Shown: positions 1-64,000 of the stretch, in pieces
Position numbering within the stretch: position 1 is the first letter of the stretch
Layout of the letters: each line of letters begins with the position of its first letter
Program-made: the position numbers and the translations under genes
The notes under the pieces: model-generated
Seen by the model: the letters and a program-made list of their open reading frames with translations, nothing else
What the model was told of the DNA's origin: nothing
Databases searched by the model: none
From: Moheibacter lacus
GTDB lineage: Bacteria; Bacteroidota; Bacteroidia; Flavobacteriales; Weeksellaceae
Assembly (NCBI RefSeq): GCF_014042165.1
Contig: NZ_JACDZE010000001.1
Coordinates: 1 to 64,000, forward strand
Direction: 5' to 3'
DNA length: 64,000 nt

Positions 1-510
1 TATCAAAAGCAGCTTGCTTACGAAAGCCGCTATGTGCAACCAAATGAAAACGGACAGGTTGCCAGCTTTATGCTGAAATACAAAAATGGACATTCTCAAA
101 TCAAAGCGGCTTATTCCAAAGCTTTTGAAACGGGCAGGTATTTATTCCCGAAGGAATTAGGAAGGGATCAGTTTTATACTTCCATGCCCAGAAGTCGTAT
201 GGAAGGACTTGGAGAAATTGATGTCTTTGCCATTGGTTATCAGCACAATTGGAAGCATTTATTTTTGAATATAGATGCTACAACAACTCACGGAGCAGTA
301 ATAAATGATTATGTATTAAACAAATACAATATCGATGATAATTACCAGATCAATACACGATTGCATTATGAATTTTCCAATTTTTTAAAAGGTCTTCATA
401 TCGAGTTGCTGTATGTCTGGAAACAAAACAAAAACGAGCCTAATACAAAATTGGTTGCGCAAAGAAGCGATTACAACCAAATCAATCTAATAACAAATTT
501 TAATTTTTAA
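1..510 (+). CDS. OprD-like outer-membrane porin, C-terminal part (5' end outside window)
   Basis: The reading frame is open from base 1, so only the last 169 residues are seen. The protein alternates short hydrophobic and polar stretches as in transmembrane beta strands and ends in Asn-Phe-Asn-Phe; a terminal aromatic residue is typical of outer-membrane barrels. The segment FPKELGRDQFYTS followed by PRSRMEGLG resembles the C-terminal part of OprD-family porins, which pass small substrates through the outer membrane; this is from memory of the family. It lies 5 bp upstream of a YeeE/YedE-type permease, so the pair could pass a sulfur compound across both membranes, but that is inference. The GTG at 34 is not the start. 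Confidence 0.6.
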   Translation, partial: YQKQLAYESRYVQPNENGQVASFMLKYKNGHSQIKAAYSKAFETGRYLFPKELGRDQFYTSMPRSRMEGLGEIDVFAIGYQHNWKHLFLNIDATTTHGAVINDYVLNKYNIDDNYQINTRLHYEFSNFLKGLHIELLYVWKQNKNEPNTKLVAQRSDYNQINLITNFNF

Positions 511-515
511 AAGCA

Positions 516-929
516 ATGAAAAATATAGTTTACTTACTAATCGGAACATTTTTCGGAATTGTTATGTACAAATCCGAAGCGGCATCCTGGTTCAGAATAT
601 ATGAAATGTTCCAGTTCCAATCCATTCACATGTATGGTTTAATGGGAACTGCTTTAGCAGTAGGAATAATCGTAGTACAATACATCAAAAGAAACAAGGT
701 AAAAGATATTACTGGAAATCCTATTGTTATTGCAGACAAGGATAAAAGTATTCCACGCTATTTAATAGGTGGTATTCTTTTTGGTTTAGGCTGGGCATTG
801 GCGGGTGCATGCCCAGGGCCTATGTTTGTAATGACAGGTGCGGGATATTTCCCAATTTTAGTTGTAATTTTAGGAGCGATATTAGGAACCTGGCTTTACG
901 GTCTGATGAAAGATAAATTGCCTCATTAA
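516..929 (+). CDS. YeeE/YedE-type (DUF6691-like) membrane protein, putative sulfur-compound transporter
   Basis: A 137-residue protein with about four hydrophobic segments (roughly residues 3-18, 38-55, 81-98 and 105-130). The segment GACPGP with Cys99 is the conserved cysteine motif of the YeeE/YedE family, which imports thiosulfate or related sulfur species through cysteine relays. Full YeeE proteins are about twice this length; Bacteroidota often split the family over two adjacent genes. Only the second half-type is visible here, and the partner would be upstream of the window or absent. It is packed between a porin and a Crp/Fnr regulator (5 and 12 bp gaps), so all are probably co-transcribed. 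Substrate is inferred from the family and the sulfur genes downstream. Confidence 0.75.
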   Translation: MKNIVYLLIGTFFGIVMYKSEAASWFRIYEMFQFQSIHMYGLMGTALAVGIIVVQYIKRNKVKDITGNPIVIADKDKSIPRYLIGGILFGLGWALAGACPGPMFVMTGAGYFPILVVILGAILGTWLYGLMKDKLPH

Positions 930-941
930 ATCAAAATAAAT

Positions 942-1571
942 ATGGAAGAATTAATCCGTGACACCTATAGAGGGATATTTGAAAAAGAGCTGATTGAAGA
1001 AATAATTTCAGTTGCGAAGCTGGTCGAATTTAAGGAAGGTGATGTGTTAATCGATATAGGAAAATATATCAAAACCATGCCTTTGCTTATTAGTGGTGCT
1101 ATAAAAATAATGCGTGAGGATTTTGATACAGGTGAACTGTTGCTATACTTCATCGAAAAAGGAGATACTTGCTCTATGACACTTACCTGCTGTATGGGCG
1201 ATAAAAAAAGTGAAATTCGTGCCGTAGCAGAAAACAATGGTTTGGTAGCGATGATTCCCGTAGGGAAAATGGAAGAATGGATGGGTAAATATAAAAGCTG
1301 GCGTGCTTTTGTTTTTGAAAGTTATAATAACCGTTTCAATGAGATGCTCGCAGCCATAGACAATATAGCATTTACCAATATGGATAAGCGACTTTATAAT
1401 TACTTGTTTGAAAAGAGTAAAATAAACGACTCCAATATCATTACCAAAACCCATCAGGAAATTGCTTACGAATTAAACAGTTCCCGTGTAGTAATTTCAC
1501 GATTGCTGAAAGCATTGGAAAATGAAGGAAAAATAAAACTGAACCGTAATAATATAGAGTTATTATCTTAA
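942..1571 (+). CDS. Crp/Fnr family transcriptional regulator
   Basis: A 209-residue protein with an N-terminal cyclic-nucleotide-binding-like beta barrel (about 25-115), a dimerisation helix (about 115-145) and a C-terminal winged helix (about 150-205). The recognition helix reads SRVVISRLLKALE (181-193). Aligned by eye to E. coli Crp and Fnr, the arginine and Ser-Arg contacts are kept, but the key glutamate (Crp Glu181, Fnr Glu209) is Val183, so a different DNA motif is expected. Cys77, Cys83 and Cys84 cluster in the beta-roll region (CSMTLTCC) and could sense thiols, persulfides or a metal. It is the only Crp-type regulator in the window and the natural candidate for binding the six GTAAC-N4-GTTAC sites downstream; that link is inference. 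Confidence 0.9.
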   Translation: MEELIRDTYRGIFEKELIEEIISVAKLVEFKEGDVLIDIGKYIKTMPLLISGAIKIMREDFDTGELLLYFIEKGDTCSMTLTCCMGDKKSEIRAVAENNGLVAMIPVGKMEEWMGKYKSWRAFVFESYNNRFNEMLAAIDNIAFTNMDKRLYNYLFEKSKINDSNIITKTHQEIAYELNSSRVVISRLLKALENEGKIKLNRNNIELLS

Positions 1572-1578
1572 TTGATAA

Positions 1579-1908
1579 ATGGATAAAAAAGAAGTCAATC
1601 AAGTTTCGGTTTCATTCAAAAAAGATCTAATACTTCGGGAGCAATTAGCCATCCAGCGTACATTCCTTGCTAACCAATCTACCTTCTTATCATTTTTAAG
1701 AAGTTCCATGTATTTTTTGGTAGCAGGCTTAAGTGTAAATAAGTTGGTAGCAGGTGAAGAGGCGGTAATTTTTGAGTACATTTTGTTCGTTATATCTGGT
1801 CTTTTACTAATTGTGAGTATTATAAATTATTTCCGAAACCATAAGAAAATCAAACAAAGTGAAATTCATATCGGCGATTATAAGCTGAAATATGAAAAAG
1901 ATAAATAA
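1579..1908 (+). CDS. DUF202 (YidH-like) membrane protein
   Basis: A 109-residue protein. The segment LAIQRTFLAN at residues 23-32 matches the signature of DUF202 proteins, followed by two hydrophobic helices (about 44-60 and 67-85) and a charged C-terminal tail. DUF202 proteins are small inner-membrane proteins of unknown function. It begins 7 bp after the Crp/Fnr gene and is probably the last gene of the porin-permease-regulator operon, because the next gene has its own promoter at 1954-1997. Confidence 0.75.
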   Translation: MDKKEVNQVSVSFKKDLILREQLAIQRTFLANQSTFLSFLRSSMYFLVAGLSVNKLVAGEEAVIFEYILFVISGLLLIVSIINYFRNHKKIKQSEIHIGDYKLKYEKDK

Positions 1909-1953
1909 AATTTTCATCAACAGCACATTGTTCCAAAGTAAAGTTTTTCTTGT

Positions 1954-1997
1954 GTAACAATGGTTACTGTACCTATCTCGGTTTCAAGCTAATTTTC
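1954..1997 (+). promoter_or_regulatory. Crp/Fnr-type operator plus -7 box, site A (upstream of DinB gene)
   Basis: The perfect inverted repeat GTAAC-AATG-GTTAC is at 1954-1967 (centre 1960.5). A -7-like box TAATTTTC (consensus TAnnTTTG, last base differs) is at 1990-1997, its first base 29.5 bp from the dyad centre. The start codon follows at 2020. No TTTG -33 element is present at the usual distance; the palindrome's right half takes that place, as in class II activation. Confidence 0.8.
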
Positions 1998-2019
1998 ACT
2001 AACGAAAATTTTAAGAAAA

Positions 2020-2565
2020 ATGGAAAATAAGGCAACAATACAGGAGTTCAATCGGTTTTTAAGCATTCATGAACAATTGTATCTTCAAACCCTGAAATTA
2101 CTGAAAGATGTTCCCGATGAAGTGTTTAAAAGTACACCAATTGATAACGATGTGATGTATCTCGGAACTCGTGTGAACACGATTAATATAGGTGGATTAA
2201 TCCGTCATTTTGTATTGGCAGAAATTCATTGGTTTCAGGCAATGAAAGAAGGCGAAAATGGATTGCCAATTCCAAAACCTGATAATGCTTCTTTGTTGGA
2301 AAACATTGCAGATGGAAAAGAATTGGTCGAGAAATACAAGGAAGTTTTTCCCAAAGGATTTGAAATATTGAAAAGCTATACCGAAGAAGATTTGAACAAA
2401 ACCGTTTCTTTTATGGGTAGAACTTATTCCGTAATGGCATTTTTGTGGATTACGTTTGGGCATCATTCGTATCATTTGGGACAAGTGGATATGCTTATGC
2501 GTCAAAATGGAATTTATCCGGCTGAATATATGGAATGGCCCAACACTTCAACCTTAATAGGCTAA
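2020..2565 (+). CDS. DinB family protein
   Basis: A 181-residue predicted four-helix-bundle protein of the DinB/YfiT superfamily. Candidate metal ligands are His63 and His70 (RHFVLAEIH) and His148, His149 and His152 (FGHHSYH), matching the spaced histidines that bind a divalent metal in this fold. Many members are thiol-dependent transferases or detoxification enzymes that use low-molecular-weight thiols; the substrate here is unknown. Its stop overlaps the start of the next gene (TAATG), indicating translational coupling, and it has its own GTAAC-N4-GTTAC promoter module. Confidence 0.8.
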   Translation: MENKATIQEFNRFLSIHEQLYLQTLKLLKDVPDEVFKSTPIDNDVMYLGTRVNTINIGGLIRHFVLAEIHWFQAMKEGENGLPIPKPDNASLLENIADGKELVEKYKEVFPKGFEILKSYTEEDLNKTVSFMGRTYSVMAFLWITFGHHSYHLGQVDMLMRQNGIYPAEYMEWPNTSTLIG

Positions 2566-2930
2566 TGGAAAACATTAGAAAAAAGTACGAAGAACTGCTG
2601 GGTTTCGTTCCGGAAAACATCGAAAAAAGGTTAAAATTGGCAGCACTTTCAGACGAAACAGATGCCATAGAAATCATCGAAAAATACCGTGAGAAGCTGA
2701 TTTATAGAAATCCGTTGGACAAGAAAACCCAGCAATTGGTTCACTTTGCTTTACTGATTGGCGGAATGCACAAAGAACCTGCAAAATTGCACGCCAAAGG
2801 AGCATTGAAAGCCGGAGCAACCGTGAAAGAACTTTTTGGAGTTTGCGAAACCGCAGCCATTACAGGTGGAATGCCTGCATTTAGCATGGCAGTAGATTGT
2901 GTGTTTGAAGCAATTGAAAATCCTGGTTAG
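2565..2930 (+). CDS. Carboxymuconolactone decarboxylase (CMD) family protein
   Basis: A 121-residue protein; the segments VHFALLIGGM and LHAKGALKAGATVKELFGVCETAAITGG are typical of the CMD/AhpD fold. It lacks the CxxCxxxH catalytic motif of AhpD peroxiredoxin reductases, having one cysteine in FGVCETAA, so it belongs to the CMD-like branch of mostly unknown function. An in-frame ATG at 2535 would overlap the DinB gene by 31 bp; I chose 2565 because it forms a TAATG junction with the DinB stop and leaves a normal family start. A rho-independent terminator follows, so DinB and CMD form a two-gene unit. Confidence 0.75.
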   Translation: MENIRKKYEELLGFVPENIEKRLKLAALSDETDAIEIIEKYREKLIYRNPLDKKTQQLVHFALLIGGMHKEPAKLHAKGALKAGATVKELFGVCETAAITGGMPAFSMAVDCVFEAIENPG

Positions 2931-2953
2931 AAAGCTGCTTAATAGCTTTATTG

Positions 2954-2985
2954 AAAAACGAGGATTTAATGTCCTCGTTTTTTTT
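2954..2985 (+). terminator. Rho-independent terminator after DinB-CMD unit
   Basis: Stem ACGAGGA (2958-2964) pairs with TCCTCGT (2972-2978) around a 7-nt loop and is followed by a run of T. Flanking A and T runs lengthen the stem. It lies 24 bp after the CMD stop. Confidence 0.85.
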
Positions 2986-2988
2986 GCT

Positions 2989-3034
2989 CTGTAACTTATG
3001 TTACAGTGTAACTTAATGAGACAAACTACTTTTG
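2989..3034 (+). promoter_or_regulatory. Crp/Fnr-type operator plus -7 box, site B (upstream of tetR-efflux operon)
   Basis: The palindrome CTGTAAC-TTAT-GTTACAG is at 2989-3006, with core GTAAC-N4-GTTAC at 2991-3004 (centre 2997.5). A perfect -7 box TACTTTTG is at 3027-3034, its first base 29.5 bp from the dyad. The TetR start codon is at 3058. An extra half site GTAAC lies just downstream, around 3008-3012. This is the longest of the six palindromes. Confidence 0.85.
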
Positions 3035-3057
3035 CTTTTTTAAATAGTTTGGATTAA

Positions 3058-3639
3058 ATGAATTTGTCTGAAAGACAGCTGGAAATAATAAAGGCATCAG
3101 GTAAAATATTGATGGAAAGCGGCATTGCAGGACTTACAACTAAAAATTTGGCTCGTGAAATGCATTTTTCAGAAAGTGCTTTGTATCGTCATTTCAAAAA
3201 TAAAGAGGCAATCGTAATACTATTAATTGCTTATTTATCAGAAAATATTACCCAGCGTTTTGATGCCATTATCAATACAAAGCAATCACCGGAAGAAAAG
3301 TTTACAACACTTTTTAAAAGTCAGTTTTCGTATTTCAAACAAAATCCGTGTTTCATCAATATTGTTTTATCAGACGGGTTGATTGATAATTCTGATGAGG
3401 TAAAAAATGCCATACAGCAATTATTACAAACCAATTTCATCCGTATCAATTCCCTGATAAAGGAAGGACAAGAGACAGGGGGTTTTAGAACAGTAATAGC
3501 TTCAGAAGAACTCGTGCATATTGTTATGGGAACGTTTCGGCTGCAAATGCTGAAGTGGAAATTGGCTTCTTTTGAATTTGATATTGAGGTTCAGGGACAA
3601 AAAACAATGAATAGCATTTTAGCTTTAATAAAGGTCTAA
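3058..3639 (+). CDS. TetR/AcrR family transcriptional regulator
   Basis: A 193-residue protein with an N-terminal helix-turn-helix (about residues 20-55; segment LTTKNLAREMHFSESALYRHF) followed by an all-helical ligand-binding domain. Such proteins usually repress a neighbouring efflux operon until a ligand binds. It is the first gene of a run that continues as TolC, adaptor, permease and ATPase with gaps of 3-18 bp. It therefore probably autoregulates the operon, on top of the Crp/Fnr-type promoter at 2989-3034. Ligand unknown. Confidence 0.9.
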   Translation: MNLSERQLEIIKASGKILMESGIAGLTTKNLAREMHFSESALYRHFKNKEAIVILLIAYLSENITQRFDAIINTKQSPEEKFTTLFKSQFSYFKQNPCFINIVLSDGLIDNSDEVKNAIQQLLQTNFIRINSLIKEGQETGGFRTVIASEELVHIVMGTFRLQMLKWKLASFEFDIEVQGQKTMNSILALIKV

Positions 3640-3657
3640 TTTATAATATTTTTTTGA

Positions 3658-4983
3658 ATGAGAAAGTTAGTGAATATTCACAAACATAAATTGCTTATAG
3701 TCATCCTTTTCTTGCCTGTTATGGTATGGTCGCAAGAGAAGAAAGAATTTCATACGCTGGACGAAGTACTTGCCTTTGCAAAGGAGAAAAAAGTCAGTTT
3801 CAGGAATGACATCATCCAGCAAAATTTAGCAGAGCTGAACAGAAAAACAGCAGTTGGAAATGCCTTTAATCCGAGAATTCCTGTATCGGCTCAGGTAATT
3901 GATAATATGAATTTGCAAACCAATTATATTCCTGCCGAAGTTTTCGGCGGTTTGCCCGGTTCTTTTCGTGAAATCACAATGGGGTTGCAATATGTCAGTA
4001 CATTCAGCATACAACCGCAGTTCGATATTATTAACCTTGGAAAAATAAGCCGTATAAAACTTGCCAAAACCAATCAGGAACTGGTAGCCAATCAGCAAAA
4101 AATAAACGAATGGACTATTTATGACCAATTGAACGGTATTTACTTTAATATCTTATCGTTTCAGGGACAGCAAAAGATGGTAGAGCAGAATATCGTCATT
4201 GCAAAACAAATTTTAACCATCGTAAACAACAGGTTTGAAGAAGGGATTGTGCGAAAACAAGATGTAAACGAAGCCGAGGTGAACCTCATTCGATTACAGG
4301 ATCAGCTTTCGCAATTGCAATTTAATATCCAAATCCAACAGCAAAATCTTGCTTTGTTTTTCGAGAATGAAGCCAGTCCCATTTTAAATCAAAACATTCG
4401 AGATTTTGATCATAAACAAATATTGACAGAAGCAAAAAACAATTTATGGGTAAACCATTATCAGCTGAGAGAAAAAATGGCAGAACAGGAATGGAAAGCG
4501 GCACAGAAACAACAGTTACCCGTTTTGGGATTTGTATCTTCCTTTAATTGGCAAAACTTGAGTAATGAGTCCTTTTTTCACCCTAATTCCAATTGGATTG
4601 ATTTTAATTACGTTGGTCTTCGTTTGAGTTGGGATTTACCTACTACCGTTTCAAAATATTCGGCGGTAAAAGAGAAAAAAATGCAATGGCAAATGGCCGA
4701 AAATGATCGTATTCATTTTTCGCGTGAGAACGAAACCCGCAACAACAATTTGTTGGTGGAGTACGAAAAAGCATCTTCACAGCTCGAAAACTTTAAGAAA
4801 ATTCAAACCTTGAAAGAAGATACTTATCAGAAATACTTCGATCAATATCAGGAAAATATTCTGCCCTTAGACAAATTACTTACTGCACAAACGGATATGT
4901 TGCTGAGCCAGCTAAATGTTATTACAGCTTTGGCAGGCATTGGATTTAGTGAAAATAAAATTATCATCAATAATAAGTTTTAG
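3658..4983 (+). CDS. TolC family outer-membrane efflux protein
   Basis: A 441-residue protein with an N-terminal signal peptide (hydrophobic residues about 11-24, ending VWSQ). Two long helical repeats are seen, with segments such as LTIVNNRFEEGIVRKQDVNEAEVNL and a second copy near residues 385-425, typical of TolC/OEP channels. It would supply the outer-membrane duct of a tripartite pump with the adaptor and FtsX-like ABC transporter encoded next (4 bp gap). Length fits the family. Confidence 0.9.
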   Translation: MRKLVNIHKHKLLIVILFLPVMVWSQEKKEFHTLDEVLAFAKEKKVSFRNDIIQQNLAELNRKTAVGNAFNPRIPVSAQVIDNMNLQTNYIPAEVFGGLPGSFREITMGLQYVSTFSIQPQFDIINLGKISRIKLAKTNQELVANQQKINEWTIYDQLNGIYFNILSFQGQQKMVEQNIVIAKQILTIVNNRFEEGIVRKQDVNEAEVNLIRLQDQLSQLQFNIQIQQQNLALFFENEASPILNQNIRDFDHKQILTEAKNNLWVNHYQLREKMAEQEWKAAQKQQLPVLGFVSSFNWQNLSNESFFHPNSNWIDFNYVGLRLSWDLPTTVSKYSAVKEKKMQWQMAENDRIHFSRENETRNNNLLVEYEKASSQLENFKKIQTLKEDTYQKYFDQYQENILPLDKLLTAQTDMLLSQLNVITALAGIGFSENKIIINNKF

Positions 4984-4987
4984 ACGT

Positions 4988-6079
4988 ATGAAAATAAAGT
5001 TGTTCGTTACCATTGTACTGTTTGTTACACTACAATCCTGTGGTTCAAAGGAAGAAGCACAGCCGGTGGTAAAAGATATAAAAGAATTAGTTTTTGCATC
5101 GGGAATGCTCGATTGGGATGATGCCTATCATCTGACGGCACAAACAGATGGCATATTGACCGAAGCTAATTTTGAGGTAGGAGACAAAATGAATACAGGA
5201 AAGATCATTGCGATTATCGACAATCCGTCTAACCGTATCAATACGCATTCGGCAGAGGAACAATTAACCATTGCCAACGAAAACCTAACGGAAAATTCGC
5301 CTGCCATTCAGCAACTGGAACAAAACATTCGCTATGCAGAAAGCAAATACGAGCAAGACAAACAACAAGCTGAACGTTATGAACGACTGTTCCAAAAGCA
5401 AAGTGTAGCCAAGGTAGAATTTGAAAATATGCAACTGGCAGCAAAAAATTCACTGGCACAGCTGAATGCCTTAAAAAAGCAAAAAGCAGAACTATTGCAA
5501 CGTGCCAAATCACAGCAGATTTCTAACAAAAATCAGCTACAAAACAGCAAAGTGATAGAACGATACAATCAATTGATAATACCTCAAAGTGGTACGATTG
5601 TCAACAAGCTGAAATCAACAGGAGATTATGTCAAAAAAGGAGATATTGTTGCTACAATTGCTGATGATAGCAAGCCGGAAGTGGTATTGAATGTAGATGA
5701 AAAAAGCATCGGAAAAGTAAAATTGGGACAATTGGTTTATATCCAGTTCAACACAGATAAAAGCAACGTGTACGAAGGCAAAATCAGTGAAATAGTGGCT
5801 GCATTTGATGAAAAAACACAATCATTTGTTGTAAAAGTGTTGCTGAATGAAGCACCTTCAAGTAGTATTTACGGCACACAGTTGGAAGCCAATATTTTGA
5901 CAAGCGAAAAGAAGAATGCTTTATTAATTCCGAGAAGTTATTTGGGCTTTGGAAATAAGGTAAAACTAAAAGGAAAAGACGACCCCGTTGTTGTAAAAAC
6001 AGGTATTATTTCTACCGAATATGTAGAAATATTGGAAGGAATCAGTAAAGATGATATTCTGGAACATATAAAACCTTAG
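4988..6079 (+). CDS. HlyD/RND-type periplasmic adaptor lipoprotein
   Basis: A 363-residue membrane-fusion protein. The ATG at 4988 gives a lipoprotein signal peptide with lipobox LQSC and lipidated Cys18; the in-frame start at 4916 lies inside tolC and is rejected. A half lipoyl domain (about 45-90), a long coiled-coil hairpin rich in Gln, Glu and Lys (about 95-185), the second lipoyl half and beta-barrel domains follow. It would bridge the inner-membrane ABC transporter and the TolC channel. Gaps to neighbours are 4 bp each. Confidence 0.88.
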   Translation: MKIKLFVTIVLFVTLQSCGSKEEAQPVVKDIKELVFASGMLDWDDAYHLTAQTDGILTEANFEVGDKMNTGKIIAIIDNPSNRINTHSAEEQLTIANENLTENSPAIQQLEQNIRYAESKYEQDKQQAERYERLFQKQSVAKVEFENMQLAAKNSLAQLNALKKQKAELLQRAKSQQISNKNQLQNSKVIERYNQLIIPQSGTIVNKLKSTGDYVKKGDIVATIADDSKPEVVLNVDEKSIGKVKLGQLVYIQFNTDKSNVYEGKISEIVAAFDEKTQSFVVKVLLNEAPSSSIYGTQLEANILTSEKKNALLIPRSYLGFGNKVKLKGKDDPVVVKTGIISTEYVEILEGISKDDILEHIKP

Positions 6080-6083
6080 GCTA

Positions 6084-7307
6084 ATGAATATTAATACAGA
6101 CATAGCCAGAACCTATCTGTTTTCGGGCAAAAAAATGACTGCTGTAGCCGTTCTTGGTGTGTTGCTCGGAATGTCGATCTATATTTTCATGAACAGTTTA
6201 CTGGTTGGTTTTGATAAAACATCTGACGAAAATATTTTCAAAAATACGCCACATATTCGGTTGTTTAATGATGATGTCATCAGCAAAAATCTGGTAAGTG
6301 ATACTGCTGCCGAATACCTGATTTCTAATCCGAAAGTAGTACCCAAAGTCAATACTATCATTAACCCGAACGGAATTGCAGAAATGGTACAACAACAGAA
6401 GGAAGTAACTGTGGTAACAGCCCAGGTCAACACAAGTGTGTTTTATAATAACGGAAGAACTCAGGTAAGTGGATTAATCATCGGGATAAAGCCAGATGAA
6501 GCAGATATGATGTACAGCATTACTTCATCAATGGTTGAAGGTAAATTTGAAACCCTGAAATCCGACCCGAACGGCATCGTAATCGGTATAGGAATAGCAG
6601 AAAAAATGAACTTGGCACTTGGTGATAACATCAATCTTACATCACAAAAAGGTGTAACTAAGAACCTGCGTGTAGCAGGTATTTTTCGATCATTTAATTC
6701 AACTGCCGACGACACCAAATCGTACGTTAATCTATACACCGCTCAGCAATTGCTCAAAGAAAACAATGTGTATGTAACAGACATCAGTGTCAATGTAAAA
6801 GATCCGCACCAGGCGGCAGCCGTTGCCGAAAAGTTATCTCAATTAACCGGATACAAATCCGAAGATTGGAAAGAGAGTAACGAATCGCTGATGGCACTCA
6901 GCAAAATGCGGTTCATTATGATCAATTTTGTCTCTACAGCCATTATGCTCATTGCCGGTTTTGGCATTTACAATATCCTGAACATGACCGTTTCCCAAAA
7001 AATAAATGACATTGCCATATTAAAGGCTATTGGTTTTAAAGGGAATGACGTGATACGGATTTTTGTAACGCAGGCATTATCTATTGGGTTGATCGGTGTA
7101 GTTGGCGGAATGTTGATGGCATTGCTAATGATTACCTTGTTGAAAAAGGTTTACATCGGTGGTGACATCGGATACTTTCCTGTAGATTATGAACTGCAGA
7201 AATTCATTCAGGGAATTGTTATGGGCTTAGTGATTACATTTTTTGCAGGATACATTCCTGCCCGTAAAGCAGCAAAAGTAGATCCGGTCAGCATTTTTAG
7301 AAAGTAA
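6084..7307 (+). CDS. ABC transporter permease, MacB/FtsX type
   Basis: A 407-residue protein with one N-terminal membrane helix (about 18-36), a large periplasmic domain (about 40-275) and three C-terminal helices (about 280-305, 325-355 and 373-395). The end, YIPARKAAKVDPVSIFRK, matches the FtsX/MacB C-terminal signature. It is the inner-membrane part of a MacAB-TolC-like pump, with the ATPase as a separate gene 3 bp downstream. Such pumps export lipids, peptides or hydrophobic drugs; the substrate here is not evident. Confidence 0.88.
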   Translation: MNINTDIARTYLFSGKKMTAVAVLGVLLGMSIYIFMNSLLVGFDKTSDENIFKNTPHIRLFNDDVISKNLVSDTAAEYLISNPKVVPKVNTIINPNGIAEMVQQQKEVTVVTAQVNTSVFYNNGRTQVSGLIIGIKPDEADMMYSITSSMVEGKFETLKSDPNGIVIGIGIAEKMNLALGDNINLTSQKGVTKNLRVAGIFRSFNSTADDTKSYVNLYTAQQLLKENNVYVTDISVNVKDPHQAAAVAEKLSQLTGYKSEDWKESNESLMALSKMRFIMINFVSTAIMLIAGFGIYNILNMTVSQKINDIAILKAIGFKGNDVIRIFVTQALSIGLIGVVGGMLMALLMITLLKKVYIGGDIGYFPVDYELQKFIQGIVMGLVITFFAGYIPARKAAKVDPVSIFRK

Positions 7308-7310
7308 ATC

Positions 7311-8003
7311 ATGGATAAGAATATCGTTTTAAAAACAGAAAATATCGACAAGTATTTTTATGACCCGGTAGAATTTCAGGTGTTGAAAAATATTGGTTTT
7401 GAGGTAGAGAGAGGAGAATTCTTAACACTTGTCGGGAAGTCAGGGAGTGGCAAATCTACTTTGCTCTATATCCTCTCCACTATGGACAGAGACTACAATG
7501 GAAATTTAGTGATAGATAATGAATTAATTACCGGAAAATCGGTTGATGAACTGGCTGCGATCCGAAACGAAAAAATAGGTTTTGTATTCCAGTTTCATTA
7601 CCTGCTGTCAGAATTTACCTGTCTGAAAAATGTTATGATTCCTGCACTGAAATTGGGTAGGTTTTCCCCAAAAGAAATAGAAGAACGGGCTTATGAAAAG
7701 TTAAAAATGCTGGGTATGGAAGATCAGGCTCTCAAACCTGCGAATAAACTTTCGGGTGGACAGCAACAACGTGTTGCCATTGCCAGAGCGTTAATTAATG
7801 ATCCTTTGATTATTATGGGTGATGAGCCAACAGGTAATTTGGACAGTAAAAATACAGACATTGTTTTTGATATTTTCAAAGACCTGACCCACAGTTTCGG
7901 ACAAACCATTATCGCTGTAACCCACGATGATGAATTTGCTCAAAAAAGTGACCGAACCATAGAAATGAAAGACGGCTACATCATTGGCGGACATAAAAAT
8001 TAA
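7311..8003 (+). CDS. ABC transporter ATP-binding protein (LolD/MacB type)
   Basis: A 230-residue ATPase. Walker A GKSGSGKST is at residues 42-50, the signature LSGGQQQR at 147-154, Walker B LIIMGDE at about 166-172, and the H-loop is in AVTHDD. The segment MGDEPTGNLDS is characteristic of the LolD/MacB/FtsE subgroup, which pairs with FtsX-like permeases such as the one encoded just upstream. It powers the tripartite efflux system. Confidence 0.92.
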   Translation: MDKNIVLKTENIDKYFYDPVEFQVLKNIGFEVERGEFLTLVGKSGSGKSTLLYILSTMDRDYNGNLVIDNELITGKSVDELAAIRNEKIGFVFQFHYLLSEFTCLKNVMIPALKLGRFSPKEIEERAYEKLKMLGMEDQALKPANKLSGGQQQRVAIARALINDPLIIMGDEPTGNLDSKNTDIVFDIFKDLTHSFGQTIIAVTHDDEFAQKSDRTIEMKDGYIIGGHKN

Positions 8004-8008
8004 GTGCA

Positions 8009-8650
8009 ATGAATAATAACATATCTATACCTCAAAACATTGAAAATCAAACTTCGTATAAAAGAAAAGTTTCTTTATCAGAACTATTGCGTTCGCTGAT
8101 GTTAGCACCGAGTTCGGCAATAGTATTTATCAAAAATAAAAAGCAGAAAACCATTGATGAGCAACTTTTAGAACGATTGCAACTGGCAGTAACTGAGGTC
8201 AACGCTTGTGCCGTATGTTCATACGCCCATACGCAGATGGCATTAAAAATGGGAATGAATAACGATGAAATATCGGGTTTCCTTACGGGAGACAAAAGCT
8301 TTGTCAATCCCGAAGAATCGAAAGCCATCCTATTTGCTCAACATTATGCCGAAACACGTGGATTACCCGAACAGTAAACATACGAAGCCATTGTAAAAGA
8401 ATACGGAAAAGAAGAAGCAAGAATTATATTGGCTGCCATTCAACTGATGCTGATGGGCAATATGATTGGTTTACCAATGAGTGCACTCCGTGCCAGAAAG
8501 AAAGGGAAACCTTATTCAGATAGTTCTTTGTTGTATGAATACGGAATGATTATAGCCGCTATATTCATAATTCCGATTGCATTGGTTGTTTCATTCGTAA
8601 AATGGATTTTTGGAAGACCGAATATCTATTTTGAGACCAACAAAGAATAG
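8009..8650 (+). pseudogene. AhpD-like (CMD family) protein with C-terminal membrane helix, interrupted by an in-frame TAA
   Basis: Codons 1-122 give an AhpD-type domain with catalytic motif CAVCSYAH (Cys67, Cys70, His74). A TAA at 8375-8377 then interrupts the frame. The same frame continues without shift through TYEAIVKEYGKEEARIILAAI to 8650, adding the rest of the CMD fold and a membrane helix (YGMIIAAIFIIPIALVVSF). A single C-to-T change of a CAA Gln codon would explain it. It closes the efflux operon, 5 bp after the ATPase. The truncated product keeps the CxxC but loses part of the fold and the anchor. Either a real nonsense mutation, a sequencing error, or two separately used halves; the first is most likely. 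Confidence 0.75.
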
Positions 8651-8712
8651 GTGAAAGATTAAAACAAAGGAACAATTGCTTTTTTGAATGTTTTTTTATT
8701 CCTGCACCCTAT

Positions 8713-8756
8713 GTAACCTATGTTACTTTCTGCCCAAACTGTAAGTGCTAATTTTG
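8713..8756 (+). promoter_or_regulatory. Crp/Fnr-type operator plus -7 box, site C (upstream of exported persulfide dioxygenase)
   Basis: GTAAC-CTAT-GTTAC is at 8713-8726 (centre 8719.5). A perfect -7 box TAATTTTG is at 8749-8756, 29.5 bp from the dyad. The start codon is at 8836, so the leader is about 75 nt and contains another palindrome (8782-8795). Confidence 0.85.
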
Positions 8757-8781
8757 AGGATTTATTACTACACTAATAACG

Positions 8782-8795
8782 TACTAAAGTTAGTA
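8782..8795. repeat. Palindrome TACTAAAGTTAGTA in the leader of the exported MBL gene
   Basis: TACTAA and TTAGTA are perfect inverted arms separated by AG. The palindrome lies downstream of the -7 box (8749-8756) and 40 bp before the start codon. It could be a second operator or a weak RNA hairpin. No matching palindrome was noticed at the other five modules. Confidence 0.4.
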
Positions 8796-8835
8796 TAGAC
8801 AGTTTTAAACATTGAAATTTTAAAGCAAATAATAT

Positions 8836-10302
8836 ATGAAATCCATCTTCTTAAAAAATAATTTTCTTTGGTTATTAGCCATTTTCTTCTTATCGAATTC
8901 CTCATTTGCACAAACTCTTTTCTTTGAACGTGTTTATGACGAAACATTATCACAGGCAAGTTATGTGATCGGCGATACAGAAACCAAAGAAGCGATTGTC
9001 ATCGACCCTAAAAGAGATATCGACACTTATCTGCAAATAGCTCAGACAAACAATCTGAAAATAACGAAAATTACCGAAACTCATATTCACGCAGACTTTC
9101 TCAGTGGTTCGAGAGAACTCGCAGCAGTTACGAAAGCACCGCTGTATTTATCTGACGAAGGCGGCAGAGACTGGCAATACGATTTTCCACACACCGGACT
9201 GAAAAATGGCGATAAAATTTCGGTTGGAAGTATTACGATAGAAGTCATTCACACACCGGGACATACGCCCGAAAGCCTGACTTTTTTGGTTAACGACGGC
9301 ACAAAAAATCCAATCAAAGCCATTACCGGAGATTTTATTTTTGTAGGCGATGTCGGCCGTCCTGATTTATTGGAAAAAGCAGCAGGACAAATTGGTTCGC
9401 AGGAAGTTGGAGCAAAACAACTCTATCATTCTATTGAAAAATTTTTGAAATTACTCGATAACACCGAAATCTGGCCGGGACATGGAGCAGGTTCTTTCTG
9501 TGGGAAAAGTTTGAGCAATATTCCGCAATCTACTTTGAAACAAGAAAAATTGACCAATCCGGCTTTGCAATTTTCGGGAAAAGAAACCGATTTTGTAGCC
9601 TATATTTTGAGTGAGCAACCCGCTCCGCCAAAATATTTTGCGATGATGAAACATCTGAACAAAGTAGATCGTACGCTATTGGTTGAAGTTCCGAAATTGG
9701 CTAAACTCAATCAAAAAGAAACAGAAAATGCGATTAAAAATGGTTTACTCGTAATAGATGCCCGTCCAAAAGCAGTTTCAGGTAAAGGATTTATTCCTGG
9801 GAGTCTTCTGATTGAAAATATGAAAACATTTTCTACGTTTGTCGGTTCGGTTGTTGATTATCAAAACCAGATTATTTTGGTTGCCGAAGAAAATCAAATC
9901 GAAGATTTGACCCGAAAACTAATGCGTATCGGGATGGACAATATCTATGGGTACGTTACCAATCCGTCTGAACAAAATTTGGCTTTGCAAAATGTAAAAA
10001 CCATTGATATAGATACTTTCAAATCATATTTGGGAAACAAAAACATTCAGAAAATTGACGTTCGTACCGAAAACGAATACAAAAGCGGTCATATCAAAGG
10101 TGTTGAAAATATAGCACTGAATACACTTGAAAACAATTTTGATAAAATCAATAAAAAAGAACCTGTCATCATCCATTGCCAAAGCGGAACAAGAGCGGCA
10201 ATTGCTTATTCTATTCTTGTGAAAAACGGTTTTGAAAACATTCTGAATTATTCCGGTGGAATTAATGATTGGAAAGATAAAAACAACGAACTTGTGAAGT
10301 AA
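8836..10302 (+). CDS. Exported persulfide dioxygenase-like MBL-fold protein fused to two rhodanese domains
   Basis: A 488-residue protein with a cleavable signal peptide (hydrophobic residues 10-24, FAQ at 24-26), so it acts in the periplasm. The metallo-beta-lactamase domain (about 28-245) carries ETHE1-type iron ligands: His83, His85, Asp87, His143, the GDVGRPD region and His216. A first rhodanese domain (about 300-380) lacks the active cysteine; the second (about 395-485) has Cys448 in CQSGTR. ETHE1-type enzymes oxidise glutathione or other persulfides to sulfite, and rhodanese domains pass sulfane sulfur. It is a close paralogue of the signal-less protein encoded at 15811-17193. A PaaI-like thioesterase follows. 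Confidence 0.88.
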   Translation: MKSIFLKNNFLWLLAIFFLSNSSFAQTLFFERVYDETLSQASYVIGDTETKEAIVIDPKRDIDTYLQIAQTNNLKITKITETHIHADFLSGSRELAAVTKAPLYLSDEGGRDWQYDFPHTGLKNGDKISVGSITIEVIHTPGHTPESLTFLVNDGTKNPIKAITGDFIFVGDVGRPDLLEKAAGQIGSQEVGAKQLYHSIEKFLKLLDNTEIWPGHGAGSFCGKSLSNIPQSTLKQEKLTNPALQFSGKETDFVAYILSEQPAPPKYFAMMKHLNKVDRTLLVEVPKLAKLNQKETENAIKNGLLVIDARPKAVSGKGFIPGSLLIENMKTFSTFVGSVVDYQNQIILVAEENQIEDLTRKLMRIGMDNIYGYVTNPSEQNLALQNVKTIDIDTFKSYLGNKNIQKIDVRTENEYKSGHIKGVENIALNTLENNFDKINKKEPVIIHCQSGTRAAIAYSILVKNGFENILNYSGGINDWKDKNNELVK

Positions 10303-10322
10303 TTTCAAATTCTCAAACAAGA

Positions 10323-10790
10323 ATGCATCATAAAAGAAAAGCAATCCAAGATTTGTATCCCGATGAACTGGCACATTGCTATGGATGTGGAAAAAATAAT
10401 CCAGATGGTCATCAATTAAAAACATATTTAATGGGAGATGAAACAATCGCCCATTTTACACCAGACGAAAAATTTACAGCAATTCCTGGAAGTGTTTACG
10501 GTGGTTTAGTAGCTTCCTTATTAGATTGCCACGGAACTGGTTCGGCTGCGGCTTTTGCTTGTCTGGCAGAAAATATTGATCTTGAAAATGTAGCAATTAT
10601 TCCCATAAGATGTGTAACAGCATCGCTTAAAGTTGATTTTAAAGTACCTACACCAATGGGTAAAAAGCTGGAGCTAAAAGGAAAACTCCGAAGTATCGAG
10701 GGCAGAAAAATCTTGGTAGATATGACACTTTCTGCTGAAGGAATTGTTTGTGCGACAGGAGAAATTTTAGCGATAAAACTCAAAGACTAA
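10323..10790 (+). CDS. PaaI-like hot-dog thioesterase family protein
   Basis: A 155-residue protein with the hot-dog fold pattern: FTAIPGSVYGGLVASLLDCHGTGSA corresponds to the usual HGG-containing helix, here YGG. An N-terminal segment CYGCGKNNPDGHQLK is common in this subgroup. Members hydrolyse acyl-CoA or other acyl thioesters. It starts 20 bp after the exported MBL gene and probably shares its promoter. The last five codons form one arm of the terminator shared with cydB. Confidence 0.8.
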   Translation: MHHKRKAIQDLYPDELAHCYGCGKNNPDGHQLKTYLMGDETIAHFTPDEKFTAIPGSVYGGLVASLLDCHGTGSAAAFACLAENIDLENVAIIPIRCVTASLKVDFKVPTPMGKKLELKGKLRSIEGRKILVDMTLSAEGIVCATGEILAIKLKD

Positions 10791-10817
10791 GTTAAATGCT
10801 TAGTCTTTGAGTTTTTT
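10775..10817. terminator. Bidirectional terminator between convergent thioesterase and cydB
   Basis: A perfect 17-bp stem, AAAACTCAAAGACTAAG (10775-10791) with its complement at 10799-10815 and a 7-nt loop, is flanked by A and T runs, so it can end transcription from both sides. It includes the last codons and stop of the thioesterase gene and touches the cydB stop codon at 10816. Confidence 0.9.
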
Positions 10818-11898
10818 AATGCTCTCCGTAACCTACATCATCCATTTTACCTTTAAAAACTCTGAACTGAATGATGAAATATGCAATCACTAAAATAGCC
10901 GCAATAATAAACCAATACAATCCTACTGACAATCCATATTCATGAGCTGCCACATTATGTACAGTTAATGAAGGATTAATTCCATTTGTAGATGGCAATA
11001 GTGTCGGAAACAAAGAAGCTATAGTAGTAGCAAAACTCCCAAAAATAAACATAGAAGAAAATAAAAATCCGGTGCTGTCCTTTTTAAATTTGTTAATTCT
11101 GAACAACCCGATTAGACCTACTGCACCAATTATCGGGAATATCCAAAGCCAATAATGCGTTTGCAGATTATTTAAAGGAAAGGGTTTTACATAATGCCAT
11201 AAACCAGCGGAAATGACGACTAATGCCAACAGTACGAAATTTAGTTTAAAAATCACTTTTTTAAGCCGCCCGTTGAGTGATGTAGATGTTTTCAAAATAA
11301 TCCAATTGGCCCCGTGAATGGTTAACGTTACAACAGCAACAAGTCCCAATAACAAGGTAAACCAGTCAATAACCCCCTGATGCTCTGCAAGTGGGTCAAA
11401 TGTAGGATTCCAAAGTGCTAAAAAGAAATAATGAGGTTCCTGTGTAGAGACACCATTTTCCACCATCCCGAGATTTACGCCTCTTACTACATTACCTAAA
11501 GCGGCTCCAAAAAACAACGCTAACAGAAGACTGGCTATACCAAATGCTTTATCCCAAATAGCTTCCCACATTCTGTGATGTACTTGTCCCCGCAATTCCA
11601 GCCCTACAGCTCTGAAAATCAACAACCATAAAACCAGCATCAAGGGCAGATAAAAACCACTAAAGGCCGATGCATATAGCGTAGGAAATGCAAAGAATAA
11701 AACACCACCAGCCGCAATCAGCCACACTTCATTAGCATCCCAGAAAGGACCGATAGCATTGGTTACGGCTTTTTTTTCTTGCTCAGTCTTAGCCAAAAAT
11801 AAATGTACAATTCCGGCTCCGAAATCATACCCATCGAGGATAACGTAAATCCCCAACATAACCATTAATACAATAAACCAAAATATTTCCATAACCAT
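10816..11898 (-). CDS. cydB: Cytochrome bd ubiquinol oxidase subunit II
   Basis: A 360-residue membrane protein with about nine helices. The start WFIVLMVMLGIYVILDGYDFGAGIVHLF and the segment GPFWDANEVWLIAAGGVLFFAFP are hallmarks of CydB. With CydA it forms the high-affinity quinol oxidase of the inner membrane. Bd oxidases resist inhibition by sulfide and nitric oxide, which fits the surrounding sulfur genes. It begins directly after the cydA stop codon. No CydX-like small subunit is evident. Confidence 0.95.
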   Translation of the reverse strand: MVMEIFWFIVLMVMLGIYVILDGYDFGAGIVHLFLAKTEQEKKAVTNAIGPFWDANEVWLIAAGGVLFFAFPTLYASAFSGFYLPLMLVLWLLIFRAVGLELRGQVHHRMWEAIWDKAFGIASLLLALFFGAALGNVVRGVNLGMVENGVSTQEPHYFFLALWNPTFDPLAEHQGVIDWFTLLLGLVAVVTLTIHGANWIILKTSTSLNGRLKKVIFKLNFVLLALVVISAGLWHYVKPFPLNNLQTHYWLWIFPIIGAVGLIGLFRINKFKKDSTGFLFSSMFIFGSFATTIASLFPTLLPSTNGINPSLTVHNVAAHEYGLSVGLYWFIIAAILVIAYFIIQFRVFKGKMDDVGYGEH

Positions 11899-13236
11899 TT
11901 ATTTTAATGCCATTTTAGCTTCAGGACCTTTCCGTATAATTTTTAAAACAAGTAAAAGAAAAAGCAGTCCAAGAAGCAAATACAGTCCAACAAAACCCAA
12001 AAGTGTAAATAATGCATTTCCCGAAGATACGGTAGGCGAAACGCCATCAACCATACGCATCAGATTGTAAACCAACCAAGGCTGTCTGCCCAGTTCCGCT
12101 GTGTACCATCCTGCCGTATTGGCGATATAAGGAAACGGAATCATAAACATCAGAATCCACAACAGCCATTTTGTTTTATACAATTTGCCTTTCCAGAGTA
12201 AAAACGATGCAAGTACCATAATACCAATGAAAATAGTTCCCAAACCAACCATAATATGATAACCATAATACAAACCGGGGACATTGGTAGGATGTATGGA
12301 TTCATCAAATTCATTCAAACCTTTAATTTCAGCATCCCAACGCTGATACGTAAGAAAACTAAGTACATTGGGTACAGCGATTTTATTGTCCAGTTTTTTG
12401 TTTTCCATATCGGGCTGACCCACCAAAACAATCTCAGACCCTCCTTTTTCAGTTTCAAAAATACCTTCCATCGCAGCAAATGTTACTGGTTGGTATTTGA
12501 CGACATTTTTAGCTGCCCAATCACCTGTAGGAAAAGCTAACATGACAGAAGAAATTACCCCGAAAACGACTCCGCTCTTTACAAAAATCTTCCCAAAGCG
12601 ACTATGCTTATTACTCAATAAATAGAAAGCTCCAACGGCTGCCACAAAAAAAGAACTCGTTACTAACGAACCCATTTGATTATGTAGATATGAAGGCCAC
12701 AGCCAAGGATTATTGAATAGAGCACCAAAATTTTTCAATATAAATTTTCCGTTCTCCAAAATTTCGTAACCGACAGGATGTTGCATCCAAGAGTGTGTAG
12801 CGATAATCAAAAAACCACTTGCCCACGAACCAATGAAGACCATCAGTCCTGATAAAAAGTGTAGTTTCTGTCCAAGTAGCTTTTCACCAAAAAGAAACAT
12901 GCCCAGAAAAGAAGATTCTAAAAAGAAGGAGAACATTCCTTCCATTGCTAACGTTTGTCCGATGATACCTCCGGTAAGCTCAGAGAACTTAGCCCAATTG
13001 GTGCCGAACTGAAATTCCATTGGAATACCCGTTACAACACCCATTGCGAAGTTCAATGCAAATATCTTCATCCAGAATTTTGATGCATTATTGTAATCTT
13101 CATTTTTAGTTCTGAGAAATTTCCATTTAAAATAAACAATCATTAAGGAAAGTCCCATAGTGAGCTGAGGGAACAAATAATGAAAGGTAATCGTAAAGGC
13201 AAACTGTAGCCGATTGTAAAGGATCATGTCTTCCAT
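11899..13236 (-). CDS. cydA: Cytochrome bd ubiquinol oxidase subunit I
   Basis: A 445-residue protein with about nine membrane helices. RLQFAFTITFHYLFPQLTMG includes His19, a heme ligand, and GWYTAELGRQPW is the conserved CydA motif. The length is that of the short-Q-loop type. It carries hemes b558, b595 and d with CydB and reduces oxygen with quinol electrons without pumping protons. It is transcribed leftwards from a GTAAC-N4-GTTAC module, divergent from the TauE gene, which has its own copy of the module. Confidence 0.95.
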   Translation of the reverse strand: MEDMILYNRLQFAFTITFHYLFPQLTMGLSLMIVYFKWKFLRTKNEDYNNASKFWMKIFALNFAMGVVTGIPMEFQFGTNWAKFSELTGGIIGQTLAMEGMFSFFLESSFLGMFLFGEKLLGQKLHFLSGLMVFIGSWASGFLIIATHSWMQHPVGYEILENGKFILKNFGALFNNPWLWPSYLHNQMGSLVTSSFFVAAVGAFYLLSNKHSRFGKIFVKSGVVFGVISSVMLAFPTGDWAAKNVVKYQPVTFAAMEGIFETEKGGSEIVLVGQPDMENKKLDNKIAVPNVLSFLTYQRWDAEIKGLNEFDESIHPTNVPGLYYGYHIMVGLGTIFIGIMVLASFLLWKGKLYKTKWLLWILMFMIPFPYIANTAGWYTAELGRQPWLVYNLMRMVDGVSPTVSSGNALFTLLGFVGLYLLLGLLFLLLVLKIIRKGPEAKMALK

Positions 13237-13304
13237 AAGGAATATTTTAAGCGTTTGAATATCACGTTTTGTTACCGCATATATCCACCTTTTATATGCA
13301 TCTG

Positions 13305-13349
13305 TAAATGTATTTATAAATTACAAAAACGATTGTAACACTTGTTACA
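13305..13349 (-). promoter_or_regulatory. Crp/Fnr-type operator plus -7 box, site D (cydAB promoter)
   Basis: The palindrome TGTAAC-N4-GTTACA is at 13334-13349 (core 13335-13348, centre 13341.5). Reading leftwards, TACATTTA at 13312-13305 (consensus TAnnTTTG, last base differs) begins 29.5 bp from the dyad. The cydA start codon ends at 13236. Confidence 0.78.
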
Positions 13350-13401
13350 CAATATAGAATTAATAACCATCCAATGATTTTTAGTTTTAATTTTTAGCTC
13401 T

Positions 13402-13445
13402 GTAACAATTGTTACTGCCTGCGTTATCGTGGTATTCTAATTTTG
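13402..13445 (+). promoter_or_regulatory. Crp/Fnr-type operator plus -7 box, site E (TauE/SafE promoter)
   Basis: GTAAC-AATT-GTTAC, a fully self-complementary 14-mer, is at 13402-13415 (centre 13408.5). A perfect -7 box TAATTTTG is at 13438-13445, 29.5 bp from the dyad. The start codon is at 13469. It sits 67 bp from the cydAB operator, back to back. Confidence 0.87.
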
Positions 13446-13468
13446 TCGCATCATTTAATCATTGAATT

Positions 13469-14272
13469 ATGGCGACAGATCTTATAGGCTATTTATTGGC
13501 CGTTTTAGTAGGTGTTTCATTAGGACTTATTGGTAGCGGAGGTTCCATACTTACCGTTCCTATTTTGGTGTATGTCATGGGCGTTAACCCCATATTAGCG
13601 ACAGCGTATTCCTTATTTGTAGTGGGTACTACATCCTTGGTAGGTGGCGTTCAAAACGCCATTCAGAAAAAAGTAGATTTCAAAACCGTACTTATTTTTG
13701 GTATTCCGTCTATTGTTGCTGTGTATTTGACCAGAGCTTATCTGATGCCTTTAATTCCTGATGTGATTATCTCTATCGGAAGCTTTGAATTTACCAAACC
13801 TATCGCCTTGATGGTGCTTTTTGCCATCGTAATGATTTTTGCTTCCATATCGATGATACGTCCTTGTCCGCATTGCAATGATGTAGACACCGGTGAAATA
13901 AAATATAACTATCCGATGATTCTTCTGGAAGGAGCATTAGTTGGTACACTAACCGGATTGGTAGGTGCAGGCGGTGGATTTTTAATTATTCCCGCATTGG
14001 TTCTATTAGCAAAAATGCCGATGAAGTTAGCTGTAGGGACTTCCTTGTTTATCATCGCAGCAAAGTCACTCTTGGGATTCACAGGTGATTTGCAAGGTAG
14101 CGAAACAATTGACTGGACTTTGCTATCCATCTTTACCGGATTATCTGTTGTCGGAATTTTTATCGGGATTTTTCTGTCTAAAAAAATAGAAGGCAATAAA
14201 CTTAAAGCCGCATTCGGCTGGTTTGTACTCGTAATGGGAATCTATATCCTCATCAAGGAATTATTCTTATAA
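13469..14272 (+). CDS. TauE/SafE family sulfite or sulfonate exporter-like permease
   Basis: A 267-residue protein with about eight membrane helices in two homologous halves: GVSLGLIGSGGSILTVPIL near residues 15-33 and GTLTGLVGAGGGFLIIPAL near 154-172 are the repeated TauE/SafE signature. A cytoplasmic loop PCPHCNDVDTG (about 131-141) has a CxxC pair. Family members export sulfite, sulfoacetate or related anions. In this setting it would remove sulfite made by the neighbouring persulfide dioxygenases, which is inference. It has its own promoter module and no gene directly downstream before another module. Confidence 0.87.
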   Translation: MATDLIGYLLAVLVGVSLGLIGSGGSILTVPILVYVMGVNPILATAYSLFVVGTTSLVGGVQNAIQKKVDFKTVLIFGIPSIVAVYLTRAYLMPLIPDVIISIGSFEFTKPIALMVLFAIVMIFASISMIRPCPHCNDVDTGEIKYNYPMILLEGALVGTLTGLVGAGGGFLIIPALVLLAKMPMKLAVGTSLFIIAAKSLLGFTGDLQGSETIDWTLLSIFTGLSVVGIFIGIFLSKKIEGNKLKAAFGWFVLVMGIYILIKELFL

Positions 14273-14284
14273 AAAAACAGTCTT

Positions 14285-14328
14285 GTAACTTATGTTACTG
14301 AACAGGTTATAAGCAGGTTGTAATTTTG
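14285..14328 (+). promoter_or_regulatory. Crp/Fnr-type operator plus -7 box, site F (persulfide dioxygenase operon)
   Basis: GTAAC-TTAT-GTTAC is at 14285-14298 (centre 14291.5), only 13 bp after the TauE stop. A perfect -7 box TAATTTTG is at 14321-14328, 29.5 bp from the dyad. The start codon is at 14366. Confidence 0.87.
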
Positions 14329-14365
14329 TAGTATAAAATTTAAAACAATTAAAAAATCATAAAGA

Positions 14366-15784
14366 ATGAAAGTAGAACAAATTTATACAGGATGTTTGGC
14401 TCAAGGAGCTTATTATATTGAAAGTAATGGAGAAGCTGTGGTAATAGATCCGCTTCGTGAAGTCCAACCTTATATCGAAAAAGCGGAAAAAGACGGGGCT
14501 AAAATTAAATATGTATTGGAAACGCATTTTCACGCTGATTTTGTGAGTGGTCATTTGGATTTGGCTAAAAAAACCGGTGCAACGATTGTTTTTGGTCCCA
14601 CTGCAAAACCATCATTTGACGCATATGTTGCTGAGGATGGTGAAATTTTACAAGTTGGAAATATCCAAATCAAAGTCATACACACACCGGGTCATACGAT
14701 GGAGAGTACTTGCTTTTTATTAATTGATGAAAGCGGAAAAGAAACTGCTTTGTTTACCGGTGATACCTTATTCATCGGCGATGTGGGTCGTCCAGATTTG
14801 GCACAAAAAGTGATTGCAGATCTGACACAGGAAAAATTAGCGGCTCATTTGTACGATTCATTGCACAACAAAATCATTCCGTTAGCAGATGATATCATTG
14901 TCTATCCAGCACACGGAGCAGGTTCGGCTTGTGGTAAGAACATGAGCAAGGAAACGACCGATACCTTGGGCAACCAAAAGAAAACCAACTATGCTTTACA
15001 ATCAATGACCAAAGAAAAATTCATCGAAGAAGTGTTAGATGGCTTAATGCCACCTCCTGGATATTTTCCAGAAAACGTGCTGATGAACATCAAAGGTTAC
15101 GAAAGTATTGATGAAGTATTGAACAAAGGAACGCAAGCTTTAAGTCCTGAAGCATTTGAAACTGCTGCCAACGAAACTGACGCATTGTTGCTGGATACTC
15201 GTGATGCACAAACCTTTGCTAAAGGATTTATTCCAAATTCAATCAATATCGGTATTGATGGAAACTTTGCACCGTGGGTAGGTACACTCATTCCGGATAT
15301 CAAACAAACCATTTTATTGATTGCAGACGAAGGTCGTGAGGAAGAAGTCGTTACCAGATTGGCTCGAGTTGGTTACGACAATACTATTGGTTATCTGAAA
15401 GGTGGATTTGAAGCCTGGAAAAATGCCGGCAAAGAAACCGACACCATCGAATCTGTTTCGGTAGATGAACTGGCAAAACGAATGGAAGAAAATCCAAACC
15501 TGGACATTCTGGATGTACGCAAAAAGAGCGAACATTTTTCAGAACACGCAATCGGTTCAAAAAACATCGCTTTGGATTATATCAACGAACATATAGCTGA
15601 AGTGAATAAAGACAAAACCTATTACGTACACTGTGCCGGTGGTTACCGTTCAATGATTTTCAACTCTATTCTTAGAGCCAGAGGATATAACAAACTTATC
15701 GACGTTCAAGGCGGATTTACGGCAATCAAAGAATCGGGAAAATTCAAGGTAAGCGATTACGTTTGTCCAACAACTATGCTTTAA
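14366..15784 (+). CDS. Cytosolic persulfide dioxygenase-like MBL-fold protein with two rhodanese domains (type 2)
   Basis: A 472-residue protein without signal peptide. MBL-domain ligands are His54, His56, Asp58, His110 and His183, with TGDTLFIGDVGRPD. The first rhodanese domain (about 265-355) has no active cysteine (ADEGRE); the second (about 365-455) has Cys423 in CAGGYRS. It differs clearly from the other two fusions in the window, for example HFHADF instead of HIHADF, so it is a separate lineage. It probably oxidises persulfides to sulfite in the cytosol. First gene of an operon with the next MBL gene (26 bp gap) and a peroxiredoxin. Confidence 0.88.
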   Translation: MKVEQIYTGCLAQGAYYIESNGEAVVIDPLREVQPYIEKAEKDGAKIKYVLETHFHADFVSGHLDLAKKTGATIVFGPTAKPSFDAYVAEDGEILQVGNIQIKVIHTPGHTMESTCFLLIDESGKETALFTGDTLFIGDVGRPDLAQKVIADLTQEKLAAHLYDSLHNKIIPLADDIIVYPAHGAGSACGKNMSKETTDTLGNQKKTNYALQSMTKEKFIEEVLDGLMPPPGYFPENVLMNIKGYESIDEVLNKGTQALSPEAFETAANETDALLLDTRDAQTFAKGFIPNSINIGIDGNFAPWVGTLIPDIKQTILLIADEGREEEVVTRLARVGYDNTIGYLKGGFEAWKNAGKETDTIESVSVDELAKRMEENPNLDILDVRKKSEHFSEHAIGSKNIALDYINEHIAEVNKDKTYYVHCAGGYRSMIFNSILRARGYNKLIDVQGGFTAIKESGKFKVSDYVCPTTML

Positions 15785-15810
15785 TTAATAACATTAAAAT
15801 CTAAAAAAAT

Positions 15811-17193
15811 ATGTTTTTTCAACACGTATATGATAAAAGTTTAGCTCAAGCGAGCTACTTTATAGGCTGTCAGGCAAAAGGAGAAGCCATTGTAATCGAT
15901 GCACAACGAGATATAGATGTGTATCTGGAAATTGCGAAGCAAAACAATATGAAAATTACCCATATTACAGAAACGCATATCCATGCCGATTTTCTCTGTG
16001 GTTCACGCGAATTAGCAGCAGTGACCGGAGCACAAATGTATCTTTCAGACGAAGGAGGACCAGATTGGGAATACCAGTTTCCGCATCATGCCAAGCTGAA
16101 ACACGGTGACAAAATCAGTGTAGGAAACTTGACATTAGAAGTATTGCACACACCGGGTCATACACCGGAAAGTATCAGCTTTTTGTTGACAGACCATCCG
16201 GCTACAGATAAACCAGTAATGGTATTCACGGGAGATTTTGTTTTTGTTGGAGACATTGGCCGCCCTGATTTATTGGAAAAAGCGGCAGGTTTAGTTGGTA
16301 CACAAGAAAAAGGAGCCAAACAGATGTATGAATCTATACAACGCTTTGCTGAATTGCCTGAATACGTGCAGGTATGGCCAGCACATGGAGCAGGCTCAGC
16401 TTGTGGCAAGGCTTTGGGAGCAGTTCCAAGTTCGACCGTAGGTTACGAAAAAATCCGCAACTGGGCATTTCAATACGAAGATGATGAAGCGGGCTTTGTG
16501 AAATATCTTTTGGAAGGACAACCAGAACCACCAAAATATTTTGCGATGATGAAACACTTGAACAAAGTAAATCGCCCATTATTAGTGGAGGTTCCTAAAC
16601 ACCCAAAATTATCGAAAGAACAGTTTTTGAATGCTTATAACAATGGATTGAAAGTTATCGATGCTCACAATAAAGTAGATTATGCAAAAGGATTTATTCC
16701 GGAAAGTATCAATATACAAGGCAATAATTCTTTCTCTACATGGGCAGGCTGGTTACTGAACTATCAAGAACAATTTGTTTTAGTTGCCGATGATAATCAA
16801 ATCGAAGATTTGACCAGAAAACTGATGCGAATAGGCTTGGATAACATATACGGATACATCTCCAACGTAGAAGACTTGGGATTGGAACTGGAGACAGAAG
16901 ATATCATAGACATAGAAGAATTCAAATCGTACATCGGAAACCCGAATGCTCAAATTGTCGATGTGAGAGGATTGACGGAATATGAAACCTACCATGTAGA
17001 GGGTGCAGACCATGTTTTTGTAGGAACGCTACCAGATCATCTGGATAAATTCAGCAAAGACAAACAAATCGTCATCCATTGCCAAAGTGGAGATAGAGCA
17101 ACAATTGCTCAGTCATTGTTGGCTAAATACGGTTTCAAAAATGTCAAGAACTATTCTGCCGGAATGAAAGAGTGGATGGAAGCAAATAGTTAA
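15811..17193 (+). CDS. Cytosolic persulfide dioxygenase-like MBL-fold protein with two rhodanese domains (type 1)
   Basis: A 460-residue protein without signal peptide, nearly collinear with the exported protein at 8836-10302: both share PPKYFAMMKHLNKV and NQIEDLTRKLMRIG. MBL ligands are His56, His58, Asp60, His117 and His192. The first rhodanese domain lacks the cysteine; the second has Cys424 in CQSGDR. It likely oxidises persulfides to sulfite in the cytosol. It lies 26 bp after the type 2 paralogue and 25 bp before the peroxiredoxin gene. The trio of fusions suggests division of labour by compartment or substrate. Confidence 0.88.
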   Translation: MFFQHVYDKSLAQASYFIGCQAKGEAIVIDAQRDIDVYLEIAKQNNMKITHITETHIHADFLCGSRELAAVTGAQMYLSDEGGPDWEYQFPHHAKLKHGDKISVGNLTLEVLHTPGHTPESISFLLTDHPATDKPVMVFTGDFVFVGDIGRPDLLEKAAGLVGTQEKGAKQMYESIQRFAELPEYVQVWPAHGAGSACGKALGAVPSSTVGYEKIRNWAFQYEDDEAGFVKYLLEGQPEPPKYFAMMKHLNKVNRPLLVEVPKHPKLSKEQFLNAYNNGLKVIDAHNKVDYAKGFIPESINIQGNNSFSTWAGWLLNYQEQFVLVADDNQIEDLTRKLMRIGLDNIYGYISNVEDLGLELETEDIIDIEEFKSYIGNPNAQIVDVRGLTEYETYHVEGADHVFVGTLPDHLDKFSKDKQIVIHCQSGDRATIAQSLLAKYGFKNVKNYSAGMKEWMEANS

Positions 17194-17218
17194 TTTAATA
17201 ATCTTAAAATTTTAAAAA

Positions 17219-17866
17219 ATGGAAAATCAAATAAATACAATGCCAAGAATTGGCGATATGGCACCCGATTTTGAAGCAGTAACTACTACAGGAGTAATCA
17301 AATTTTCGGAATACAACAAAGGAAGCTGGGTGATTTTATTTTCTCATCCTGCCGATTTCACACCGGTTTGTACAACAGAAATGACGGGCTTTGCCAACGA
17401 AAGCGATTTCTTCGAAAAGCACAATACCAAATTGATGGGGTTAAGCATAGACAGCATTCATTCACACATCGCATGGGTAAATGCCGTTGACGAAAAGACA
17501 GGTGTATTGTTCAACTTCCCGATTATTGCAGATTTGGATATGAAAGTAGCCAAATTGTACGGAATGTTGCAACCGGGCGAAAGCGAAACTGCAGCTGTCC
17601 GTGCCGTATTCATCATGGATCCGGCAGGAAAAATCCGTTTGATTATGTATTATCCTTTGAATGTAGGTCGTAATATGGATGAAATTAAACGTTCTTTATT
17701 GGCACTTCAAACATCCGATGAATACAAAGTAGCTATGCCACTCAACTGGCAACCGGGCGACAAAGTAATCGTAGGAGCACCAAAAACATTGGAAGGATTA
17801 AAAGAACGTAAAGCCGATACAACTTTAGAGCAAGTGGATTGGTATCTGGCTAAAAAATCAATTTAA
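17219..17866 (+). CDS. 1-Cys peroxiredoxin (Prx6-like)
   Basis: A 215-residue protein. Cys51 in the motif PVCTTEM is the peroxidatic cysteine; the segment HPADFTPVC and the GRNMDEIKRSLLALQ region match the Prx6 group. No second cysteine is present, so an external thiol must reduce it. It removes peroxides, and some Prx6 enzymes also react with persulfide species. It is likely the third gene of the operon that starts at 14366. Confidence 0.92.
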   Translation: MENQINTMPRIGDMAPDFEAVTTTGVIKFSEYNKGSWVILFSHPADFTPVCTTEMTGFANESDFFEKHNTKLMGLSIDSIHSHIAWVNAVDEKTGVLFNFPIIADLDMKVAKLYGMLQPGESETAAVRAVFIMDPAGKIRLIMYYPLNVGRNMDEIKRSLLALQTSDEYKVAMPLNWQPGDKVIVGAPKTLEGLKERKADTTLEQVDWYLAKKSI

Positions 17867-17937
17867 TCATTAAGAATAAGGAGATTGGCTTTACGTAAAT
17901 TTAAGGTCAGTCTTCTTATCATAAATATTTACATCAT

Positions 17938-18252
17938 ATGTTAGAGTTATTAGACAAACTTTCTAAAGATAAGTTTTTAGATAAAGATTTTCTTTTTTTG
18001 GTTGATGTACGCACTCCTGAAGAATTTAATTCGGGAAGTGTTGACGGTGCCATAAACATACCATTAAGCGTATTGGAACAGGAGTTTTCACAATTTAAAA
18101 ACAAAGAAAATATTATCGTTTTCTGCCGTAGCGGAGCCAGAAGTGGAAACGCAAAATTGATATTGGAACAAAATGGTTTTGAGCGTGTCCTCAACGGAGG
18201 CCCTTGGCAAAATGTACAGCAAGCCTTGGATGAAATATTACAGAAAAAGTAA
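17938..18252 (+). CDS. Single-domain rhodanese
   Basis: A 104-residue protein. The segment VDVRTPEEFNSGSVDGAINIPL and the active-site loop with Cys63 in FCRSGARSG define a rhodanese (thiosulfate or persulfide sulfurtransferase). It is cytosolic, as there is no signal. A 71-bp gap separates it from the peroxiredoxin, and I see no GTAAC-N4-GTTAC module there, so it may be read from upstream. It resembles the membrane-anchored rhodanese encoded next; the two look like a local duplication. Confidence 0.9.
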   Translation: MLELLDKLSKDKFLDKDFLFLVDVRTPEEFNSGSVDGAINIPLSVLEQEFSQFKNKENIIVFCRSGARSGNAKLILEQNGFERVLNGGPWQNVQQALDEILQKK

Positions 18253-18295
18253 ATGACATATCACTTTTTCACTCAACGGTATAAATCCAAAAAAG

Positions 18296-18667
18296 ATGCA
18301 AAAACAAAGTTTCAAATTCATTCTCATTATTATAATCGGAGTAGTTATGTTCGGAATTTTTAAGTTTTTATTTGGTCAGCAAGACAATTCGCAATTAAAA
18401 GAAATAATTGCGGATAACGCTTTTTTAGTTGATGTCCGCACACCATCTGAGTTTGCTTCCGGAAGCGTAAAAGGAGCCGTAAACATTCCGTTGGATAAAA
18501 TTTCGGGACAGCTTCCAAAATTCAAAAACAAAAAACACATCGTTGTATTTTGCAGAAGTGGCAACCGTAGCGGACAAGCAAAGAGTATTTTAGAAAAAAA
18601 CGGTTTTAATAACGTTGTCAATGGCGGAACTTGGAACAATGTACAGAAAGTAATTACAGAGAATTAA
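18296..18667 (+). CDS. Membrane-anchored or periplasmic rhodanese
   Basis: A 123-residue protein: an N-terminal hydrophobic helix (about 8-26) followed by a rhodanese domain with Cys86 in FCRSGNRSG. The anchor suggests the domain faces the periplasm. It shares VDVRTPxEFxSGSVxGAxNIPL with the gene upstream, so the two are duplicates that differ in location. It is 10 bp from the next gene, a YgaP-like membrane protein; in E. coli YgaP a rhodanese domain and such membrane helices are fused. Confidence 0.87.
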   Translation: MQKQSFKFILIIIIGVVMFGIFKFLFGQQDNSQLKEIIADNAFLVDVRTPSEFASGSVKGAVNIPLDKISGQLPKFKNKKHIVVFCRSGNRSGQAKSILEKNGFNNVVNGGTWNNVQKVITEN

Positions 18668-18677
18668 GAACAGACAA

Positions 18678-18926
18678 GTGAAAAACTATTTAAGCAACTG
18701 GAATTTTATGCGGATTATCCGTCTGGTTTTGGGTGTTGTTGTGATTGTCCAAGGTATTCAGGCAAACGAATGGATGTTCGTTGCTTTAGGCGGATTATTT
18801 ACGCTAATGCCTGTATTCAACATCGGCTGTTGCGGTACGGCAGGTTGTAGCACTACTTATAACTCAAGAAAAAACAAAGCTACAGAATACATTACCTATG
18901 AAGAAGTAAAACCAAAACAGTTATGA
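18678..18926 (+). CDS. YgaP/DUF2892-like small membrane protein (GTG start)
   Basis: An 82-residue protein with two hydrophobic helices (about 12-28 and 33-48) after an amphipathic NWNFMRIIRLVLG segment, as in the membrane part of YgaP-like proteins. A cysteine cluster, CCGTAGC, follows at about residues 51-57. GTG at 18678 is preferred over ATG at 18711 because the family normally has residues before the MRIIRL segment. The stop overlaps the next start (ATGA). Function is unknown; the gene order rhodanese then YgaP-like suggests a split version of membrane rhodanese YgaP. Confidence 0.7.
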   Translation: MKNYLSNWNFMRIIRLVLGVVVIVQGIQANEWMFVALGGLFTLMPVFNIGCCGTAGCSTTYNSRKNKATEYITYEEVKPKQL

Positions 18927-19147
18927 ATACATTTATAAGAAAAAACCTTTTAACCATCATAGGAATACCATTAGGTGCCATAGCCGGATTTCTCTATTGG
19001 AAATTTGTCGGCTGCAACACAGGTACTTGTGCTATCACATCAAACCCTATAAACAGTACTTTATATGGTTCCGTAATGGGAGGCTTGGTATTCTCCATCT
19101 TCAAAAAAGATAAAAAAGAAAAAAATGACATTTCAGGAAATAATTAA
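18923..19147 (+). CDS. DUF6132-like small membrane protein
   Basis: A 74-residue protein with two hydrophobic stretches (about 9-27 and 47-62). The linking loop [22 protein letters not shown], with its paired cysteines, matches a small Bacteroidota family (DUF6132 as I recall) often found near thioredoxin and rhodanese genes. It overlaps the gene before by 4 bp and the thioredoxin after by 23 bp, so all three are translationally coupled. No activity is known. Confidence 0.72.
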
Positions 19148-19418
19148 TCAAGACAAACCCGTGTTAGTCGATTTTTTCGCTACATGGTGTGGACCTTGTA
19201 AAATGCAGGCTCCTATATTAGAAGAACTAAAAGAGCGTATTGGCGATACAGCAAGTATCATCAAAATAGATGTAGATAAGAATCCGCAAGTTTCGGCACA
19301 ATACCAAATACGTAGTGTTCCGACATTGGCTATCTTCAAAAATGGAGAAATCAAATGGAGGCAGTCAGGGGTTTTTCCTGCGAGCGAATTAGAAAGATTG
19401 ATAAAAGAAAATCTATAA
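19125..19418 (+). CDS. Thioredoxin
   Basis: A 97-residue protein with the classic fold and active site WCGPC (Cys22, Cys25). No signal peptide, so cytosolic. It reduces protein disulfides and can release sulfane sulfur from rhodanese or persulfide proteins, which fits its position at the end of the rhodanese, YgaP-like and DUF6132 genes. It overlaps the preceding gene by 23 bp. It is the last gene of the sulfur block. Confidence 0.93.
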
Positions 19419-19458
19419 AAAAATATGCTGAAACGGATCTGCTTAAAACCATCATTAT

Positions 19459-19995
19459 ATGAAAATCCACCTCGAAACCGACCGTTTGATCATCCGCGAA
19501 ATTGAATTGACGGATGTCGACGATTTCTTCGAATTGGACGCTGACCCGGAAGTTCATAAATACATCTTGCAAACTCCTGTAAAATCCAAAGATGAAATTG
19601 TAGAAATCATCAAAATGATTCGTCAACAATACCAAGACAACGGCATTGCGCGCTGGGCGGTTACAGATAAAGTTTCAGGAGAAATGTTGGGTTGGTGCGG
19701 GATTAAATATTTCACAGATAAACTCAACGGTCACCAGAATTTCTACGAACATGGTTACCGTTTCAAACAAAAACACTGGAGCAAAGGTTATGCAACCGAG
19801 TCCAGCAAAGCAATTCTGGATTGGGCTTTTGAAAACCTAAACACAGATAAGATTTATGCGATTACCGATTTGGAAAATATAGGTTCTATCCATGTTTTGA
19901 TCAAATTAGGATTTGAATTGAAAGAAGTTTTCCAATATGACGAAAAACTAAAATGCAATTGGTTTGAGTTAGAAAAATATAATCTAAATGCTTAA
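19459..19995 (+). CDS. GNAT family N-acetyltransferase (RimJ/RimL-like)
   Basis: A 178-residue protein. The start IHLETDRLIIREIELTD and the acetyl-CoA-binding region HWSKGYATESSKAILDWAFENL are typical of RimJ/RimL-type acetyltransferases, which modify protein N-termini or small amines; the substrate is unknown. It appears to be the first backbone gene right of the sulfur block. Its ATG overlaps the stop of a short upstream open frame (ATGA at 19459-19462). It converges on the flavin reductase gene with a 4-bp overlap. Confidence 0.85.
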   Translation: MKIHLETDRLIIREIELTDVDDFFELDADPEVHKYILQTPVKSKDEIVEIIKMIRQQYQDNGIARWAVTDKVSGEMLGWCGIKYFTDKLNGHQNFYEHGYRFKQKHWSKGYATESSKAILDWAFENLNTDKIYAITDLENIGSIHVLIKLGFELKEVFQYDEKLKCNWFELEKYNLNA

Positions 19996-20822
19996 TTGAT
20001 TTTCAAAATTTCCCAAGCACCTTCTACATCACCTTCTTTCAATAAATCTTTCGCGTGTTGGTGTGCCAATTCATCGTCTTTAAATTCTGTTCCGAAAACC
20101 GCTTCTACATTTCCAAGCATCGCCAATTCATTTCCGGTAAAAATTTTACTTAGACGAATTGCCTCTGGAAGCGCATCGACTCCAATTCCTTTTGTGACCA
20201 AAGGTTTGGGGATTTCAAAAAGGGAATCACCGTTTGAATGTGTATAATAAGATTCACCCATTCGCCCAACCAAATCGATTAATTTGGTATCGATTTGACC
20301 ACGTTCATTTAAAACCGATTCGTCCACATGGATCATTAAAACTTCACAAACCACAAGGGTTCCGGCTCCACCTCCGTCACCTAAATAAATCAAATCTTTT
20401 ACTTTGCATTCAAAGGAAGCTTTGGATTCTTTGACTCTGGGCGGTTTAACCTTTAAAGAAGGTACTTCCGTAAAACCGGCTTTATGAAATTCGTTTACGC
20501 CTTTGTCATATTCGGTACTGGACAAAGAACTTTGGTGAACGATGTCATAAGAAACGGTGTTGATCACACATTCTCGAACTTGTTCTATATTTTCCAAAGT
20601 ATGTTTGGTTGTGGTATCGCGCACTCTTCTAGATGGAGAAAACACCAAAATCGGCGGATTGGAACTGAATACATTGAAAAAACTGAATGGACTCAAATTC
20701 ACCTTTCCTTCTTTGTCACATGTGCTGACAAGCGCAATGGGTCTAGGCGCAACTGCATTTTGTAAATATTGGATGGATTCGGCTGGTGTGACCTGTGTTG
20801 TATCGATGGTTTTTATGGACAT
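19992..20822 (-). CDS. Flavin reductase-like (DIM6/NTAB) family protein
   Basis: A 276-residue protein. The segment AVAPRPIALVSTCDKEGKVNLSPFSFFNVFSSNPPILVFSPS is the FMN-binding split-barrel signature of flavin reductase-like proteins. Members reduce flavin with NAD(P)H or bind FMN as part of oxygenases. The C-terminal third (about 190-276), with ELAMLGNVEAVFG, is an extension common in Bacteroidota homologues. The substrate is unknown. Confidence 0.85.
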   Translation of the reverse strand: MSIKTIDTTQVTPAESIQYLQNAVAPRPIALVSTCDKEGKVNLSPFSFFNVFSSNPPILVFSPSRRVRDTTTKHTLENIEQVRECVINTVSYDIVHQSSLSSTEYDKGVNEFHKAGFTEVPSLKVKPPRVKESKASFECKVKDLIYLGDGGGAGTLVVCEVLMIHVDESVLNERGQIDTKLIDLVGRMGESYYTHSNGDSLFEIPKPLVTKGIGVDALPEAIRLSKIFTGNELAMLGNVEAVFGTEFKDDELAHQHAKDLLKEGDVEGAWEILKIN

Positions 20823-21134
20823 AAATTTTAATTGAAAATAACAAAGATAAGAATAAAGAATTTCTTGAACCGACTAACCACGAGCCAGAACCATATAGTC
20901 AAATTCACCTAAAGATCAAAACTGAAATGCTTTATTTTACCTCTCCCAAAAATGACAAGCAGTTTCGAACTCTCCAAAGGAGTGGTAAAAAGGAAAATCC
21001 GACGCATTGCTTCAAGAGGATTATATATTAAGGTTTAACACAATTTCAATTTATTTAACAGGATTTTATCAATTGGATTCTATCTTAGGAATAATCGTTG
21101 AAATATTATTTAGCATAAACCAATAAAATTATAA
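20823..21134. other. Intergenic stretch of 312 bp, no recognised gene
   Basis: Between the divergent flavin reductase and CsbD genes. It is AT-rich. A frame without stop runs from about 20826 to 21030 but has no start codon near its beginning and no recognisable family motif. No hairpin, -7 box matching TAnnTTTG or GTAAC palindrome was found. It presumably holds promoters for both flanking genes. Confidence 0.4.
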
Positions 21135-21329
21135 ATGATGAATAAATTAGAATTAGAAGGAAAATGGAACCAAGTAAAAGGTGCTTTCAAACAGAAATAT
21201 GGAGAATGGTTCAAGGATGATGAAAGTATTTTAGAAGGACAATTCGATGAAGTAATTGGTAAAATCCAAGAAAAATCTGGGAAAACCAGAGAGGAAGTTG
21301 AAAAGTTAATTGAAAATTGGAAAGACTAA
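21135..21329 (+). CDS. CsbD family stress protein
   Basis: A 64-residue, charged helical protein. The pattern LEGKWNQVKGAFKQKYGEW, then LEGQFDEVIGKIQEKSGKTREEVEK, is the CsbD signature. These proteins are induced by general stress in many bacteria; the mechanism is unknown. Two adjacent ATG codons (21135, 21138) could both serve as start. A clear terminator follows. Confidence 0.9.
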   Translation: MMNKLELEGKWNQVKGAFKQKYGEWFKDDESILEGQFDEVIGKIQEKSGKTREEVEKLIENWKD

Positions 21330-21356
21330 TCACATATTTCGATTTAGAATGAATTG

Positions 21357-21382
21357 AATGCCCTATTTGGGGCATTTTTTTA
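21357..21382 (+). terminator. Rho-independent terminator after csbD-like gene
   Basis: Stem AATGCCC (21357-21363) pairs with GGGCATT (21370-21376), loop of 6 nt, followed by a run of T. Confidence 0.85.
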
Positions 21383-21412
21383 TTTTACTTTTGTTCCAAT
21401 TGAATTTTGAAA

Positions 21413-22060
21413 ATGAAAAAATTATCGGAAGAATTGATTTTCCCGGATTATGCAGCAACCAATTCCTACGGCATCATCGCTTATGGTGGTGATTTAAGTG
21501 TGGAAAGATTAAAATTGGCTTACTCAAAAGGAATTTTCCCATGGTTCAATGAAAACGAACCGATTCTTTGGTGGTTCCCAAATCCGAGATTTGTATTGTT
21601 TCCTGACGAATTAAAAATTTCAAAATCCATGAGAAAAATTCTGCGAAATGAAGAATTCCAGTTTACAGAGAATAATTGTTTTGAAGAAGTCATTTACAAT
21701 TGCGGTCAAATCAATCGTCCCGGTCAAAAAGGAAGTTGGATCACAAATGAAATGAGGGAAGCATATATCCGACTTCATAAATCAGGAATCGCAAAAAGTG
21801 TAGAAGTTTGGCAAAATGAAGAATTGGTCGGTGGATTTTACGGCATCGAAACAAATGGGATTTTTTGTGGTGAGAGTATGTTTGCAAAAGTTTCAAACGC
21901 CTCCAAATCAGGATTCATATATTTTGTCCAAAAATACGCGGAAAAATATGCCATCATCGATTGTCAAGTTTACACGGAACATTTAGAAAGTTTAGGCGCA
22001 CGTGAAATTTCTTCCGACGAATTCCTCAAGCTATTAAACAAAAAAAGCAACTCGATTTGA
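21413..22060 (+). CDS. aat: Leucyl/phenylalanyl-tRNA--protein transferase
   Basis: A 215-residue enzyme that adds Leu or Phe to N-terminal Arg or Lys of proteins, marking them for ClpAP-type degradation (N-degron pathway). GDLSVERLKLAYSKGIFPWFNENEPILWWFPNPR is the family's hallmark, and GGFYGIETNGIFCGESMF follows. ATG at 21413 is chosen over a TTG two codons upstream. The 3' end forms one arm of a terminator hairpin. Confidence 0.95.
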   Translation: MKKLSEELIFPDYAATNSYGIIAYGGDLSVERLKLAYSKGIFPWFNENEPILWWFPNPRFVLFPDELKISKSMRKILRNEEFQFTENNCFEEVIYNCGQINRPGQKGSWITNEMREAYIRLHKSGIAKSVEVWQNEELVGGFYGIETNGIFCGESMFAKVSNASKSGFIYFVQKYAEKYAIIDCQVYTEHLESLGAREISSDEFLKLLNKKSNSI

Positions 22061-22069
22061 GTTGCTTTT
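22043..22069. terminator. Hairpin terminator overlapping the aat stop codon
   Basis: AAAAGCAACTC (22043-22053) pairs perfectly with GAGTTGCTTTT (22059-22069) around a 5-nt loop. It includes the aat stop (22058-22060) and lies just beyond the 3' end of the tRNA on the other strand. The A and T runs let it serve both directions. Confidence 0.85.
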
Positions 22070-22073
22070 AAGA

Positions 22074-22147
22074 TGGTAGACCCACAGGGATTCGAACCCC
22101 GACAAACGGTACCAAAAACCGGTGTGCTACCGTTACACCATGGGTCT
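22074..22147 (-). tRNA. tRNA-Gln(UUG)
   Basis: Read on the minus strand, a 7-bp acceptor stem AGACCCA/TGGGTCT closes the gene, with discriminator A and an encoded CCA (22074-22076). D arm GTGT/GCAC, anticodon loop TTTTGGT with anticodon TTG at 22113-22115, a 4-nt variable loop, and T arm CGGGG/CCCTG with loop TTCGAAT are all present. The first anticodon-stem pair is a C-U mismatch. Confidence 0.95.
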
Positions 22148-22162
22148 CCGTAATTGCGAGTG

Positions 22163-22193
22163 CAAATATAATCGTTTTTTTATTTCTTCCAAA
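22163..22193 (-). promoter_or_regulatory. Consensus promoter of tRNA-Gln
   Basis: On the minus strand, TTTG (22193-22190) is followed after exactly 19 bp by TATATTTG (22170-22163), a perfect Bacteroidota promoter. The tRNA begins 15 bp downstream at 22147. Confidence 0.85.
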
Positions 22194-22212
22194 AAGAAAA
22201 TTACTTTTTTTC

Positions 22213-23745
22213 TTATTCCCATTCTATTGTTGCTGGCGGCTTTGAGCTGATGTCATAAGCCACTCTGTTGATCCCTTTGACTTCATTGATAATTCGACTC
22301 GAAACCTTATCCAAAAACTCATACGGCAAACGTGACCAAGTCGCTGTCATAAAGTCAATTGTGTTAGCAGAGCGGACTACAGCCGTATACTCATACGTTC
22401 TTTCATCACCCATCACACCAACCGATTTGACCGGTAAAAGCACTACGAAAGCCTGACTCACCTCATCGTACAAATTATTTTTGTACAATTCTTCGATGAA
22501 AATCGCATCGGCTTCCTGCAAAATTCTGACTTTTTCTTCATCCACTTCTCCCAAAACCCTGATTCCCAATCCCGGTCCCGGAAAAGGATGACGGTAAACC
22601 AGTTCTTTTGGGATTCCCAACTTTACGCCTACCTTACGGACTTCGTCTTTGAACAATTCGCGAAGCGGTTCTAACAATTGCAATTTCATTTCTTCCGGCA
22701 ATCCACCGACGTTATGATGCGATTTTATGGTCGCTGAAGGACCTTTTACCGATTGAGATTCAATCACATCCGGATAAATCGTTCCTTGAGCTAGAAAGTT
22801 TGCATCTTCAAACGCCAAAGCTTCTTGATTGAAAACTTCCACAAATTCACGACCGATGATTTTTCTTTTTTCTTCCGGATCTGAAATTCCTTTTAATTTC
22901 GATAAAAATTGTTCACGTGCATCCACCAATTTGATGTTCATATGGAAATGCTTTCCATAATTTTCCATAACTTTTACGCCTTCATCTTTTCTTAAAAGTC
23001 CCGTATCCACAAAAATACAAGTCAATTGATCTCCGATCGCTTTATGGATCAAAACCGCTGCCACAGAAGAATCCACACCACCTGACAATCCGAGAATCAC
23101 CTTTTGATTCCCTACTTTTTCTTTGATGCGCGCTACTTCAACTTCGATGAAATCTGACAAAGCCCAATTTTCTTCCGCTTCGCAAATGTCAAACACAAAA
23201 TTTCGTAACAATTGCGTTCCATATTCGCTATGCGAAACTTCTGGATGAAACTGAACCGCATAAAGCTTTCTGGATTCATCTGCCATCGCTGCGATGACCG
23301 ATTCTGATTTTCCGGAAATTTCAAATCCTTCCGGAACCTGAAAAACCTCATCAAAATGACTCATCCAAACCGTAGAACTTTCCGAAAAACCGTATAGTAA
23401 TTTATTGGAATTCAACACTTTCAATTCCGCTTTTCCATATTCGCCTTTCTGTCCTTTTTTCACTTCTCCACCGAGCAAATGCGCTGTCAACTGCATTCCA
23501 TAACAAATACCCAAAACCGGAATACCCAATTCAAACAATTCTTTCTCCACCAAATGGGCATCTTCTCCAAAAACCGATGAAGGACCGCCAGAAAGAATGA
23601 TTCCTTTCGGCTGATGTTGTTTGATTTCGTCTAATGAAGCATTAAAAGGAAGAATTTCAGCATATACCCCAAATTCCCGTACCCTTCTTGCTATCAATTG
23701 ATTGTATTGCGACCCAAAGTCTAAAATTAGAATTCCGTTTGTCAT
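22213..23745 (-). CDS. guaA: GMP synthase (glutamine-hydrolysing)
   Basis: A 510-residue enzyme that converts XMP to GMP with ATP and glutamine. The class I amidotransferase domain (1-190) has Cys81 in GICYGMQ and the FHPE histidine motif near 167. The ATP pyrophosphatase domain has the P-loop GLSGGVDSS near 220, and the C-terminal dimerisation domain ends KPPATIEWE. Full length. A -7 box TATTTTTG lies at 23768-23761 upstream. Confidence 0.97.
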
Positions 23746-23760
23746 TTAATGAAGTTTGCG

Positions 23761-23768
23761 CAAAAATA
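23761..23768 (-). promoter_or_regulatory. -7 box upstream of guaA
   Basis: TATTTTTG reads on the minus strand at 23768-23761, 15 bp before the guaA start codon. It matches TAnnTTTG; no TTTG is found at the expected -33 distance. Confidence 0.55.
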
Positions 23769-23808
23769 CGAGTCAATTATGAAATATGTATGATGAATGA
23801 TGAATTAA

Positions 23809-24498
23809 TTATTCGCCATCCAACAATTTCTTAATCTCAACATCACCTTCCAAATTCCGCATCTGACGTTCCACCCAATTTGCGCGTTTGCTGACATAAC
23901 CACTCGGAGGGTTCACTCGGTATTTTTTAGGATTAGGCATATTGACCACGATTCTTGCGGCTTCATTTCGAGTCAATTGCGAAGCCGGTTTTTTAAAATA
24001 GCGTTGCGAAGCTGCTTCGATCCCAAATGTCCCAATGCCCATTTCGGAGACATTCAGATACATTTGGAGAATTCTTTCTTTCCCCCAAACCAGTTCGATC
24101 ATAAAAGTAAAATAAGCTTCCAATCCTTTTCTGAACCAACTTCTGCCTTGCCACAAAAAAACGTTTTTGGCGACTTGCTGCGAAATCGTACTGGCGCCAC
24201 GCAATCTTTTTCCTTTCTTTTTTTCATTGAATTCCAATGCCTTTTCGATGCTTTTTCGGTCAAATCCATTGTGCGTCGCAAACAATTGATCTTCCGAACC
24301 TATCGCCGCCAACTTTGCATTTTTAGGCATTGCTTCGTAAGAAATATAATCACGTTTCAATCCGTTTCCTTCCACCAAACTCACGATTTGGGTTACCGTA
24401 ATCGGCGGATTCACCCATTTCAAAACCACAATGTAAACCAATTGAGCTATGAAAAGAATGATGAAAGTTTTCTTAAAAATTCTCCAAAATTTTTTCAT
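23809..24498 (-). CDS. mtgA: Monofunctional biosynthetic peptidoglycan transglycosylase
   Basis: A 229-residue protein with an N-terminal membrane helix (about 11-27) and a family 51 glycosyltransferase domain. ASEDQLF-type motif appears as GSEDQLFATHNGFD near 67-80, and GASTISQQVAKNVFLWQGRS near 101-120. It polymerises lipid II into glycan strands in the periplasm and lacks a transpeptidase domain, as expected for MtgA. Confidence 0.93.
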   Translation of the reverse strand: MKKFWRIFKKTFIILFIAQLVYIVVLKWVNPPITVTQIVSLVEGNGLKRDYISYEAMPKNAKLAAIGSEDQLFATHNGFDRKSIEKALEFNEKKKGKRLRGASTISQQVAKNVFLWQGRSWFRKGLEAYFTFMIELVWGKERILQMYLNVSEMGIGTFGIEAASQRYFKKPASQLTRNEAARIVVNMPNPKKYRVNPPSGYVSKRANWVERQMRNLEGDVEIKKLLDGE

Positions 24499-24535
24499 AT
24501 TTCATTTTAAGAATTCTAAACAACATAAGATTTTA

Positions 24536-24625
24536 CTTTGTGTTCCTTGTGATAAACTTTGTGAACCTCGTGGTTTATTTTACCACAAGGGACACTATGA
24601 TTAACAAAGTTCACTATGAGATTAA
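24536..24625. repeat. Degenerate CACAAAG-type interspersed repeat between purD and mtgA
   Basis: The spacer contains imperfect copies, in both orientations, of units such as CTTTGTGTTCC, AACTTTGTGAAC, ACCACAAGGGACAC and AACAAAGTTCAC. The two sides form an imperfect inverted repeat around a TTTATTTTA centre. Repeats of this look are common between genes in Flavobacteriia (from memory). The right end includes the purD stop codon (24614-24616). Confidence 0.6.
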
Positions 24626-25900
24626 TCCTATATCCTTTCGGTAATATTCGTAATCAAAATTGATTTTTTTTATGTTTTCATAGGCAATTTCCCTTGCTTT
24701 TTCCATGGTTTCGCCGATTCCAACCACATTCAAAACACGACCACCGGAAGTCAGGATTTTATCATTTTCCAATTTCGCGCCCGCAATGAAATACGGACAA
24801 TCGACCTTTTCCAAACCTCGGATTTCAAATCCTTTTTCATAATTCAACGGATATCCGCCCGAAACCATCACCACACAACAAGCTTGTTGATTGGAAAAAT
24901 TCAATTCAAATCGTTCACCCCGATTGGATTTCGTAACGACTTCATACAAATCATTTTCCAACAATGGCAAAGTCGTTTGGGTTTCAGGATCGCCCATTCG
25001 TAAATTGTATTCCAACAGATAAACGCCTTTTTCCGTGATCATCAAGCCAAAGAAAATCACACCGGAAAACAACAAATTATCTGCGATCAAACCATTTAAA
25101 GTCGGATATAAAATTTCTTTTTGAAAAGCTTCGAAATGCTCTTTTTTAAACAAAGGATTCGGAGCGAGAACGCCCATTCCGCCTGTGTTCAATCCTGTTT
25201 CACCTTCTCCGATTTTTTTATGGTCTTTTGCAGAAACAAAAGGAACGATTTCTTTTCCGTTGAAAAAGGAAAGAATCGACGCTTCAAATCCATTTAAATA
25301 TTCTTCGATTACAACTTCCGCTCCCGCATCACCAAAGGTTTTGTCTTCCATAATGTCCAAAACCGCTTTTTTGGCTTCTTCAAAATCTTGACAAATGATG
25401 ACACCTTTTCCTGCCGCTAAACCGCTTGCTTTTACGACAATCGGGAAATCTTGTGTTTTCAAATATTCGATTGCTAACATCGGACCTTGAAAATTTTTAT
25501 AGGCTGCTGTTTTTACACCGTATTTCGCCATAAAATCTTTGGCAAAAGCTTTACTGGCTTCCAATTGCGCTGCTTTTTGATCGGGTCCGAAAATCTCCAA
25601 TCCGGCTTCTTGAAACAAATCGACAATTCCTCTGGACAATACGTCTTCCGGTCCCACAAATGTCAAATCGATCGATTCTTCCTTTGCGAAATCCCGCATT
25701 TCTTCAAGAGAATTCAAAGAAACATTTGTCCCAATTTGAGCAGTTCCGGCATTTCCTGGAACAAAAAATAGTTCTAAACTTTCTCCTTTCTTTTTAAAGT
25801 CTTCTGAGAATTTCCAACCGATGGCGTGTTCGCGACCGCCGGAGCCGATGATGAGGATTTTTTTATAGGATGTAGAATGATGGTTGTTCGATGAATTCAT
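24614..25900 (-). CDS. purD: Phosphoribosylamine--glycine ligase (GAR synthetase)
   Basis: A 428-residue ATP-grasp enzyme, step 2 of purine synthesis. Residues after the start read KKILIIGSGGREHAIGWKF, the N-terminal signature; VVKASGLAAGKGVIIC is part of the ATP-grasp domain; YNLRMGDPETQ binds metal. The ATG at 25900 gives normal length; an in-frame ATG at 25951 would add 17 residues with no family match. The 3' end runs into a repeat element. Confidence 0.95.
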   Translation of the reverse strand: MNSSNNHHSTSYKKILIIGSGGREHAIGWKFSEDFKKKGESLELFFVPGNAGTAQIGTNVSLNSLEEMRDFAKEESIDLTFVGPEDVLSRGIVDLFQEAGLEIFGPDQKAAQLEASKAFAKDFMAKYGVKTAAYKNFQGPMLAIEYLKTQDFPIVVKASGLAAGKGVIICQDFEEAKKAVLDIMEDKTFGDAGAEVVIEEYLNGFEASILSFFNGKEIVPFVSAKDHKKIGEGETGLNTGGMGVLAPNPLFKKEHFEAFQKEILYPTLNGLIADNLLFSGVIFFGLMITEKGVYLLEYNLRMGDPETQTTLPLLENDLYEVVTKSNRGERFELNFSNQQACCVVMVSGGYPLNYEKGFEIRGLEKVDCPYFIAGAKLENDKILTSGGRVLNVVGIGETMEKAREIAYENIKKINFDYEYYRKDIGLIS

Positions 25901-26031
25901 TTGATCAATTTTCTCTGCAAAGATTGAAAATTTTACTGATAATTTTAACAAGCGCTTAAAAAGATTGGAACTTAAAATTGAAATTCAATTGCTATAAATA
26001 AATCATTTTTTTTTACAGAATCAGATGAATG

Positions 26032-26526
26032 CTATGAATTTGAATTTCCAATTTTTTCGATTTGGTCTTTTTCTGCCAATATATCATTTCGTGATTGGTA
26101 AATTAAAATTATCATCAGTATATAAGTCAGAATCCCTATTCCGCCACTGATGAAGTGATAAGTTGTATTGGCGTAAAAAAGTTCTAGGTTTTCAAAATAG
26201 AATTCACTTCTGAAAAATTCTTCAAAACCAATAGGAATGATAAATTGAAAAATTTGACTTAAAAATAATAATCCGATTACCACAAAAAATAAGGTTTCAA
26301 GTTTTATTACTTTCGATTTCAATATATGAATCAAATATTTCAATCCGGCCAAGATAAAGACCAGTTCAAATGTTTCACCGATAATTCCAATCCAAATTCC
26401 ATTACCATTTTCCATATTCATCATGAAATCCATGAAGAGTTTTTTGATCGCATAGCCAAAACCAGAGATCGCTAACCAAAAGAAAATACCGATGCCGAGA
26501 AGGAGAATGGGCTGATTATTTTTCAT
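26032..26526 (-). CDS. Hypothetical four-helix membrane protein
   Basis: A 164-residue protein with four hydrophobic helices (about 6-33, 47-68, 77-97 and 123-145) and a short charged C-terminal tail. I do not recognise a family. It lies between purH and purD on the same strand. The purH terminator hairpin (26543-26576) sits just upstream of its start, so it must have a promoter close by or depend on read-through. Confidence 0.6.
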   Translation of the reverse strand: MKNNQPILLLGIGIFFWLAISGFGYAIKKLFMDFMMNMENGNGIWIGIIGETFELVFILAGLKYLIHILKSKVIKLETLFFVVIGLLFLSQIFQFIIPIGFEEFFRSEFYFENLELFYANTTYHFISGGIGILTYILMIILIYQSRNDILAEKDQIEKIGNSNS

Positions 26527-26542
26527 TGAAATAATTTGTTTT

Positions 26543-26576
26543 AAAAAAACCTTCCAAATTTAAAATCCGGAAGGCT
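26543..26576 (-). terminator. Rho-independent terminator after purH
   Basis: On the minus strand CCTTCC (26574-26569) pairs with GGAAGG (26555-26550), followed by seven T (26549-26543). It lies about 35 bp past the purH stop. Confidence 0.75.
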
Positions 26577-26608
26577 CAAAAATATTCAAATTATTTTATT
26601 CTAATTCA

Positions 26609-28120
26609 TCAATGCAAAAAATGCCGCATCCCGGTAAACACCATCGGAATTCCATGTTCGTTACAAGCATCAATGCTTTCCTGATCTTTTACCGAACCGC
26701 CGGGTTGAATCAAAGCTGTAATCCCATTTTCCGCCGCAAAATCTACGGTATCTCTGAATGGAAAAAAGGCATCAGATGCCAAAACCAATTCCTCAGTTTG
26801 GACGCGTTTTGCACGCTCTATGGCCTGTTGCGCCGCCCAAATTCGGTTGGTTTGTCCGCCACCGATTCCAAAAGCTTGTCCGTTAGTTGCGACTACAATG
26901 GCATTGGATTTTACCCATTTCACAATTTTTTGTGCGAATACCAAATCATCCATTTGTTTTTCAGTTGGTTGTTTTTCGGTTACGACTTTCAAATCGGTAG
27001 AAAATTGATTGTCCACGCTTTGAACCAATAAACCTCCATCCACTTTTGCATAACTGACTTTGTCCGAAACCGGATTTTTTACTTTGATGATGCGCAAATT
27101 CTTTTTAGCACTAAAAACTTCCAAAGCTTCCGTTGTAAAAGCAGGAGCAATCACAATTTCCAAAAATATTTTGTTCAGATTTTCTGCCGTCGTCTTATTA
27201 ACTTCAGCATTAAATGCAATGATGCCGCCGAAAATCGAAACAGGATCGCATTCATACGCTTTTTGGTAAGCTTCGTCAACAGAATTTCCAATCGCAACTC
27301 CACAAGGCGTCGAATGTTTTACTGCGCAACAAGTAATTTCTTCAAATTCAGAAACCACTTTATACGCCAAATCCATATCGCGAATGTTGTTAAAAGAAAG
27401 TTCTTTTCCTTGCAGATATTCGAAATCTTTCATCGCTCCATTTCCGGTTTTGTCTACATAATAGGCTGCTTTCTGATGCGGATTTTCACCATATCGCAGA
27501 TCCATCACTTTTTCATAAGACGATTCTAAAAAATGAGGAAACTCATCATTCAATATATAAGTTGAAATCGCTGCGTCATAAGCCGATGTCAAATTGAAAA
27601 CTTTTCCTGCAAGAATTCTTCTGGTTTCTAACGAAGTAGAACCTTTGGTTTCGATTTCCTGTTGGACTTTTGCGTAGTCCGCTACATCTGTCAAAACGGT
27701 TACATCATAATAGTTTTTGGCAGACGAACGCAACATGGAAGGTCCTCCGATGTCGATGAATTCGATCATTTCAGCTTCTGAAAGTCCGGTGTTCATTTTG
27801 GCAAAAAACGGATACAAATTCACGATCACGATGTCGATCGGGTTAATTTGATGTTCTGCCAAAGTCGCCATGTGCTTTTCGTCAGCACGACGCGCCATGA
27901 TTCCACCATGAATCGCCGGATGCAAAGATTTTACTCTTCCATCTAAAATTTCCGGAAATCCGGTTACTTCTTTCACTTCGGTTACTTCCAAACCATTTTC
28001 TTGAAGATGATTAAAAGTTCCGCCCGTAGACAAAAGTTTATAGTCTTTTGAAATTAAAAATTGAGCCAATTCCAATAAATTGGATTTGTCTGAAACACTG
28101 ATCAGTGCTTGCTTTTGCAT
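26609..28120 (-). CDS. purH: Bifunctional AICAR transformylase/IMP cyclohydrolase
   Basis: A 503-residue enzyme for the last two steps to IMP. The N-terminal MGS-like cyclohydrolase domain (1-about 190) starts ALISVSDKSNLLELA and includes STGGT. The transformylase domain carries the lysine-histidine motif KHSTPCGVA and ends SIDACNEHGIPMVFTGMRHFLH. Complete. Confidence 0.97.
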   Translation of the reverse strand: MQKQALISVSDKSNLLELAQFLISKDYKLLSTGGTFNHLQENGLEVTEVKEVTGFPEILDGRVKSLHPAIHGGIMARRADEKHMATLAEHQINPIDIVIVNLYPFFAKMNTGLSEAEMIEFIDIGGPSMLRSSAKNYYDVTVLTDVADYAKVQQEIETKGSTSLETRRILAGKVFNLTSAYDAAISTYILNDEFPHFLESSYEKVMDLRYGENPHQKAAYYVDKTGNGAMKDFEYLQGKELSFNNIRDMDLAYKVVSEFEEITCCAVKHSTPCGVAIGNSVDEAYQKAYECDPVSIFGGIIAFNAEVNKTTAENLNKIFLEIVIAPAFTTEALEVFSAKKNLRIIKVKNPVSDKVSYAKVDGGLLVQSVDNQFSTDLKVVTEKQPTEKQMDDLVFAQKIVKWVKSNAIVVATNGQAFGIGGGQTNRIWAAQQAIERAKRVQTEELVLASDAFFPFRDTVDFAAENGITALIQPGGSVKDQESIDACNEHGIPMVFTGMRHFLH

Positions 28121-28209
28121 TTGTTTTGTTTTTAAAGTTTATGTGTTTGAAATTCAATCCCGAAGTATCGAGGCTAAATTCACTATTTCAAATTCTAATC
28201 GGAAAATTA

Positions 28210-29643
28210 TTAAACCTTCAAATCGGTTTCCAGTCCGATTAATTCTTTATTGTCATCCAAAATTGGTTGAACGTGTTCTGCCAAAAATTCTTCGGTCTGA
28301 ATCGGTGCAAATCCTATGAAATTCACCGGATCCAAAACCTGTTGTAATTTTTCTTTATCGATATTGAACCGTTCGTCTGCCAAAATTCTTTCGACCAAAT
28401 CATTTGGTTTCCCTTCCATTTTCACTTGTTTCGCCGCTTCCATGCTGTGTTCACGAATTAACTCGTGTAATTCTTGACGGTCACCTCCATTTTTCACACC
28501 TTCCATGATGATATATTCGGTTGCCATAAACGGCAATTCTTCCATGATTCGTTTTTCAATAACTTTTGGATAAACCACCATTCCGTCCAGGATATTATTC
28601 CAAATGATCAAAATCGCATCAATTGATAAAAAAGCCTGCGGAATGCTCAAACGTTTGTTGGCCGAATCATCCAGCGTTCGTTCAAACCATTGCGTAGATG
28701 CCACCATTGCCGGACTTGAAGCGAGTGAAATTACAAATTTTGCCAAGGCTGAAATGCGTTCGCTACGCATCGGATTTCTTTTGTAAGCCATCGCTGAGGA
28801 CCCAATTTGAGATTTTTCAAACGGTTCTTCGATTTCTTTTAAATTTTGTAATAAACGCAAATCGTTTGTGAATTTATGTGCGGATTGCGCAATGTTGGAA
28901 AGCGTTGCCAAAACTTCTGCATCGATTTTTCGGTCATACGTTTGTCCGGTTACGCCCAATACTTTTTTGAAACCAAATTGTTCAGACAATTTTCTATCCA
29001 AGGTTTTGACTTTTTCATAGTCTCCGTCAAATAATTCTTTGAAACTCGCTGCTGTTCCGGTGGTTCCTTTTACACCACGGAAACGCAAAGTATCGATTCG
29101 GAATTCCAATTCTTCAAAATCCAATAAAACGGATTGCAACCAAAGGGTCGCTCTTTTTCCAACGGTTGTCAGTTGTGCGGGTTGGAAATGCGTAAATCCA
29201 AGAGTGGGTAAATCTTTGTATTCTTGCGCAAAATCATTCAATCCTTTGATGACGTTAACCAATTTCTTTTTAACGATGATCAAACCTTCACGGATTTGGA
29301 TCAAATCAGTGTTATCTCCCACAAATGCGGAAGTCGCCCCGAGATGGATGATGGGTTTCGCTTTTGGAGCGATATCACCTAAAGTATGCACATGCGCCAT
29401 CACATCATGACGGAATTGTTTTTCGTATTTCGCCGCAACCTCATAGTCAATATTGTGAATATTTTCACGGATTTCCTGCAATTGTTCATCGGAAATATCC
29501 AATCCCAATTCTTTTTGAATTTCAGCCAATGCTAACCACAGCTTTCGCCAGGTTGAAAATTTCATATCAGGCGAAAAATTATACAACATTTCATCGCTAC
29601 TGTAGCGGGATTCAAGTGGGTTTTGGTATTTGTGATGACTCAT
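28210..29643 (-). CDS. purB: Adenylosuccinate lyase
   Basis: A 477-residue fumarase/aspartase superfamily enzyme that splits SAICAR and adenylosuccinate, releasing fumarate. The signature GSSAMAYKRNP is present. ATG at 29643 is chosen because a perfect -7 box (29669-29662) covers the alternative in-frame start at 29664. It lies upstream of purH on the same strand with an 89-bp gap. The fumarate released can be used by fumC, encoded further right. Confidence 0.96.
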   Translation of the reverse strand: MSHHKYQNPLESRYSSDEMLYNFSPDMKFSTWRKLWLALAEIQKELGLDISDEQLQEIRENIHNIDYEVAAKYEKQFRHDVMAHVHTLGDIAPKAKPIIHLGATSAFVGDNTDLIQIREGLIIVKKKLVNVIKGLNDFAQEYKDLPTLGFTHFQPAQLTTVGKRATLWLQSVLLDFEELEFRIDTLRFRGVKGTTGTAASFKELFDGDYEKVKTLDRKLSEQFGFKKVLGVTGQTYDRKIDAEVLATLSNIAQSAHKFTNDLRLLQNLKEIEEPFEKSQIGSSAMAYKRNPMRSERISALAKFVISLASSPAMVASTQWFERTLDDSANKRLSIPQAFLSIDAILIIWNNILDGMVVYPKVIEKRIMEELPFMATEYIIMEGVKNGGDRQELHELIREHSMEAAKQVKMEGKPNDLVERILADERFNIDKEKLQQVLDPVNFIGFAPIQTEEFLAEHVQPILDDNKELIGLETDLKV

Positions 29644-29661
29644 TTTTATGGATTTGATTTG

Positions 29662-29669
29662 CAAAATTA
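29662..29669 (-). promoter_or_regulatory. -7 box upstream of purB
   Basis: TAATTTTG reads on the minus strand at 29669-29662, 18 bp before the chosen purB ATG. A perfect match to TAnnTTTG that excludes the ATG at 29664 as start. Confidence 0.65.
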
Positions 29670-29790
29670 AGCTTTCATAAAGTTTGGAAAAAGTTTTTAC
29701 ACTATAATTTAAGGATAGTTTAAACAGAATATTAACTTCTTTTGATTTGCCAATCCACTTATTCTAATTAATTTAGATAAAATTTGATTT

Positions 29791-30108
29791 ATGAACACAA
29801 AACAACAATACCGCTATGCCGGCGCTGAAGAAGCGCTAGAAGAATTAAAGAATGAAGGATTTGTAAAAGATTTCAACATCAATTGCTGCGAAATCGAACA
29901 AAATCCTTCCGTTTTTGAAATCATTTACATTTACCGCTACGAAGGAATGTCCAACCCCGATGATGAATCAACTGTTTATGGAATTCATAATGCTGAATCA
30001 GGAGAAAAAGGTGTTTTCGTAGCAGGTGATTTGGCTTTTAATGAGGAACATGCTGCCCGGGTTTTACTACAATTGGAAATCGAAGGAAGAAAAGAAGAGT
30101 TGGAATGA
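29791..30108 (+). CDS. Small conserved protein with EGMSNPDD motif, unknown function
   Basis: A 105-residue acidic protein, probably cytosolic. The segment [18 protein letters not shown] recalls a small Bacteroidota family that databases sometimes label phosphoribosylpyrophosphate synthetase, although it is far too short and lacks the PRPP-binding site of that enzyme; I recall this rather than having checked it. Two adjacent cysteines are at about residues 36-37. It lies between purB and purA, and its stop abuts the end of the convergent purA (30108/30109). Confidence 0.65.
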
Positions 30109-31395
30109 TTAAAACAACTCTTTACGTATGATATTTTGTGATCTATCCGGCCCAACGGAAACCAAATAGATTTCAATTCCCAAATATTCTTCGATGAAAT
30201 GGATGTAATCTTGCGCAGCATCTGGTAACTCCCTGAAGGAGTTGATGTTACAAATGTCTTCATTCCAGCCTTTTAGCTCTTTGTACACCGGATTGTATTG
30301 ATCCAATTTGGTAGTGGAAGCGGTAAAATAATCGATGATTTGACCGTCTTCGGTTTCATAAGCCGTACAAGCTTTGATGGTTTCAAATCCGCTTAAGACA
30401 TCCAATTTTGTAATCACCAAATGCGTGATGCCATTGATTCGGCAAGCATGTTTCAATGCCACCAAATCGATCCATCCGGTTCTTCTCGGCCGTCCGGTAG
30501 AAGCACCAAATTCATGTCCGACTTTGCGCATTTGTTCGCCGATTTCGTTGTCCAATTCTGTAGGAAAAGGACCATTTCCAACGCGCGTACAATAAGCTTT
30601 TGAAACTCCGATAAGATTTTTCAATTTCGTCGGTGGAACTCCCGCTCCCACACAAACACCACCTGTAGACGGTGAAGAGGAAGTTACAAACGGATAAGTT
30701 CCATAATCGATGTCCAACATCAAAGCTTGTGCACCTTCAAAAAGGACATTTTTTCCTTCATCGATGGCATCATTTACCTCGACAACTGCATCGATCAATC
30801 GGTGTTTGATTTGTTCGCCGTAAGCCAAATATTGCGTATAAATTTCATCAAAATCCAATGCCGGTTTGTCAAATAATTTTTCAAACAAAGCATTTTTGAT
30901 TTTTAAATTGATTTCCAATTTTTCTTTTAAAACTTCTGGATTCAATAAATCGATTGCACGGATTCCTACCCTTGCTACTTTGTCTTCATAACAAGGTCCG
31001 ATTCCACGCTTGGTCGTCCCGATGGAATCCTTTCCTGCCGCTTCTTCCCTGTAAGTATCGAGTAAAATATGGTACGGCATGATGATATGCGCACGTCGAT
31101 CTATGAATATATGATCGCTGGACAAACCTCGGCTTTCCAACGAAGCTACTTCATCCAAAAAACTTTGCGGATACACCACAACGCCACTTCCTATAATGCA
31201 TTTCCCTTGGGACTGTAAAACTCCCGATGGCAATAAATGCAAGACAAATTTATCTTCACCTACATACACGGTATGCCCGGCGTTATGACCGCCTTGATAG
31301 CGAACGACAAAATCGGATTTGGCAGAAAGTACATCGGTGATTTTTCCTTTTCCCTCGTCTCCAAACTGAAGACCAACAACTACGTAAGTGGACAT
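30109..31395 (-). CDS. purA: Adenylosuccinate synthetase
   Basis: A 428-residue enzyme that joins IMP and aspartate using GTP, the first step to AMP. The P-loop-like GDEGKGK is at residues 12-18, and SVGPDRSQNI is near the C-terminus. Complete length. It ends directly against the small EGMSNPDD protein gene. purB, which makes the next step, lies 1.5 kb left. Confidence 0.97.
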   Translation of the reverse strand: MSTYVVVGLQFGDEGKGKITDVLSAKSDFVVRYQGGHNAGHTVYVGEDKFVLHLLPSGVLQSQGKCIIGSGVVVYPQSFLDEVASLESRGLSSDHIFIDRRAHIIMPYHILLDTYREEAAGKDSIGTTKRGIGPCYEDKVARVGIRAIDLLNPEVLKEKLEINLKIKNALFEKLFDKPALDFDEIYTQYLAYGEQIKHRLIDAVVEVNDAIDEGKNVLFEGAQALMLDIDYGTYPFVTSSSPSTGGVCVGAGVPPTKLKNLIGVSKAYCTRVGNGPFPTELDNEIGEQMRKVGHEFGASTGRPRRTGWIDLVALKHACRINGITHLVITKLDVLSGFETIKACTAYETEDGQIIDYFTASTTKLDQYNPVYKELKGWNEDICNINSFRELPDAAQDYIHFIEEYLGIEIYLVSVGPDRSQNIIRKELF

Positions 31396-31617
31396 TTTTT
31401 GAATCGAAATTTAGCGCGCAAATAAAATTGGCTTGTTACCGCACAAAAATAATGGATTCAACCATTGGACACAAATAAATTCGAAAACAAAATGGTGAAG
31501 TTTTCAAGAGAATAAATTTTTAATGAATTCCAACATAATTTGGTATAAATCTAAATTGAGTTCGGCCTTTCATTTCTATAATTCAATTCTTTATCTTTAG
31601 ATTTATAATTCAATCAT

Positions 31618-31938
31618 ATGAAAACAATTTTTCAAACATTTGGTTTTGTGATTGCAAGTTTATTTGTGGTAACCTGTGCAACCAAAGCCGTGACAGTAGC
31701 CAGTGCAGAAACAGCGCCTACAAAGGAATTTGTAAAAGCCAATTTTACGGAAGACCAATTGGCACAAGGAAAAACACATTTCGAAAACAATTGCGCCCAA
31801 TGTCATAAATTATTTGATCCGAATTCTCGTAATGCTGAGAAATGGAACAACGTCTTAAAACGCATGTTGCCAAAGACAGATCTTAGGTATGAAGACGGCC
31901 GTTTGGTTCAGGCATATTTAGTTGCGAATTCCGAATAA
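31618..31938 (+). CDS. Monoheme c-type cytochrome-like lipoprotein
   Basis: A 106-residue protein with a signal sequence ending VVTC (Cys20), a plausible lipobox, then a linker and a class I cytochrome c domain. The heme site is CAQCH (Cys59, Cys62, His63), with Met83 a likely axial ligand. It would carry electrons in the periplasm, anchored by lipid. It stands alone between purA (divergent) and pbpC; a -7-like box TATCTTTA lies near the start. Partner unknown. Confidence 0.8.
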   Translation: MKTIFQTFGFVIASLFVVTCATKAVTVASAETAPTKEFVKANFTEDQLAQGKTHFENNCAQCHKLFDPNSRNAEKWNNVLKRMLPKTDLRYEDGRLVQAYLVANSE

Positions 31939-32019
31939 TCTGCTTTTTTCTAAGAAATCTGTTGAAAATATCATTCCGACTCTTCAAATTTGAATTAAAT
32001 TCGAAGAAAATTTAAACTT

Positions 32020-34344
32020 TTGTTTCAAAGATTGAAAAGATTTCATCAAAAATACAAAATCCCAATCTGGACGATGTTTGGGATTTTTTTCATTTGGTAC
32101 CTTTTCTTTTCCCTTCCCAAACCACTTTTTAAAGAAGAAACTTCCACGCTGATTTACAGCGAAGACAACCGATTGCTAGGCGCCACGATTTCAGGTGACG
32201 AACAATGGCGATTCCCTGCAAACGATTCCGTTCCCAAACGTTTTGAAATCTGCATCACCCAATTTGAAGATGCGTATTTTCGTCGGCATCCGGGAATAAA
32301 TCCGGTTTCACTTTTTCGCGCTTTACGGCAAAATCTAAAATCAGACGGAATCGTCAGCGGTGGTAGTACGATCACCATGCAAACCATTCGTTTGGCCAAA
32401 CAAAATCCGGAACGAACCTATGGCCAGAAATTCCTCGAAATCATTCAAGCCACTCGTTTGGAATTGACCCATTCAAAAGATAAAATCCTAAATCATTATG
32501 TTTCCCATGCGCCATTTGGAGGAAATGTAGTGGGATTGGACGCTGCTGCTTGGCGGTATTATGCCAAATCGGCTCATCAACTTTCCTGGGGCGAATCGGC
32601 TACTTTAGCGGTTTTACCCAATGCTCCTTCGCTTATTTTTCCGGGAAAAAATCAGGAATTATTGCTCAAAAAAAGGAACCGACTGCTTAAAAAATTATGG
32701 GAAGAAAAATTCATCGATAAAGAAGATTATGATTTGGCTATTTTGGAACCATTGCCTGGAAAACCCAATGCTCTTCCTGAAATTGCGCCGCATTTGCTCC
32801 AAACTGCATTGAAAACCCAAAAAGGAAAACGTCTGAAAACGACGCTGGATGCAAATTTACAAGAACAAGTTAGTTTAATTGTGGAAAATCACAAACAGCA
32901 ATTTCTAGCCAACGAAATCCATAATTTAGCCGTTTTGGTATTGGAAATCAATTCAGGAAATGTCAAAGCTTATGTAGGGAATACTTATGATCGTTACAAT
33001 GCTTATTCCAATCAGGTAGACATCATTCAAGCCAAAAGAAGCAGCGGAAGCATTTTAAAGCCTTTTCTCTATGCGAGCATGATTCAAGAAGGAAAATTAT
33101 TACCTAAAATGTTGTTGTCTGACACACCGATGGAAATTACAGAAAATTATGAACGAAATTATTCGGGAGCAGTTCCGGCGGACGAAGCGCTGGCAAAATC
33201 ATTAAACATTCCGGCCGTTCATATGTTGGAAAAATACAGCGTTGCCAAATTCCACCATCAATTGAAAGAATTTGGTTTTACAACCTTTACCCAAACGCCC
33301 AAACACTATGGTTTGTCTTTAATAGTAGGCGGTGGAGAAGTCACACTTTGGGAATTGGCGCAAGCTTATCGAAATTTAGCTTATCGGGTATTAAAACCCA
33401 ACCAATTTGTATTCAATCCCAACATCGGATACTTAAAAAACAAAGAAGATGATGTGAAGAAATATCCGTTAAATGCGCCATCAGCCTATTTAACCGTAAA
33501 AGCACTTCAAGAAGTCGCAAGGCCGGAATCAGAAACAGGTTGGCAGGTATATTCCGGAAAAAACATCGCATGGAAAACCGGAACCAGTCATGGATTTAAA
33601 GATGCTTGGTCGGTGGGAATTACGCCCGAATATGTCGTAGCCGTTTGGGTTGGAAATGCAGATGGAGAAGGAAGACCTGGGATCATCGGTGTAAAAGCAG
33701 CGGCGCCAGTTATGTTTGATGTTTTCGGGCGATTAAAATTGAATTCCAAATTTAAGCAACCTGAAAAAAATTGGATTGAAGTGAAAACTTGTAAGGAAAG
33801 CGGCTATTTATTGGGAGAAAATTGCTCAACTTTTAATCGAACTGAAATTCCATCCACAGCAGAAAATGGTCCGGTTTGTCCATATCATCAAAAAATTCAT
33901 TTGGATAAAACCAAAACATTTCGGGTTACAAATGAATGTTATCCCATTAGTGAAATGGTTACGGAAAATCGATTTGTGCTTCCACCAATTGAAGGCTATT
34001 ATTTTAAAAAAATCCATCCTGATTATCAACCCGTACCAAATTTCATGAAAGGATGTCTGAATTATGGTGATCAAAACACATTCGCATTTGTTTATCCTAA
34101 AAGATTTACCAACCTCTATCTTCCGAGAGATTTTTCGGGTGAATTACAACCGGTTATATTTGAAATCGCATACAATCAGCCTGAAAAATCGCTTTTTTGG
34201 TATTTGGATGGAAAATATGTGGCTACTACACAAAATATTCATAAACTTGCGCTGAAACCAGAATCTGGTCGACATAAAATTACAGTTAGCGATACAGAAG
34301 GAAACCGCATTCAAAAATATATTACGATTGTAAACAAAGAATGA
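32020..34344 (+). CDS. pbpC: Penicillin-binding protein 1C
   Basis: A 774-residue bifunctional peptidoglycan synthase. N-terminal membrane helix (about 14-30), glycosyltransferase 51 domain (EDAYFRRHPGINP, then GGSTITMQTIRL), transpeptidase domain with SILK in SSGSILKPFLY, SLN in AKSLNIPAVH and KTGTS, and a C-terminal BiPBP-C domain. This order is diagnostic of PBP1C. No ATG fits the basic N-terminus; TTG at 32020 (or the TTG at 32032) must be the start, as the first ATG at residue 19 lies inside the membrane helix. Confidence 0.93.
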   Translation: MFQRLKRFHQKYKIPIWTMFGIFFIWYLFFSLPKPLFKEETSTLIYSEDNRLLGATISGDEQWRFPANDSVPKRFEICITQFEDAYFRRHPGINPVSLFRALRQNLKSDGIVSGGSTITMQTIRLAKQNPERTYGQKFLEIIQATRLELTHSKDKILNHYVSHAPFGGNVVGLDAAAWRYYAKSAHQLSWGESATLAVLPNAPSLIFPGKNQELLLKKRNRLLKKLWEEKFIDKEDYDLAILEPLPGKPNALPEIAPHLLQTALKTQKGKRLKTTLDANLQEQVSLIVENHKQQFLANEIHNLAVLVLEINSGNVKAYVGNTYDRYNAYSNQVDIIQAKRSSGSILKPFLYASMIQEGKLLPKMLLSDTPMEITENYERNYSGAVPADEALAKSLNIPAVHMLEKYSVAKFHHQLKEFGFTTFTQTPKHYGLSLIVGGGEVTLWELAQAYRNLAYRVLKPNQFVFNPNIGYLKNKEDDVKKYPLNAPSAYLTVKALQEVARPESETGWQVYSGKNIAWKTGTSHGFKDAWSVGITPEYVVAVWVGNADGEGRPGIIGVKAAAPVMFDVFGRLKLNSKFKQPEKNWIEVKTCKESGYLLGENCSTFNRTEIPSTAENGPVCPYHQKIHLDKTKTFRVTNECYPISEMVTENRFVLPPIEGYYFKKIHPDYQPVPNFMKGCLNYGDQNTFAFVYPKRFTNLYLPRDFSGELQPVIFEIAYNQPEKSLFWYLDGKYVATTQNIHKLALKPESGRHKITVSDTEGNRIQKYITIVNKE

Positions 34345-34411
34345 AGTTATTTGTAACAAATTCTAAACTTCATAAACTAATTGACATATCAAATAAATTA
34401 AAATTAATAAA

Positions 34412-36049
34412 ATGAAAAAACTAATTGCACCTTTGTTATTGTTGGTGATGGGTTTTCAAGTCTTTGCACAAGAGACTGTAGACCAACAAGAACTGGAAAA
34501 AAGAAATTGGTTCCACAGTGATTTCACCAAAACCGGCATCTACGGTGTGGGAACTGATTCGGCACTTGAATTTTTAAAATCAAAAAATTTAAAACCCAAA
34601 ACTGTAGTAGTTGGTGTTTTGGACAGTGGTGTAGAAATCGACCATGAAGATTTAAAAAATGAAATTTGGGTCAACAAAAAAGAGAAAGCCGGAAATGGAA
34701 AAGACAACGATAAAAACGGATTTGTCGATGATGTTCATGGTTGGGATTTCTGTGCAGATGCTTCCGGAAAGGATTACAATGAAGATTCTTATGAAGCAAC
34801 GCGTGTGATGACTTTGTACAAATCTAAATTTGATTCGGGAAACAAAGCTGCGGATATGGAAAATATGCGCAAAATGCCGGTCGAATACCAAATGTACCTG
34901 AAAGCCAGAAAAGTTTGGGCTGATAAATATTATTCGGCCAAAAACAAATCGGCAGGAAATGATGCTGAAGCCAACCAAATCATGGCATTTTTAGAGGAAT
35001 TGGCGGCTTACACAAAAGACATGAAACTCTCAAAAGCCGGTGTTCAAGCACTTCCAGAAACTTCAGCTGAAGAAAAAGACAAAAAAGCAAAATTGGATTT
35101 CCTGATTTCAAATAATCCTGAATTCGAAGGAAAAACTATGGCTGAAATCATCGCTGAAGCCAAAAAAGAATTTGGTATGGTCGATGAAAGCGAAAACAAA
35201 GATTTGCTGTATGCTTATAATCCAGAATATGATCCTGCCAAAGGAAAATTTGACATAAAAGGATATGGAAATGCAGAAGTGGAAGGCCCGGATGCGTTCC
35301 ATGGTTCGCACGTTGCGGGAATTATCGGTGCTACAAGAGGAAATAAAATCGGGATGGATGGCGTAGCCGGAGGTTTGGTTCAAATCATGTCTGTCCGCAT
35401 GGTTCCGGACGGTGACGAAAGAGATGAAGACGTTGCAGCAGGAATTCGCTATGCAGTTGACAATGGAGCAAAAATCTTGAACATGAGTTTCGGAAAAGCA
35501 TTTTCTCCCAACAGAGAATTGGTGTATGATGCGATCAAATATGCGGACAGCAAAGGCGTTTTGATGTTCCATGCAGCCGGAAATGACAATAAAGATTTGG
35601 ATTATAACACCAATTATCCGAGTAATTTTAAAGACAACGAAATGGAATCCATCGCAAAAAACTGGATCACGGTTGGTGCAAGCTCCAGAAATCCTGAAAA
35701 ATTGAAAGCTTCTTTCTCCAATTTTGGAACAGTAAAAGTGGATATTTTCGCACCGGGAACAGAGATTTATTCGACCATTCCAGATCAATCTTATAGTTAT
35801 GCACAAGGAACTTCAATGGCTTCTCCGGTTGCCGCCGGATGTGCAGCTTTGGTTTGGGCGTATTTTCCACATATGACATCGGAACAAGTAAAAGAAGTTC
35901 TATTTGATTCTGTTAACAAATCAGATGTGGTAGTAGAAGTAGGATCTGAAAAAGACAAACGCAAATTCAGTGATCTTTCGGTTACAGGCGGCGTGATCGA
36001 TGTGAACAAAGCGGTTCGTTTGGCGTATGAGCGTTACGGCAAGAAATAA
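34412..36049 (+). CDS. S8 (subtilisin-like) serine protease
   Basis: A 545-residue secreted protease with signal peptide (cut after FAQ, residue 20). The catalytic triad is Asp71 in VLDSGVEIDHED, His300 in FHGSHVAG and Ser468 in GTSMASP, with oxyanion Asn391 in AAGND. About 180 lysine- and glutamate-rich, probably helical residues (roughly 115-290) separate Asp from His, far more than in classical subtilisin. No C-terminal type IX sorting domain is seen, so it may stay in the periplasm. A terminator follows. Confidence 0.9.
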   Translation: MKKLIAPLLLLVMGFQVFAQETVDQQELEKRNWFHSDFTKTGIYGVGTDSALEFLKSKNLKPKTVVVGVLDSGVEIDHEDLKNEIWVNKKEKAGNGKDNDKNGFVDDVHGWDFCADASGKDYNEDSYEATRVMTLYKSKFDSGNKAADMENMRKMPVEYQMYLKARKVWADKYYSAKNKSAGNDAEANQIMAFLEELAAYTKDMKLSKAGVQALPETSAEEKDKKAKLDFLISNNPEFEGKTMAEIIAEAKKEFGMVDESENKDLLYAYNPEYDPAKGKFDIKGYGNAEVEGPDAFHGSHVAGIIGATRGNKIGMDGVAGGLVQIMSVRMVPDGDERDEDVAAGIRYAVDNGAKILNMSFGKAFSPNRELVYDAIKYADSKGVLMFHAAGNDNKDLDYNTNYPSNFKDNEMESIAKNWITVGASSRNPEKLKASFSNFGTVKVDIFAPGTEIYSTIPDQSYSYAQGTSMASPVAAGCAALVWAYFPHMTSEQVKEVLFDSVNKSDVVVEVGSEKDKRKFSDLSVTGGVIDVNKAVRLAYERYGKK

Positions 36050-36069
36050 TTGAGATTTTTTTATAATTC

Positions 36070-36105
36070 AAATTCCCTGAGGTCAAGGCTTCAGGGAATT
36101 TTTTA
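36070..36105 (+). terminator. Rho-independent terminator after the S8 protease gene
   Basis: AAATTCCCTGA (36070-36080) pairs with TCAGGGAATTT (36091-36101), 10-nt loop, followed by T residues. Confidence 0.88.
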
Positions 36106-36130
36106 TTTTTGCGAACTTAAAAATTCCTCC

Positions 36131-37055
36131 ATGAAACACTTGATCTGTGCAATTGTATTTTTACAATTATCCTTTCTTAATGCTCAAATTATTTTCAACA
36201 TCGGTTCCAATGATTATTATGAAGCCAGATTGTATCTGGAAGATGGAACATCAAAAATTGGATTTTGATGACAAAAAAGTTGTTAATTCTCAACCCCAAT
36301 TGATCGCTGAAGGATTTTCTTCTGTTGAAACCAAATTGGGTTTGACCAACAAATTTTATTATTTCAAAACTTCAGAAAAGGCAGAAGAAGAAAAAATCCT
36401 GTTCAGTGATTTAAAAAGAATCGAACGAAAAGAATACCTTCCCGGTTCCAAAGAATCCCATTGGGTTGTTTATGAAAAATTAAAATTGATCATATTTGAC
36501 AATCATTTGGAAAAAGATTTGGAAGTACCAGAATTTTTTGCGCCTGTCCGTTTCACAAATGGAAAAATAAATGTTTTCAGTTTTATCGAATCAACTTGCA
36601 AATCAAAAAATTACAGCTCTTGTAACATTTCAGGGCTTCATTTCTATTTCAAACCAACCGATAAAAATGAAGGCATCAAACCGACCAATTTTACATTTGG
36701 GAACTTTTTCACCATTTCAAAATTGACCGAAAAATATTATCTCTCCTTTAAACTTTTGGGTGAAGATTGTCCTGCATTTCAAAAGTTTGTGGAACAACAT
36801 GAATCCCAAAACAAAGCCAATTTCCAACCGGATTTCGTGAAATTGGTTAAGAAAATTTATTACAAAGAATTGACCGAAACCTATAAAGATGATTACAAAG
36901 ATCAACTGAAAACCGCAAAAAAAGAATTAAAAGACGATGCATATGATCAATTTGAAGGAGAATTGTATCAGAAATACTTAAATGATAGTAGCGAATTATT
37001 TTACAATGAATTATTTGATGAAATGATTGTGAACTACATCAATTCCTGCGAATAA
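36131..37055 (+). pseudogene. Secreted hypothetical protein, frameshifted near 36263
   Basis: ATG at 36131 starts a signal peptide (HLICAIVFLQLSFLNAQ) followed by a frame that stops at 36266-36268 after SKIGF. The neighbouring frame continues DDKKVVNSQPQLIAEGF to 37055. Removing one T from the run of four at 36263-36266 restores KIGFDDKKVV and a continuous protein of about 307 residues. Family not recognised; the C-terminal half is rich in Lys, Glu and Tyr and probably helical. The break is either a recent inactivating mutation or a sequencing error, since the rest shows no decay. Confidence 0.7.
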
Positions 37056-37057
37056 AA

Positions 37058-37088
37058 AAATCCCGAGCTTCAAACTCGGGATTTCTAT
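37058..37088. terminator. Terminator between the frameshifted gene and fumC
   Basis: AAATCCCGAG (37058-37067) pairs with CTCGGGATTT (37075-37084), 7-nt loop. The two genes converge here, and A and T runs allow use from both sides. Confidence 0.8.
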
Positions 37089-37116
37089 TTTCATTCGCCG
37101 CGGCGGACAAATAGGC

Positions 37117-38502
37117 TTACACCATCTCTTCCGGCTTCACCCAAACATCAAAATCTTCCGGCGAAACATAACCCAAACGAACGGCTTCTTCTTTTAAAGT
37201 TGTGCCGTTTTTATGTGCCGTTTGTGCAATTTCAGCTGCTTTATAATACCCGATTTTTGTATTCAATGCCGTTACCAACATGAGTGAATTGTCTACCAAT
37301 TCTTTGATTCTTTTATGATTCGGTTCGATTCCGCTTGCGCAATGTTCATCAAAAGAAACACAAGCATCTCCGATCAATTCCGCACTTTGCAAAAAGTTAT
37401 ACGCCATCATCGGTTTGAACACATTCAATTCATAATGACCTTGAGTTCCTCCGATGGTAATCGCCACATCATTTCCCATCACTTGGGCAGCGACCATGGT
37501 CATCGCTTCACATTGTGTCGGATTTACTTTTCCAGGCATAATGGAAGAACCCGGTTCGTTTTCCGGAATGAAAATTTCGCCGATTCCAGACCGCGGACCC
37601 GAAGCCATCATCCGAATGTCGTTTGCGATTTTATTCAAAGAAACCGCCAATTGTTTCAAAGCACCATGAGATTCAACAATCGCATCATGCGCCGCCAATG
37701 CTTCGAATTTATTTTCCGCTGTGATAAATGGCAATCCAGTAAATTCTGCAATGTATTTTGCTACAAGAACATCGTATCCTTTTGGTGCATTCAATCCTGT
37801 TCCAACGGCTGTACCGCCCAATGCCAGTTCAGAAAGATGCTCCAAGGTGTTTTTCAAAGCTTTCAATCCATGATCCAATTGGGAAACATATCCGGAAAAC
37901 TCTTGTCCTAGCGTCAATGGCGTGGCATCCATCAAATGCGTTCGTCCGATTTTCACTACATCTTTAAAGGCTTCTGATTTGGCTTTTAAGGTATTTCTTA
38001 GTTGTTCAACTCCGGGAATTGTTTTTTCGATGACTGCTTTGTAACAAGCGATGTGCATTCCGGTTGGGAAAGTATCGTTGGAAGATTGTGATTTGTTCAC
38101 ATCGTCGTTGGCTTTTAAAATCGGTTCGCCTTCCCCTATTTTTCCTCCGGCAAGAACTTGTGCGCGGTTAGCGATCACTTCGTTTACGTTCATGTTAGAT
38201 TGTGTTCCGGAACCGGTTTGCCAGATAACTAACGGAAATTCAGCATCCAATTTTCCTTCTAAAATTTCATCACAAACTTCTGCAATCGCATTTCTTTTTT
38301 CTTCCGGTAAAACACCCAATTCGCAGTTGGCATAAGCCGCAGCCTTTTTCAAATACGCAAATCCATAAACGACTTCTTTTGGCATAGAAGCTTCCGGGCC
38401 GATTTTGAAATTGTTTCGGGAACGCTCTGTTTGTGCACCCCAATATTTATCGGCAGGGACTTTCACTTCACCCATCGTATCTTTTTCAATTCTAAATTCC
38501 AT
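37117..38502 (-). CDS. fumC: Class II fumarate hydratase
   Basis: A 461-residue TCA-cycle enzyme that converts fumarate to malate. The segment [15 protein letters not shown] is the superfamily signature, and [17 protein letters not shown] near residue 20-36 is typical of FumC. Iron-independent and oxygen-stable type. Complete length. Single gene. Confidence 0.97.
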
Positions 38503-38605
38503 TTTATAAAAATTCTAAATTATATGTATCTGTTTGATTTTTAAAGGTTCAAATTTAAGAAAGGAAAATTGATTTTTACGGACAACTGATAATTTTCAGT
38601 TTCGT

Positions 38606-38635
38606 TTTGGAAATGAAATATATTTTTTACTTTTG
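38606..38635 (+). promoter_or_regulatory. Promoter of the small membrane protein gene at 38655
   Basis: TTTG at 38606-38609 and TACTTTTG at 38628-38635 with an 18-bp spacer match the Bacteroidota promoter. The box covers an in-frame ATG at 38607, which therefore is not the start. Confidence 0.7.
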
Positions 38636-38654
38636 TCAAGTTAAAATTAGTGTT

Positions 38655-38861
38655 ATGGCTCAGTATTTAGGATTTGTATTTTTCTTGTTTATGGCATGTT
38701 GTGGATTTTGGGGAATTTTATTCTTCAGTTCCATCATCCCTTTTTGGTTAACCGGATGGTTCCGTATGAAAGCCAAGGAAAGAAAAGATGGACTTCATTT
38801 AGAAGTGCGTCCGATGTTACCTGAACAAGAAGGCGTAACTTTATTGTACAGCAAAAATTAA
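38655..38861 (+). CDS. Small membrane protein, unknown function
   Basis: A 68-residue protein with one long hydrophobic stretch (about 3-33, FVFFLFMACCGFWGILFFSSIIPFWLTGWF) and a basic C-terminal tail. No family recognised. It has its own promoter (38606-38635) and a terminator, so it is probably expressed alone. The start at 38655 is set by the promoter position. Confidence 0.65.
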   Translation: MAQYLGFVFFLFMACCGFWGILFFSSIIPFWLTGWFRMKAKERKDGLHLEVRPMLPEQEGVTLLYSKN

Positions 38862-38884
38862 TTCGAATTCAATTTCAAAACATA

Positions 38885-38916
38885 AAAAATCCCGATTCAA
38901 ATGAGTCGGGATTTTT
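38885..38916 (+). terminator. Rho-independent terminator after the 68-residue protein gene
   Basis: AAAAATCCCGA (38885-38895) pairs with TCGGGATTTTT (38906-38916) around a 10-nt loop. Confidence 0.87.
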
Positions 38917-39053
38917 CGTTTTTCAGTAATTTCATACATTAAAATTCTTCAATCATTTTTTCATCAATGATTTAAAATTTAACCTAAATATTTCATTCAA
39001 ATTAAAACGTAAATTACTGATTCATAATATCTTTACAAATTAACAAAAAACGC

Positions 39054-40958
39054 ATGAAAAAAAAATCACTCCTTTTATTCTTATTTATTTTCACTCAAAT
39101 CAACGCCCAAATCCCTTCAGGTTATTATGATGCGACGGTTGGATTAAGTGGCTATGAATTGAAATCAGCACTTCATGAAATCATTTCAAAAAATCACAAT
39201 TGGAATTATGACGATTTGCCGGAATATTATGAACAAACCGATTTGGATGTTTATTATGATCATGACCCTTCCAATAATCCATCAGATGGAATGTATATTT
39301 TATTGGATATTTATTCGGAAATCCCAACCGGAGCAGATGATTATGAATACTATTCCACAGAATTAATCGGCAACACAAATGCTGAAGGAAATGGATACAA
39401 CCGAGAACACATGGTTCCTCAAAGTACATTTTCCATAGGAAGTTTGAGTAATTATCCGATGTATTCAGATCTTTTTCATGTAATTCCCGCAGATGCTCGG
39501 ATCAACCAATTAAGAAGCAATTTTCCTTATGGTGTTTGCGGAAATACGGTTTACTATACGTTTTCCAATTCATCCAAAATCTGTAATGATGCAACTCCAG
39601 AATTGGCTTATAATGGTCGTGTTTATGAACCGATTGACGAATTTAAAGGAGATGTTGCGAGATCACTTTTGTATTTTGCGGTAAGGTATGAAGGGAAATT
39701 TGCCCAATTCAATCATGGTGGCGATACTCCACCTGAGACTGACCGGTCCCAATTTGATGGAACGGAAGAACGGGCTTTTGAGCCGGCTTACATCGAAATG
39801 CTAAAGAATTGGCATGTGCTGGATCCGGTTTCTCAACGAGAAATCGATCGAAATAACAAGGTTTACGAGATTCAAAAAAACAGAAATCCATTTATCGATC
39901 ATCCGGAATGGGTGGCGCTCATTTGGGATATAACTACCGATGATATTCCGCCATCAGCACCAACAGATTTGAATTCTCCACAACAATTTGCGCATTTCGT
40001 CAATTTAAGTTGGAATGCAAGTCCTGAACCGGATGTTTTGGGTTATAAAATTTACTTGAACGGAGAAGAAACACCCATCATTTCAACCAAAGCCACCCAT
40101 ATTTCTATCGATCATTTGACGCCAGGAACTATTTATAATTTCACTGTAAAAGCCTATGATAAAGGCTATTTAGAATCGGAAAACAGTAATGACATAAGTG
40201 TAACAACTTTGGAAACTGATGAATTTGCAAAAGATTTAATCATCACCAAATATTTGGAAGGAAGCGGGAACAATAAAGCCATAGAAATCACCAATAAAAC
40301 CGGTCATGAAGTGAATTTGAACCGTTATCATCTCAACATACAATTTTATAGCACAACGAATGAAACCTATTATTATGGTGATAGTTTTCAATTGGAAGGA
40401 AAATTGGATGCAGAAGAAACCATCGTCGTCATCCATCCAAATGCCAATTTCAGCTGTTATGAGGTTTCACAAGCCCAATTCGTCACTGCAGCGCCACCTT
40501 TGAATTTTTCCGGAATCCAGTATGTTGAACTCGCTTATAATGGATATACAACCGTCGATGCCATTGGTGTAAAAGACATGGATAATTCCCTTGAAAATGT
40601 TTCACTTTACAGACTTGAAACCATCAACCAGCCGACTGATGTTTTTGACATTACGCAGTGGGAACAGCATGAAATGGACTATTGTGCAGGACTTGGTGGA
40701 ACGATGGAAACTTCAGAATTGGAAGATGTATACACAAAGTTTAGAATCTATCCAGTTCCGGCTCGAGATGAACTTTTCATAGCAGGAGAGGAATTTGAAA
40801 AAATCAAAAGTTTAAATATCATGGATTTGAATGGCAGAAAAATGATCGAATTAAAAAATCCATTTCAGACCCAAAATAAATTGGATATTTCCAATTTGAA
40901 TACCGGAATTTACATCCTTCAATTGGACGATGAAACCCATCATTTCATCAAGAAATAA
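39054..40958 (+). CDS. Secreted endonuclease I family protein with type IX sorting domain
   Basis: A 634-residue protein. After a signal peptide (to about residue 19) comes an endonuclease I domain (about 30-290), with the active-site motif NREHMVPQS (116-124, His119) and DLFHVIPADARINQLRSNFPYG. A fibronectin type III domain (about 300-385), a lamin-tail-like domain (about 395-540) and a C-terminal Por secretion domain (IYPVPARDELFI to the end) follow. It should be exported by the type IX system and degrade extracellular DNA or RNA, supplying nucleosides and phosphate. Confidence 0.9.
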   Translation: MKKKSLLLFLFIFTQINAQIPSGYYDATVGLSGYELKSALHEIISKNHNWNYDDLPEYYEQTDLDVYYDHDPSNNPSDGMYILLDIYSEIPTGADDYEYYSTELIGNTNAEGNGYNREHMVPQSTFSIGSLSNYPMYSDLFHVIPADARINQLRSNFPYGVCGNTVYYTFSNSSKICNDATPELAYNGRVYEPIDEFKGDVARSLLYFAVRYEGKFAQFNHGGDTPPETDRSQFDGTEERAFEPAYIEMLKNWHVLDPVSQREIDRNNKVYEIQKNRNPFIDHPEWVALIWDITTDDIPPSAPTDLNSPQQFAHFVNLSWNASPEPDVLGYKIYLNGEETPIISTKATHISIDHLTPGTIYNFTVKAYDKGYLESENSNDISVTTLETDEFAKDLIITKYLEGSGNNKAIEITNKTGHEVNLNRYHLNIQFYSTTNETYYYGDSFQLEGKLDAEETIVVIHPNANFSCYEVSQAQFVTAAPPLNFSGIQYVELAYNGYTTVDAIGVKDMDNSLENVSLYRLETINQPTDVFDITQWEQHEMDYCAGLGGTMETSELEDVYTKFRIYPVPARDELFIAGEEFEKIKSLNIMDLNGRKMIELKNPFQTQNKLDISNLNTGIYILQLDDETHHFIKK

Positions 40959-40959
40959 A

Positions 40960-40987
40960 AAAAAGCGCTCAAATCTGGGCGCTTTTT
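40960..40987. terminator. Terminator between endonuclease and OmpA-family genes
   Basis: AAAAAGCGC (40960-40968) pairs with GCGCTTTTT (40979-40987), 10-nt loop, between convergent genes, so it can serve both. Confidence 0.83.
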
Positions 40988-41006
40988 CTATTCTATTTAT
41001 TTCAAA

Positions 41007-41654
41007 TTACTTTTTTGTAATTCTCAAATCCACACGACGGTTTTGGGCTTTACATTCATCCGAATCATTGGCCGGACAAACAAAATGTTGCGCTCCATAG
41101 CCTTCACTTTCGATTCTTGCAGCTTCCACTCCACCCGCGATTAATTTATCGGCAACTGATTTGGCTCTTTCAGTAGAAACCTTTTGGTTGACTGCCGCAT
41201 CACCGGTGTTGTCTGTATAACCACCTACTTTTACGGTAGCGGTTGGAAATGCTTTTAAAAGCGTGATGATATTGGCTACTTGCGCTTCAGAGTTGGCAGT
41301 CAAATCTGCTTTTCCAGTAGAAAAATAAACCCGGTCAAGCGTCACCCAACCTTGGGTTTTATCATCGCTCACTGCAAAATTGGCATCATTTAACATCGCA
41401 AATAATTTATTTTCAGTTGAATTCTCACCAACTGCCATTTTGGATCCATCTGGCAATGTAAATTCAGTATTGTCTCCGATGTCATAAATATAATTTCCGT
41501 CTGCATCCAATTTGGAAACTGTTGCAGTTGCAGTATCAACAGTTGCAGTTTCTTCAGCCGGAGCCACGATTCCTTCTTTTTTCTCACATTTACATGCTGT
41601 AAAAGCCAACGAACTAGCAACTAAAACAGCCAAAATTCCTTTTTGTAATTTCAT
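41007..41654 (-). CDS. OmpA family lipoprotein
   Basis: A 215-residue protein with a lipoprotein signal (FTAC, Cys20) and a C-terminal OmpA-like peptidoglycan-binding domain (about 105-213), with VKVGGYTDNTGDAAVNQKVSTERAKSVADKL and a final NRRVDLRI. Such proteins tether the outer membrane to the cell wall. The N-terminal part has a Thr- and Ala-rich linker. Two cysteines in the OmpA domain (VCPANDSDEC) probably form a disulfide. Confidence 0.9.
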   Translation of the reverse strand: MKLQKGILAVLVASSLAFTACKCEKKEGIVAPAEETATVDTATATVSKLDADGNYIYDIGDNTEFTLPDGSKMAVGENSTENKLFAMLNDANFAVSDDKTQGWVTLDRVYFSTGKADLTANSEAQVANIITLLKAFPTATVKVGGYTDNTGDAAVNQKVSTERAKSVADKLIAGGVEAARIESEGYGAQHFVCPANDSDECKAQNRRVDLRITKK

Positions 41655-41764
41655 GATCTATTGATTTTTAAAGTTTTTATATTTTAAATCTTTGGTTCAA
41701 TTATTATTCCAAATGAATCCAATATTATTTCGAAGGTAAAAGAAACATTCCAAAAAGAAAAAAA

Positions 41765-41772
41765 TATATTTG
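41765..41772 (+). promoter_or_regulatory. -7 box upstream of the lpxD-family gene
   Basis: TATATTTG at 41765-41772 is a perfect -7 box, 23 bp before the ATG at 41796. Its last base begins an in-frame GTG that is therefore not the start. Confidence 0.6.
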
Positions 41773-41795
41773 TGCTTCCAAATAATTCTGATCAA

Positions 41796-42740
41796 ATGAA
41801 ATTTCCACAAATCCATACTTTAAAAGAAATCGCCGAAATCATCCAATCCCAATATGTAGGCAATGAAAATTTTCCTGTCGAAGGGCTAAACGAAATCCAT
41901 GTCGTAGAACCGGGTGATATCGTTTTTGTAGATCACCCCAAATATTATGATAAAGCACTACAAAGCGCAGCTACGGTGGTTTTGATCAACAAAGAGGTGG
42001 ATTGTCCTGAAGGAAAAGCCTTGTTGATATCAGATGATCCATTTCGGGATTTTGTAAAAATCGGTCAGCATTTTAATTCGTTTAAAACTTCCAATCAATC
42101 CATTTCTCCAACAGCTCAAATCGGAGAAGGAACACACATCCAGCCTGGAGCTTTCATCGGTCAAAATGTGAAAATTGGAAAAAATTGTTTGATTCATGCC
42201 AACGTTTCCATCGGAAACGATTCGGTAATCGGTGACAACGTAATCATTCATTCGGGAACGGTTCTGGGTGGTGATGGATTTTATTACAAAAAACGAGAAA
42301 CGGGATTTGACAAATTAAAATCCGTCGGAAATGTGGTGATTGGAAACGATGTAGAAATCGGTGCCAATTGTACGATTGACCGTGGTGTTACGGCTTCGAC
42401 AACCATCGGTGACGGATCGAAATTGGACAATCTGATTCAAATCGGCCATGATACGCTTATCGGAAAAAAATGTTTAATTGCTTCCCAAGTCGGAATTGCA
42501 GGATGTGTGGTCATCGGCAATGAAGTTACGCTTTGGGGGCAAGTTGGGATCAAAAGTGGAATTACGATAGCCGATAAAGTTGTGGTGATGGCGCAATCCG
42601 GAGTCGGACATGATTTGGAAGAAGGAAAATCTTATTTCGGTTCTCCGGCTGAAGAAGCGCGAAAGATGTACAAAAAATTGGCAGCCAATCAAATTTTGGT
42701 CAACGATTATTTGAATCGCAAAAAAGAAGGGAATTCCTGA
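41796..42740 (+). CDS. lpxD: LpxD-family UDP-3-O-acylglucosamine N-acyltransferase
   Basis: A 314-residue left-handed beta-helix acyltransferase. The N-terminal domain (1-about 95) resembles the uridine-binding part of LpxD; hexapeptide repeats (about 100-280) follow, with HSGTVLGGDGFYY and QIGHDTLIGKKCLIASQ, which includes the catalytic-type His. LpxD adds the second acyl chain in lipid A synthesis. Flavobacteriia often have two LpxD-like genes, and this isolated copy (no lpxC or fabZ beside it) may be the second one, so the precise substrate is uncertain. Confidence 0.8.
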   Translation: MKFPQIHTLKEIAEIIQSQYVGNENFPVEGLNEIHVVEPGDIVFVDHPKYYDKALQSAATVVLINKEVDCPEGKALLISDDPFRDFVKIGQHFNSFKTSNQSISPTAQIGEGTHIQPGAFIGQNVKIGKNCLIHANVSIGNDSVIGDNVIIHSGTVLGGDGFYYKKRETGFDKLKSVGNVVIGNDVEIGANCTIDRGVTASTTIGDGSKLDNLIQIGHDTLIGKKCLIASQVGIAGCVVIGNEVTLWGQVGIKSGITIADKVVVMAQSGVGHDLEEGKSYFGSPAEEARKMYKKLAANQILVNDYLNRKKEGNS

Positions 42741-42771
42741 TTAAAATCCTAAAATTTTTCCTATAAATTCT

Positions 42772-42779
42772 TATGTTTG
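42772..42779 (+). promoter_or_regulatory. -7 box upstream of lat
   Basis: TATGTTTG at 42772-42779 matches TAnnTTTG, 25 bp before the lat start codon. No TTTG at the expected -33 distance. Confidence 0.55.
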
Positions 42780-42804
42780 CAATAAGCAGACAAATCAATT
42801 ATTT

Positions 42805-44103
42805 ATGGAAACACAAACAATGAACGTACACGAAAGATTAGGAAAACATATATTGGCCGATGGATATCCGATTGTAATGGATATCGTAAAATCAAATGGT
42901 TCGTATATCGTCGATGAAAATGGAGATGAATATTTGGATATGTTCAGCATGTTTGCATCGGCTTCCATCGGGTACAACCATCCGCATTTGGTGAAAAATT
43001 TAGAATTTCTAGGTCGAATGGCCATCAACAAACCAACGGTTTCGGATGTTTATACAGAAGAATATGCTGATTTTGTAGACACATTTGAGCGTGTCGCCAT
43101 TCCAGAAGAATTATCCTACGCTTTCTTCGTAGAAGGAGGAGCGCTGGCAGTTGAAAATGCGTTAAAAGCCGCATTTGATTGGAAAACGAGGTTGAACAAA
43201 TCCAAAGGAATTGAAACTGAAGCCGGAAAAGTTATCCATTTCCAACAAGCTTTTCACGGACGTACAGGTTATACTTTGACCTTGACCAATACCAAAGATC
43301 CGAGAAAATACATGTATTTTCCAAAGTTTGATTGGCCAAGAATTCTCAATCCTAAATTGTATTTTCCGATTACGGACGAAAATTTAGCCCAAACGATTGA
43401 AAATGAAAAAATAGCAATTGACCAAATCGTGAATGCGATTGCTGAAAATCCAAATGAAATCGCCTGTATCGTCATCGAAACCATTCAAGCGGAAGGTGGA
43501 GATAATTATTTCAGAAACGAATTCTTCAAAGAATTAAGACGAATCTGTGACGAAAACGAAATCCTTTTGGTGTTGGATGAAGTCCAAACCGGAATCGGAT
43601 TGACCGGAAAAATGTGGGGATTCCAAAATTATGACATCACGCCGGACATCATTTCATTTGGAAAGAAAACCCAAGTTTGCGGGATTCTAGCCAACAAAGA
43701 AAAGTTGGACCAAGTTCCAAATAATGTTTTTCAAGAATCCAGTCGTATCAACTCTACATTTGGTGGAAATTACATCGATATGTTGCGTTTCAAATTGATT
43801 TTGGAAGTCATCGAACAAGAAAATCTTTTGGAAAATGTACGGGTTCAAGGAGAATTTCTAAAAGGAGAATTGGAAAAATTACAAGCCAAACATCCTCATA
43901 TGACCAATGTGCGTGGAATGGGACTTTTTGTTGCCTTTGATCTACCTTCAGATGAAGATCGAAGTGCATTTATCAACAAATGTTTTGAAAACAAATTGAT
44001 CGTGCTTCCTTGTGGAACGCAATCCGTACGTTTCCGTCCGCATTTAAATGTAAAAAGAGAAGATTTGGAAAAAGCTTTGGAAATCATTGAAAGCATTTTA
44101 TAA
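42805..44103 (+). CDS. lat: L-lysine 6-transaminase
   Basis: A 432-residue class III aminotransferase that moves the epsilon-amino group of lysine to 2-oxoglutarate, giving aminoadipate semialdehyde. The segment MFASASIGYNHP, FVEGGALAVENALKAAFDWK and LDEVQTGIGLTGKMW are seen. The PLP lysine lies in SFGKKTQ (287-288). The FVEGGALAVENA form is that of Lat rather than ornithine or GABA transaminases. Single gene with own -7 box and terminator. Confidence 0.9.
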   Translation: METQTMNVHERLGKHILADGYPIVMDIVKSNGSYIVDENGDEYLDMFSMFASASIGYNHPHLVKNLEFLGRMAINKPTVSDVYTEEYADFVDTFERVAIPEELSYAFFVEGGALAVENALKAAFDWKTRLNKSKGIETEAGKVIHFQQAFHGRTGYTLTLTNTKDPRKYMYFPKFDWPRILNPKLYFPITDENLAQTIENEKIAIDQIVNAIAENPNEIACIVIETIQAEGGDNYFRNEFFKELRRICDENEILLVLDEVQTGIGLTGKMWGFQNYDITPDIISFGKKTQVCGILANKEKLDQVPNNVFQESSRINSTFGGNYIDMLRFKLILEVIEQENLLENVRVQGEFLKGELEKLQAKHPHMTNVRGMGLFVAFDLPSDEDRSAFINKCFENKLIVLPCGTQSVRFRPHLNVKREDLEKALEIIESIL

Positions 44104-44134
44104 TTCGAATTTAAATTCAAATTAAACCACATAA

Positions 44135-44165
44135 AAAAGTCCCGATGAATTCGGGACTTTTATTT
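44135..44165. terminator. Terminator between lat and the outer-membrane barrel genes
   Basis: AAAAGTCCCGA (44135-44145) pairs with TCGGGACTTTT (44151-44161), 5-nt loop. Flanking genes converge. Confidence 0.87.
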
Positions 44166-44177
44166 TATATAAATGGA

Positions 44178-44726
44178 TTAGAATTTAAATGCGGCACCTA
44201 CACCCACTGAACCTAAGTTCCAGTTATCATCCCAATCTTCCGGCCCATCGTATTCATCCCAATAATCGTCTGCATATGCATAATTAATGGTTTTAAAATA
44301 TCCGTAGATATCCACCATCGGCAGACTGAATCCGATTTGTGGACGTGCTAAAAATCCACCCTTACCGGCAGCATCACTTACACCGATTGCATACCCTAAA
44401 TCCAAACCGGCATAAAAACGCTCGGTAAAATTAAACTTTGCTGATGCAGCAATCGGAATAAAAGTTTTATCCTCTTTGTCAAAATGATACCCTCCTCGAT
44501 CGTATTCTTTCCCGAAGAAATGATCCACACCGATCATAGGCCCCACTTTTAATTTAGGAATAACACCAAAATAGTATCCAAAAGTAACACCCGTATTTAC
44601 ACTTGTTCCGTCTGTATCACCCACCGGTGCTCCTAAATAAGGTCCAACTTCAAAGGTTCCTTCCTGTGCTTGTAATCCTGCAAAACTAAAAATACCAAGA
44701 AATGCAGCTAAAACGATTTTTTTCAT
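44178..44726 (-). CDS. Outer-membrane beta-barrel protein (paralogue 1)
   Basis: A 182-residue protein with a signal peptide (KKIVLAAFLGIFSFAGLQAQ) and alternating strands of a small OmpA/OmpX-like barrel, ending AAFKF with a terminal Phe. ATG at 44726 is chosen; an ATG at 44774 would put 16 residues before the signal peptide. It shares GGLDLGYA-type (AGLDLGYAIGV) and GGFLARPQIGF segments with the gene upstream (44778-45290), so both come from a tandem duplication. Function unknown. Confidence 0.78.
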   Translation of the reverse strand: MKKIVLAAFLGIFSFAGLQAQEGTFEVGPYLGAPVGDTDGTSVNTGVTFGYYFGVIPKLKVGPMIGVDHFFGKEYDRGGYHFDKEDKTFIPIAASAKFNFTERFYAGLDLGYAIGVSDAAGKGGFLARPQIGFSLPMVDIYGYFKTINYAYADDYWDEYDGPEDWDDNWNLGSVGVGAAFKF

Positions 44727-44777
44727 AATTGTACTTTTATTGTTTGTGGATACAATTTTCAAATACAATGCCAAATG

Positions 44778-45290
44778 TTAAAATTTAAAATTCAATCCAA
44801 GCGCAACGGAGGATAAACTATTGACCGCGGTGAAATTATATTCCGTGTCCTGATAATAATCTTGTGTTGCCAAAATCCCTTTATATGAAATGTATACATC
44901 GGTCAATTTTGTACTCCAACCAAAACGTGGGCGCACCATAAATCCTCCGTTGTATCCATCTTCCAATGCCACGGCATATCCTAAATCCAAACCACCAAAC
45001 AAAGCAGGAATAAAATTGTATTTGGCAGAAGCTGCAATATCCAAAAAGCCTGCATCAATTCCATAGGTGTCATTGCTTATAAATTGATCATATAAAACGA
45101 GCGGACCTAATCTTAAATTTTCAACAGGTTGAAAATAATAGGCAACACCACCTCCTATATTTCCGCTCCTGCTACCGTATACCTCATTTACGGTCGTGCC
45201 AAAAAATACACCGATTTCGAAATTATTTTGGGCATTCGAAAAACCAAAGGCAAATAAGCCCAATAAAGATCCAATTAAAAATTTTTTCAT
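44778..45290 (-). CDS. Outer-membrane beta-barrel protein (paralogue 2)
   Basis: A 170-residue protein with a signal peptide (MKKFLIGSLLGLFAFGFSNAQ) and small-barrel pattern ending LGLNFKF. GGLDLGYAVALEDGYNGGFMVRPRFGW corresponds to the same region in paralogue 1, 51 bp downstream. The two are probably co-transcribed. Function unknown. Confidence 0.78.
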   Translation of the reverse strand: MKKFLIGSLLGLFAFGFSNAQNNFEIGVFFGTTVNEVYGSRSGNIGGGVAYYFQPVENLRLGPLVLYDQFISNDTYGIDAGFLDIAASAKYNFIPALFGGLDLGYAVALEDGYNGGFMVRPRFGWSTKLTDVYISYKGILATQDYYQDTEYNFTAVNSLSSVALGLNFKF

Positions 45291-45441
45291 ACTGATTACG
45301 TTTTAATTATGAATTGAGAAATTAATTCAGCGAAAATAAAAGGGACTTTTAAATTAGAAAATACCGACTAATGGGTATTTTAAAGAAGAATTGGAACTAT
45401 ATTTCCTATCATTCCATGCCAATTTAAAAGGGGAATTTGTC

Positions 45442-45449
45442 TATTTTTG
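45442..45449 (+). promoter_or_regulatory. -7 box upstream of purM
   Basis: TATTTTTG at 45442-45449 matches TAnnTTTG, 25 bp before the ATG at 45475, and supports that start over the in-frame ATG at 45391. Confidence 0.55.
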
Positions 45450-45474
45450 CAGCATTCAATTTTCACAAAATAAA

Positions 45475-46464
45475 ATGAGCAATACATACAAATCTGCAGG
45501 CGTTGACAAAGAAGAAGGCTACCAAACGGTATCCAAAATAAAAAAAGCCGTTTCTGAAACCCATAACCCAAATGTCCTCAACGGCATCGGGAGTTTTGGG
45601 GCTTTTTACCAATTGTCCGGTTATAAAAATCCGGTTTTGGTTTCCGGAACCGATGGAGTCGGAACCAAATTGCGCATCGCTTTGGATGTAAAAAAATACG
45701 ATACGGTCGGTGTAGATTGTTTTGCGATGTGTGCCAACGATATTTTATGTCATGGGGCTAAACCATTGTTCTTTTTGGATTATTTGGCGTGTGGGAAATT
45801 GGATTCCGATGTGGCAGCAGAAATCGTCGGAGGAATCGCAGCGGCTTGTAAAGAAACCGGAACAGCGCTCATCGGCGGTGAAACGGCCGAAATGCCCGGA
45901 ATGTATCAGGTCGGGGATTACGACGTTGCAGGATTTTGTGTAGGCGTTGTAGAAAAAGATGAAATCATCGACGGCTCTCAGATCAAAGAAGGTCAAACTA
46001 TCATCGGTCTTCCTTCCAGCGGATTTCATAGCAACGGATTTTCATTGGTTCGAAAAATATTTCCCGATTTCAATGAAGAATTTGAAGGAAAACCACTTTG
46101 GGAAACACTTTTAGTTCCTACTAAATTATACCAAAACGATATTTTTAAAATTCAGGAAAAAGTCAAACTGACCGGAATTGCGCATATCACCGGTGGCGGA
46201 TTGATTGAAAATGTTCCTAGAATTCTACCAAAAGGATTGACTGCTGTCATCGAAAAAGCGAATGTAAATGTTCCAACCGTGATGCAAGAATTGATGAAAC
46301 GCGGTGGAATAGCGGAAAACGAAATGTTTGGAACCTTTAACATGGGCGTAGGAATGGTTGTGATTTGTGCAGAAGCAGATGCGCAAACTGTTTTGGAAAC
46401 CTTAGAAGGAAGTATGTTGATCGGGAAAATTGAAAAAGGGGAAGAAGAAATTGTTTTGAAATAA
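45475..46464 (+). CDS. purM: Phosphoribosylformylglycinamidine cyclo-ligase
   Basis: A 329-residue enzyme, step 5 of purine synthesis, closing the imidazole ring to form AIR. LVSGTDGVGTKLRIA, CANDILCHGAKPLFFLDYLACGKL and LIGGETAEMPGMY are the family's motifs. ATG at 45475 gives the normal start; residues encoded upstream have no family match. The next gene follows after 5 bp. Confidence 0.96.
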   Translation: MSNTYKSAGVDKEEGYQTVSKIKKAVSETHNPNVLNGIGSFGAFYQLSGYKNPVLVSGTDGVGTKLRIALDVKKYDTVGVDCFAMCANDILCHGAKPLFFLDYLACGKLDSDVAAEIVGGIAAACKETGTALIGGETAEMPGMYQVGDYDVAGFCVGVVEKDEIIDGSQIKEGQTIIGLPSSGFHSNGFSLVRKIFPDFNEEFEGKPLWETLLVPTKLYQNDIFKIQEKVKLTGIAHITGGGLIENVPRILPKGLTAVIEKANVNVPTVMQELMKRGGIAENEMFGTFNMGVGMVVICAEADAQTVLETLEGSMLIGKIEKGEEEIVLK

Positions 46465-46469
46465 TTTTC

Positions 46470-47450
46470 ATGACCCAAACCGAGCGTTTTCATATTCTGG
46501 ACAAAGAGGTATTGCCGGGCGAAACCAAAACCGTCAATCTGAAAATTGCCCAATTGCACACCATGACGGAATTGAAAATTCCCATCATCGTTTCGCATTC
46601 AGATGTAAAAGGACCTGTGGTTTTACTTTCTGCAGGGCTTCATGGAGACGAATTCAACGGTATTGAAACCGTCCGACAAATCATCCGAAAAAAAATAAAT
46701 CGACCTAAAAAAGGAACGATAATTTGTATTCCTGTGATCAACGTATTTGGATTTGTCAACCAATCCCGTGAATTTCCAGATGGACGCGATTTGAATCGGG
46801 TTTTTCCTGGAAGTCGTGAAGGCTCTCTCGCCAGCCAATTTGCCTATAATTTGATGGAGCATATCATTCCTCTAGTAGATTACATCATCGATTTTCATGC
46901 AGGAGGAAGCAGTCGATTCAATGCTCCTCAACTCCGGATTGAAGAAAATCAACCGGAATTAGAGAATTTAGCTAATGCTTTTCAAACTCCTTTCCTACTC
47001 TATTCCAAAAACATAGAAGGTTCATTCAGAGAATCTTGTGATAAATTGGGGAAAAAATATTTGTTGTTTGAGGGTGGGAAATCATTGGACATCAACAAAA
47101 AAATCGTTCAAGAAGCAATTGACGGAACTTTGAGATTTCTCAACCATCTGGATATGTTAAGAGATGAATTTGAAGTGCCAAAAGTTGACAATCAGATGAT
47201 ATATATTCAAGATTCCACTTGGATCAGAGCCGATCTTTCCGGTTTATTTCAGAGCATTTCTCCGACCGGAACATTTGTGGAAGAAGGCCAAACCATCGCT
47301 TGGATTACAGATCCCTATGGTTCAGTTGAAGTTCCGGTTCTCGCCCCAAATTCAGGCTATATCATCAATGAAAATCAGGGTCCAATTGCATTTCAGGGTG
47401 ATGCTATTTTTCATATTTCCACAGCTTTGATTGCAAAAGAATTGAATTAA
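46470..47450 (+). CDS. Succinylglutamate desuccinylase/aspartoacylase (M14-like) family protein
   Basis: A 326-residue zinc hydrolase-like protein. Zinc-binding HGDEFNG (His58, Glu61) and the later DFHAGG histidine are present, as in the AstE/ASPA branch of carboxypeptidases. Members hydrolyse N-acyl amino acids or similar amides; the substrate is unknown. It starts 5 bp after purM and is likely co-transcribed with it. Confidence 0.87.
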   Translation: MTQTERFHILDKEVLPGETKTVNLKIAQLHTMTELKIPIIVSHSDVKGPVVLLSAGLHGDEFNGIETVRQIIRKKINRPKKGTIICIPVINVFGFVNQSREFPDGRDLNRVFPGSREGSLASQFAYNLMEHIIPLVDYIIDFHAGGSSRFNAPQLRIEENQPELENLANAFQTPFLLYSKNIEGSFRESCDKLGKKYLLFEGGKSLDINKKIVQEAIDGTLRFLNHLDMLRDEFEVPKVDNQMIYIQDSTWIRADLSGLFQSISPTGTFVEEGQTIAWITDPYGSVEVPVLAPNSGYIINENQGPIAFQGDAIFHISTALIAKELN

Positions 47451-47477
47451 ATTTCAATCAAATTCAAATCTTTCCAT

Positions 47478-47508
47478 TTTGCCAAAGCATCTTTATCGAT
47501 TACCTTTG
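47478..47508 (+). promoter_or_regulatory. Consensus promoter of the Bcr/CflA exporter gene
   Basis: TTTG at 47478-47481, exactly 19 bp spacer, then TACCTTTG at 47501-47508: a full Bacteroidota promoter. The start codon is at 47520, giving a very short leader. Confidence 0.85.
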
Positions 47509-47519
47509 CAGCATTCCAA

Positions 47520-48728
47520 ATGACAAATACAAAAATCAACAAATCTTTCCTAATCATTCTATTGGGAATCTTGGCCGCATTGGGTCCGTTTACAATCGAT
47601 ATGTATCTTCCGGGTTTTCAAAGAATAGCGGAAGATTTGTACACAGATGAGCAACATGTTGCCTTTACGCTTACCTCCTATTTCGTCGGAATCGCAATAG
47701 GACAGCTGGTTTATGGCCCTATCGTGGACAAATATGGCCGCAAAAAACCTTTGCTTTTTGGGTTGAGCATTTATATGCTAGCGGCGTTGGGTTGTGCTTT
47801 TTCGGTCTCAATCGACATGATGATCGGCATGCGTTTTTTACAAGCACTCGGTGGATGCGTAGGAATGGTTGCTTCTGCGGCGATCATCAGTGATGTTTAT
47901 GAAATCCAAGCAAGACCTAGGGCTTTTTCCTATATCATGTTGGTAATGGGCGTTGCGCCTTTGATTGCACCTTCTGTAGGTAGTTTTTTCGTTGAACATG
48001 CGGACTGGTATTATATTTTTTATTTTCTTTCCGGATTTGCTTTTATGGTTGCCATGTTGATCTATTTTTTCCTTCCGGAAACCAGTCAATACATACATTC
48101 CAACAAGTTGAAAATCAAAATAATAGCTCTTGATTATTACCAAATTCTAAAAAATAAAACCTTTTTATTTTATACACTTGCGGGAAGCATCGCCATGTCC
48201 ATATTATTTGCCTACATATCTTCGGCTTCTTATGTATTTTTGACTTTGTACAAATTGGATAAAACGACATTTTCCATACTTTTTGCGATCAATGCTTCAG
48301 GTTTGATCATCGGTAGTTATGTCAACGGCATTTTGACCAAAAAAATGGATTATATCCGGATTGCTAATTTCGCTTCTGTTCTATTGACCATCATTTCTTT
48401 CATCGTATTTCTTTGCGCATTTTTAATCGAAAATTTGGCATATCAATGGATTGTCGGCGGATTATTTTCCATTTTATTTACCATCGGTTTCATCAATCCA
48501 AATGCCACTGCAGCCTCTCTTTCACCCTTTACCGGAAATTCAGGTTCAGCCTCGGCACTGGGTGGTGCTATGCGTATGGGTGTCGGTGCGATGGTAGCAG
48601 CTGCCATCGGACTTTTTCAAGGAAATTCTTCCGTAACAATGTTTTTGACCATTTTGGTTCTGGCGTTTCTGGCCATGGTATTTTTGATTTTTTCTTACAA
48701 AAAGGCCAAACCTATCGCAGAAAAATGA
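47520..48728 (+). CDS. Bcr/CflA family drug efflux MFS transporter
   Basis: A 402-residue protein with 12 membrane helices. LGILAALGPFTIDMYLPGFQ at the start and the loop GPIVDKYGRKKPLL are diagnostic for the Bcr/CflA (DHA1) branch, which exports bicyclomycin, chloramphenicol, sulfonamides or other small molecules with proton exchange. It ends directly against the convergent DNA alkylation repair gene, with no spacer. Confidence 0.92.
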   Translation: MTNTKINKSFLIILLGILAALGPFTIDMYLPGFQRIAEDLYTDEQHVAFTLTSYFVGIAIGQLVYGPIVDKYGRKKPLLFGLSIYMLAALGCAFSVSIDMMIGMRFLQALGGCVGMVASAAIISDVYEIQARPRAFSYIMLVMGVAPLIAPSVGSFFVEHADWYYIFYFLSGFAFMVAMLIYFFLPETSQYIHSNKLKIKIIALDYYQILKNKTFLFYTLAGSIAMSILFAYISSASYVFLTLYKLDKTTFSILFAINASGLIIGSYVNGILTKKMDYIRIANFASVLLTIISFIVFLCAFLIENLAYQWIVGGLFSILFTIGFINPNATAASLSPFTGNSGSASALGGAMRMGVGAMVAAAIGLFQGNSSVTMFLTILVLAFLAMVFLIFSYKKAKPIAEK

Positions 48729-49448
48729 TCATTTCTCCATGGCTATGACTTTTAAATCTTTGGATAATTTTTCGATGGCGTACCGATAAGCCGTTCTCGG
48801 CATGATTTCCTTCCTGGCAACCACAAAGTCAAAAACTTCGCTTTCATGTTTTTCACTTAAGGTTTTTAATAACCAACCATATCCTTTTTGCACCATGTCA
48901 TCATGATCAGGAATCAACAAATCTGCAATCTCAAAGATTTCTTTTTGAAACAAACCTTTTCTCGCTGGAACAATTAAAGAAACAGCTGCGGCTCTTTTCA
49001 TCCAACGGTTTTCCGACTTCGTCCAATTTTTCAATTCCCCTAAGAATTCAGGATATTTCATTAAAAAATTGCCAATAGTTTTATTGCAAAACGTATCACA
49101 TATCGCCCAATTTTCGATGTAAGAATCGATCCATCTTTCAAATGTTTTAAAATCAGATAGTTCATATTTCTTCCCAACGGATTCTGCATAAATACAAGCA
49201 ATTCCCGCTTCTTCCAAAAAATTGGATTTGAATAATTCTTCGCATAAATCCATCACTTCTTGTTTGGAAAAAGATTTGATTTCGGATTTAAAAGCTTTGG
49301 CAATTTCCTTTACCACAGCCGATTTCACCCCGTAAATTTTTAGGTTTTGGATTTCTTTAAAAAAACGTTGAGCCGATGATTTGGTGGTTTCATCGGCTCG
49401 TTCTTTTAATTTTTGTCGGATTTCATTTAGGATGAATTGCACTTCCAT
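48729..49448 (-). CDS. DNA alkylation repair protein (AlkD-like)
   Basis: A 239-residue helical HEAT-like repeat protein. KIYGVKSAVVKEIAKAF near the start and NWAICDTFCNKTIGNFL, then RRAAAVSLIVPAR-type segment (WMKRAAAVSLIVPARKG), match AlkD-family glycosylases, which remove alkylated bases. It follows accD by 5 bp on the same strand and so may be the last gene of the acyl-CoA carboxylase operon, an unusual partner. Confidence 0.88.
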   Translation of the reverse strand: MEVQFILNEIRQKLKERADETTKSSAQRFFKEIQNLKIYGVKSAVVKEIAKAFKSEIKSFSKQEVMDLCEELFKSNFLEEAGIACIYAESVGKKYELSDFKTFERWIDSYIENWAICDTFCNKTIGNFLMKYPEFLGELKNWTKSENRWMKRAAAVSLIVPARKGLFQKEIFEIADLLIPDHDDMVQKGYGWLLKTLSEKHESEVFDFVVARKEIMPRTAYRYAIEKLSKDLKVIAMEK

Positions 49449-49453
49449 TTTCC

Positions 49454-50995
49454 TTATAATGGGATGTTTCCGTGTTTGCGTTTCGGACCTTCTACGACTT
49501 TTCCTTCCAGCATGGCAAAGGCTTTGATCAATTTCCGTCTGGTATTTTGTGGTAAAATGACTTCGTCTATAAATCCGCGTTTAGCCGCTTCATAAGGTGT
49601 AGCAAATAATTCTGCATACTCTTTTTCTTTTTCTGCCAATTTGGCTTCGTGGTCATCTGCCTCGGCGATTTCTTTTTTGAAAATGATTTCAGAGGCTCCT
49701 TTTGCGCCCATTACGGCAATTTCGGCCGTAGGCCAAGCAAAATTCATATCGGCTCCGATGTGTTTGGAATTCATCACATCATAAGCGCCTCCATAGGCTT
49801 TTCGGGTAATAACCGTAACTTTTGGAACGGTTGCTTCGCTTAAAGCGTACAATAATTTGGCACCATGAACGATGATTCCATTCCACTCCTGATCGGTTCC
49901 CGGTAAAAAACCCGGAACGTCTTCCAGCACCAGCAAAGGAATGTTAAATGCATCGCAAAAACGGGTAAATCGAGCGGCTTTTATCGAACTGTCCACATCC
50001 AAACATCCGGCGAGAAACATCGGATTATTGGCAATGATCCCGATGCTTCTTCCGCCCAGTCTTGCAAATCCCACGACGATATTTTCGGCGAAATCTTTGT
50101 GGATTTCGAAAAAGGAATCCTCATCGATGATTTCATGGATAACCTCTTTCATATCATAAGGTTTGGTCGAACTTTCCGGAATGATTTCATCTAAATTTGG
50201 ACGCAATTCATCACCCAATTCAAATGGATAATTTTCAGGCAATTCCGAATTATTTTGAGGCAAATAACTCAATAATTTTTTCACATCTTCCAGACATTCG
50301 ACATCGTTTGCTGAAGTCGTATGGGCTACACCCGATTTAGTCGAATGTGTACTCGCACCTCCCAATTCTTCTGCTGTTACGGTTTCATTAGTTACCGTTT
50401 TCACCACGTTTGGACCTGTCACAAACATATAACTGGTGTTTTCCACCATCATCGTAAAATCGGTCATGGCAGGCGAATAAACCGCACCTCCGGCGCATGG
50501 TCCCATAATCGCCGAAATCTGCGGAATCACACCGGAAGATTGCACATTTTTATAAAAAATATCGGCATATCCGCCCAACGAACGAACTCCTTCCTGAATT
50601 CTTGCTCCTCCGGAATCATTTAACCCAATCATCGGTGCTCCGACACGAAGCGCCATGTCCATCACTTTGCATATTTTTTCTGCATGGGTCTCGGAAAGTG
50701 AACCGCCAAAAACCGTAAAATCCTGTGCAAAAATGTACACCAAACGTCCGTTAATCGTTCCATAGCCAGTTATGACTCCATCACCCGGATATTTCTCTTT
50801 GTCCATCCCGAAATCCGACGTTCGATGTTCTACCAACATCCCGATTTCTTCAAATGAACCGTCGTCCAAAAGATATTCGACACGTTCTCTTGCGGTTAAT
50901 TTTTTCTTTCCGTGCTGTGAATCGATTCTTTTTTGACCTCCACCTAATTTTGCTTGCGCTTTCTTATCTTTTAATATTTTAATTTTATCGCTCAT
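49454..50995 (-). CDS. Acyl-CoA carboxylase, carboxyltransferase (beta) subunit
   Basis: A 513-residue crotonase-fold carboxyltransferase of the propionyl/acetyl-CoA carboxylase beta type. The glycine-rich [35 protein letters not shown] and [19 protein letters not shown] motifs are seen. It transfers carboxyl from biotin to an acyl-CoA, probably propionyl-CoA. It is 6 bp downstream of the biotin carboxylase gene, with the carrier gene before that. Confidence 0.93.
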
Positions 50996-51001
50996 GAAAT
51001 T

Positions 51002-52444
51002 TTATGAATTGGGTAGTCTTACTATTTTTTTGTCTTCTAAATATTGTTTCAATGCAATCAAAGCCGCTATTTCCGCTTCTTTGGAAGATTGTTCTTTGAT
51101 GATCTCAGGATTATAATATTTCTTCACAAAATTGGTATCGAAATCTCCTGATAGAAAAGCTTCGTGCTCAAACACATATTTCCCAAACGGAAGTGTCGTT
51201 TGAATTCCTTTGATTTTATAATCCTCGATGGCTTTCAGCATGATGTAAATCGCTTCTTCACGAGTTTTTCCGTAAGTGATCAATTTGGCGAGCATCGGAT
51301 CATAATAAATCGGAACATCCATTCCTTCATCGATTCCGTTGTCTACGCGAATTCCTTCGCCCTCCGGTAATTCATATACTTCCAAATTTCCTACACTTGG
51401 TAAAAAATTGTCCAATGGATCTTCTGCATACACCCGCAATTCCATCGCATGGCCTTTGATTTGTAAATCTTCCTGTTTGATCGGAAGTACTTCTCCTCTT
51501 GCTACGCGAATTTGTAATTCGACCAAATCCATTCCGGTTATCATTTCCGTCACAGGATGTTCCACTTGAAGACGTGTATTCATTTCCAAAAAGTAGAAAT
51601 TTTTATTTTCATCCAATAGGAATTCAACCGTTCCGGCACCTACATAATCACAAGATTCAGCTACTTTAACGGCGGCTTCTCCCATAGCTTGACGAATTTC
51701 CGGAGTCAAAACGGATGAAGGTGCTTCTTCGATTACTTTTTGATGACGACGCTGGATGGAACATTCGCGTTCAAACAAATGCACGATGTTTCCATGCGTA
51801 TCGGCCATCACTTGGATTTCGATATGTCGAGGCGAACCTACGTATTTTTCGATGAAAACCGAACCATCACCAAAAGCAGACAAGGCTTCCGAAGTCGCAC
51901 GCTCCATTTGGGATTCAAATTCTTCTTCTTTCTCTACGATACGCATTCCTTTTCCACCACCTCCGGCAGAGGCTTTGATCAAAATCGGAAAACCGATTTC
52001 TTTTGCAACTTCTTTGGCTTTTTGAACGTCTGTAATCGCTTCGTCTAGTCCGGGAACCATCGGAATATCATAGGCTTTCACAGCTTCTTTTGCTGCCAAT
52101 TTACTTCCCATGATGTGAATGGCTTTGGAACGAGGACCGATAAAAGTGATGCCGTTTTCCTCTGCTTTTTCAGCAAATTCGGCATTTTCAGAAAGAAATC
52201 CATATCCGGGATGGATTCCGTCCACCTTCAATTCTTTTGCTACTTCTATGATTTTATCACCCAACAAATAGGATTGGTTCGACGGAGCTTCTCCAATCAA
52301 TACGGCTTCGTCTGCAAATTTCACATGAGGTGCTTCACGGTCGGCAGTCGAATAAACCGCAACGGTTTGGATGCCCATTTTTTTGGCCGTTTTCATCACA
52401 CGAAGTGCAATCTCTCCTCGGTTGGCTACTAATATTTTCTTCAT
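51002..52444 (-). CDS. accC: Biotin carboxylase subunit of acyl-CoA carboxylase
   Basis: A 480-residue ATP-grasp enzyme that carboxylates biotin with bicarbonate and ATP. KKILVANRGEIALRVMKTAKKMGI at the N-terminus, ASAGGGGKGMRIV, and MNTRLQVEHPVTEMITGMDLVE are hallmarks. It sits between the carrier protein and the carboxyltransferase, so the three genes form a complete carboxylase. The symbol refers to the family; this may be a propionyl-CoA rather than acetyl-CoA enzyme. Confidence 0.94.
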   Translation of the reverse strand: MKKILVANRGEIALRVMKTAKKMGIQTVAVYSTADREAPHVKFADEAVLIGEAPSNQSYLLGDKIIEVAKELKVDGIHPGYGFLSENAEFAEKAEENGITFIGPRSKAIHIMGSKLAAKEAVKAYDIPMVPGLDEAITDVQKAKEVAKEIGFPILIKASAGGGGKGMRIVEKEEEFESQMERATSEALSAFGDGSVFIEKYVGSPRHIEIQVMADTHGNIVHLFERECSIQRRHQKVIEEAPSSVLTPEIRQAMGEAAVKVAESCDYVGAGTVEFLLDENKNFYFLEMNTRLQVEHPVTEMITGMDLVELQIRVARGEVLPIKQEDLQIKGHAMELRVYAEDPLDNFLPSVGNLEVYELPEGEGIRVDNGIDEGMDVPIYYDPMLAKLITYGKTREEAIYIMLKAIEDYKIKGIQTTLPFGKYVFEHEAFLSGDFDTNFVKKYYNPEIIKEQSSKEAEIAALIALKQYLEDKKIVRLPNS

Positions 52445-52472
52445 AATTATTTTCCTTTTAAGTCCGTTTCAG

Positions 52473-52497
52473 TGTCACACTAAGCGGAGTCGAAGTG
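52473..52497. repeat. Short interspersed-repeat fragment between accB- and accC-like genes
   Basis: The 53-bp spacer holds a segment whose minus-strand reading begins CACTTCGACTCCGCTTAG and continues TGTGACA. A near-identical phrase recurs between genes of many Flavobacteriia (from memory). It lies inside an operon and touches the carrier-protein stop codon at 52498. Confidence 0.45.
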
Positions 52498-52980
52498 TTA
52501 TTCGAATTCAATTAACAATTGTCCTTTGTCTACAGCCTGACCTTTTTCTACCAAAATGGATTTGATTTTCCCGGCTCTCGGCGATGCAAAATTATTTTCC
52601 ATTTTCATGGCTTCCAGTACCAACAAAGAATCATTTTCTTCCACTTCCTGCCCGACTTCTACGTTGATATTGAGCACTAAACCGGGCATAGGAGCTTTGA
52701 TCGCATTGACCAATTTCCCTGCGCCAACTTCAAATCCCATTTCTTTGATGAGTTGATCCAAATGATTGGCTATGGAAACTTCATACTCATTTCCATTTAC
52801 ATTGACCTTATATTTTCGGTTCAAAAAATCTTCTGAAATGATGGTTGCGGTAAAAGAAGTATGATTTTTTAAAATCTGAAATTGATTATCAGTCAATTGG
52901 ATACAGTCAAGCGATTCCGAATTTTGTTCAGATAAATCAAATGAAAATTGATCGTCGACCGAAACTTTATATGTATTCAT
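52498..52980 (-). CDS. Biotin carboxyl carrier protein-like subunit
   Basis: A 160-residue protein. The C-terminal biotinyl domain (about 90-160) has the biotin-accepting Lys126 in EAMKMEN. The N-terminal 90 residues resemble the linker or BT-type region of propionyl-CoA carboxylase alpha chains rather than AccB, which suggests a split alpha subunit. First gene of the carboxylase operon. Confidence 0.9.
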   Translation of the reverse strand: MNTYKVSVDDQFSFDLSEQNSESLDCIQLTDNQFQILKNHTSFTATIISEDFLNRKYKVNVNGNEYEVSIANHLDQLIKEMGFEVGAGKLVNAIKAPMPGLVLNINVEVGQEVEENDSLLVLEAMKMENNFASPRAGKIKSILVEKGQAVDKGQLLIEFE

Positions 52981-53046
52981 ATTCTATTTGTAAAAAATAA
53001 TTGGCTAAAAATACATTAATTTTAGAGAACTGAATTCAAATTCCAT

Positions 53047-53561
53047 GTGTCAAATACTTCAAATTGGATCAAAATCGCACAAGGGCTTTATTTGGTTATC
53101 CTCCTTTTGGTTTCACTGCGCATCATTTGGGACACGCGATCCATAAGCAAGACGATGGGATATCTTTGATTGTTTTTTTTTCGTTCCTTTTTTTGGGATT
53201 TTCTTTTATTTTTCATTTGGGATCAAATATAGAAAACGGAACAACTGCAAAAAGAAATTAGAGGCTGACGAGGTATTTTTAGAAGAATTTAGAAATGAAA
53301 TCCAAAAAAAAGAGGAAAATTTTATTGACCTCTCCAACTGATGCAGTAACTCAATTTCAACCTTTGCTCAAAATTTTCACCAATCCTTTGTATGGTCAAT
53401 ACAGTCTGGCGTTCCAGCACAATCAAGCTGAAATTTTGGCTGATCAATTTGAAATGGATTTAAAAGATGCAGAGAAATTGGATTTAATCCAATGGAAAAA
53501 TCGGCCTCAATACCAAAAATTGACCGAAAGGATCATCAGACTTTTGTCGCCATTTTTATAA
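53047..53561 (+). pseudogene. Cardiolipin synthase (Cls) remnant: N- and C-terminal ends only
   Basis: Frame 1 from GTG 53047 gives GLYLVILLLVSLRIIWDTRS and SKTMGYL, the N-terminal membrane anchor of cardiolipin synthases, then a TGA at 53167. The next frame resumes with VPFFGIFFYFSFGIKYRKR and KKKLEADEVFLEEF, as expected after one inserted T in a T-rich stretch. From about 53388 a third frame encodes NQAEILADQFEMDLK, DLIQWKNRPQYQK and RLLSPFL, the Cls C-terminus. Both HKD phospholipase D motifs, hundreds of residues, are missing. The short open frames at 53064-53261 and 53295-53561 are thus relics, not genes. Confidence 0.75.
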
Positions 53562-53581
53562 GACTCCCCAATCTAAACTTT

Positions 53582-53589
53582 TATATTTG
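53582..53589 (+). promoter_or_regulatory. -7 box upstream of the PIF1-like helicase gene
   Basis: TATATTTG at 53582-53589 matches TAnnTTTG, 24 bp before the start codon at 53613. It lies just after the cls remnant. Confidence 0.6.
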
Positions 53590-53612
53590 TCCTCTATTCA
53601 TAAAATGAAAAA

Positions 53613-55298
53613 ATGATCCAATCCAAAGCACTTGCCATCCTCAAATCTGGTCGAAATGTTTTTCTAACAGGATCTGCCGGTGCCGGAAAAACCTATGTAC
53701 TCAACCAATACATCCAATACCTCAAAGAACATAAAGTCGGCGTTGCCGTAACAGCTTCCACCGGAATTGCCGCGACACACATGAACGGCCAAACGATTCA
53801 TTCCTGGTCGGGAATTGGGATACGGGATGATATTTCCATTCGACATTTGTCCAAATTGAAAGAGAAAAAATATTTCCGCAACAAAATGGATGCTGTAAAG
53901 GTTTTGATCATCGATGAGATCTCCATGTTGCATCGGAACCAATTGGATTTGGTGAATAGGGTCTTGAAGTTTTTTAAAGAAAACGAAATGGCATTTGGTG
54001 GAATTCAAGTGATTTTTTCCGGAGATTTTTTTCAGTTGCCACCCATTGGAAACGATTTGGAAACTTCCCGTCAGAAATTTGCTTTCATGTCAGACGCTTG
54101 GCTTGATGCCGAACCTGTGATTTGTTATCTGACCGAACAACATCGACAGACGGAAAATGATTTGAATTATATTCTAAACGAAATCAGAAATGGTGAAGTC
54201 ACCCAAAAATCCATTGATTTACTCGAAACCCGAGTAGAATTTCATCCCGATGAAGGTGAACAAGAAACCAAATTGTTTACACACAATGCAGACGTAGACC
54301 GCATCAACCAAATGCATTTGGAACAAATCGGGAAATCCTCCAAATTCTTTCAAGCAACTGTAAAAGGAAACGAAACTTTGGTTGAAATGTTGAAAAAGTC
54401 GGTTCTGGCATTGGAAAAATTGGAATTAAAAGTGGGCGCGCAAGTGATGTTTGTCCGAAACAATTACGAAGTAGGTTTTGTGAACGGAACGCTTGGCCGA
54501 ATTACAGGATTTACCGATAAAGGAAATCCGCTGGTAAAAACCTTTGACAACGATTTGATCGAAGCCAAAGCGGAAACTTGGGCGATTGAAGACGAAACCG
54601 GTAAAGCTTTGGCCTCTTTTGTTCAGATTCCGTTGCGATTGGCTTGGGCGATAACGGTACACAAAAGTCAAGGAATGACTTTGGATGCAGCGATGATCGA
54701 TTTGAGTCGGGCTTTTGAGAAAGGGCAAGGTTATGTAGCGCTATCACGACTTCGGGATCTGAGCGGGTTAAAGTTAAGAGGTTTGAACCAAACTGCGCTA
54801 GAAGTGGATGAGTTGGCTTTGAAAGCCGATTTCCGTTTCCGAGAATTATCGCAAGAATGGGATGATTCGCTGGAAGAAAAGGATTTAGAGAACGAATTCA
54901 AAGGATTTATCAAGCATTCGGGAGGTACAGTAGACAAAAAAGAAATCGCCAAAACAAAGGAAAAATTGGCACAAAAAGGAAAAGCAGAAAAAGTTTCTAC
55001 CTATCAATTGACCAAAGATTTGGTGAGAGAAAAATTAAGTATAAAAGAAATGGCTGAAAAACGGGGATTGGGAACCGGAACGATTTTGAGCCATCTCATC
55101 CGGATTGCAGAAACCGATGCTGAAATTGATTTAGAAATGTATCGACCCGATGAAATCATCATCCAAAAGGTCAAAAAAGCAGCGGAAATTCAAAAGGATG
55201 TTGAAAAACTCAGTTTGGGGAAATTACATGCAGATTTGAATAAAGAAATCAGTTTTGATCAAATCAAACAAGCGCAGATTTTTTTAAACAGACCATAA
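53613..55298 (+). CDS. PIF1-like helicase with C-terminal helix-turn-helix region
   Basis: A 561-residue SF1B ATPase. Walker A GSAGAGKT (20-27), LIIDEISML (Walker B), FSGDFFQLPPIG (motif III) and WAITVHKSQGMTLD (motif VI-like) define the PIF1/RecD-like core (about 1-400). The tail (about 440-561), with TYQLTKDLVREKLSIKEMAEKRGLGTGTILSHLIRI, resembles the helix-turn-helix region at the end of some bacterial helicases and may bind DNA. Likely role: unwinding of structured DNA or forks. A short hairpin follows. Confidence 0.88.
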   Translation: MIQSKALAILKSGRNVFLTGSAGAGKTYVLNQYIQYLKEHKVGVAVTASTGIAATHMNGQTIHSWSGIGIRDDISIRHLSKLKEKKYFRNKMDAVKVLIIDEISMLHRNQLDLVNRVLKFFKENEMAFGGIQVIFSGDFFQLPPIGNDLETSRQKFAFMSDAWLDAEPVICYLTEQHRQTENDLNYILNEIRNGEVTQKSIDLLETRVEFHPDEGEQETKLFTHNADVDRINQMHLEQIGKSSKFFQATVKGNETLVEMLKKSVLALEKLELKVGAQVMFVRNNYEVGFVNGTLGRITGFTDKGNPLVKTFDNDLIEAKAETWAIEDETGKALASFVQIPLRLAWAITVHKSQGMTLDAAMIDLSRAFEKGQGYVALSRLRDLSGLKLRGLNQTALEVDELALKADFRFRELSQEWDDSLEEKDLENEFKGFIKHSGGTVDKKEIAKTKEKLAQKGKAEKVSTYQLTKDLVREKLSIKEMAEKRGLGTGTILSHLIRIAETDAEIDLEMYRPDEIIIQKVKKAAEIQKDVEKLSLGKLHADLNKEISFDQIKQAQIFLNRP

Positions 55299-55300
55299 AA

Positions 55301-55322
55301 AAAGCCCGAAAAATCAGGCTTT
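55301..55322. terminator. Weak terminator between helicase and I42 inhibitor genes
   Basis: AAAGCC (55301-55306) pairs with GGCTTT (55317-55322), 10-nt loop, A-rich before and T-rich after, between convergent genes. Confidence 0.6.
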
Positions 55323-55342
55323 ACTTTTTGTATTTTCAGAAT

Positions 55343-55750
55343 TCATTCGACGATAAAATAAATCGCTTTCTTTTCTTCCGGTTGGTCTTCTCCCGGTGCA
55401 AATTTTTTAAATTCGATCAAACAAACACCGCTTGACTCACCCGTAATTTCATAGGTATGAACCCCTGGAACGCCTACCATTCCTTCCGGCGCTTCATTTT
55501 GTTGATAACCTGCATCATTCATTTTCACGATGCATTCTTGTTGGGTTTCGGTTTGCCAACTGTATCCGGTTGATGGATTTTCTTCCAAATTCACCACTAC
55601 AGTTTTCCCGTTTTTCACTTTGACAAATTCCAAATGATTGTATTCGTTCAGACTAACTTTGTCCGGAAAATAATCCCATCTCTCTTTGACAGTCGTTTTG
55701 CAACTCATAAAAGCTAGGGAAGCGATAGATAGTAAAAGAAGTTTTTTCAT
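55343..55750 (-). CDS. Chagasin-like (I42) protease inhibitor lipoprotein
   Basis: A 135-residue lipoprotein (lipobox FMSC, Cys17). NPSTGYSW near residues 59-66 is the chagasin loop that blocks papain-like cysteine proteases; a glycine-rich loop GMVGVPGVHTYE and a final KKAIYFIV strand complete the immunoglobulin-like fold. It could protect the cell envelope from host, prey or its own proteases. Confidence 0.85.
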   Translation of the reverse strand: MKKLLLLSIASLAFMSCKTTVKERWDYFPDKVSLNEYNHLEFVKVKNGKTVVVNLEENPSTGYSWQTETQQECIVKMNDAGYQQNEAPEGMVGVPGVHTYEITGESSGVCLIEFKKFAPGEDQPEEKKAIYFIVE

Positions 55751-55978
55751 CTGTCAGTAAATTTTAAGTGAATTTAAAAGAAATTTCAGAGAAATCAAAT
55801 CTCTTATAAGGAAAATATGATAGGACACTAAATTCTAACCGGATTTAGATGAGTTTTTGCAATCTGAATTTTATTCGTAAGGTTTAGCTATGGAAATGTT
55901 AATTTTTTTGGTATCGTTTTTGTTTGAAATTCACTACCTAACTTCCTGATTTAAATCATTTTTAAAAAATATAGTATT

Positions 55979-56287
55979 ATGGCAAATAAAAATGACTCAT
56001 TCATTCTATTAACGGGATTATTAATCGGAGCTACTGCCGGTGCTGCAGCCGGAATTCTCCTTGCGCCTTGTGCGGGAAAAGATACAAGAGAAAAATTCAG
56101 GCAGGGAAGAGAAAGTATGCGGAATCGGTTGAGAAAACAATTGGAGTGCTTCAGCGATTTATATTGCAGTACAGAAAATGAAGAAATAAATCCGGTTGTG
56201 AAAGCTTCCAAAAGCACAGGAAAATCAAAACCATCCAAAGCTAAAACATCAAACATTAAGAAATCAAATAAAGGTAAAGGGGCTTAA
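55979..56287 (+). CDS. YtxH-like envelope protein
   Basis: A 102-residue protein: a glycine- and alanine-rich membrane helix (LTGLLIGATAGAAAGILLAPCAGKDTREKFRQ) typical of YtxH/GvpP-like proteins, then a Lys-rich tail. Linked to general stress in other bacteria; mechanism unknown. It begins a run of four small genes on the same strand that ends at tamB. Confidence 0.82.
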   Translation: MANKNDSFILLTGLLIGATAGAAAGILLAPCAGKDTREKFRQGRESMRNRLRKQLECFSDLYCSTENEEINPVVKASKSTGKSKPSKAKTSNIKKSNKGKGA

Positions 56288-56321
56288 TCAGATATGCCCT
56301 TTTCTGTTTAAAAATTTCTGT

Positions 56322-56666
56322 ATGATAAATTACTTTAAGAAATACATAAATCATGTGATTGCTTACGCCAAACTCGAAATCACCGATTCGGTCAGCAATA
56401 TGATCGGCGCGGGTGTATTCGGGATTCTGGCCGGAGTTTGCGGACTTATGATTTTGTTTATGGGAAGCATCGCCACGGCTTATTTACTGAGCAATCTGCT
56501 GGAGGATCTCGGTACGGGGTTTTTAATTGTAATGGGATTTTATGTGTTGTTGTTTGTTTTGTTTATTTTGTTTAGAAAGAAAATTAAACTCTTATTTACC
56601 AACAATGTAGTGGAAGCCGCAATGGAAGCAATGGATGACCCAGAATCTGAAAATTATGAAAACTAA
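56322..56666 (+). CDS. Holin-like (DUF1469 type) membrane protein
   Basis: A 114-residue protein: N-terminal amphipathic region, two hydrophobic helices (about 32-58 and 66-88) and an acidic tail. The layout matches the putative actinobacterial holin-X/DUF1469 family, which despite its name is mostly chromosomal. It lies 34 bp after the YtxH-like gene and overlaps the next gene by 11 bp. Such trios are frequent in Bacteroidota. Confidence 0.75.
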   Translation: MINYFKKYINHVIAYAKLEITDSVSNMIGAGVFGILAGVCGLMILFMGSIATAYLLSNLLEDLGTGFLIVMGFYVLLFVLFILFRKKIKLLFTNNVVEAAMEAMDDPESENYEN

Positions 56667-56985
56667 AGACATCAATACACTTGCAGAATTGAGACAAGCC
56701 AAAATTGAGCTCAAAATGAAAATGAAGCGCAAAGACAATGAGCTCCAGGGCAATGTGATTAATTCGCTTGCCAATAAACTTTTCTCCGGAAAAGGAAAGG
56801 TTCCCAATTATGTTTCAACGGCTTTGGACAAGAGCACGAGAAATGCAATTCGATTTCTGGCTCACAGAACGAAAAGAAATCCGAGAATCAAAAGACTCAT
56901 CAAACCGGCTCTTATTACAGCTTTGGCAATTGCTATTCCCGTACTGGTTACGAAAGCCGGCGGATTATTAAAGGAAAAAGCCTAG
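56656..56985 (+). CDS. Small basic protein, unknown function
   Basis: A 109-residue very basic protein (LELRQAKIELKMKMKRKDNEL-like coiled start, then RTKRNPRIKRLIKPALIT) with a C-terminal hydrophobic segment (about 85-102). No family recognised; homologues often accompany YtxH and holin-like genes. ATG at 56656 is preferred to 56635, as it shortens the overlap with the previous gene. Confidence 0.65.
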   Translation: MKTKDINTLAELRQAKIELKMKMKRKDNELQGNVINSLANKLFSGKGKVPNYVSTALDKSTRNAIRFLAHRTKRNPRIKRLIKPALITALAIAIPVLVTKAGGLLKEKA

Positions 56986-56992
56986 TCTTTAT

Positions 56993-57244
56993 ATGGAAAA
57001 TATTGTGGGAGGCGCAGCAGGGATTTTGACATCGGTTTCGATGATTCCGCAATTAATCAAAGTATTGAAAGAGAAAAATGTCGAAGATTTATCAGCTGGA
57101 ATGCTCATTGTCTTGATTTCTGGTTTGTCTTTGTGGGTTTGGTATGGCATTATGAAAACCGAATGGCCGATTATTCTTTCCAATGCTTTTGCCGTCATGG
57201 TTAATCTTTGGTTGGGAATTTGTTTAATTATTTACAGAAAATAA
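56993..57244 (+). CDS. SemiSWEET-type sugar transporter
   Basis: An 83-residue protein with three membrane helices and the Pro-Gln motif (SMIPQLIKVLKEKNVEDLS), as in bacterial SemiSWEETs, which dimerise to move sugars passively across the inner membrane. It follows the basic protein gene by 7 bp. The substrate is unknown. Confidence 0.88.
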   Translation: MENIVGGAAGILTSVSMIPQLIKVLKEKNVEDLSAGMLIVLISGLSLWVWYGIMKTEWPIILSNAFAVMVNLWLGICLIIYRK

Positions 57245-57284
57245 GCTTAATTTTAATTGTTGTTTTGGTAAACTTATATTCAAT

Positions 57285-60200
57285 TTGAAATTCAAACTAA
57301 ATAAGAGAAAACTTTTAAAATGGATTGGCATTAGTCTAGGTGCAATCCTGATTTTGCTTATTTTACTGATTTTGAGCTTACGAATTCCGGCTGTACAGAA
57401 TTATGTAAAGGACAAACTCATTGTTTATCTGGAAGATAAAATTCAAACAGAAGTACATCTCGACAAAGTTTATATCGCTTTTCCCAACCGAATTCTGCTC
57501 GAAAATCTGTATTTACAAGGTCAAGAACTCGATACATTATTGGCCGTCCGAAATTTGGATGTAGGATTGAATATGTGGAAATTGCTTGATTCTCAAGCCG
57601 ATTTCACCTCGATTGATTTGCAAGGCGTTCGCGCCAATGTCGTGCGAAACCCTGACGGAACTTTCAATTTTGATTATATTCTCGATGCGTTTGCAACCGA
57701 CGAAAAAGAAGAAGAATCCAAGCCATTTATCATTTCGCTCGATAAAATCGAATTGCAAGATATTGGGATTAGTTTCATCGACAATCAATCTTCAAATGAT
57801 ATCAATGTGTTTTTCAATCACCTGAAAACCCGGGTAAAAACTTTCGACTTGGAAGAAAATTCTTATGCGTTAGATGAATTGAATCTCGATGGATTAAAAC
57901 TACGATTGCATCAGGATTTTGTAGAAGAAGTGGCAGAAAATGTCGAGAAAACAGTGGACTCACTCAATCAGCAAAAACCGATGAGCATTGATTTAAACGC
58001 TGTTAAATTCACCAATTTCAATGTGGATTATGGCGATGACAATGCCCAAACCTATGCGAAAATCTTGTTCAAGGAATTAAGTGCCGAAATCGATGAACTT
58101 GATCTGCAAAATAATTCCTTCGAAATCGACAAAGTTCTTTTGTCCGGTGCACGCATAAAGGCTGATTTATTCAGCCCGGAAAATTCACAGACGGAAACTA
58201 CCGATGATGAAAGAAATAAAACAATTACTTCTACTCCCAAATTGATTTTGAATCAATTGGTGTTGGAAGACGTAGAAGCGGTTTACAATAATACCGCAAT
58301 GGCAAACACTCAGCAAGGAATCGATTTCAATCATTTGGATTTCTCCGATTTAAACTTGGAATTGAGAAATTTTCAGATGGAAAATAATGAATTTGTCGGG
58401 AGAATTGAATCGGCCGAGATCCAAGAAAAATCAGGCTTACATATTCAAGAATTTCGGACCGATTTTGCTTATCAAGCCCAGCAAGCTTTTTTGAAAAACC
58501 TTTACTTGCAAACGCCCAAAACCATTTTACGCGATGAAATTGTTTTGAATTATTCTTCCATTGCTCAATTAAGCGAAGACTTAAGCAACGTCGAAATTTC
58601 AGCTGATTTGTACAATTCCAAAATCGGATTTTCCGATATTCTTACCTTGGCTCCCGATTTACGAAATACAACACCCTTCAATAAATATCCGAATGCTTCG
58701 CTCCATCTCGATGCGGAAATCAATGGAATTATCAGTGATTTATTCATTCAAAATCTGGAAGTTTCCGGATTGGATGATTTAAAACTTAAAGTTCGCGGGC
58801 GACTTCGAAATGCGACAAATCCTGAAAATATTTATTACGATTTGAACATAGCGGAATTTTCTTCTTTATCCAAAACCATTTACAACCTGGTTCCGCCCAA
58901 TACCATTCCGCCCAATATTTCCTTGCCTTCTTCTTTCACCCTTCGCGGAAAAGCCAAAGGCACAACCGAAATCATCTATGCCGATTTAAAACTCAATTCC
59001 ACATTGGGAAATGCGGCCGTTTTGGCCAATTTGAATATGCGTCAGAAAAATCGGGAAACCTATGATGTAAAAGCCAATTTACGTGATTTACAAATCGGAA
59101 AAATCATTCAAAACAAAGAATTGGGAGCTATTTCGGCCGATATATCCGCAAAAGGTGAAAGCTTTGATTTTGCCCGGGCAAATGCCGATTTAGCGGGCGA
59201 TGTAGCTTATGTGGATTACAATGGCTATCGCTATCGAAATATGAATTTGATAGGGAAAATCCGAAATGGAAATTACGATATCGAATTGATTTCCAAAGAT
59301 CCAAATGCCGATTTGAATTTAGTTGCTTCGGGTATTTTCAATGAAGAAAATCCTACTGTAAAATTAGACGGAACCATTACCAAACTGGATTTGAATCAAC
59401 TTGGGTTTTATGCCGATCCTATGATCTTGGCCGGAAATATAGCCGCCGATTTTACCAATTTAAATCCCGATGAATTGAACGGGTATTTACATCTGAAAAA
59501 TTTTGCTATTTCCGATACAGAAGAAGTCTTTCCTATTCAAGATTTGACATTGAATGCGCTTTACACTGCAGATTCGACCAAAATTAATTTGCAATCGCAA
59601 GTAGTGGATTTGGAGTTGAACGGAAAATACAAAATCACCCAAATTTTTGGTTCGCTTCAACAAACGCTTAATCAATACTATGAATTCCAGCCAGTTGGGG
59701 ATTCCGCCATCATAGATCCCAATCAGTATTTTACCTTGGATGCAAGAATCAAAAATGACGATTTGATTCGGAAATTCCTACCGGATTTACAGAGTTTTGA
59801 AACCATTGTCATTAACGGAAATTATGATGCCGACAGTCGGAAACTTGAATTGAATGCAGAAATTCCCCAAGTTTCCTATGGCGAATATTTGGTCGAAAAT
59901 GCGCGTGTCCAAATTCAAAATGAAAATCAGGCCATTCACTACAAATTAAATGTCGCCGGATTGAACAGCGAAAGTTTTGCTCTGAACCGTTTGAGTTTGT
60001 TTGGCGATGTGGCCGATAATGTCATTCGCTACAATTTGATTAAAAAGGATGAAAAAGAAGACAACCAATTTTTAATTGCGGGAACGGCGGAATCTTTAGG
60101 TGAAGTTACCGAAATATCATTGAATCCGGACGGATTGAAATTGGATTATAAAGATTGGGCAGTGGCCGAAAACAATAAAATTCAAATTGGACCTGACGGC

Positions 60201-62288
60201 ATTTTTGCCGATAATTTCCGTATTTCCAATCAAGGGAATGAAATCCTTGTTCAATCTGAATCCAATTCACCCAATAGTCCGCTCAATGTAGAGTTTACCG
60301 ATTTTGAAATTGCCAATATCACCGAAATCATCCGCAAAGATTCTTTGCTAGCCGAAGGAAGAATCAACGGAAATGTGCAGCTGCGAAACCTCACCGAAAA
60401 CCTGAACTTTACGTCCGATTTGACCATTCGCGAATTGGGTGTTTTTGGTAATCCAATAGGCGATTTGGCGGTTAAAGTAAACAATACCGCCGGAAATATC
60501 TTGAATGCCGATGTAGCCCTAAGCGGTAATAACAATGATGTGAAAATTCTAGGCGATTACAATTTGGAATCCGCTAGTTTTGATTTGGCGATGGACATCA
60601 ACCGTTTACAAATGCAAAGTGTTCAAGGTTTATCGATGAACCAGATCATCGAGTCGGAAGGTTATCTATCCGGAAATTTGAACCTCACCGGCACAACAGA
60701 AGCACCGAGGATTTTAGGTTCGGTTCAGTTCAATGATGTAGGCTTGCAAATTGCCCAAACGGGTAGCGATTTCCGAAATATCAACGACGAAATTGATTTT
60801 ACGCAAAGAGGAATCGAATTTGACAATTTTAAAATCAACGACAATGACGGGAATTCCCTGAACATCAACGGACAAGTGCTTACCCAATCTTACCGTGATT
60901 TTGCATTCAATTTGGATTTGACGGCCGATGATTTCAAGGTCGTAAATTCAGAGAAAAACAACGAAGCTATTATGTACGGTGTGCTGTCCATTGATGCCGA
61001 TTTGCGCATTCGCGGTGATTTGGATTTACCTATCGTGGACGGAAATTTAGCCGTAGCAGACGATACCGATTTCACATTTGTCCTTCCCCAAGAGTCGCCT
61101 ACACTTCAGGAAAGAGAAGGAATTGTGGAATTCATCGACAAAGACCAACCGGTACTCAATGAGACTTTGGTTGAAAATACCTTGAATTCCCAAACCAATT
61201 TTACCGGAATGGATGTCAACGTAAATATTGAAGTGAGCAAAGAAGCCAAAATGTCGATTATTATTGACAAAGCCAATGGCGATTTCGTGGAACTTCAGGG
61301 AGAAGCAGATTTAACGGGAGGAATCGATCCATCGGGGAAAATAACGCTCGTCGGTGTTTATCAGGTTGAAAAAGGTGGATACGAACTCTCGGTGAGTATG
61401 TTGCGAAGAAAGTTTGACATCCAAAAAGGAAGTACCATTACCTGGAATGGTGAACCCACCGAAGCAACGCTGGACATCACCGCCATTTATAAAACCGAAG
61501 CACCGCCGATTGATTTGGTGGAACAACAAATCTCCGGAAAGTCCAATTCCGAAATGAACCAATACAAACAACGAATTCCATTCAATACCTTATTGAAACT
61601 CAAAGGAGAATTATTGAAACCCGAAATTAGTTTTGATATTGAAGTCGACGAAGAAAATGCAGGGGTTTCCACAATGGTTTTGGACGATACCAAACAAAAA
61701 CTTCAGCAATTAAGGAACGAAGAATCGGAGTTGAATAAGCAGGTTTTTGCTTTGCTTTTGCTCAATCGTTTTGTGGGCGAAAACCCATTTGACAGTGGTT
61801 CGGGGCTTTCGGCCGAATCATTGGCTCGTCAGAGTGTGAGCAAAATTCTTTCCCAACAATTGAACAACCTTACCGAAGATTTGATCGAAGGTGTCGATTT
61901 GAATTTCGATTTGGAATCTACCGAAGATTATACATCCGGACAAAAAAATACCCGCACCGATTTGAATGTGGGCGTTAGCAAAAGATTGCTCAATGATCGT
62001 TTGAAAGTTTCAGTAGGCAGTAATTTCGGGATTGAAGGCGATGCGCGTCAAAATGAAAATACAACCAATATCGCCGGGGATGTGACCATTGATTACAACC
62101 TTTCCAAAGACGGCCGGTATATGTTGCGCGCCTATCGAAAAGACGAATACCAAGTGGCTTTGCAGGGACAAATCGTAGAAACCGGCGTGGGCTTTATCAT
62201 CACTTTGGATTACGATAAATTCCGCGAAATCTTTCAGCGAAGCAAGGAAAAAAAGAAAAACAGAAACAAAGAAGTAGAATTTAAATAA
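57285..62288 (+). CDS. tamB: TamB-like translocation/assembly module protein
   Basis: A 1667-residue protein with an N-terminal membrane anchor (about 11-30) and a very long series of beta-helical repeats ending in the DUF490/TamB domain (about 1250-1660; LMLRRKFDIQKGSTITWNG-like segment SMLRRKFDIQKGSTITWNGEP and LNVGVSKRLLNDRLKVSVGS). It spans the periplasm as a groove that helps move outer-membrane proteins or lipids. TTG at 57285 is the start, as no ATG fits. It overlaps the next gene, a TamL-type Omp85, by one base (TAATG), forming the Tam pair. Confidence 0.93.
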   Translation: MKFKLNKRKLLKWIGISLGAILILLILLILSLRIPAVQNYVKDKLIVYLEDKIQTEVHLDKVYIAFPNRILLENLYLQGQELDTLLAVRNLDVGLNMWKLLDSQADFTSIDLQGVRANVVRNPDGTFNFDYILDAFATDEKEEESKPFIISLDKIELQDIGISFIDNQSSNDINVFFNHLKTRVKTFDLEENSYALDELNLDGLKLRLHQDFVEEVAENVEKTVDSLNQQKPMSIDLNAVKFTNFNVDYGDDNAQTYAKILFKELSAEIDELDLQNNSFEIDKVLLSGARIKADLFSPENSQTETTDDERNKTITSTPKLILNQLVLEDVEAVYNNTAMANTQQGIDFNHLDFSDLNLELRNFQMENNEFVGRIESAEIQEKSGLHIQEFRTDFAYQAQQAFLKNLYLQTPKTILRDEIVLNYSSIAQLSEDLSNVEISADLYNSKIGFSDILTLAPDLRNTTPFNKYPNASLHLDAEINGIISDLFIQNLEVSGLDDLKLKVRGRLRNATNPENIYYDLNIAEFSSLSKTIYNLVPPNTIPPNISLPSSFTLRGKAKGTTEIIYADLKLNSTLGNAAVLANLNMRQKNRETYDVKANLRDLQIGKIIQNKELGAISADISAKGESFDFARANADLAGDVAYVDYNGYRYRNMNLIGKIRNGNYDIELISKDPNADLNLVASGIFNEENPTVKLDGTITKLDLNQLGFYADPMILAGNIAADFTNLNPDELNGYLHLKNFAISDTEEVFPIQDLTLNALYTADSTKINLQSQVVDLELNGKYKITQIFGSLQQTLNQYYEFQPVGDSAIIDPNQYFTLDARIKNDDLIRKFLPDLQSFETIVINGNYDADSRKLELNAEIPQVSYGEYLVENARVQIQNENQAIHYKLNVAGLNSESFALNRLSLFGDVADNVIRYNLIKKDEKEDNQFLIAGTAESLGEVTEISLNPDGLKLDYKDWAVAENNKIQIGPDGIFADNFRISNQGNEILVQSESNSPNSPLNVEFTDFEIANITEIIRKDSLLAEGRINGNVQLRNLTENLNFTSDLTIRELGVFGNPIGDLAVKVNNTAGNILNADVALSGNNNDVKILGDYNLESASFDLAMDINRLQMQSVQGLSMNQIIESEGYLSGNLNLTGTTEAPRILGSVQFNDVGLQIAQTGSDFRNINDEIDFTQRGIEFDNFKINDNDGNSLNINGQVLTQSYRDFAFNLDLTADDFKVVNSEKNNEAIMYGVLSIDADLRIRGDLDLPIVDGNLAVADDTDFTFVLPQESPTLQEREGIVEFIDKDQPVLNETLVENTLNSQTNFTGMDVNVNIEVSKEAKMSIIIDKANGDFVELQGEADLTGGIDPSGKITLVGVYQVEKGGYELSVSMLRRKFDIQKGSTITWNGEPTEATLDITAIYKTEAPPIDLVEQQISGKSNSEMNQYKQRIPFNTLLKLKGELLKPEISFDIEVDEENAGVSTMVLDDTKQKLQQLRNEESELNKQVFALLLLNRFVGENPFDSGSGLSAESLARQSVSKILSQQLNNLTEDLIEGVDLNFDLESTEDYTSGQKNTRTDLNVGVSKRLLNDRLKVSVGSNFGIEGDARQNENTTNIAGDVTIDYNLSKDGRYMLRAYRKDEYQVALQGQIVETGVGFIITLDYDKFREIFQRSKEKKKNRNKEVEFK

Positions 62289-64000
62289 TGGGGAAAATTC
62301 ATACATACATTCGTACGACAATGGTTTCGGGATTGGTCCTTTTGATTTCTTCTTGTAGCAATACGAAATACTTGAACGAAGGCGAAATGCTCTTTACCGG
62401 AGCCGAAGTCAAGATTGAATCAGACTCAATTCCACGCAAAGAACAAAAGGAATTAAAAGAAAATTTAGAAGAGAATTTAACACCCAAACCCAATTCTTCT
62501 TTTTTGGGCCTTCGGCCGAAATTATTCTTCTACAACATCACCAAAGAACCCGAAAAAGACAAAGGATTGCGTTATTGGATGAAGTACCGATTGGGCGAAG
62601 AACCGGTTTTATTGCAAGATGTAGACCGAGAATTCAACCGAGAAATTTTGGTCAACTATGCCGAAAACAAAGGCTATTTCAATGCAACTGCATCCTACGA
62701 TACGATTTCCAAAAATAAAAAAGCAGAGATTCATTACACCGTAAATCCGGGCGCACAATATAAATTGGGCTTGGTTGAATATGAAAAAGATACCACGCTG
62801 ATCAATACCGAAATTCAAAAATTAACCGATAAATCACTGCTCCAAACAGGTGAACCCTTTGATTTGGATGTGATCAAAGCCGAACGGGAACGAATCGACC
62901 GAAATCTCAAAGAACGGGGATTTTATTATTTCAGTCCGGAGAATATACTCGTTCAGGCCGATAGTACTGTTTCCAACGACCATAGAGTCGATTTGAATGT
63001 AAAATTGAAAGACAATACGCCGCAATTGGCCAAAGAACAATTCACCATCGACAAAGTAATTGTTTTTCCCAATTACAGTATGGATGAAGTGAAACTGGGC
63101 CGATATGGAATCCCAATGCATATCGATACTCTTTCGGGATATACCTATGAAAATATATATGTGGTGGATCACGAAAATAAGTTCAAACCCAAAATTTTTG
63201 ACCGTGCGCTTTATTTCAAAACCGGTGATTTGTACAATCGATCCAATCATAATTTAAGTTTAAGCCGATTGATTAATCTTGGCGTTTTCAAATTTGTGAA
63301 AAATGAATTTGTCGTTTCAGATTCGGTCAATCAAAAGTTTGATGCGTATTATTTACTCACGCCAAGAGAACTCCAATCATTGCGATTGGAAGCATTGGGC
63401 CGAACAAATTCTGCAAATTATGCCGGAAGTGAGTTAAACCTGAATTGGACCCATCGCAATATATTTCGAGGTGCCGAACAATTGAAAGTCGCCGTTTTTG
63501 GTGCTTTCGATGTGCAGATGGGAGGACCGAAAGATGCCGCCAATATATTCCGCGCCGGTGCCAATGCACAATTGTCTATCCCACGAATTGTCGCGCCTTT
63601 TCGATTTCAATCTTCCAGTGCATTTGTTCCCCGAACCAATATTTCGATCGGATATGAATTTATGAACCGAACCGAACTCTATACACTCAATAATTTCAAT
63701 GCTTCATTTGGATATGTTTGGAAAGAAAATGAACGGAAAGAACACGATTTAAAAATACTGGACATTACCTATATTTCGCCTGCCAATATCACCGAGAAAT
63801 TCGATTCGATTTCGGCCAATAATCCATTTATGCAACGAATCGTAGAACCGCAATTGATTTTTGGACCAGTTTATTCGTACACCTACACCAATACGATGTT
63901 GCCCAAGAAAAACACGATTTATTACAGAGGTCGTTTGGATTTAGCGGGGAATTTGGCGGGATTAATTTCGGGTGGAAATGCAAAAGAAGGAAATCAAAAA
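62288..64000 (+). CDS. tamL: TamL-type lipoprotein of the Omp85/BamA family (3' end outside window)
   Basis: The frame starts at ATG 62288, overlapping the tamB stop, and stays open to the window edge (571 codons), so the stop is beyond 64000. A lipoprotein signal has lipobox LISSC with Cys23. POTRA domains follow (about 30-330), with NREILVNYAENKGYFNATASYDTI and RIDRNLKERGFYYFSPENI. The barrel begins near RNIFRGAEQLKV (about 395). Lipidated BamA homologues beside tamB are called TamL in Bacteroidota; with TamB they assemble outer-membrane components. Confidence 0.92.
   Translation, partial: MGKIHTYIRTTMVSGLVLLISSCSNTKYLNEGEMLFTGAEVKIESDSIPRKEQKELKENLEENLTPKPNSSFLGLRPKLFFYNITKEPEKDKGLRYWMKYRLGEEPVLLQDVDREFNREILVNYAENKGYFNATASYDTISKNKKAEIHYTVNPGAQYKLGLVEYEKDTTLINTEIQKLTDKSLLQTGEPFDLDVIKAERERIDRNLKERGFYYFSPENILVQADSTVSNDHRVDLNVKLKDNTPQLAKEQFTIDKVIVFPNYSMDEVKLGRYGIPMHIDTLSGYTYENIYVVDHENKFKPKIFDRALYFKTGDLYNRSNHNLSLSRLINLGVFKFVKNEFVVSDSVNQKFDAYYLLTPRELQSLRLEALGRTNSANYAGSELNLNWTHRNIFRGAEQLKVAVFGAFDVQMGGPKDAANIFRAGANAQLSIPRIVAPFRFQSSSAFVPRTNISIGYEFMNRTELYTLNNFNASFGYVWKENERKEHDLKILDITYISPANITEKFDSISANNPFMQRIVEPQLIFGPVYSYTYTNTMLPKKNTIYYRGRLDLAGNLAGLISGGNAKEGNQK

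Follow-up and report, generated by a model that had tools for sequence, protein, structure and literature searches.

The Crp/Fnr-family regulator encoded near the start of the 64,000-nucleotide stretch of Moheibacter lacus DNA analyzed here (the window) is proposed to activate a sulfide and reactive-sulfur regulon in the Bacteroidota, to read GTAAC half-sites and to respond to sulfane sulfur. Taken as a whole, this proposal is considered likely, and the part of it which concerns the DNA site and the regulon is held with greater confidence; that the protein turns on genes for sulfide and reactive-sulfur handling in a large bacterial group is very probable. What emerges from the analysis is a gene together with its precise DNA site and promoter position, a list of targets and a specificity switch that depends on one residue and occurs naturally, all of them open to direct testing; the pattern of site plus promoter box has enough specificity for candidate targets to be listed in many further genomes.

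While the Crp/Fnr architecture and GTA-type reading by a valine are already known, no description of the regulon, of the cysteine cassette or of the natural Val/Glu switch seems to exist as far as the open-access literature searched shows. Searches of that literature, some of which probably missed the slash spelling "Crp/Fnr" and which did not extend to most subscription journals, gave no paper whose title or abstract described the regulator or its site, nor did they return any characterized Bacteroidota regulator for genes of sulfide or reactive-sulfur handling.

The regulator and its operon

The regulator reading frame (Table 1) is open throughout and specifies 209 amino acids, in which the cNMP_binding (PF00027) and HTH_Crp_2 (PF13545) domains both score above the Pfam gathering thresholds; with its beta roll and Crp-type helix-turn-helix, the protein belongs to the Crp/Fnr superfamily. 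Its closest PDB sequence match is 3dv8, followed by NtcA and CRP, and the AlphaFold model (mean pLDDT 85) aligns with the CRP mutant structure 4i0b over 192 residues (Z 17.8, 3.6 Å). The recognition helix reads N-S-S-R182-V183-V184-I185-S186-R187-L-L-K. Because HMMER alignments pair its SRVVISR segment with SRETVGR of CRP (and with TRVTVTR of NtcA), Val183 occupies the place of the CRP helix glutamate, thus bearing out the claim of the initial annotation that valine stands where Crp and Fnr carry Glu. Arg182 and Arg187 align with the two helix arginines of CRP. The same annotation had described Arg182 and Ser186-Arg187 as retained, and had singled out Cys77, Cys83 and Cys84; all are present, the protein has no other cysteine, and the three helix residues and three cysteines are invariant in alignment A1, which comprises the window protein, its second copy and 24 relatives (26 sequences). 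Five further loci among those of the 30 best class matches and the second copy, namely L029, L030, L033, L035 and L038, stand outside A1, and two of them, the Val-type relatives L029 and L030, lack one or both of Cys83/84.

In CRP, the cAMP phosphate is bound by Glu72 and Arg82. The segment which carries Cys77, Cys83 and Cys84 aligns with these phosphate contacts, and the places of Glu72 and Arg82 are held by Met79 and Lys89 in the regulator. Identity with the cAMP receptor was, therefore, dropped, the phosphate-binding residues having been replaced; the PRK11753 score is 48.6 against a cut-off of 266. Identity with FNR, an oxygen sensor with an N-terminal cysteine cluster for a [4Fe-4S] center, was likewise rejected, as the only cysteines are at positions 77, 83 and 84 and residue 183 is Val rather than Glu. 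In the model, Cys83 and Cys84 fall within the least confident block (pLDDT 63), and the block containing Cys77 reaches 75.

The window contig begins inside the regulator operon, and the product of the truncated leading gene has no Pfam match. The counterpart of this gene is longer in a second copy of the operon in the same genome (L009, G000:C7:1-20000; 10296-11566 and 11568-12122), whose DNA is approximately 93% identical to window positions 1-555 and 629-1899. The second copy encodes an SQR-like protein, a YeeE protein, an outer-membrane-protein-like product, a further YeeE protein (its gene interrupted by a one-base N gap) and a regulator which is 96% identical to that of the window. The start of the contig inside a repeated operon looks like an assembly break at the repeat. 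The SQR-like gene heading the second copy matches the NCBIfam type III SQR selenoprotein-subtype model with an E value of 9.6e-68, below the cut-off of that model. The initial annotation had placed a sulfur permease next to the regulator at the head of the block: the adjacency stands (Table 1), but the permease gene is probably not the true head, because the second copy begins with the SQR-like gene.

Table 1. Features of the regulator operon and of the palindrome-associated putative promoters in the window
Feature	Position	Strand	Spacer (nt)	Downstream box (position)	Assignment or genes faced
3' part of a gene in the regulator's block, cut by the contig start	34-510	+			outer-membrane protein (by eye)
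YeeE/YedE-type sulfur transporter half	516-929	+			directly 5' of regulator; Pfam Sulf_transp/DUF6691
Crp/Fnr-family regulator, 209 aa, Val183, Cys77/83/84	942-1571	+			ORF, Pfam and alignment
DUF202 membrane protein	1579-1908	+			directly 3' of regulator; Pfam
Palindrome GTAACAATGGTTAC	1954-1967	+	22	-7-like, TAATTTTC (1990-1997)	DinB/CMD genes, 2020-2930
Palindrome GTAACTTATGTTAC	2991-3004	+	22	-7, TACTTTTG (3027-3034)	TetR and exporter genes, 3058-8003
Palindrome GTAACCTATGTTAC	8713-8726	+	22	-7, TAATTTTG (8749-8756)	metallo-beta-lactamase/rhodanese gene, 8836-10302
cydB; cydA	10816-11898; 11899-13236	-			cytochrome bd oxidase; probable target
Palindrome GTAACAAGTGTTAC	13335-13348	-	22	-7-like, TACATTTA (13305-13312)	cydAB, 10816-13236 (minus strand)
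Palindrome GTAACAATTGTTAC	13402-13415	+	22	-7, TAATTTTG (13438-13445)	TauE/SafE gene, 13469-14272
Palindrome GTAACTTATGTTAC	14285-14298	+	22	-7, TAATTTTG (14321-14328)	metallo-beta-lactamase/rhodanese genes, 14366-17193; peroxiredoxin, 17219-17866

GTAAC palindromes and promoter geometry

The six palindromes mentioned in the initial annotation are real: the window contains six exact copies of GTAACN4GTTAC against 0.01 ± 0.10 in shuffled sequences, and a chance origin was rejected on this basis. The bare palindrome alone proves little, because its count in the whole 2.77-Mb genome (11 exact copies) is hardly above that of the reversed control (9). The unusual feature is the clustering of six sites within 12.4 kb together with their promoter geometry, and these carry the argument. 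Seven of the 11 genomic sites are promoter-like and four lie inside ORFs; the latter are four of the five non-window sites, the fifth being located 5' of the SQR-like gene which heads the second operon copy. This seventh promoter-like site (C7:14929) lies within the longest mechanically called SQR-like ORF, upstream of its likely start. A genome-wide scatter of regulatory sites with no tie to the cluster was thus rejected, the four remaining exact sites being inside ORFs.

At all seven promoter-like sites, a TAnnTTTG-like box begins exactly 22 nt downstream, with no mismatch in four cases and one mismatch in three; when two mismatches were allowed genome-wide, the boxed pattern gave 10 matches, the same number as the control. 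In the transcription start site map of Flavobacterium psychrophilum, the TAnnTTTG box is located at -12 to -5 (PMC9723704), and a 22-nt spacer would, therefore, center the sites at -41.5, the position of a class II activator. Where the spacer was left free between 12 and 32 nt in 198 class genomes, 47 of 87 matches fell at 22 nt and 12 at 23 nt, compared to 58 reversed-control matches (hand count) over all 21 spacers together. A wrong-spacer reading was tested through such 12-32 nt histograms, and through control spacers of 19 and 26 nt in the base-3 scan described below, and was rejected. The eight matches with a 15-nt spacer all repeat a single sequence and all come from genome G115, where they are distributed over eight contigs, several of them near contig ends; this repeated palindrome may possibly belong to a mobile element. 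As a separate observation, at 2991-3012 the window palindrome before the TetR-exporter operon shares sequence with another inverted arrangement, GTTACAGTGTAAC, possibly a TetR operator which overlaps the activator site.

Occurrence of the palindrome among relatives

The initial annotation had proposed looking for the same palindromes beside homologues with similar gene sets. Across 80 named loci (retained from a larger number of candidates in a scan whose peptide pattern admitted no residue but V or E at position 183), GTAAC was the most frequent of the 1024 N4 palindromes, occurring 138 times where its other permutations averaged 1.4. Pairing the palindrome with an exact TAnnTTTG at 12 to 32 nt gave 72 cases, and in 69 the distance was 22 nt. 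As regards spread on plasmids, relatives were present in only four records of a plasmid collection, all at less than 60% identity; two are annotated as "Crp/Fnr family transcriptional regulator," one as "transcriptional regulator, Crp/Fnr family," and one is unannotated.

Conserved palindromes in relatives lacking the regulator had been named as an outcome that would speak against the assignment. The exact pattern of site, 22-nt spacer and box occurs in 64 of 395 class genomes (97 matches by hand count versus five for the reversed control), and is present in 56 of the 230 genomes with a close regulator (a match at E ≤ 1e-30) versus 8 of the 165 without one, where the control rate predicts approximately two. 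The adverse outcome was thus mostly not observed, although the palindrome is not exclusive to the regulator. A profile search of the eight boxed genomes without a close regulator recovered a regulator fragment, situated where a contig ends, in one genome and a distant relative in another, with no regulator in the remaining six. Sites were inspected in five of these eight genomes (the others being G206, G096 and G181) and, with genes named by eye, one was situated before an SQR-like gene, one before hcp, two before ferredoxin genes and one without an assigned gene. Two such sites (in G277 and G359) adjoin Crp/Fnr genes with the proline-containing helix RPSLSR, and a site with a 23-nt spacer in G032 adjoins one with the helix RPSLAR; these genes are by our own reading HcpR-like. 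Part of the excess among the 165 genomes thus belongs to other Crp/Fnr genes, and the palindrome is probably common to a second, non-Glu subfamily and so not exclusive to the regulator described here.

Residue 183 and the third base of the half-site

Among 157 regulators (160 loci were fetched, of which L097, L103 and L206 gave no regulator ORF), residue 183 is Val in 111 and Glu in 46. Within 6 kb, 73 of the 111 Val loci have an exact GTAACN4GTTAC palindrome and 38 do not, and 1 of the 46 Glu loci has one. In the Glu loci, the GTGAC palindrome takes second place at a distance of up to 6 kb (six loci) and first place at up to 1.5 kb (4 versus 0.03 expected); it is also found within 6 kb in 7 of the 111 Val loci. 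A scan in which base 3 of both half-sites was left free at a spacer of 22 nt returned, without mismatch, 97 sites in Val loci (75 A/A, 9 with any G) and nine in Glu loci (all with G, none A/A). Allowing one mismatch raised these numbers to 177 (142 A/A, 17 with any G) and 24 (again all with G and none A/A), and allowing two raised them to 239 (176 A/A) and 46 (2 A/A). Control spacers of 19 and 26 nt yielded between zero and nine sites at up to one mismatch, and the addition of a 23-nt spacer introduced a single A/A site in the Glu locus L211. The two sets of loci resemble each other at positions 1, 2 and 4 of the half-site; position 3 is A in 311 of 354 cases in Val loci and G in 31 of 48 in Glu loci, and position 5 also shifts from C to T in the Glu loci (24/68). 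The class-sampled subset alone (36 Val, 43 Glu) agrees, with A 41, T 7 and G 4 for Val and G 26 and A 12 for Glu.

The Glu relatives L089, L092 and L094 are close to Val relatives, L089 being 75 to 78% identical to four of them. All three have mixed A/G sites directly 3' of the regulator, as do L089 and L094 before an SQR-like gene (by eye). The sites of these loci and those of the Val loci are not strictly orthologous, because the gene after the regulator differs, being methyltransferase-like (by eye) in the three Glu loci and, L078 excepted, TauE-like in the Val loci compared (six of seven). On a FastTree tree built with column 183 removed, six changes at residue 183 are needed. The tree-based pair count accounts for relatedness, which Fisher tests ignore, and its site list, unlike that of the base-3 scan and of the comparison by half-site position, was restricted to A or G at base 3; it identified four independent V/E pairs on supported branches, of which a mean of 3.6 agree and none are opposed when any G is scored (sign test, p 0.125), or 3.2 of 4 agree when all sites are required to carry G (p 0.25), too few pairs for significance. 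Independent switches behind the co-variation of residue 183 with base 3 are few, about four, among the relatives examined. It is supported by computation that Val183 goes with A at base 3 (GTAAC) and Glu183 with G (GTGAC) or with mixed sites, and the clustering of the sites, their promoter geometry and this co-variation support the earlier prediction of a motif other than TGTGA or TTGAT that fits GTAAC.

Predicted targets, cysteines and signal

A downstream ORF could be assigned to 206 of 243 sites (37 had none), and these ORFs were grouped by single-linkage clustering, with Pfam applied to example members. The largest groups were metallo-beta-lactamase/rhodanese (75), TauE (33), SQR-like (13) and DUF983 (10) proteins, followed by 1-Cys peroxiredoxin (9), TolC-like proteins (8), the regulator itself (8), YeeE (5), sterol-desaturase-like (5), SulP-like (4) and DUF3365-like (4) proteins, CydA (4, of which two are window sites), OsmC (3, in Glu loci) and molybdenum oxidoreductase (2); the TolC-, SulP-, sterol-desaturase- and DUF3365-like groups were named by eye. 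A sulfur marker lies within 6 kb in 82 of the 111 Val loci (none in 29) and in 22 of the 46 Glu loci. Two of the six window sites face non-sulfur genes, namely the DinB/CMD and TetR-exporter genes.

Across the 157 regulators, Cys77 is present in all, Cys83 in 153 and Cys84 in 141. One relative, L190, lacks Cys83 and Cys84 and has a boxed site before a metallo-beta-lactamase/rhodanese gene, a likely target; outside the 157, the Val-type relative L029 retains Cys77 only and L030 lacks Cys83. These losses argue against a strict need for all three cysteines. Sulfane sulfur (persulfide or polysulfide) is favored as the signal on account of the placement and conservation of the cysteines, the predicted targets and the YeeE-type neighbor, although this assignment is tentative; cysteine conservation and gene content plausibly favor sulfide or sulfane sulfur over nitric oxide or peroxide. 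The sequence tests used do not distinguish a persulfide switch from a disulfide, a metal site or an Fe-S site. In 3dv8, an uncharacterized Crp/Fnr protein of Eubacterium rectale, a Cys-x5-Cys pair occupies the places of Cys77 and Cys83, and the cysteine pair may, therefore, be older than the Bacteroidota.

With sites, spacing, sulfur-gene association, co-variation and cysteine conservation computed directly, we infer a dimeric state, DNA binding, activation, a signal and its chemistry as follows. The regulator would act as a dimeric Crp/Fnr-type activator of sulfide and reactive-sulfur genes in the Bacteroidota and is predicted to bind GTAACN4GTTAC at -41.5, in the class II arrangement, at promoters with the Bacteroidota -7 box. 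Residue 183 would set base 3 of the half-site, Val specifying A and Glu specifying G or a mixture. Sulfane sulfur is envisaged to react with Cys77 jointly with Cys83/84, at the place taken in CRP by the phosphate of cAMP, and thereby to cause activation. Genes for SQR-like and metallo-beta-lactamase/rhodanese proteins, the TauE exporter, the YeeE transporter and peroxiredoxin would consequently be switched on, as would those for cytochrome bd, an oxidase which tolerates sulfide, in the M. lacus genome. A broader formulation, advanced more tentatively still, is that of a Bacteroidota-wide class II activator in which the cAMP phosphate cassette was rebuilt into a Cys-x5-Cys-Cys sensor of sulfane sulfur, which controls sulfide oxidation along with a sulfide-tolerant oxidase and which has switched several times between GTAAC and GTGAC via Val/Glu183.

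Alternative explanations

It is unlikely that the protein is instead a redox or oxygen/peroxide switch, in which the cysteines would pair in a disulfide or coordinate a metal or an Fe-S cluster, with the sulfur genes as one component of a response to oxidative or microaerobic conditions. The predicted targets do include cytochrome bd and peroxiredoxin, and CprK, a Crp/Fnr member, is inactivated by a disulfide (PMC2610375). The commonest targets are, however, sulfur enzymes and exporters (75 + 33 + 13 of 206), and inspection by eye of the 18 downstream clusters with at least two members revealed no catalase- or superoxide-dismutase-like protein. A repressor at the palindromes, rather than an activator, is quite improbable: SoxR, a sulfane-sulfur regulator of another family, does repress (PMC10451225), yet one would expect the position of a repressor site to vary, and here the distance to the -7 box is fixed and the -41.5 center is an activator position, as for NtcA (PMC3898017).

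Two other readings concern the ownership and meaning of the sites. A nitric-oxide or nitrosative regulator resembling HcpR, with the sulfur genes incidental, has a similarly small probability. In genomes without a close regulator, the boxed palindrome lies before hcp (L044) and ferredoxin genes (L046 and L048), as named by eye, but the Crp/Fnr genes of those genomes, two of them beside a site, carry the RPSLSR or RPSLAR helix, and the genes downstream of sites of the present regulator family are mostly sulfur genes. That another regulator owns the palindromes, the window gene being a bystander, is highly improbable. The second Crp/Fnr subfamily does seem to own similar sites in other genomes, and the M. 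lacus genome contains one further Crp-type helix-turn-helix gene, C1:559838; against this, it is, apart from the two regulator copies, the only one over the Pfam cut-off, it has Glu in its recognition helix (ATESAIR), and the palindrome accompanies Val-type relatives far more often than Glu-type ones (73/111 versus 1/46 within 6 kb).

Comparison with known systems

The proposed activator of reactive-sulfur genes shares features with several characterized regulators. NtcA, a cyanobacterial nitrogen regulator of the Crp/Fnr family which responds to 2-oxoglutarate and reads GTAN8TAC at about -41.5 (PMC3898017), has Val at the matching position of the recognition helix by alignment; GTAACN4GTTAC falls within its site pattern, and both sites lie at about -41.5. 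It differs in that the aligned NtcA stretch is without cysteine, and the regulator scores 28.7 against an NtcA equivalog cut-off of 244.95. CprK, the halorespiration regulator, likewise combines Val in place of Glu with an N4 palindrome, its Val-192 being equivalent to Glu-209 of FNR and linked to the pyrimidine at the corresponding position, where dehaloboxes have T and FNR sites have C (PMC2610375); its half-site is TTAAT (dehalobox TTAAT-N4-ATTAA) rather than the GTAAC enriched here, and its effector is a chlorophenol (PMC2610375). CprK and NtcA are precedents for the proposed reading by Val183.

HcpR is a Crp/Fnr regulator found in the Bacteroidota, that of Porphyromonas gingivalis being a heme-based sensor of nitric oxide (PMC12750200); the HcpR-like genes beside the same boxed palindrome encode RPSLSR or RPSLAR, as opposed to the RVVISR of the regulator. 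The structure 3dv8, titled only a putative regulator, is its best PDB sequence match and has cysteines aligned to Cys77 and Cys83, but it carries a Glu-type helix (HREVITR) and no cysteine at place 84. In Hyphomicrobium denitrificans, SoxR is a cysteine-based sulfane-sulfur repressor of sulfur-oxidation genes (PMC10451225), and the YeeE-like SoxT1B of Hyphomicrobium serves as a signal-transduction unit for a cysteine-based sulfane-sulfur repressor (PMC11582611). The SoxR/SoxT1B system thus resembles the one described here in its pairing of a YeeE-like membrane protein with sulfur genes, and differs in that SoxR is an ArsR-type repressor from an alphaproteobacterium.
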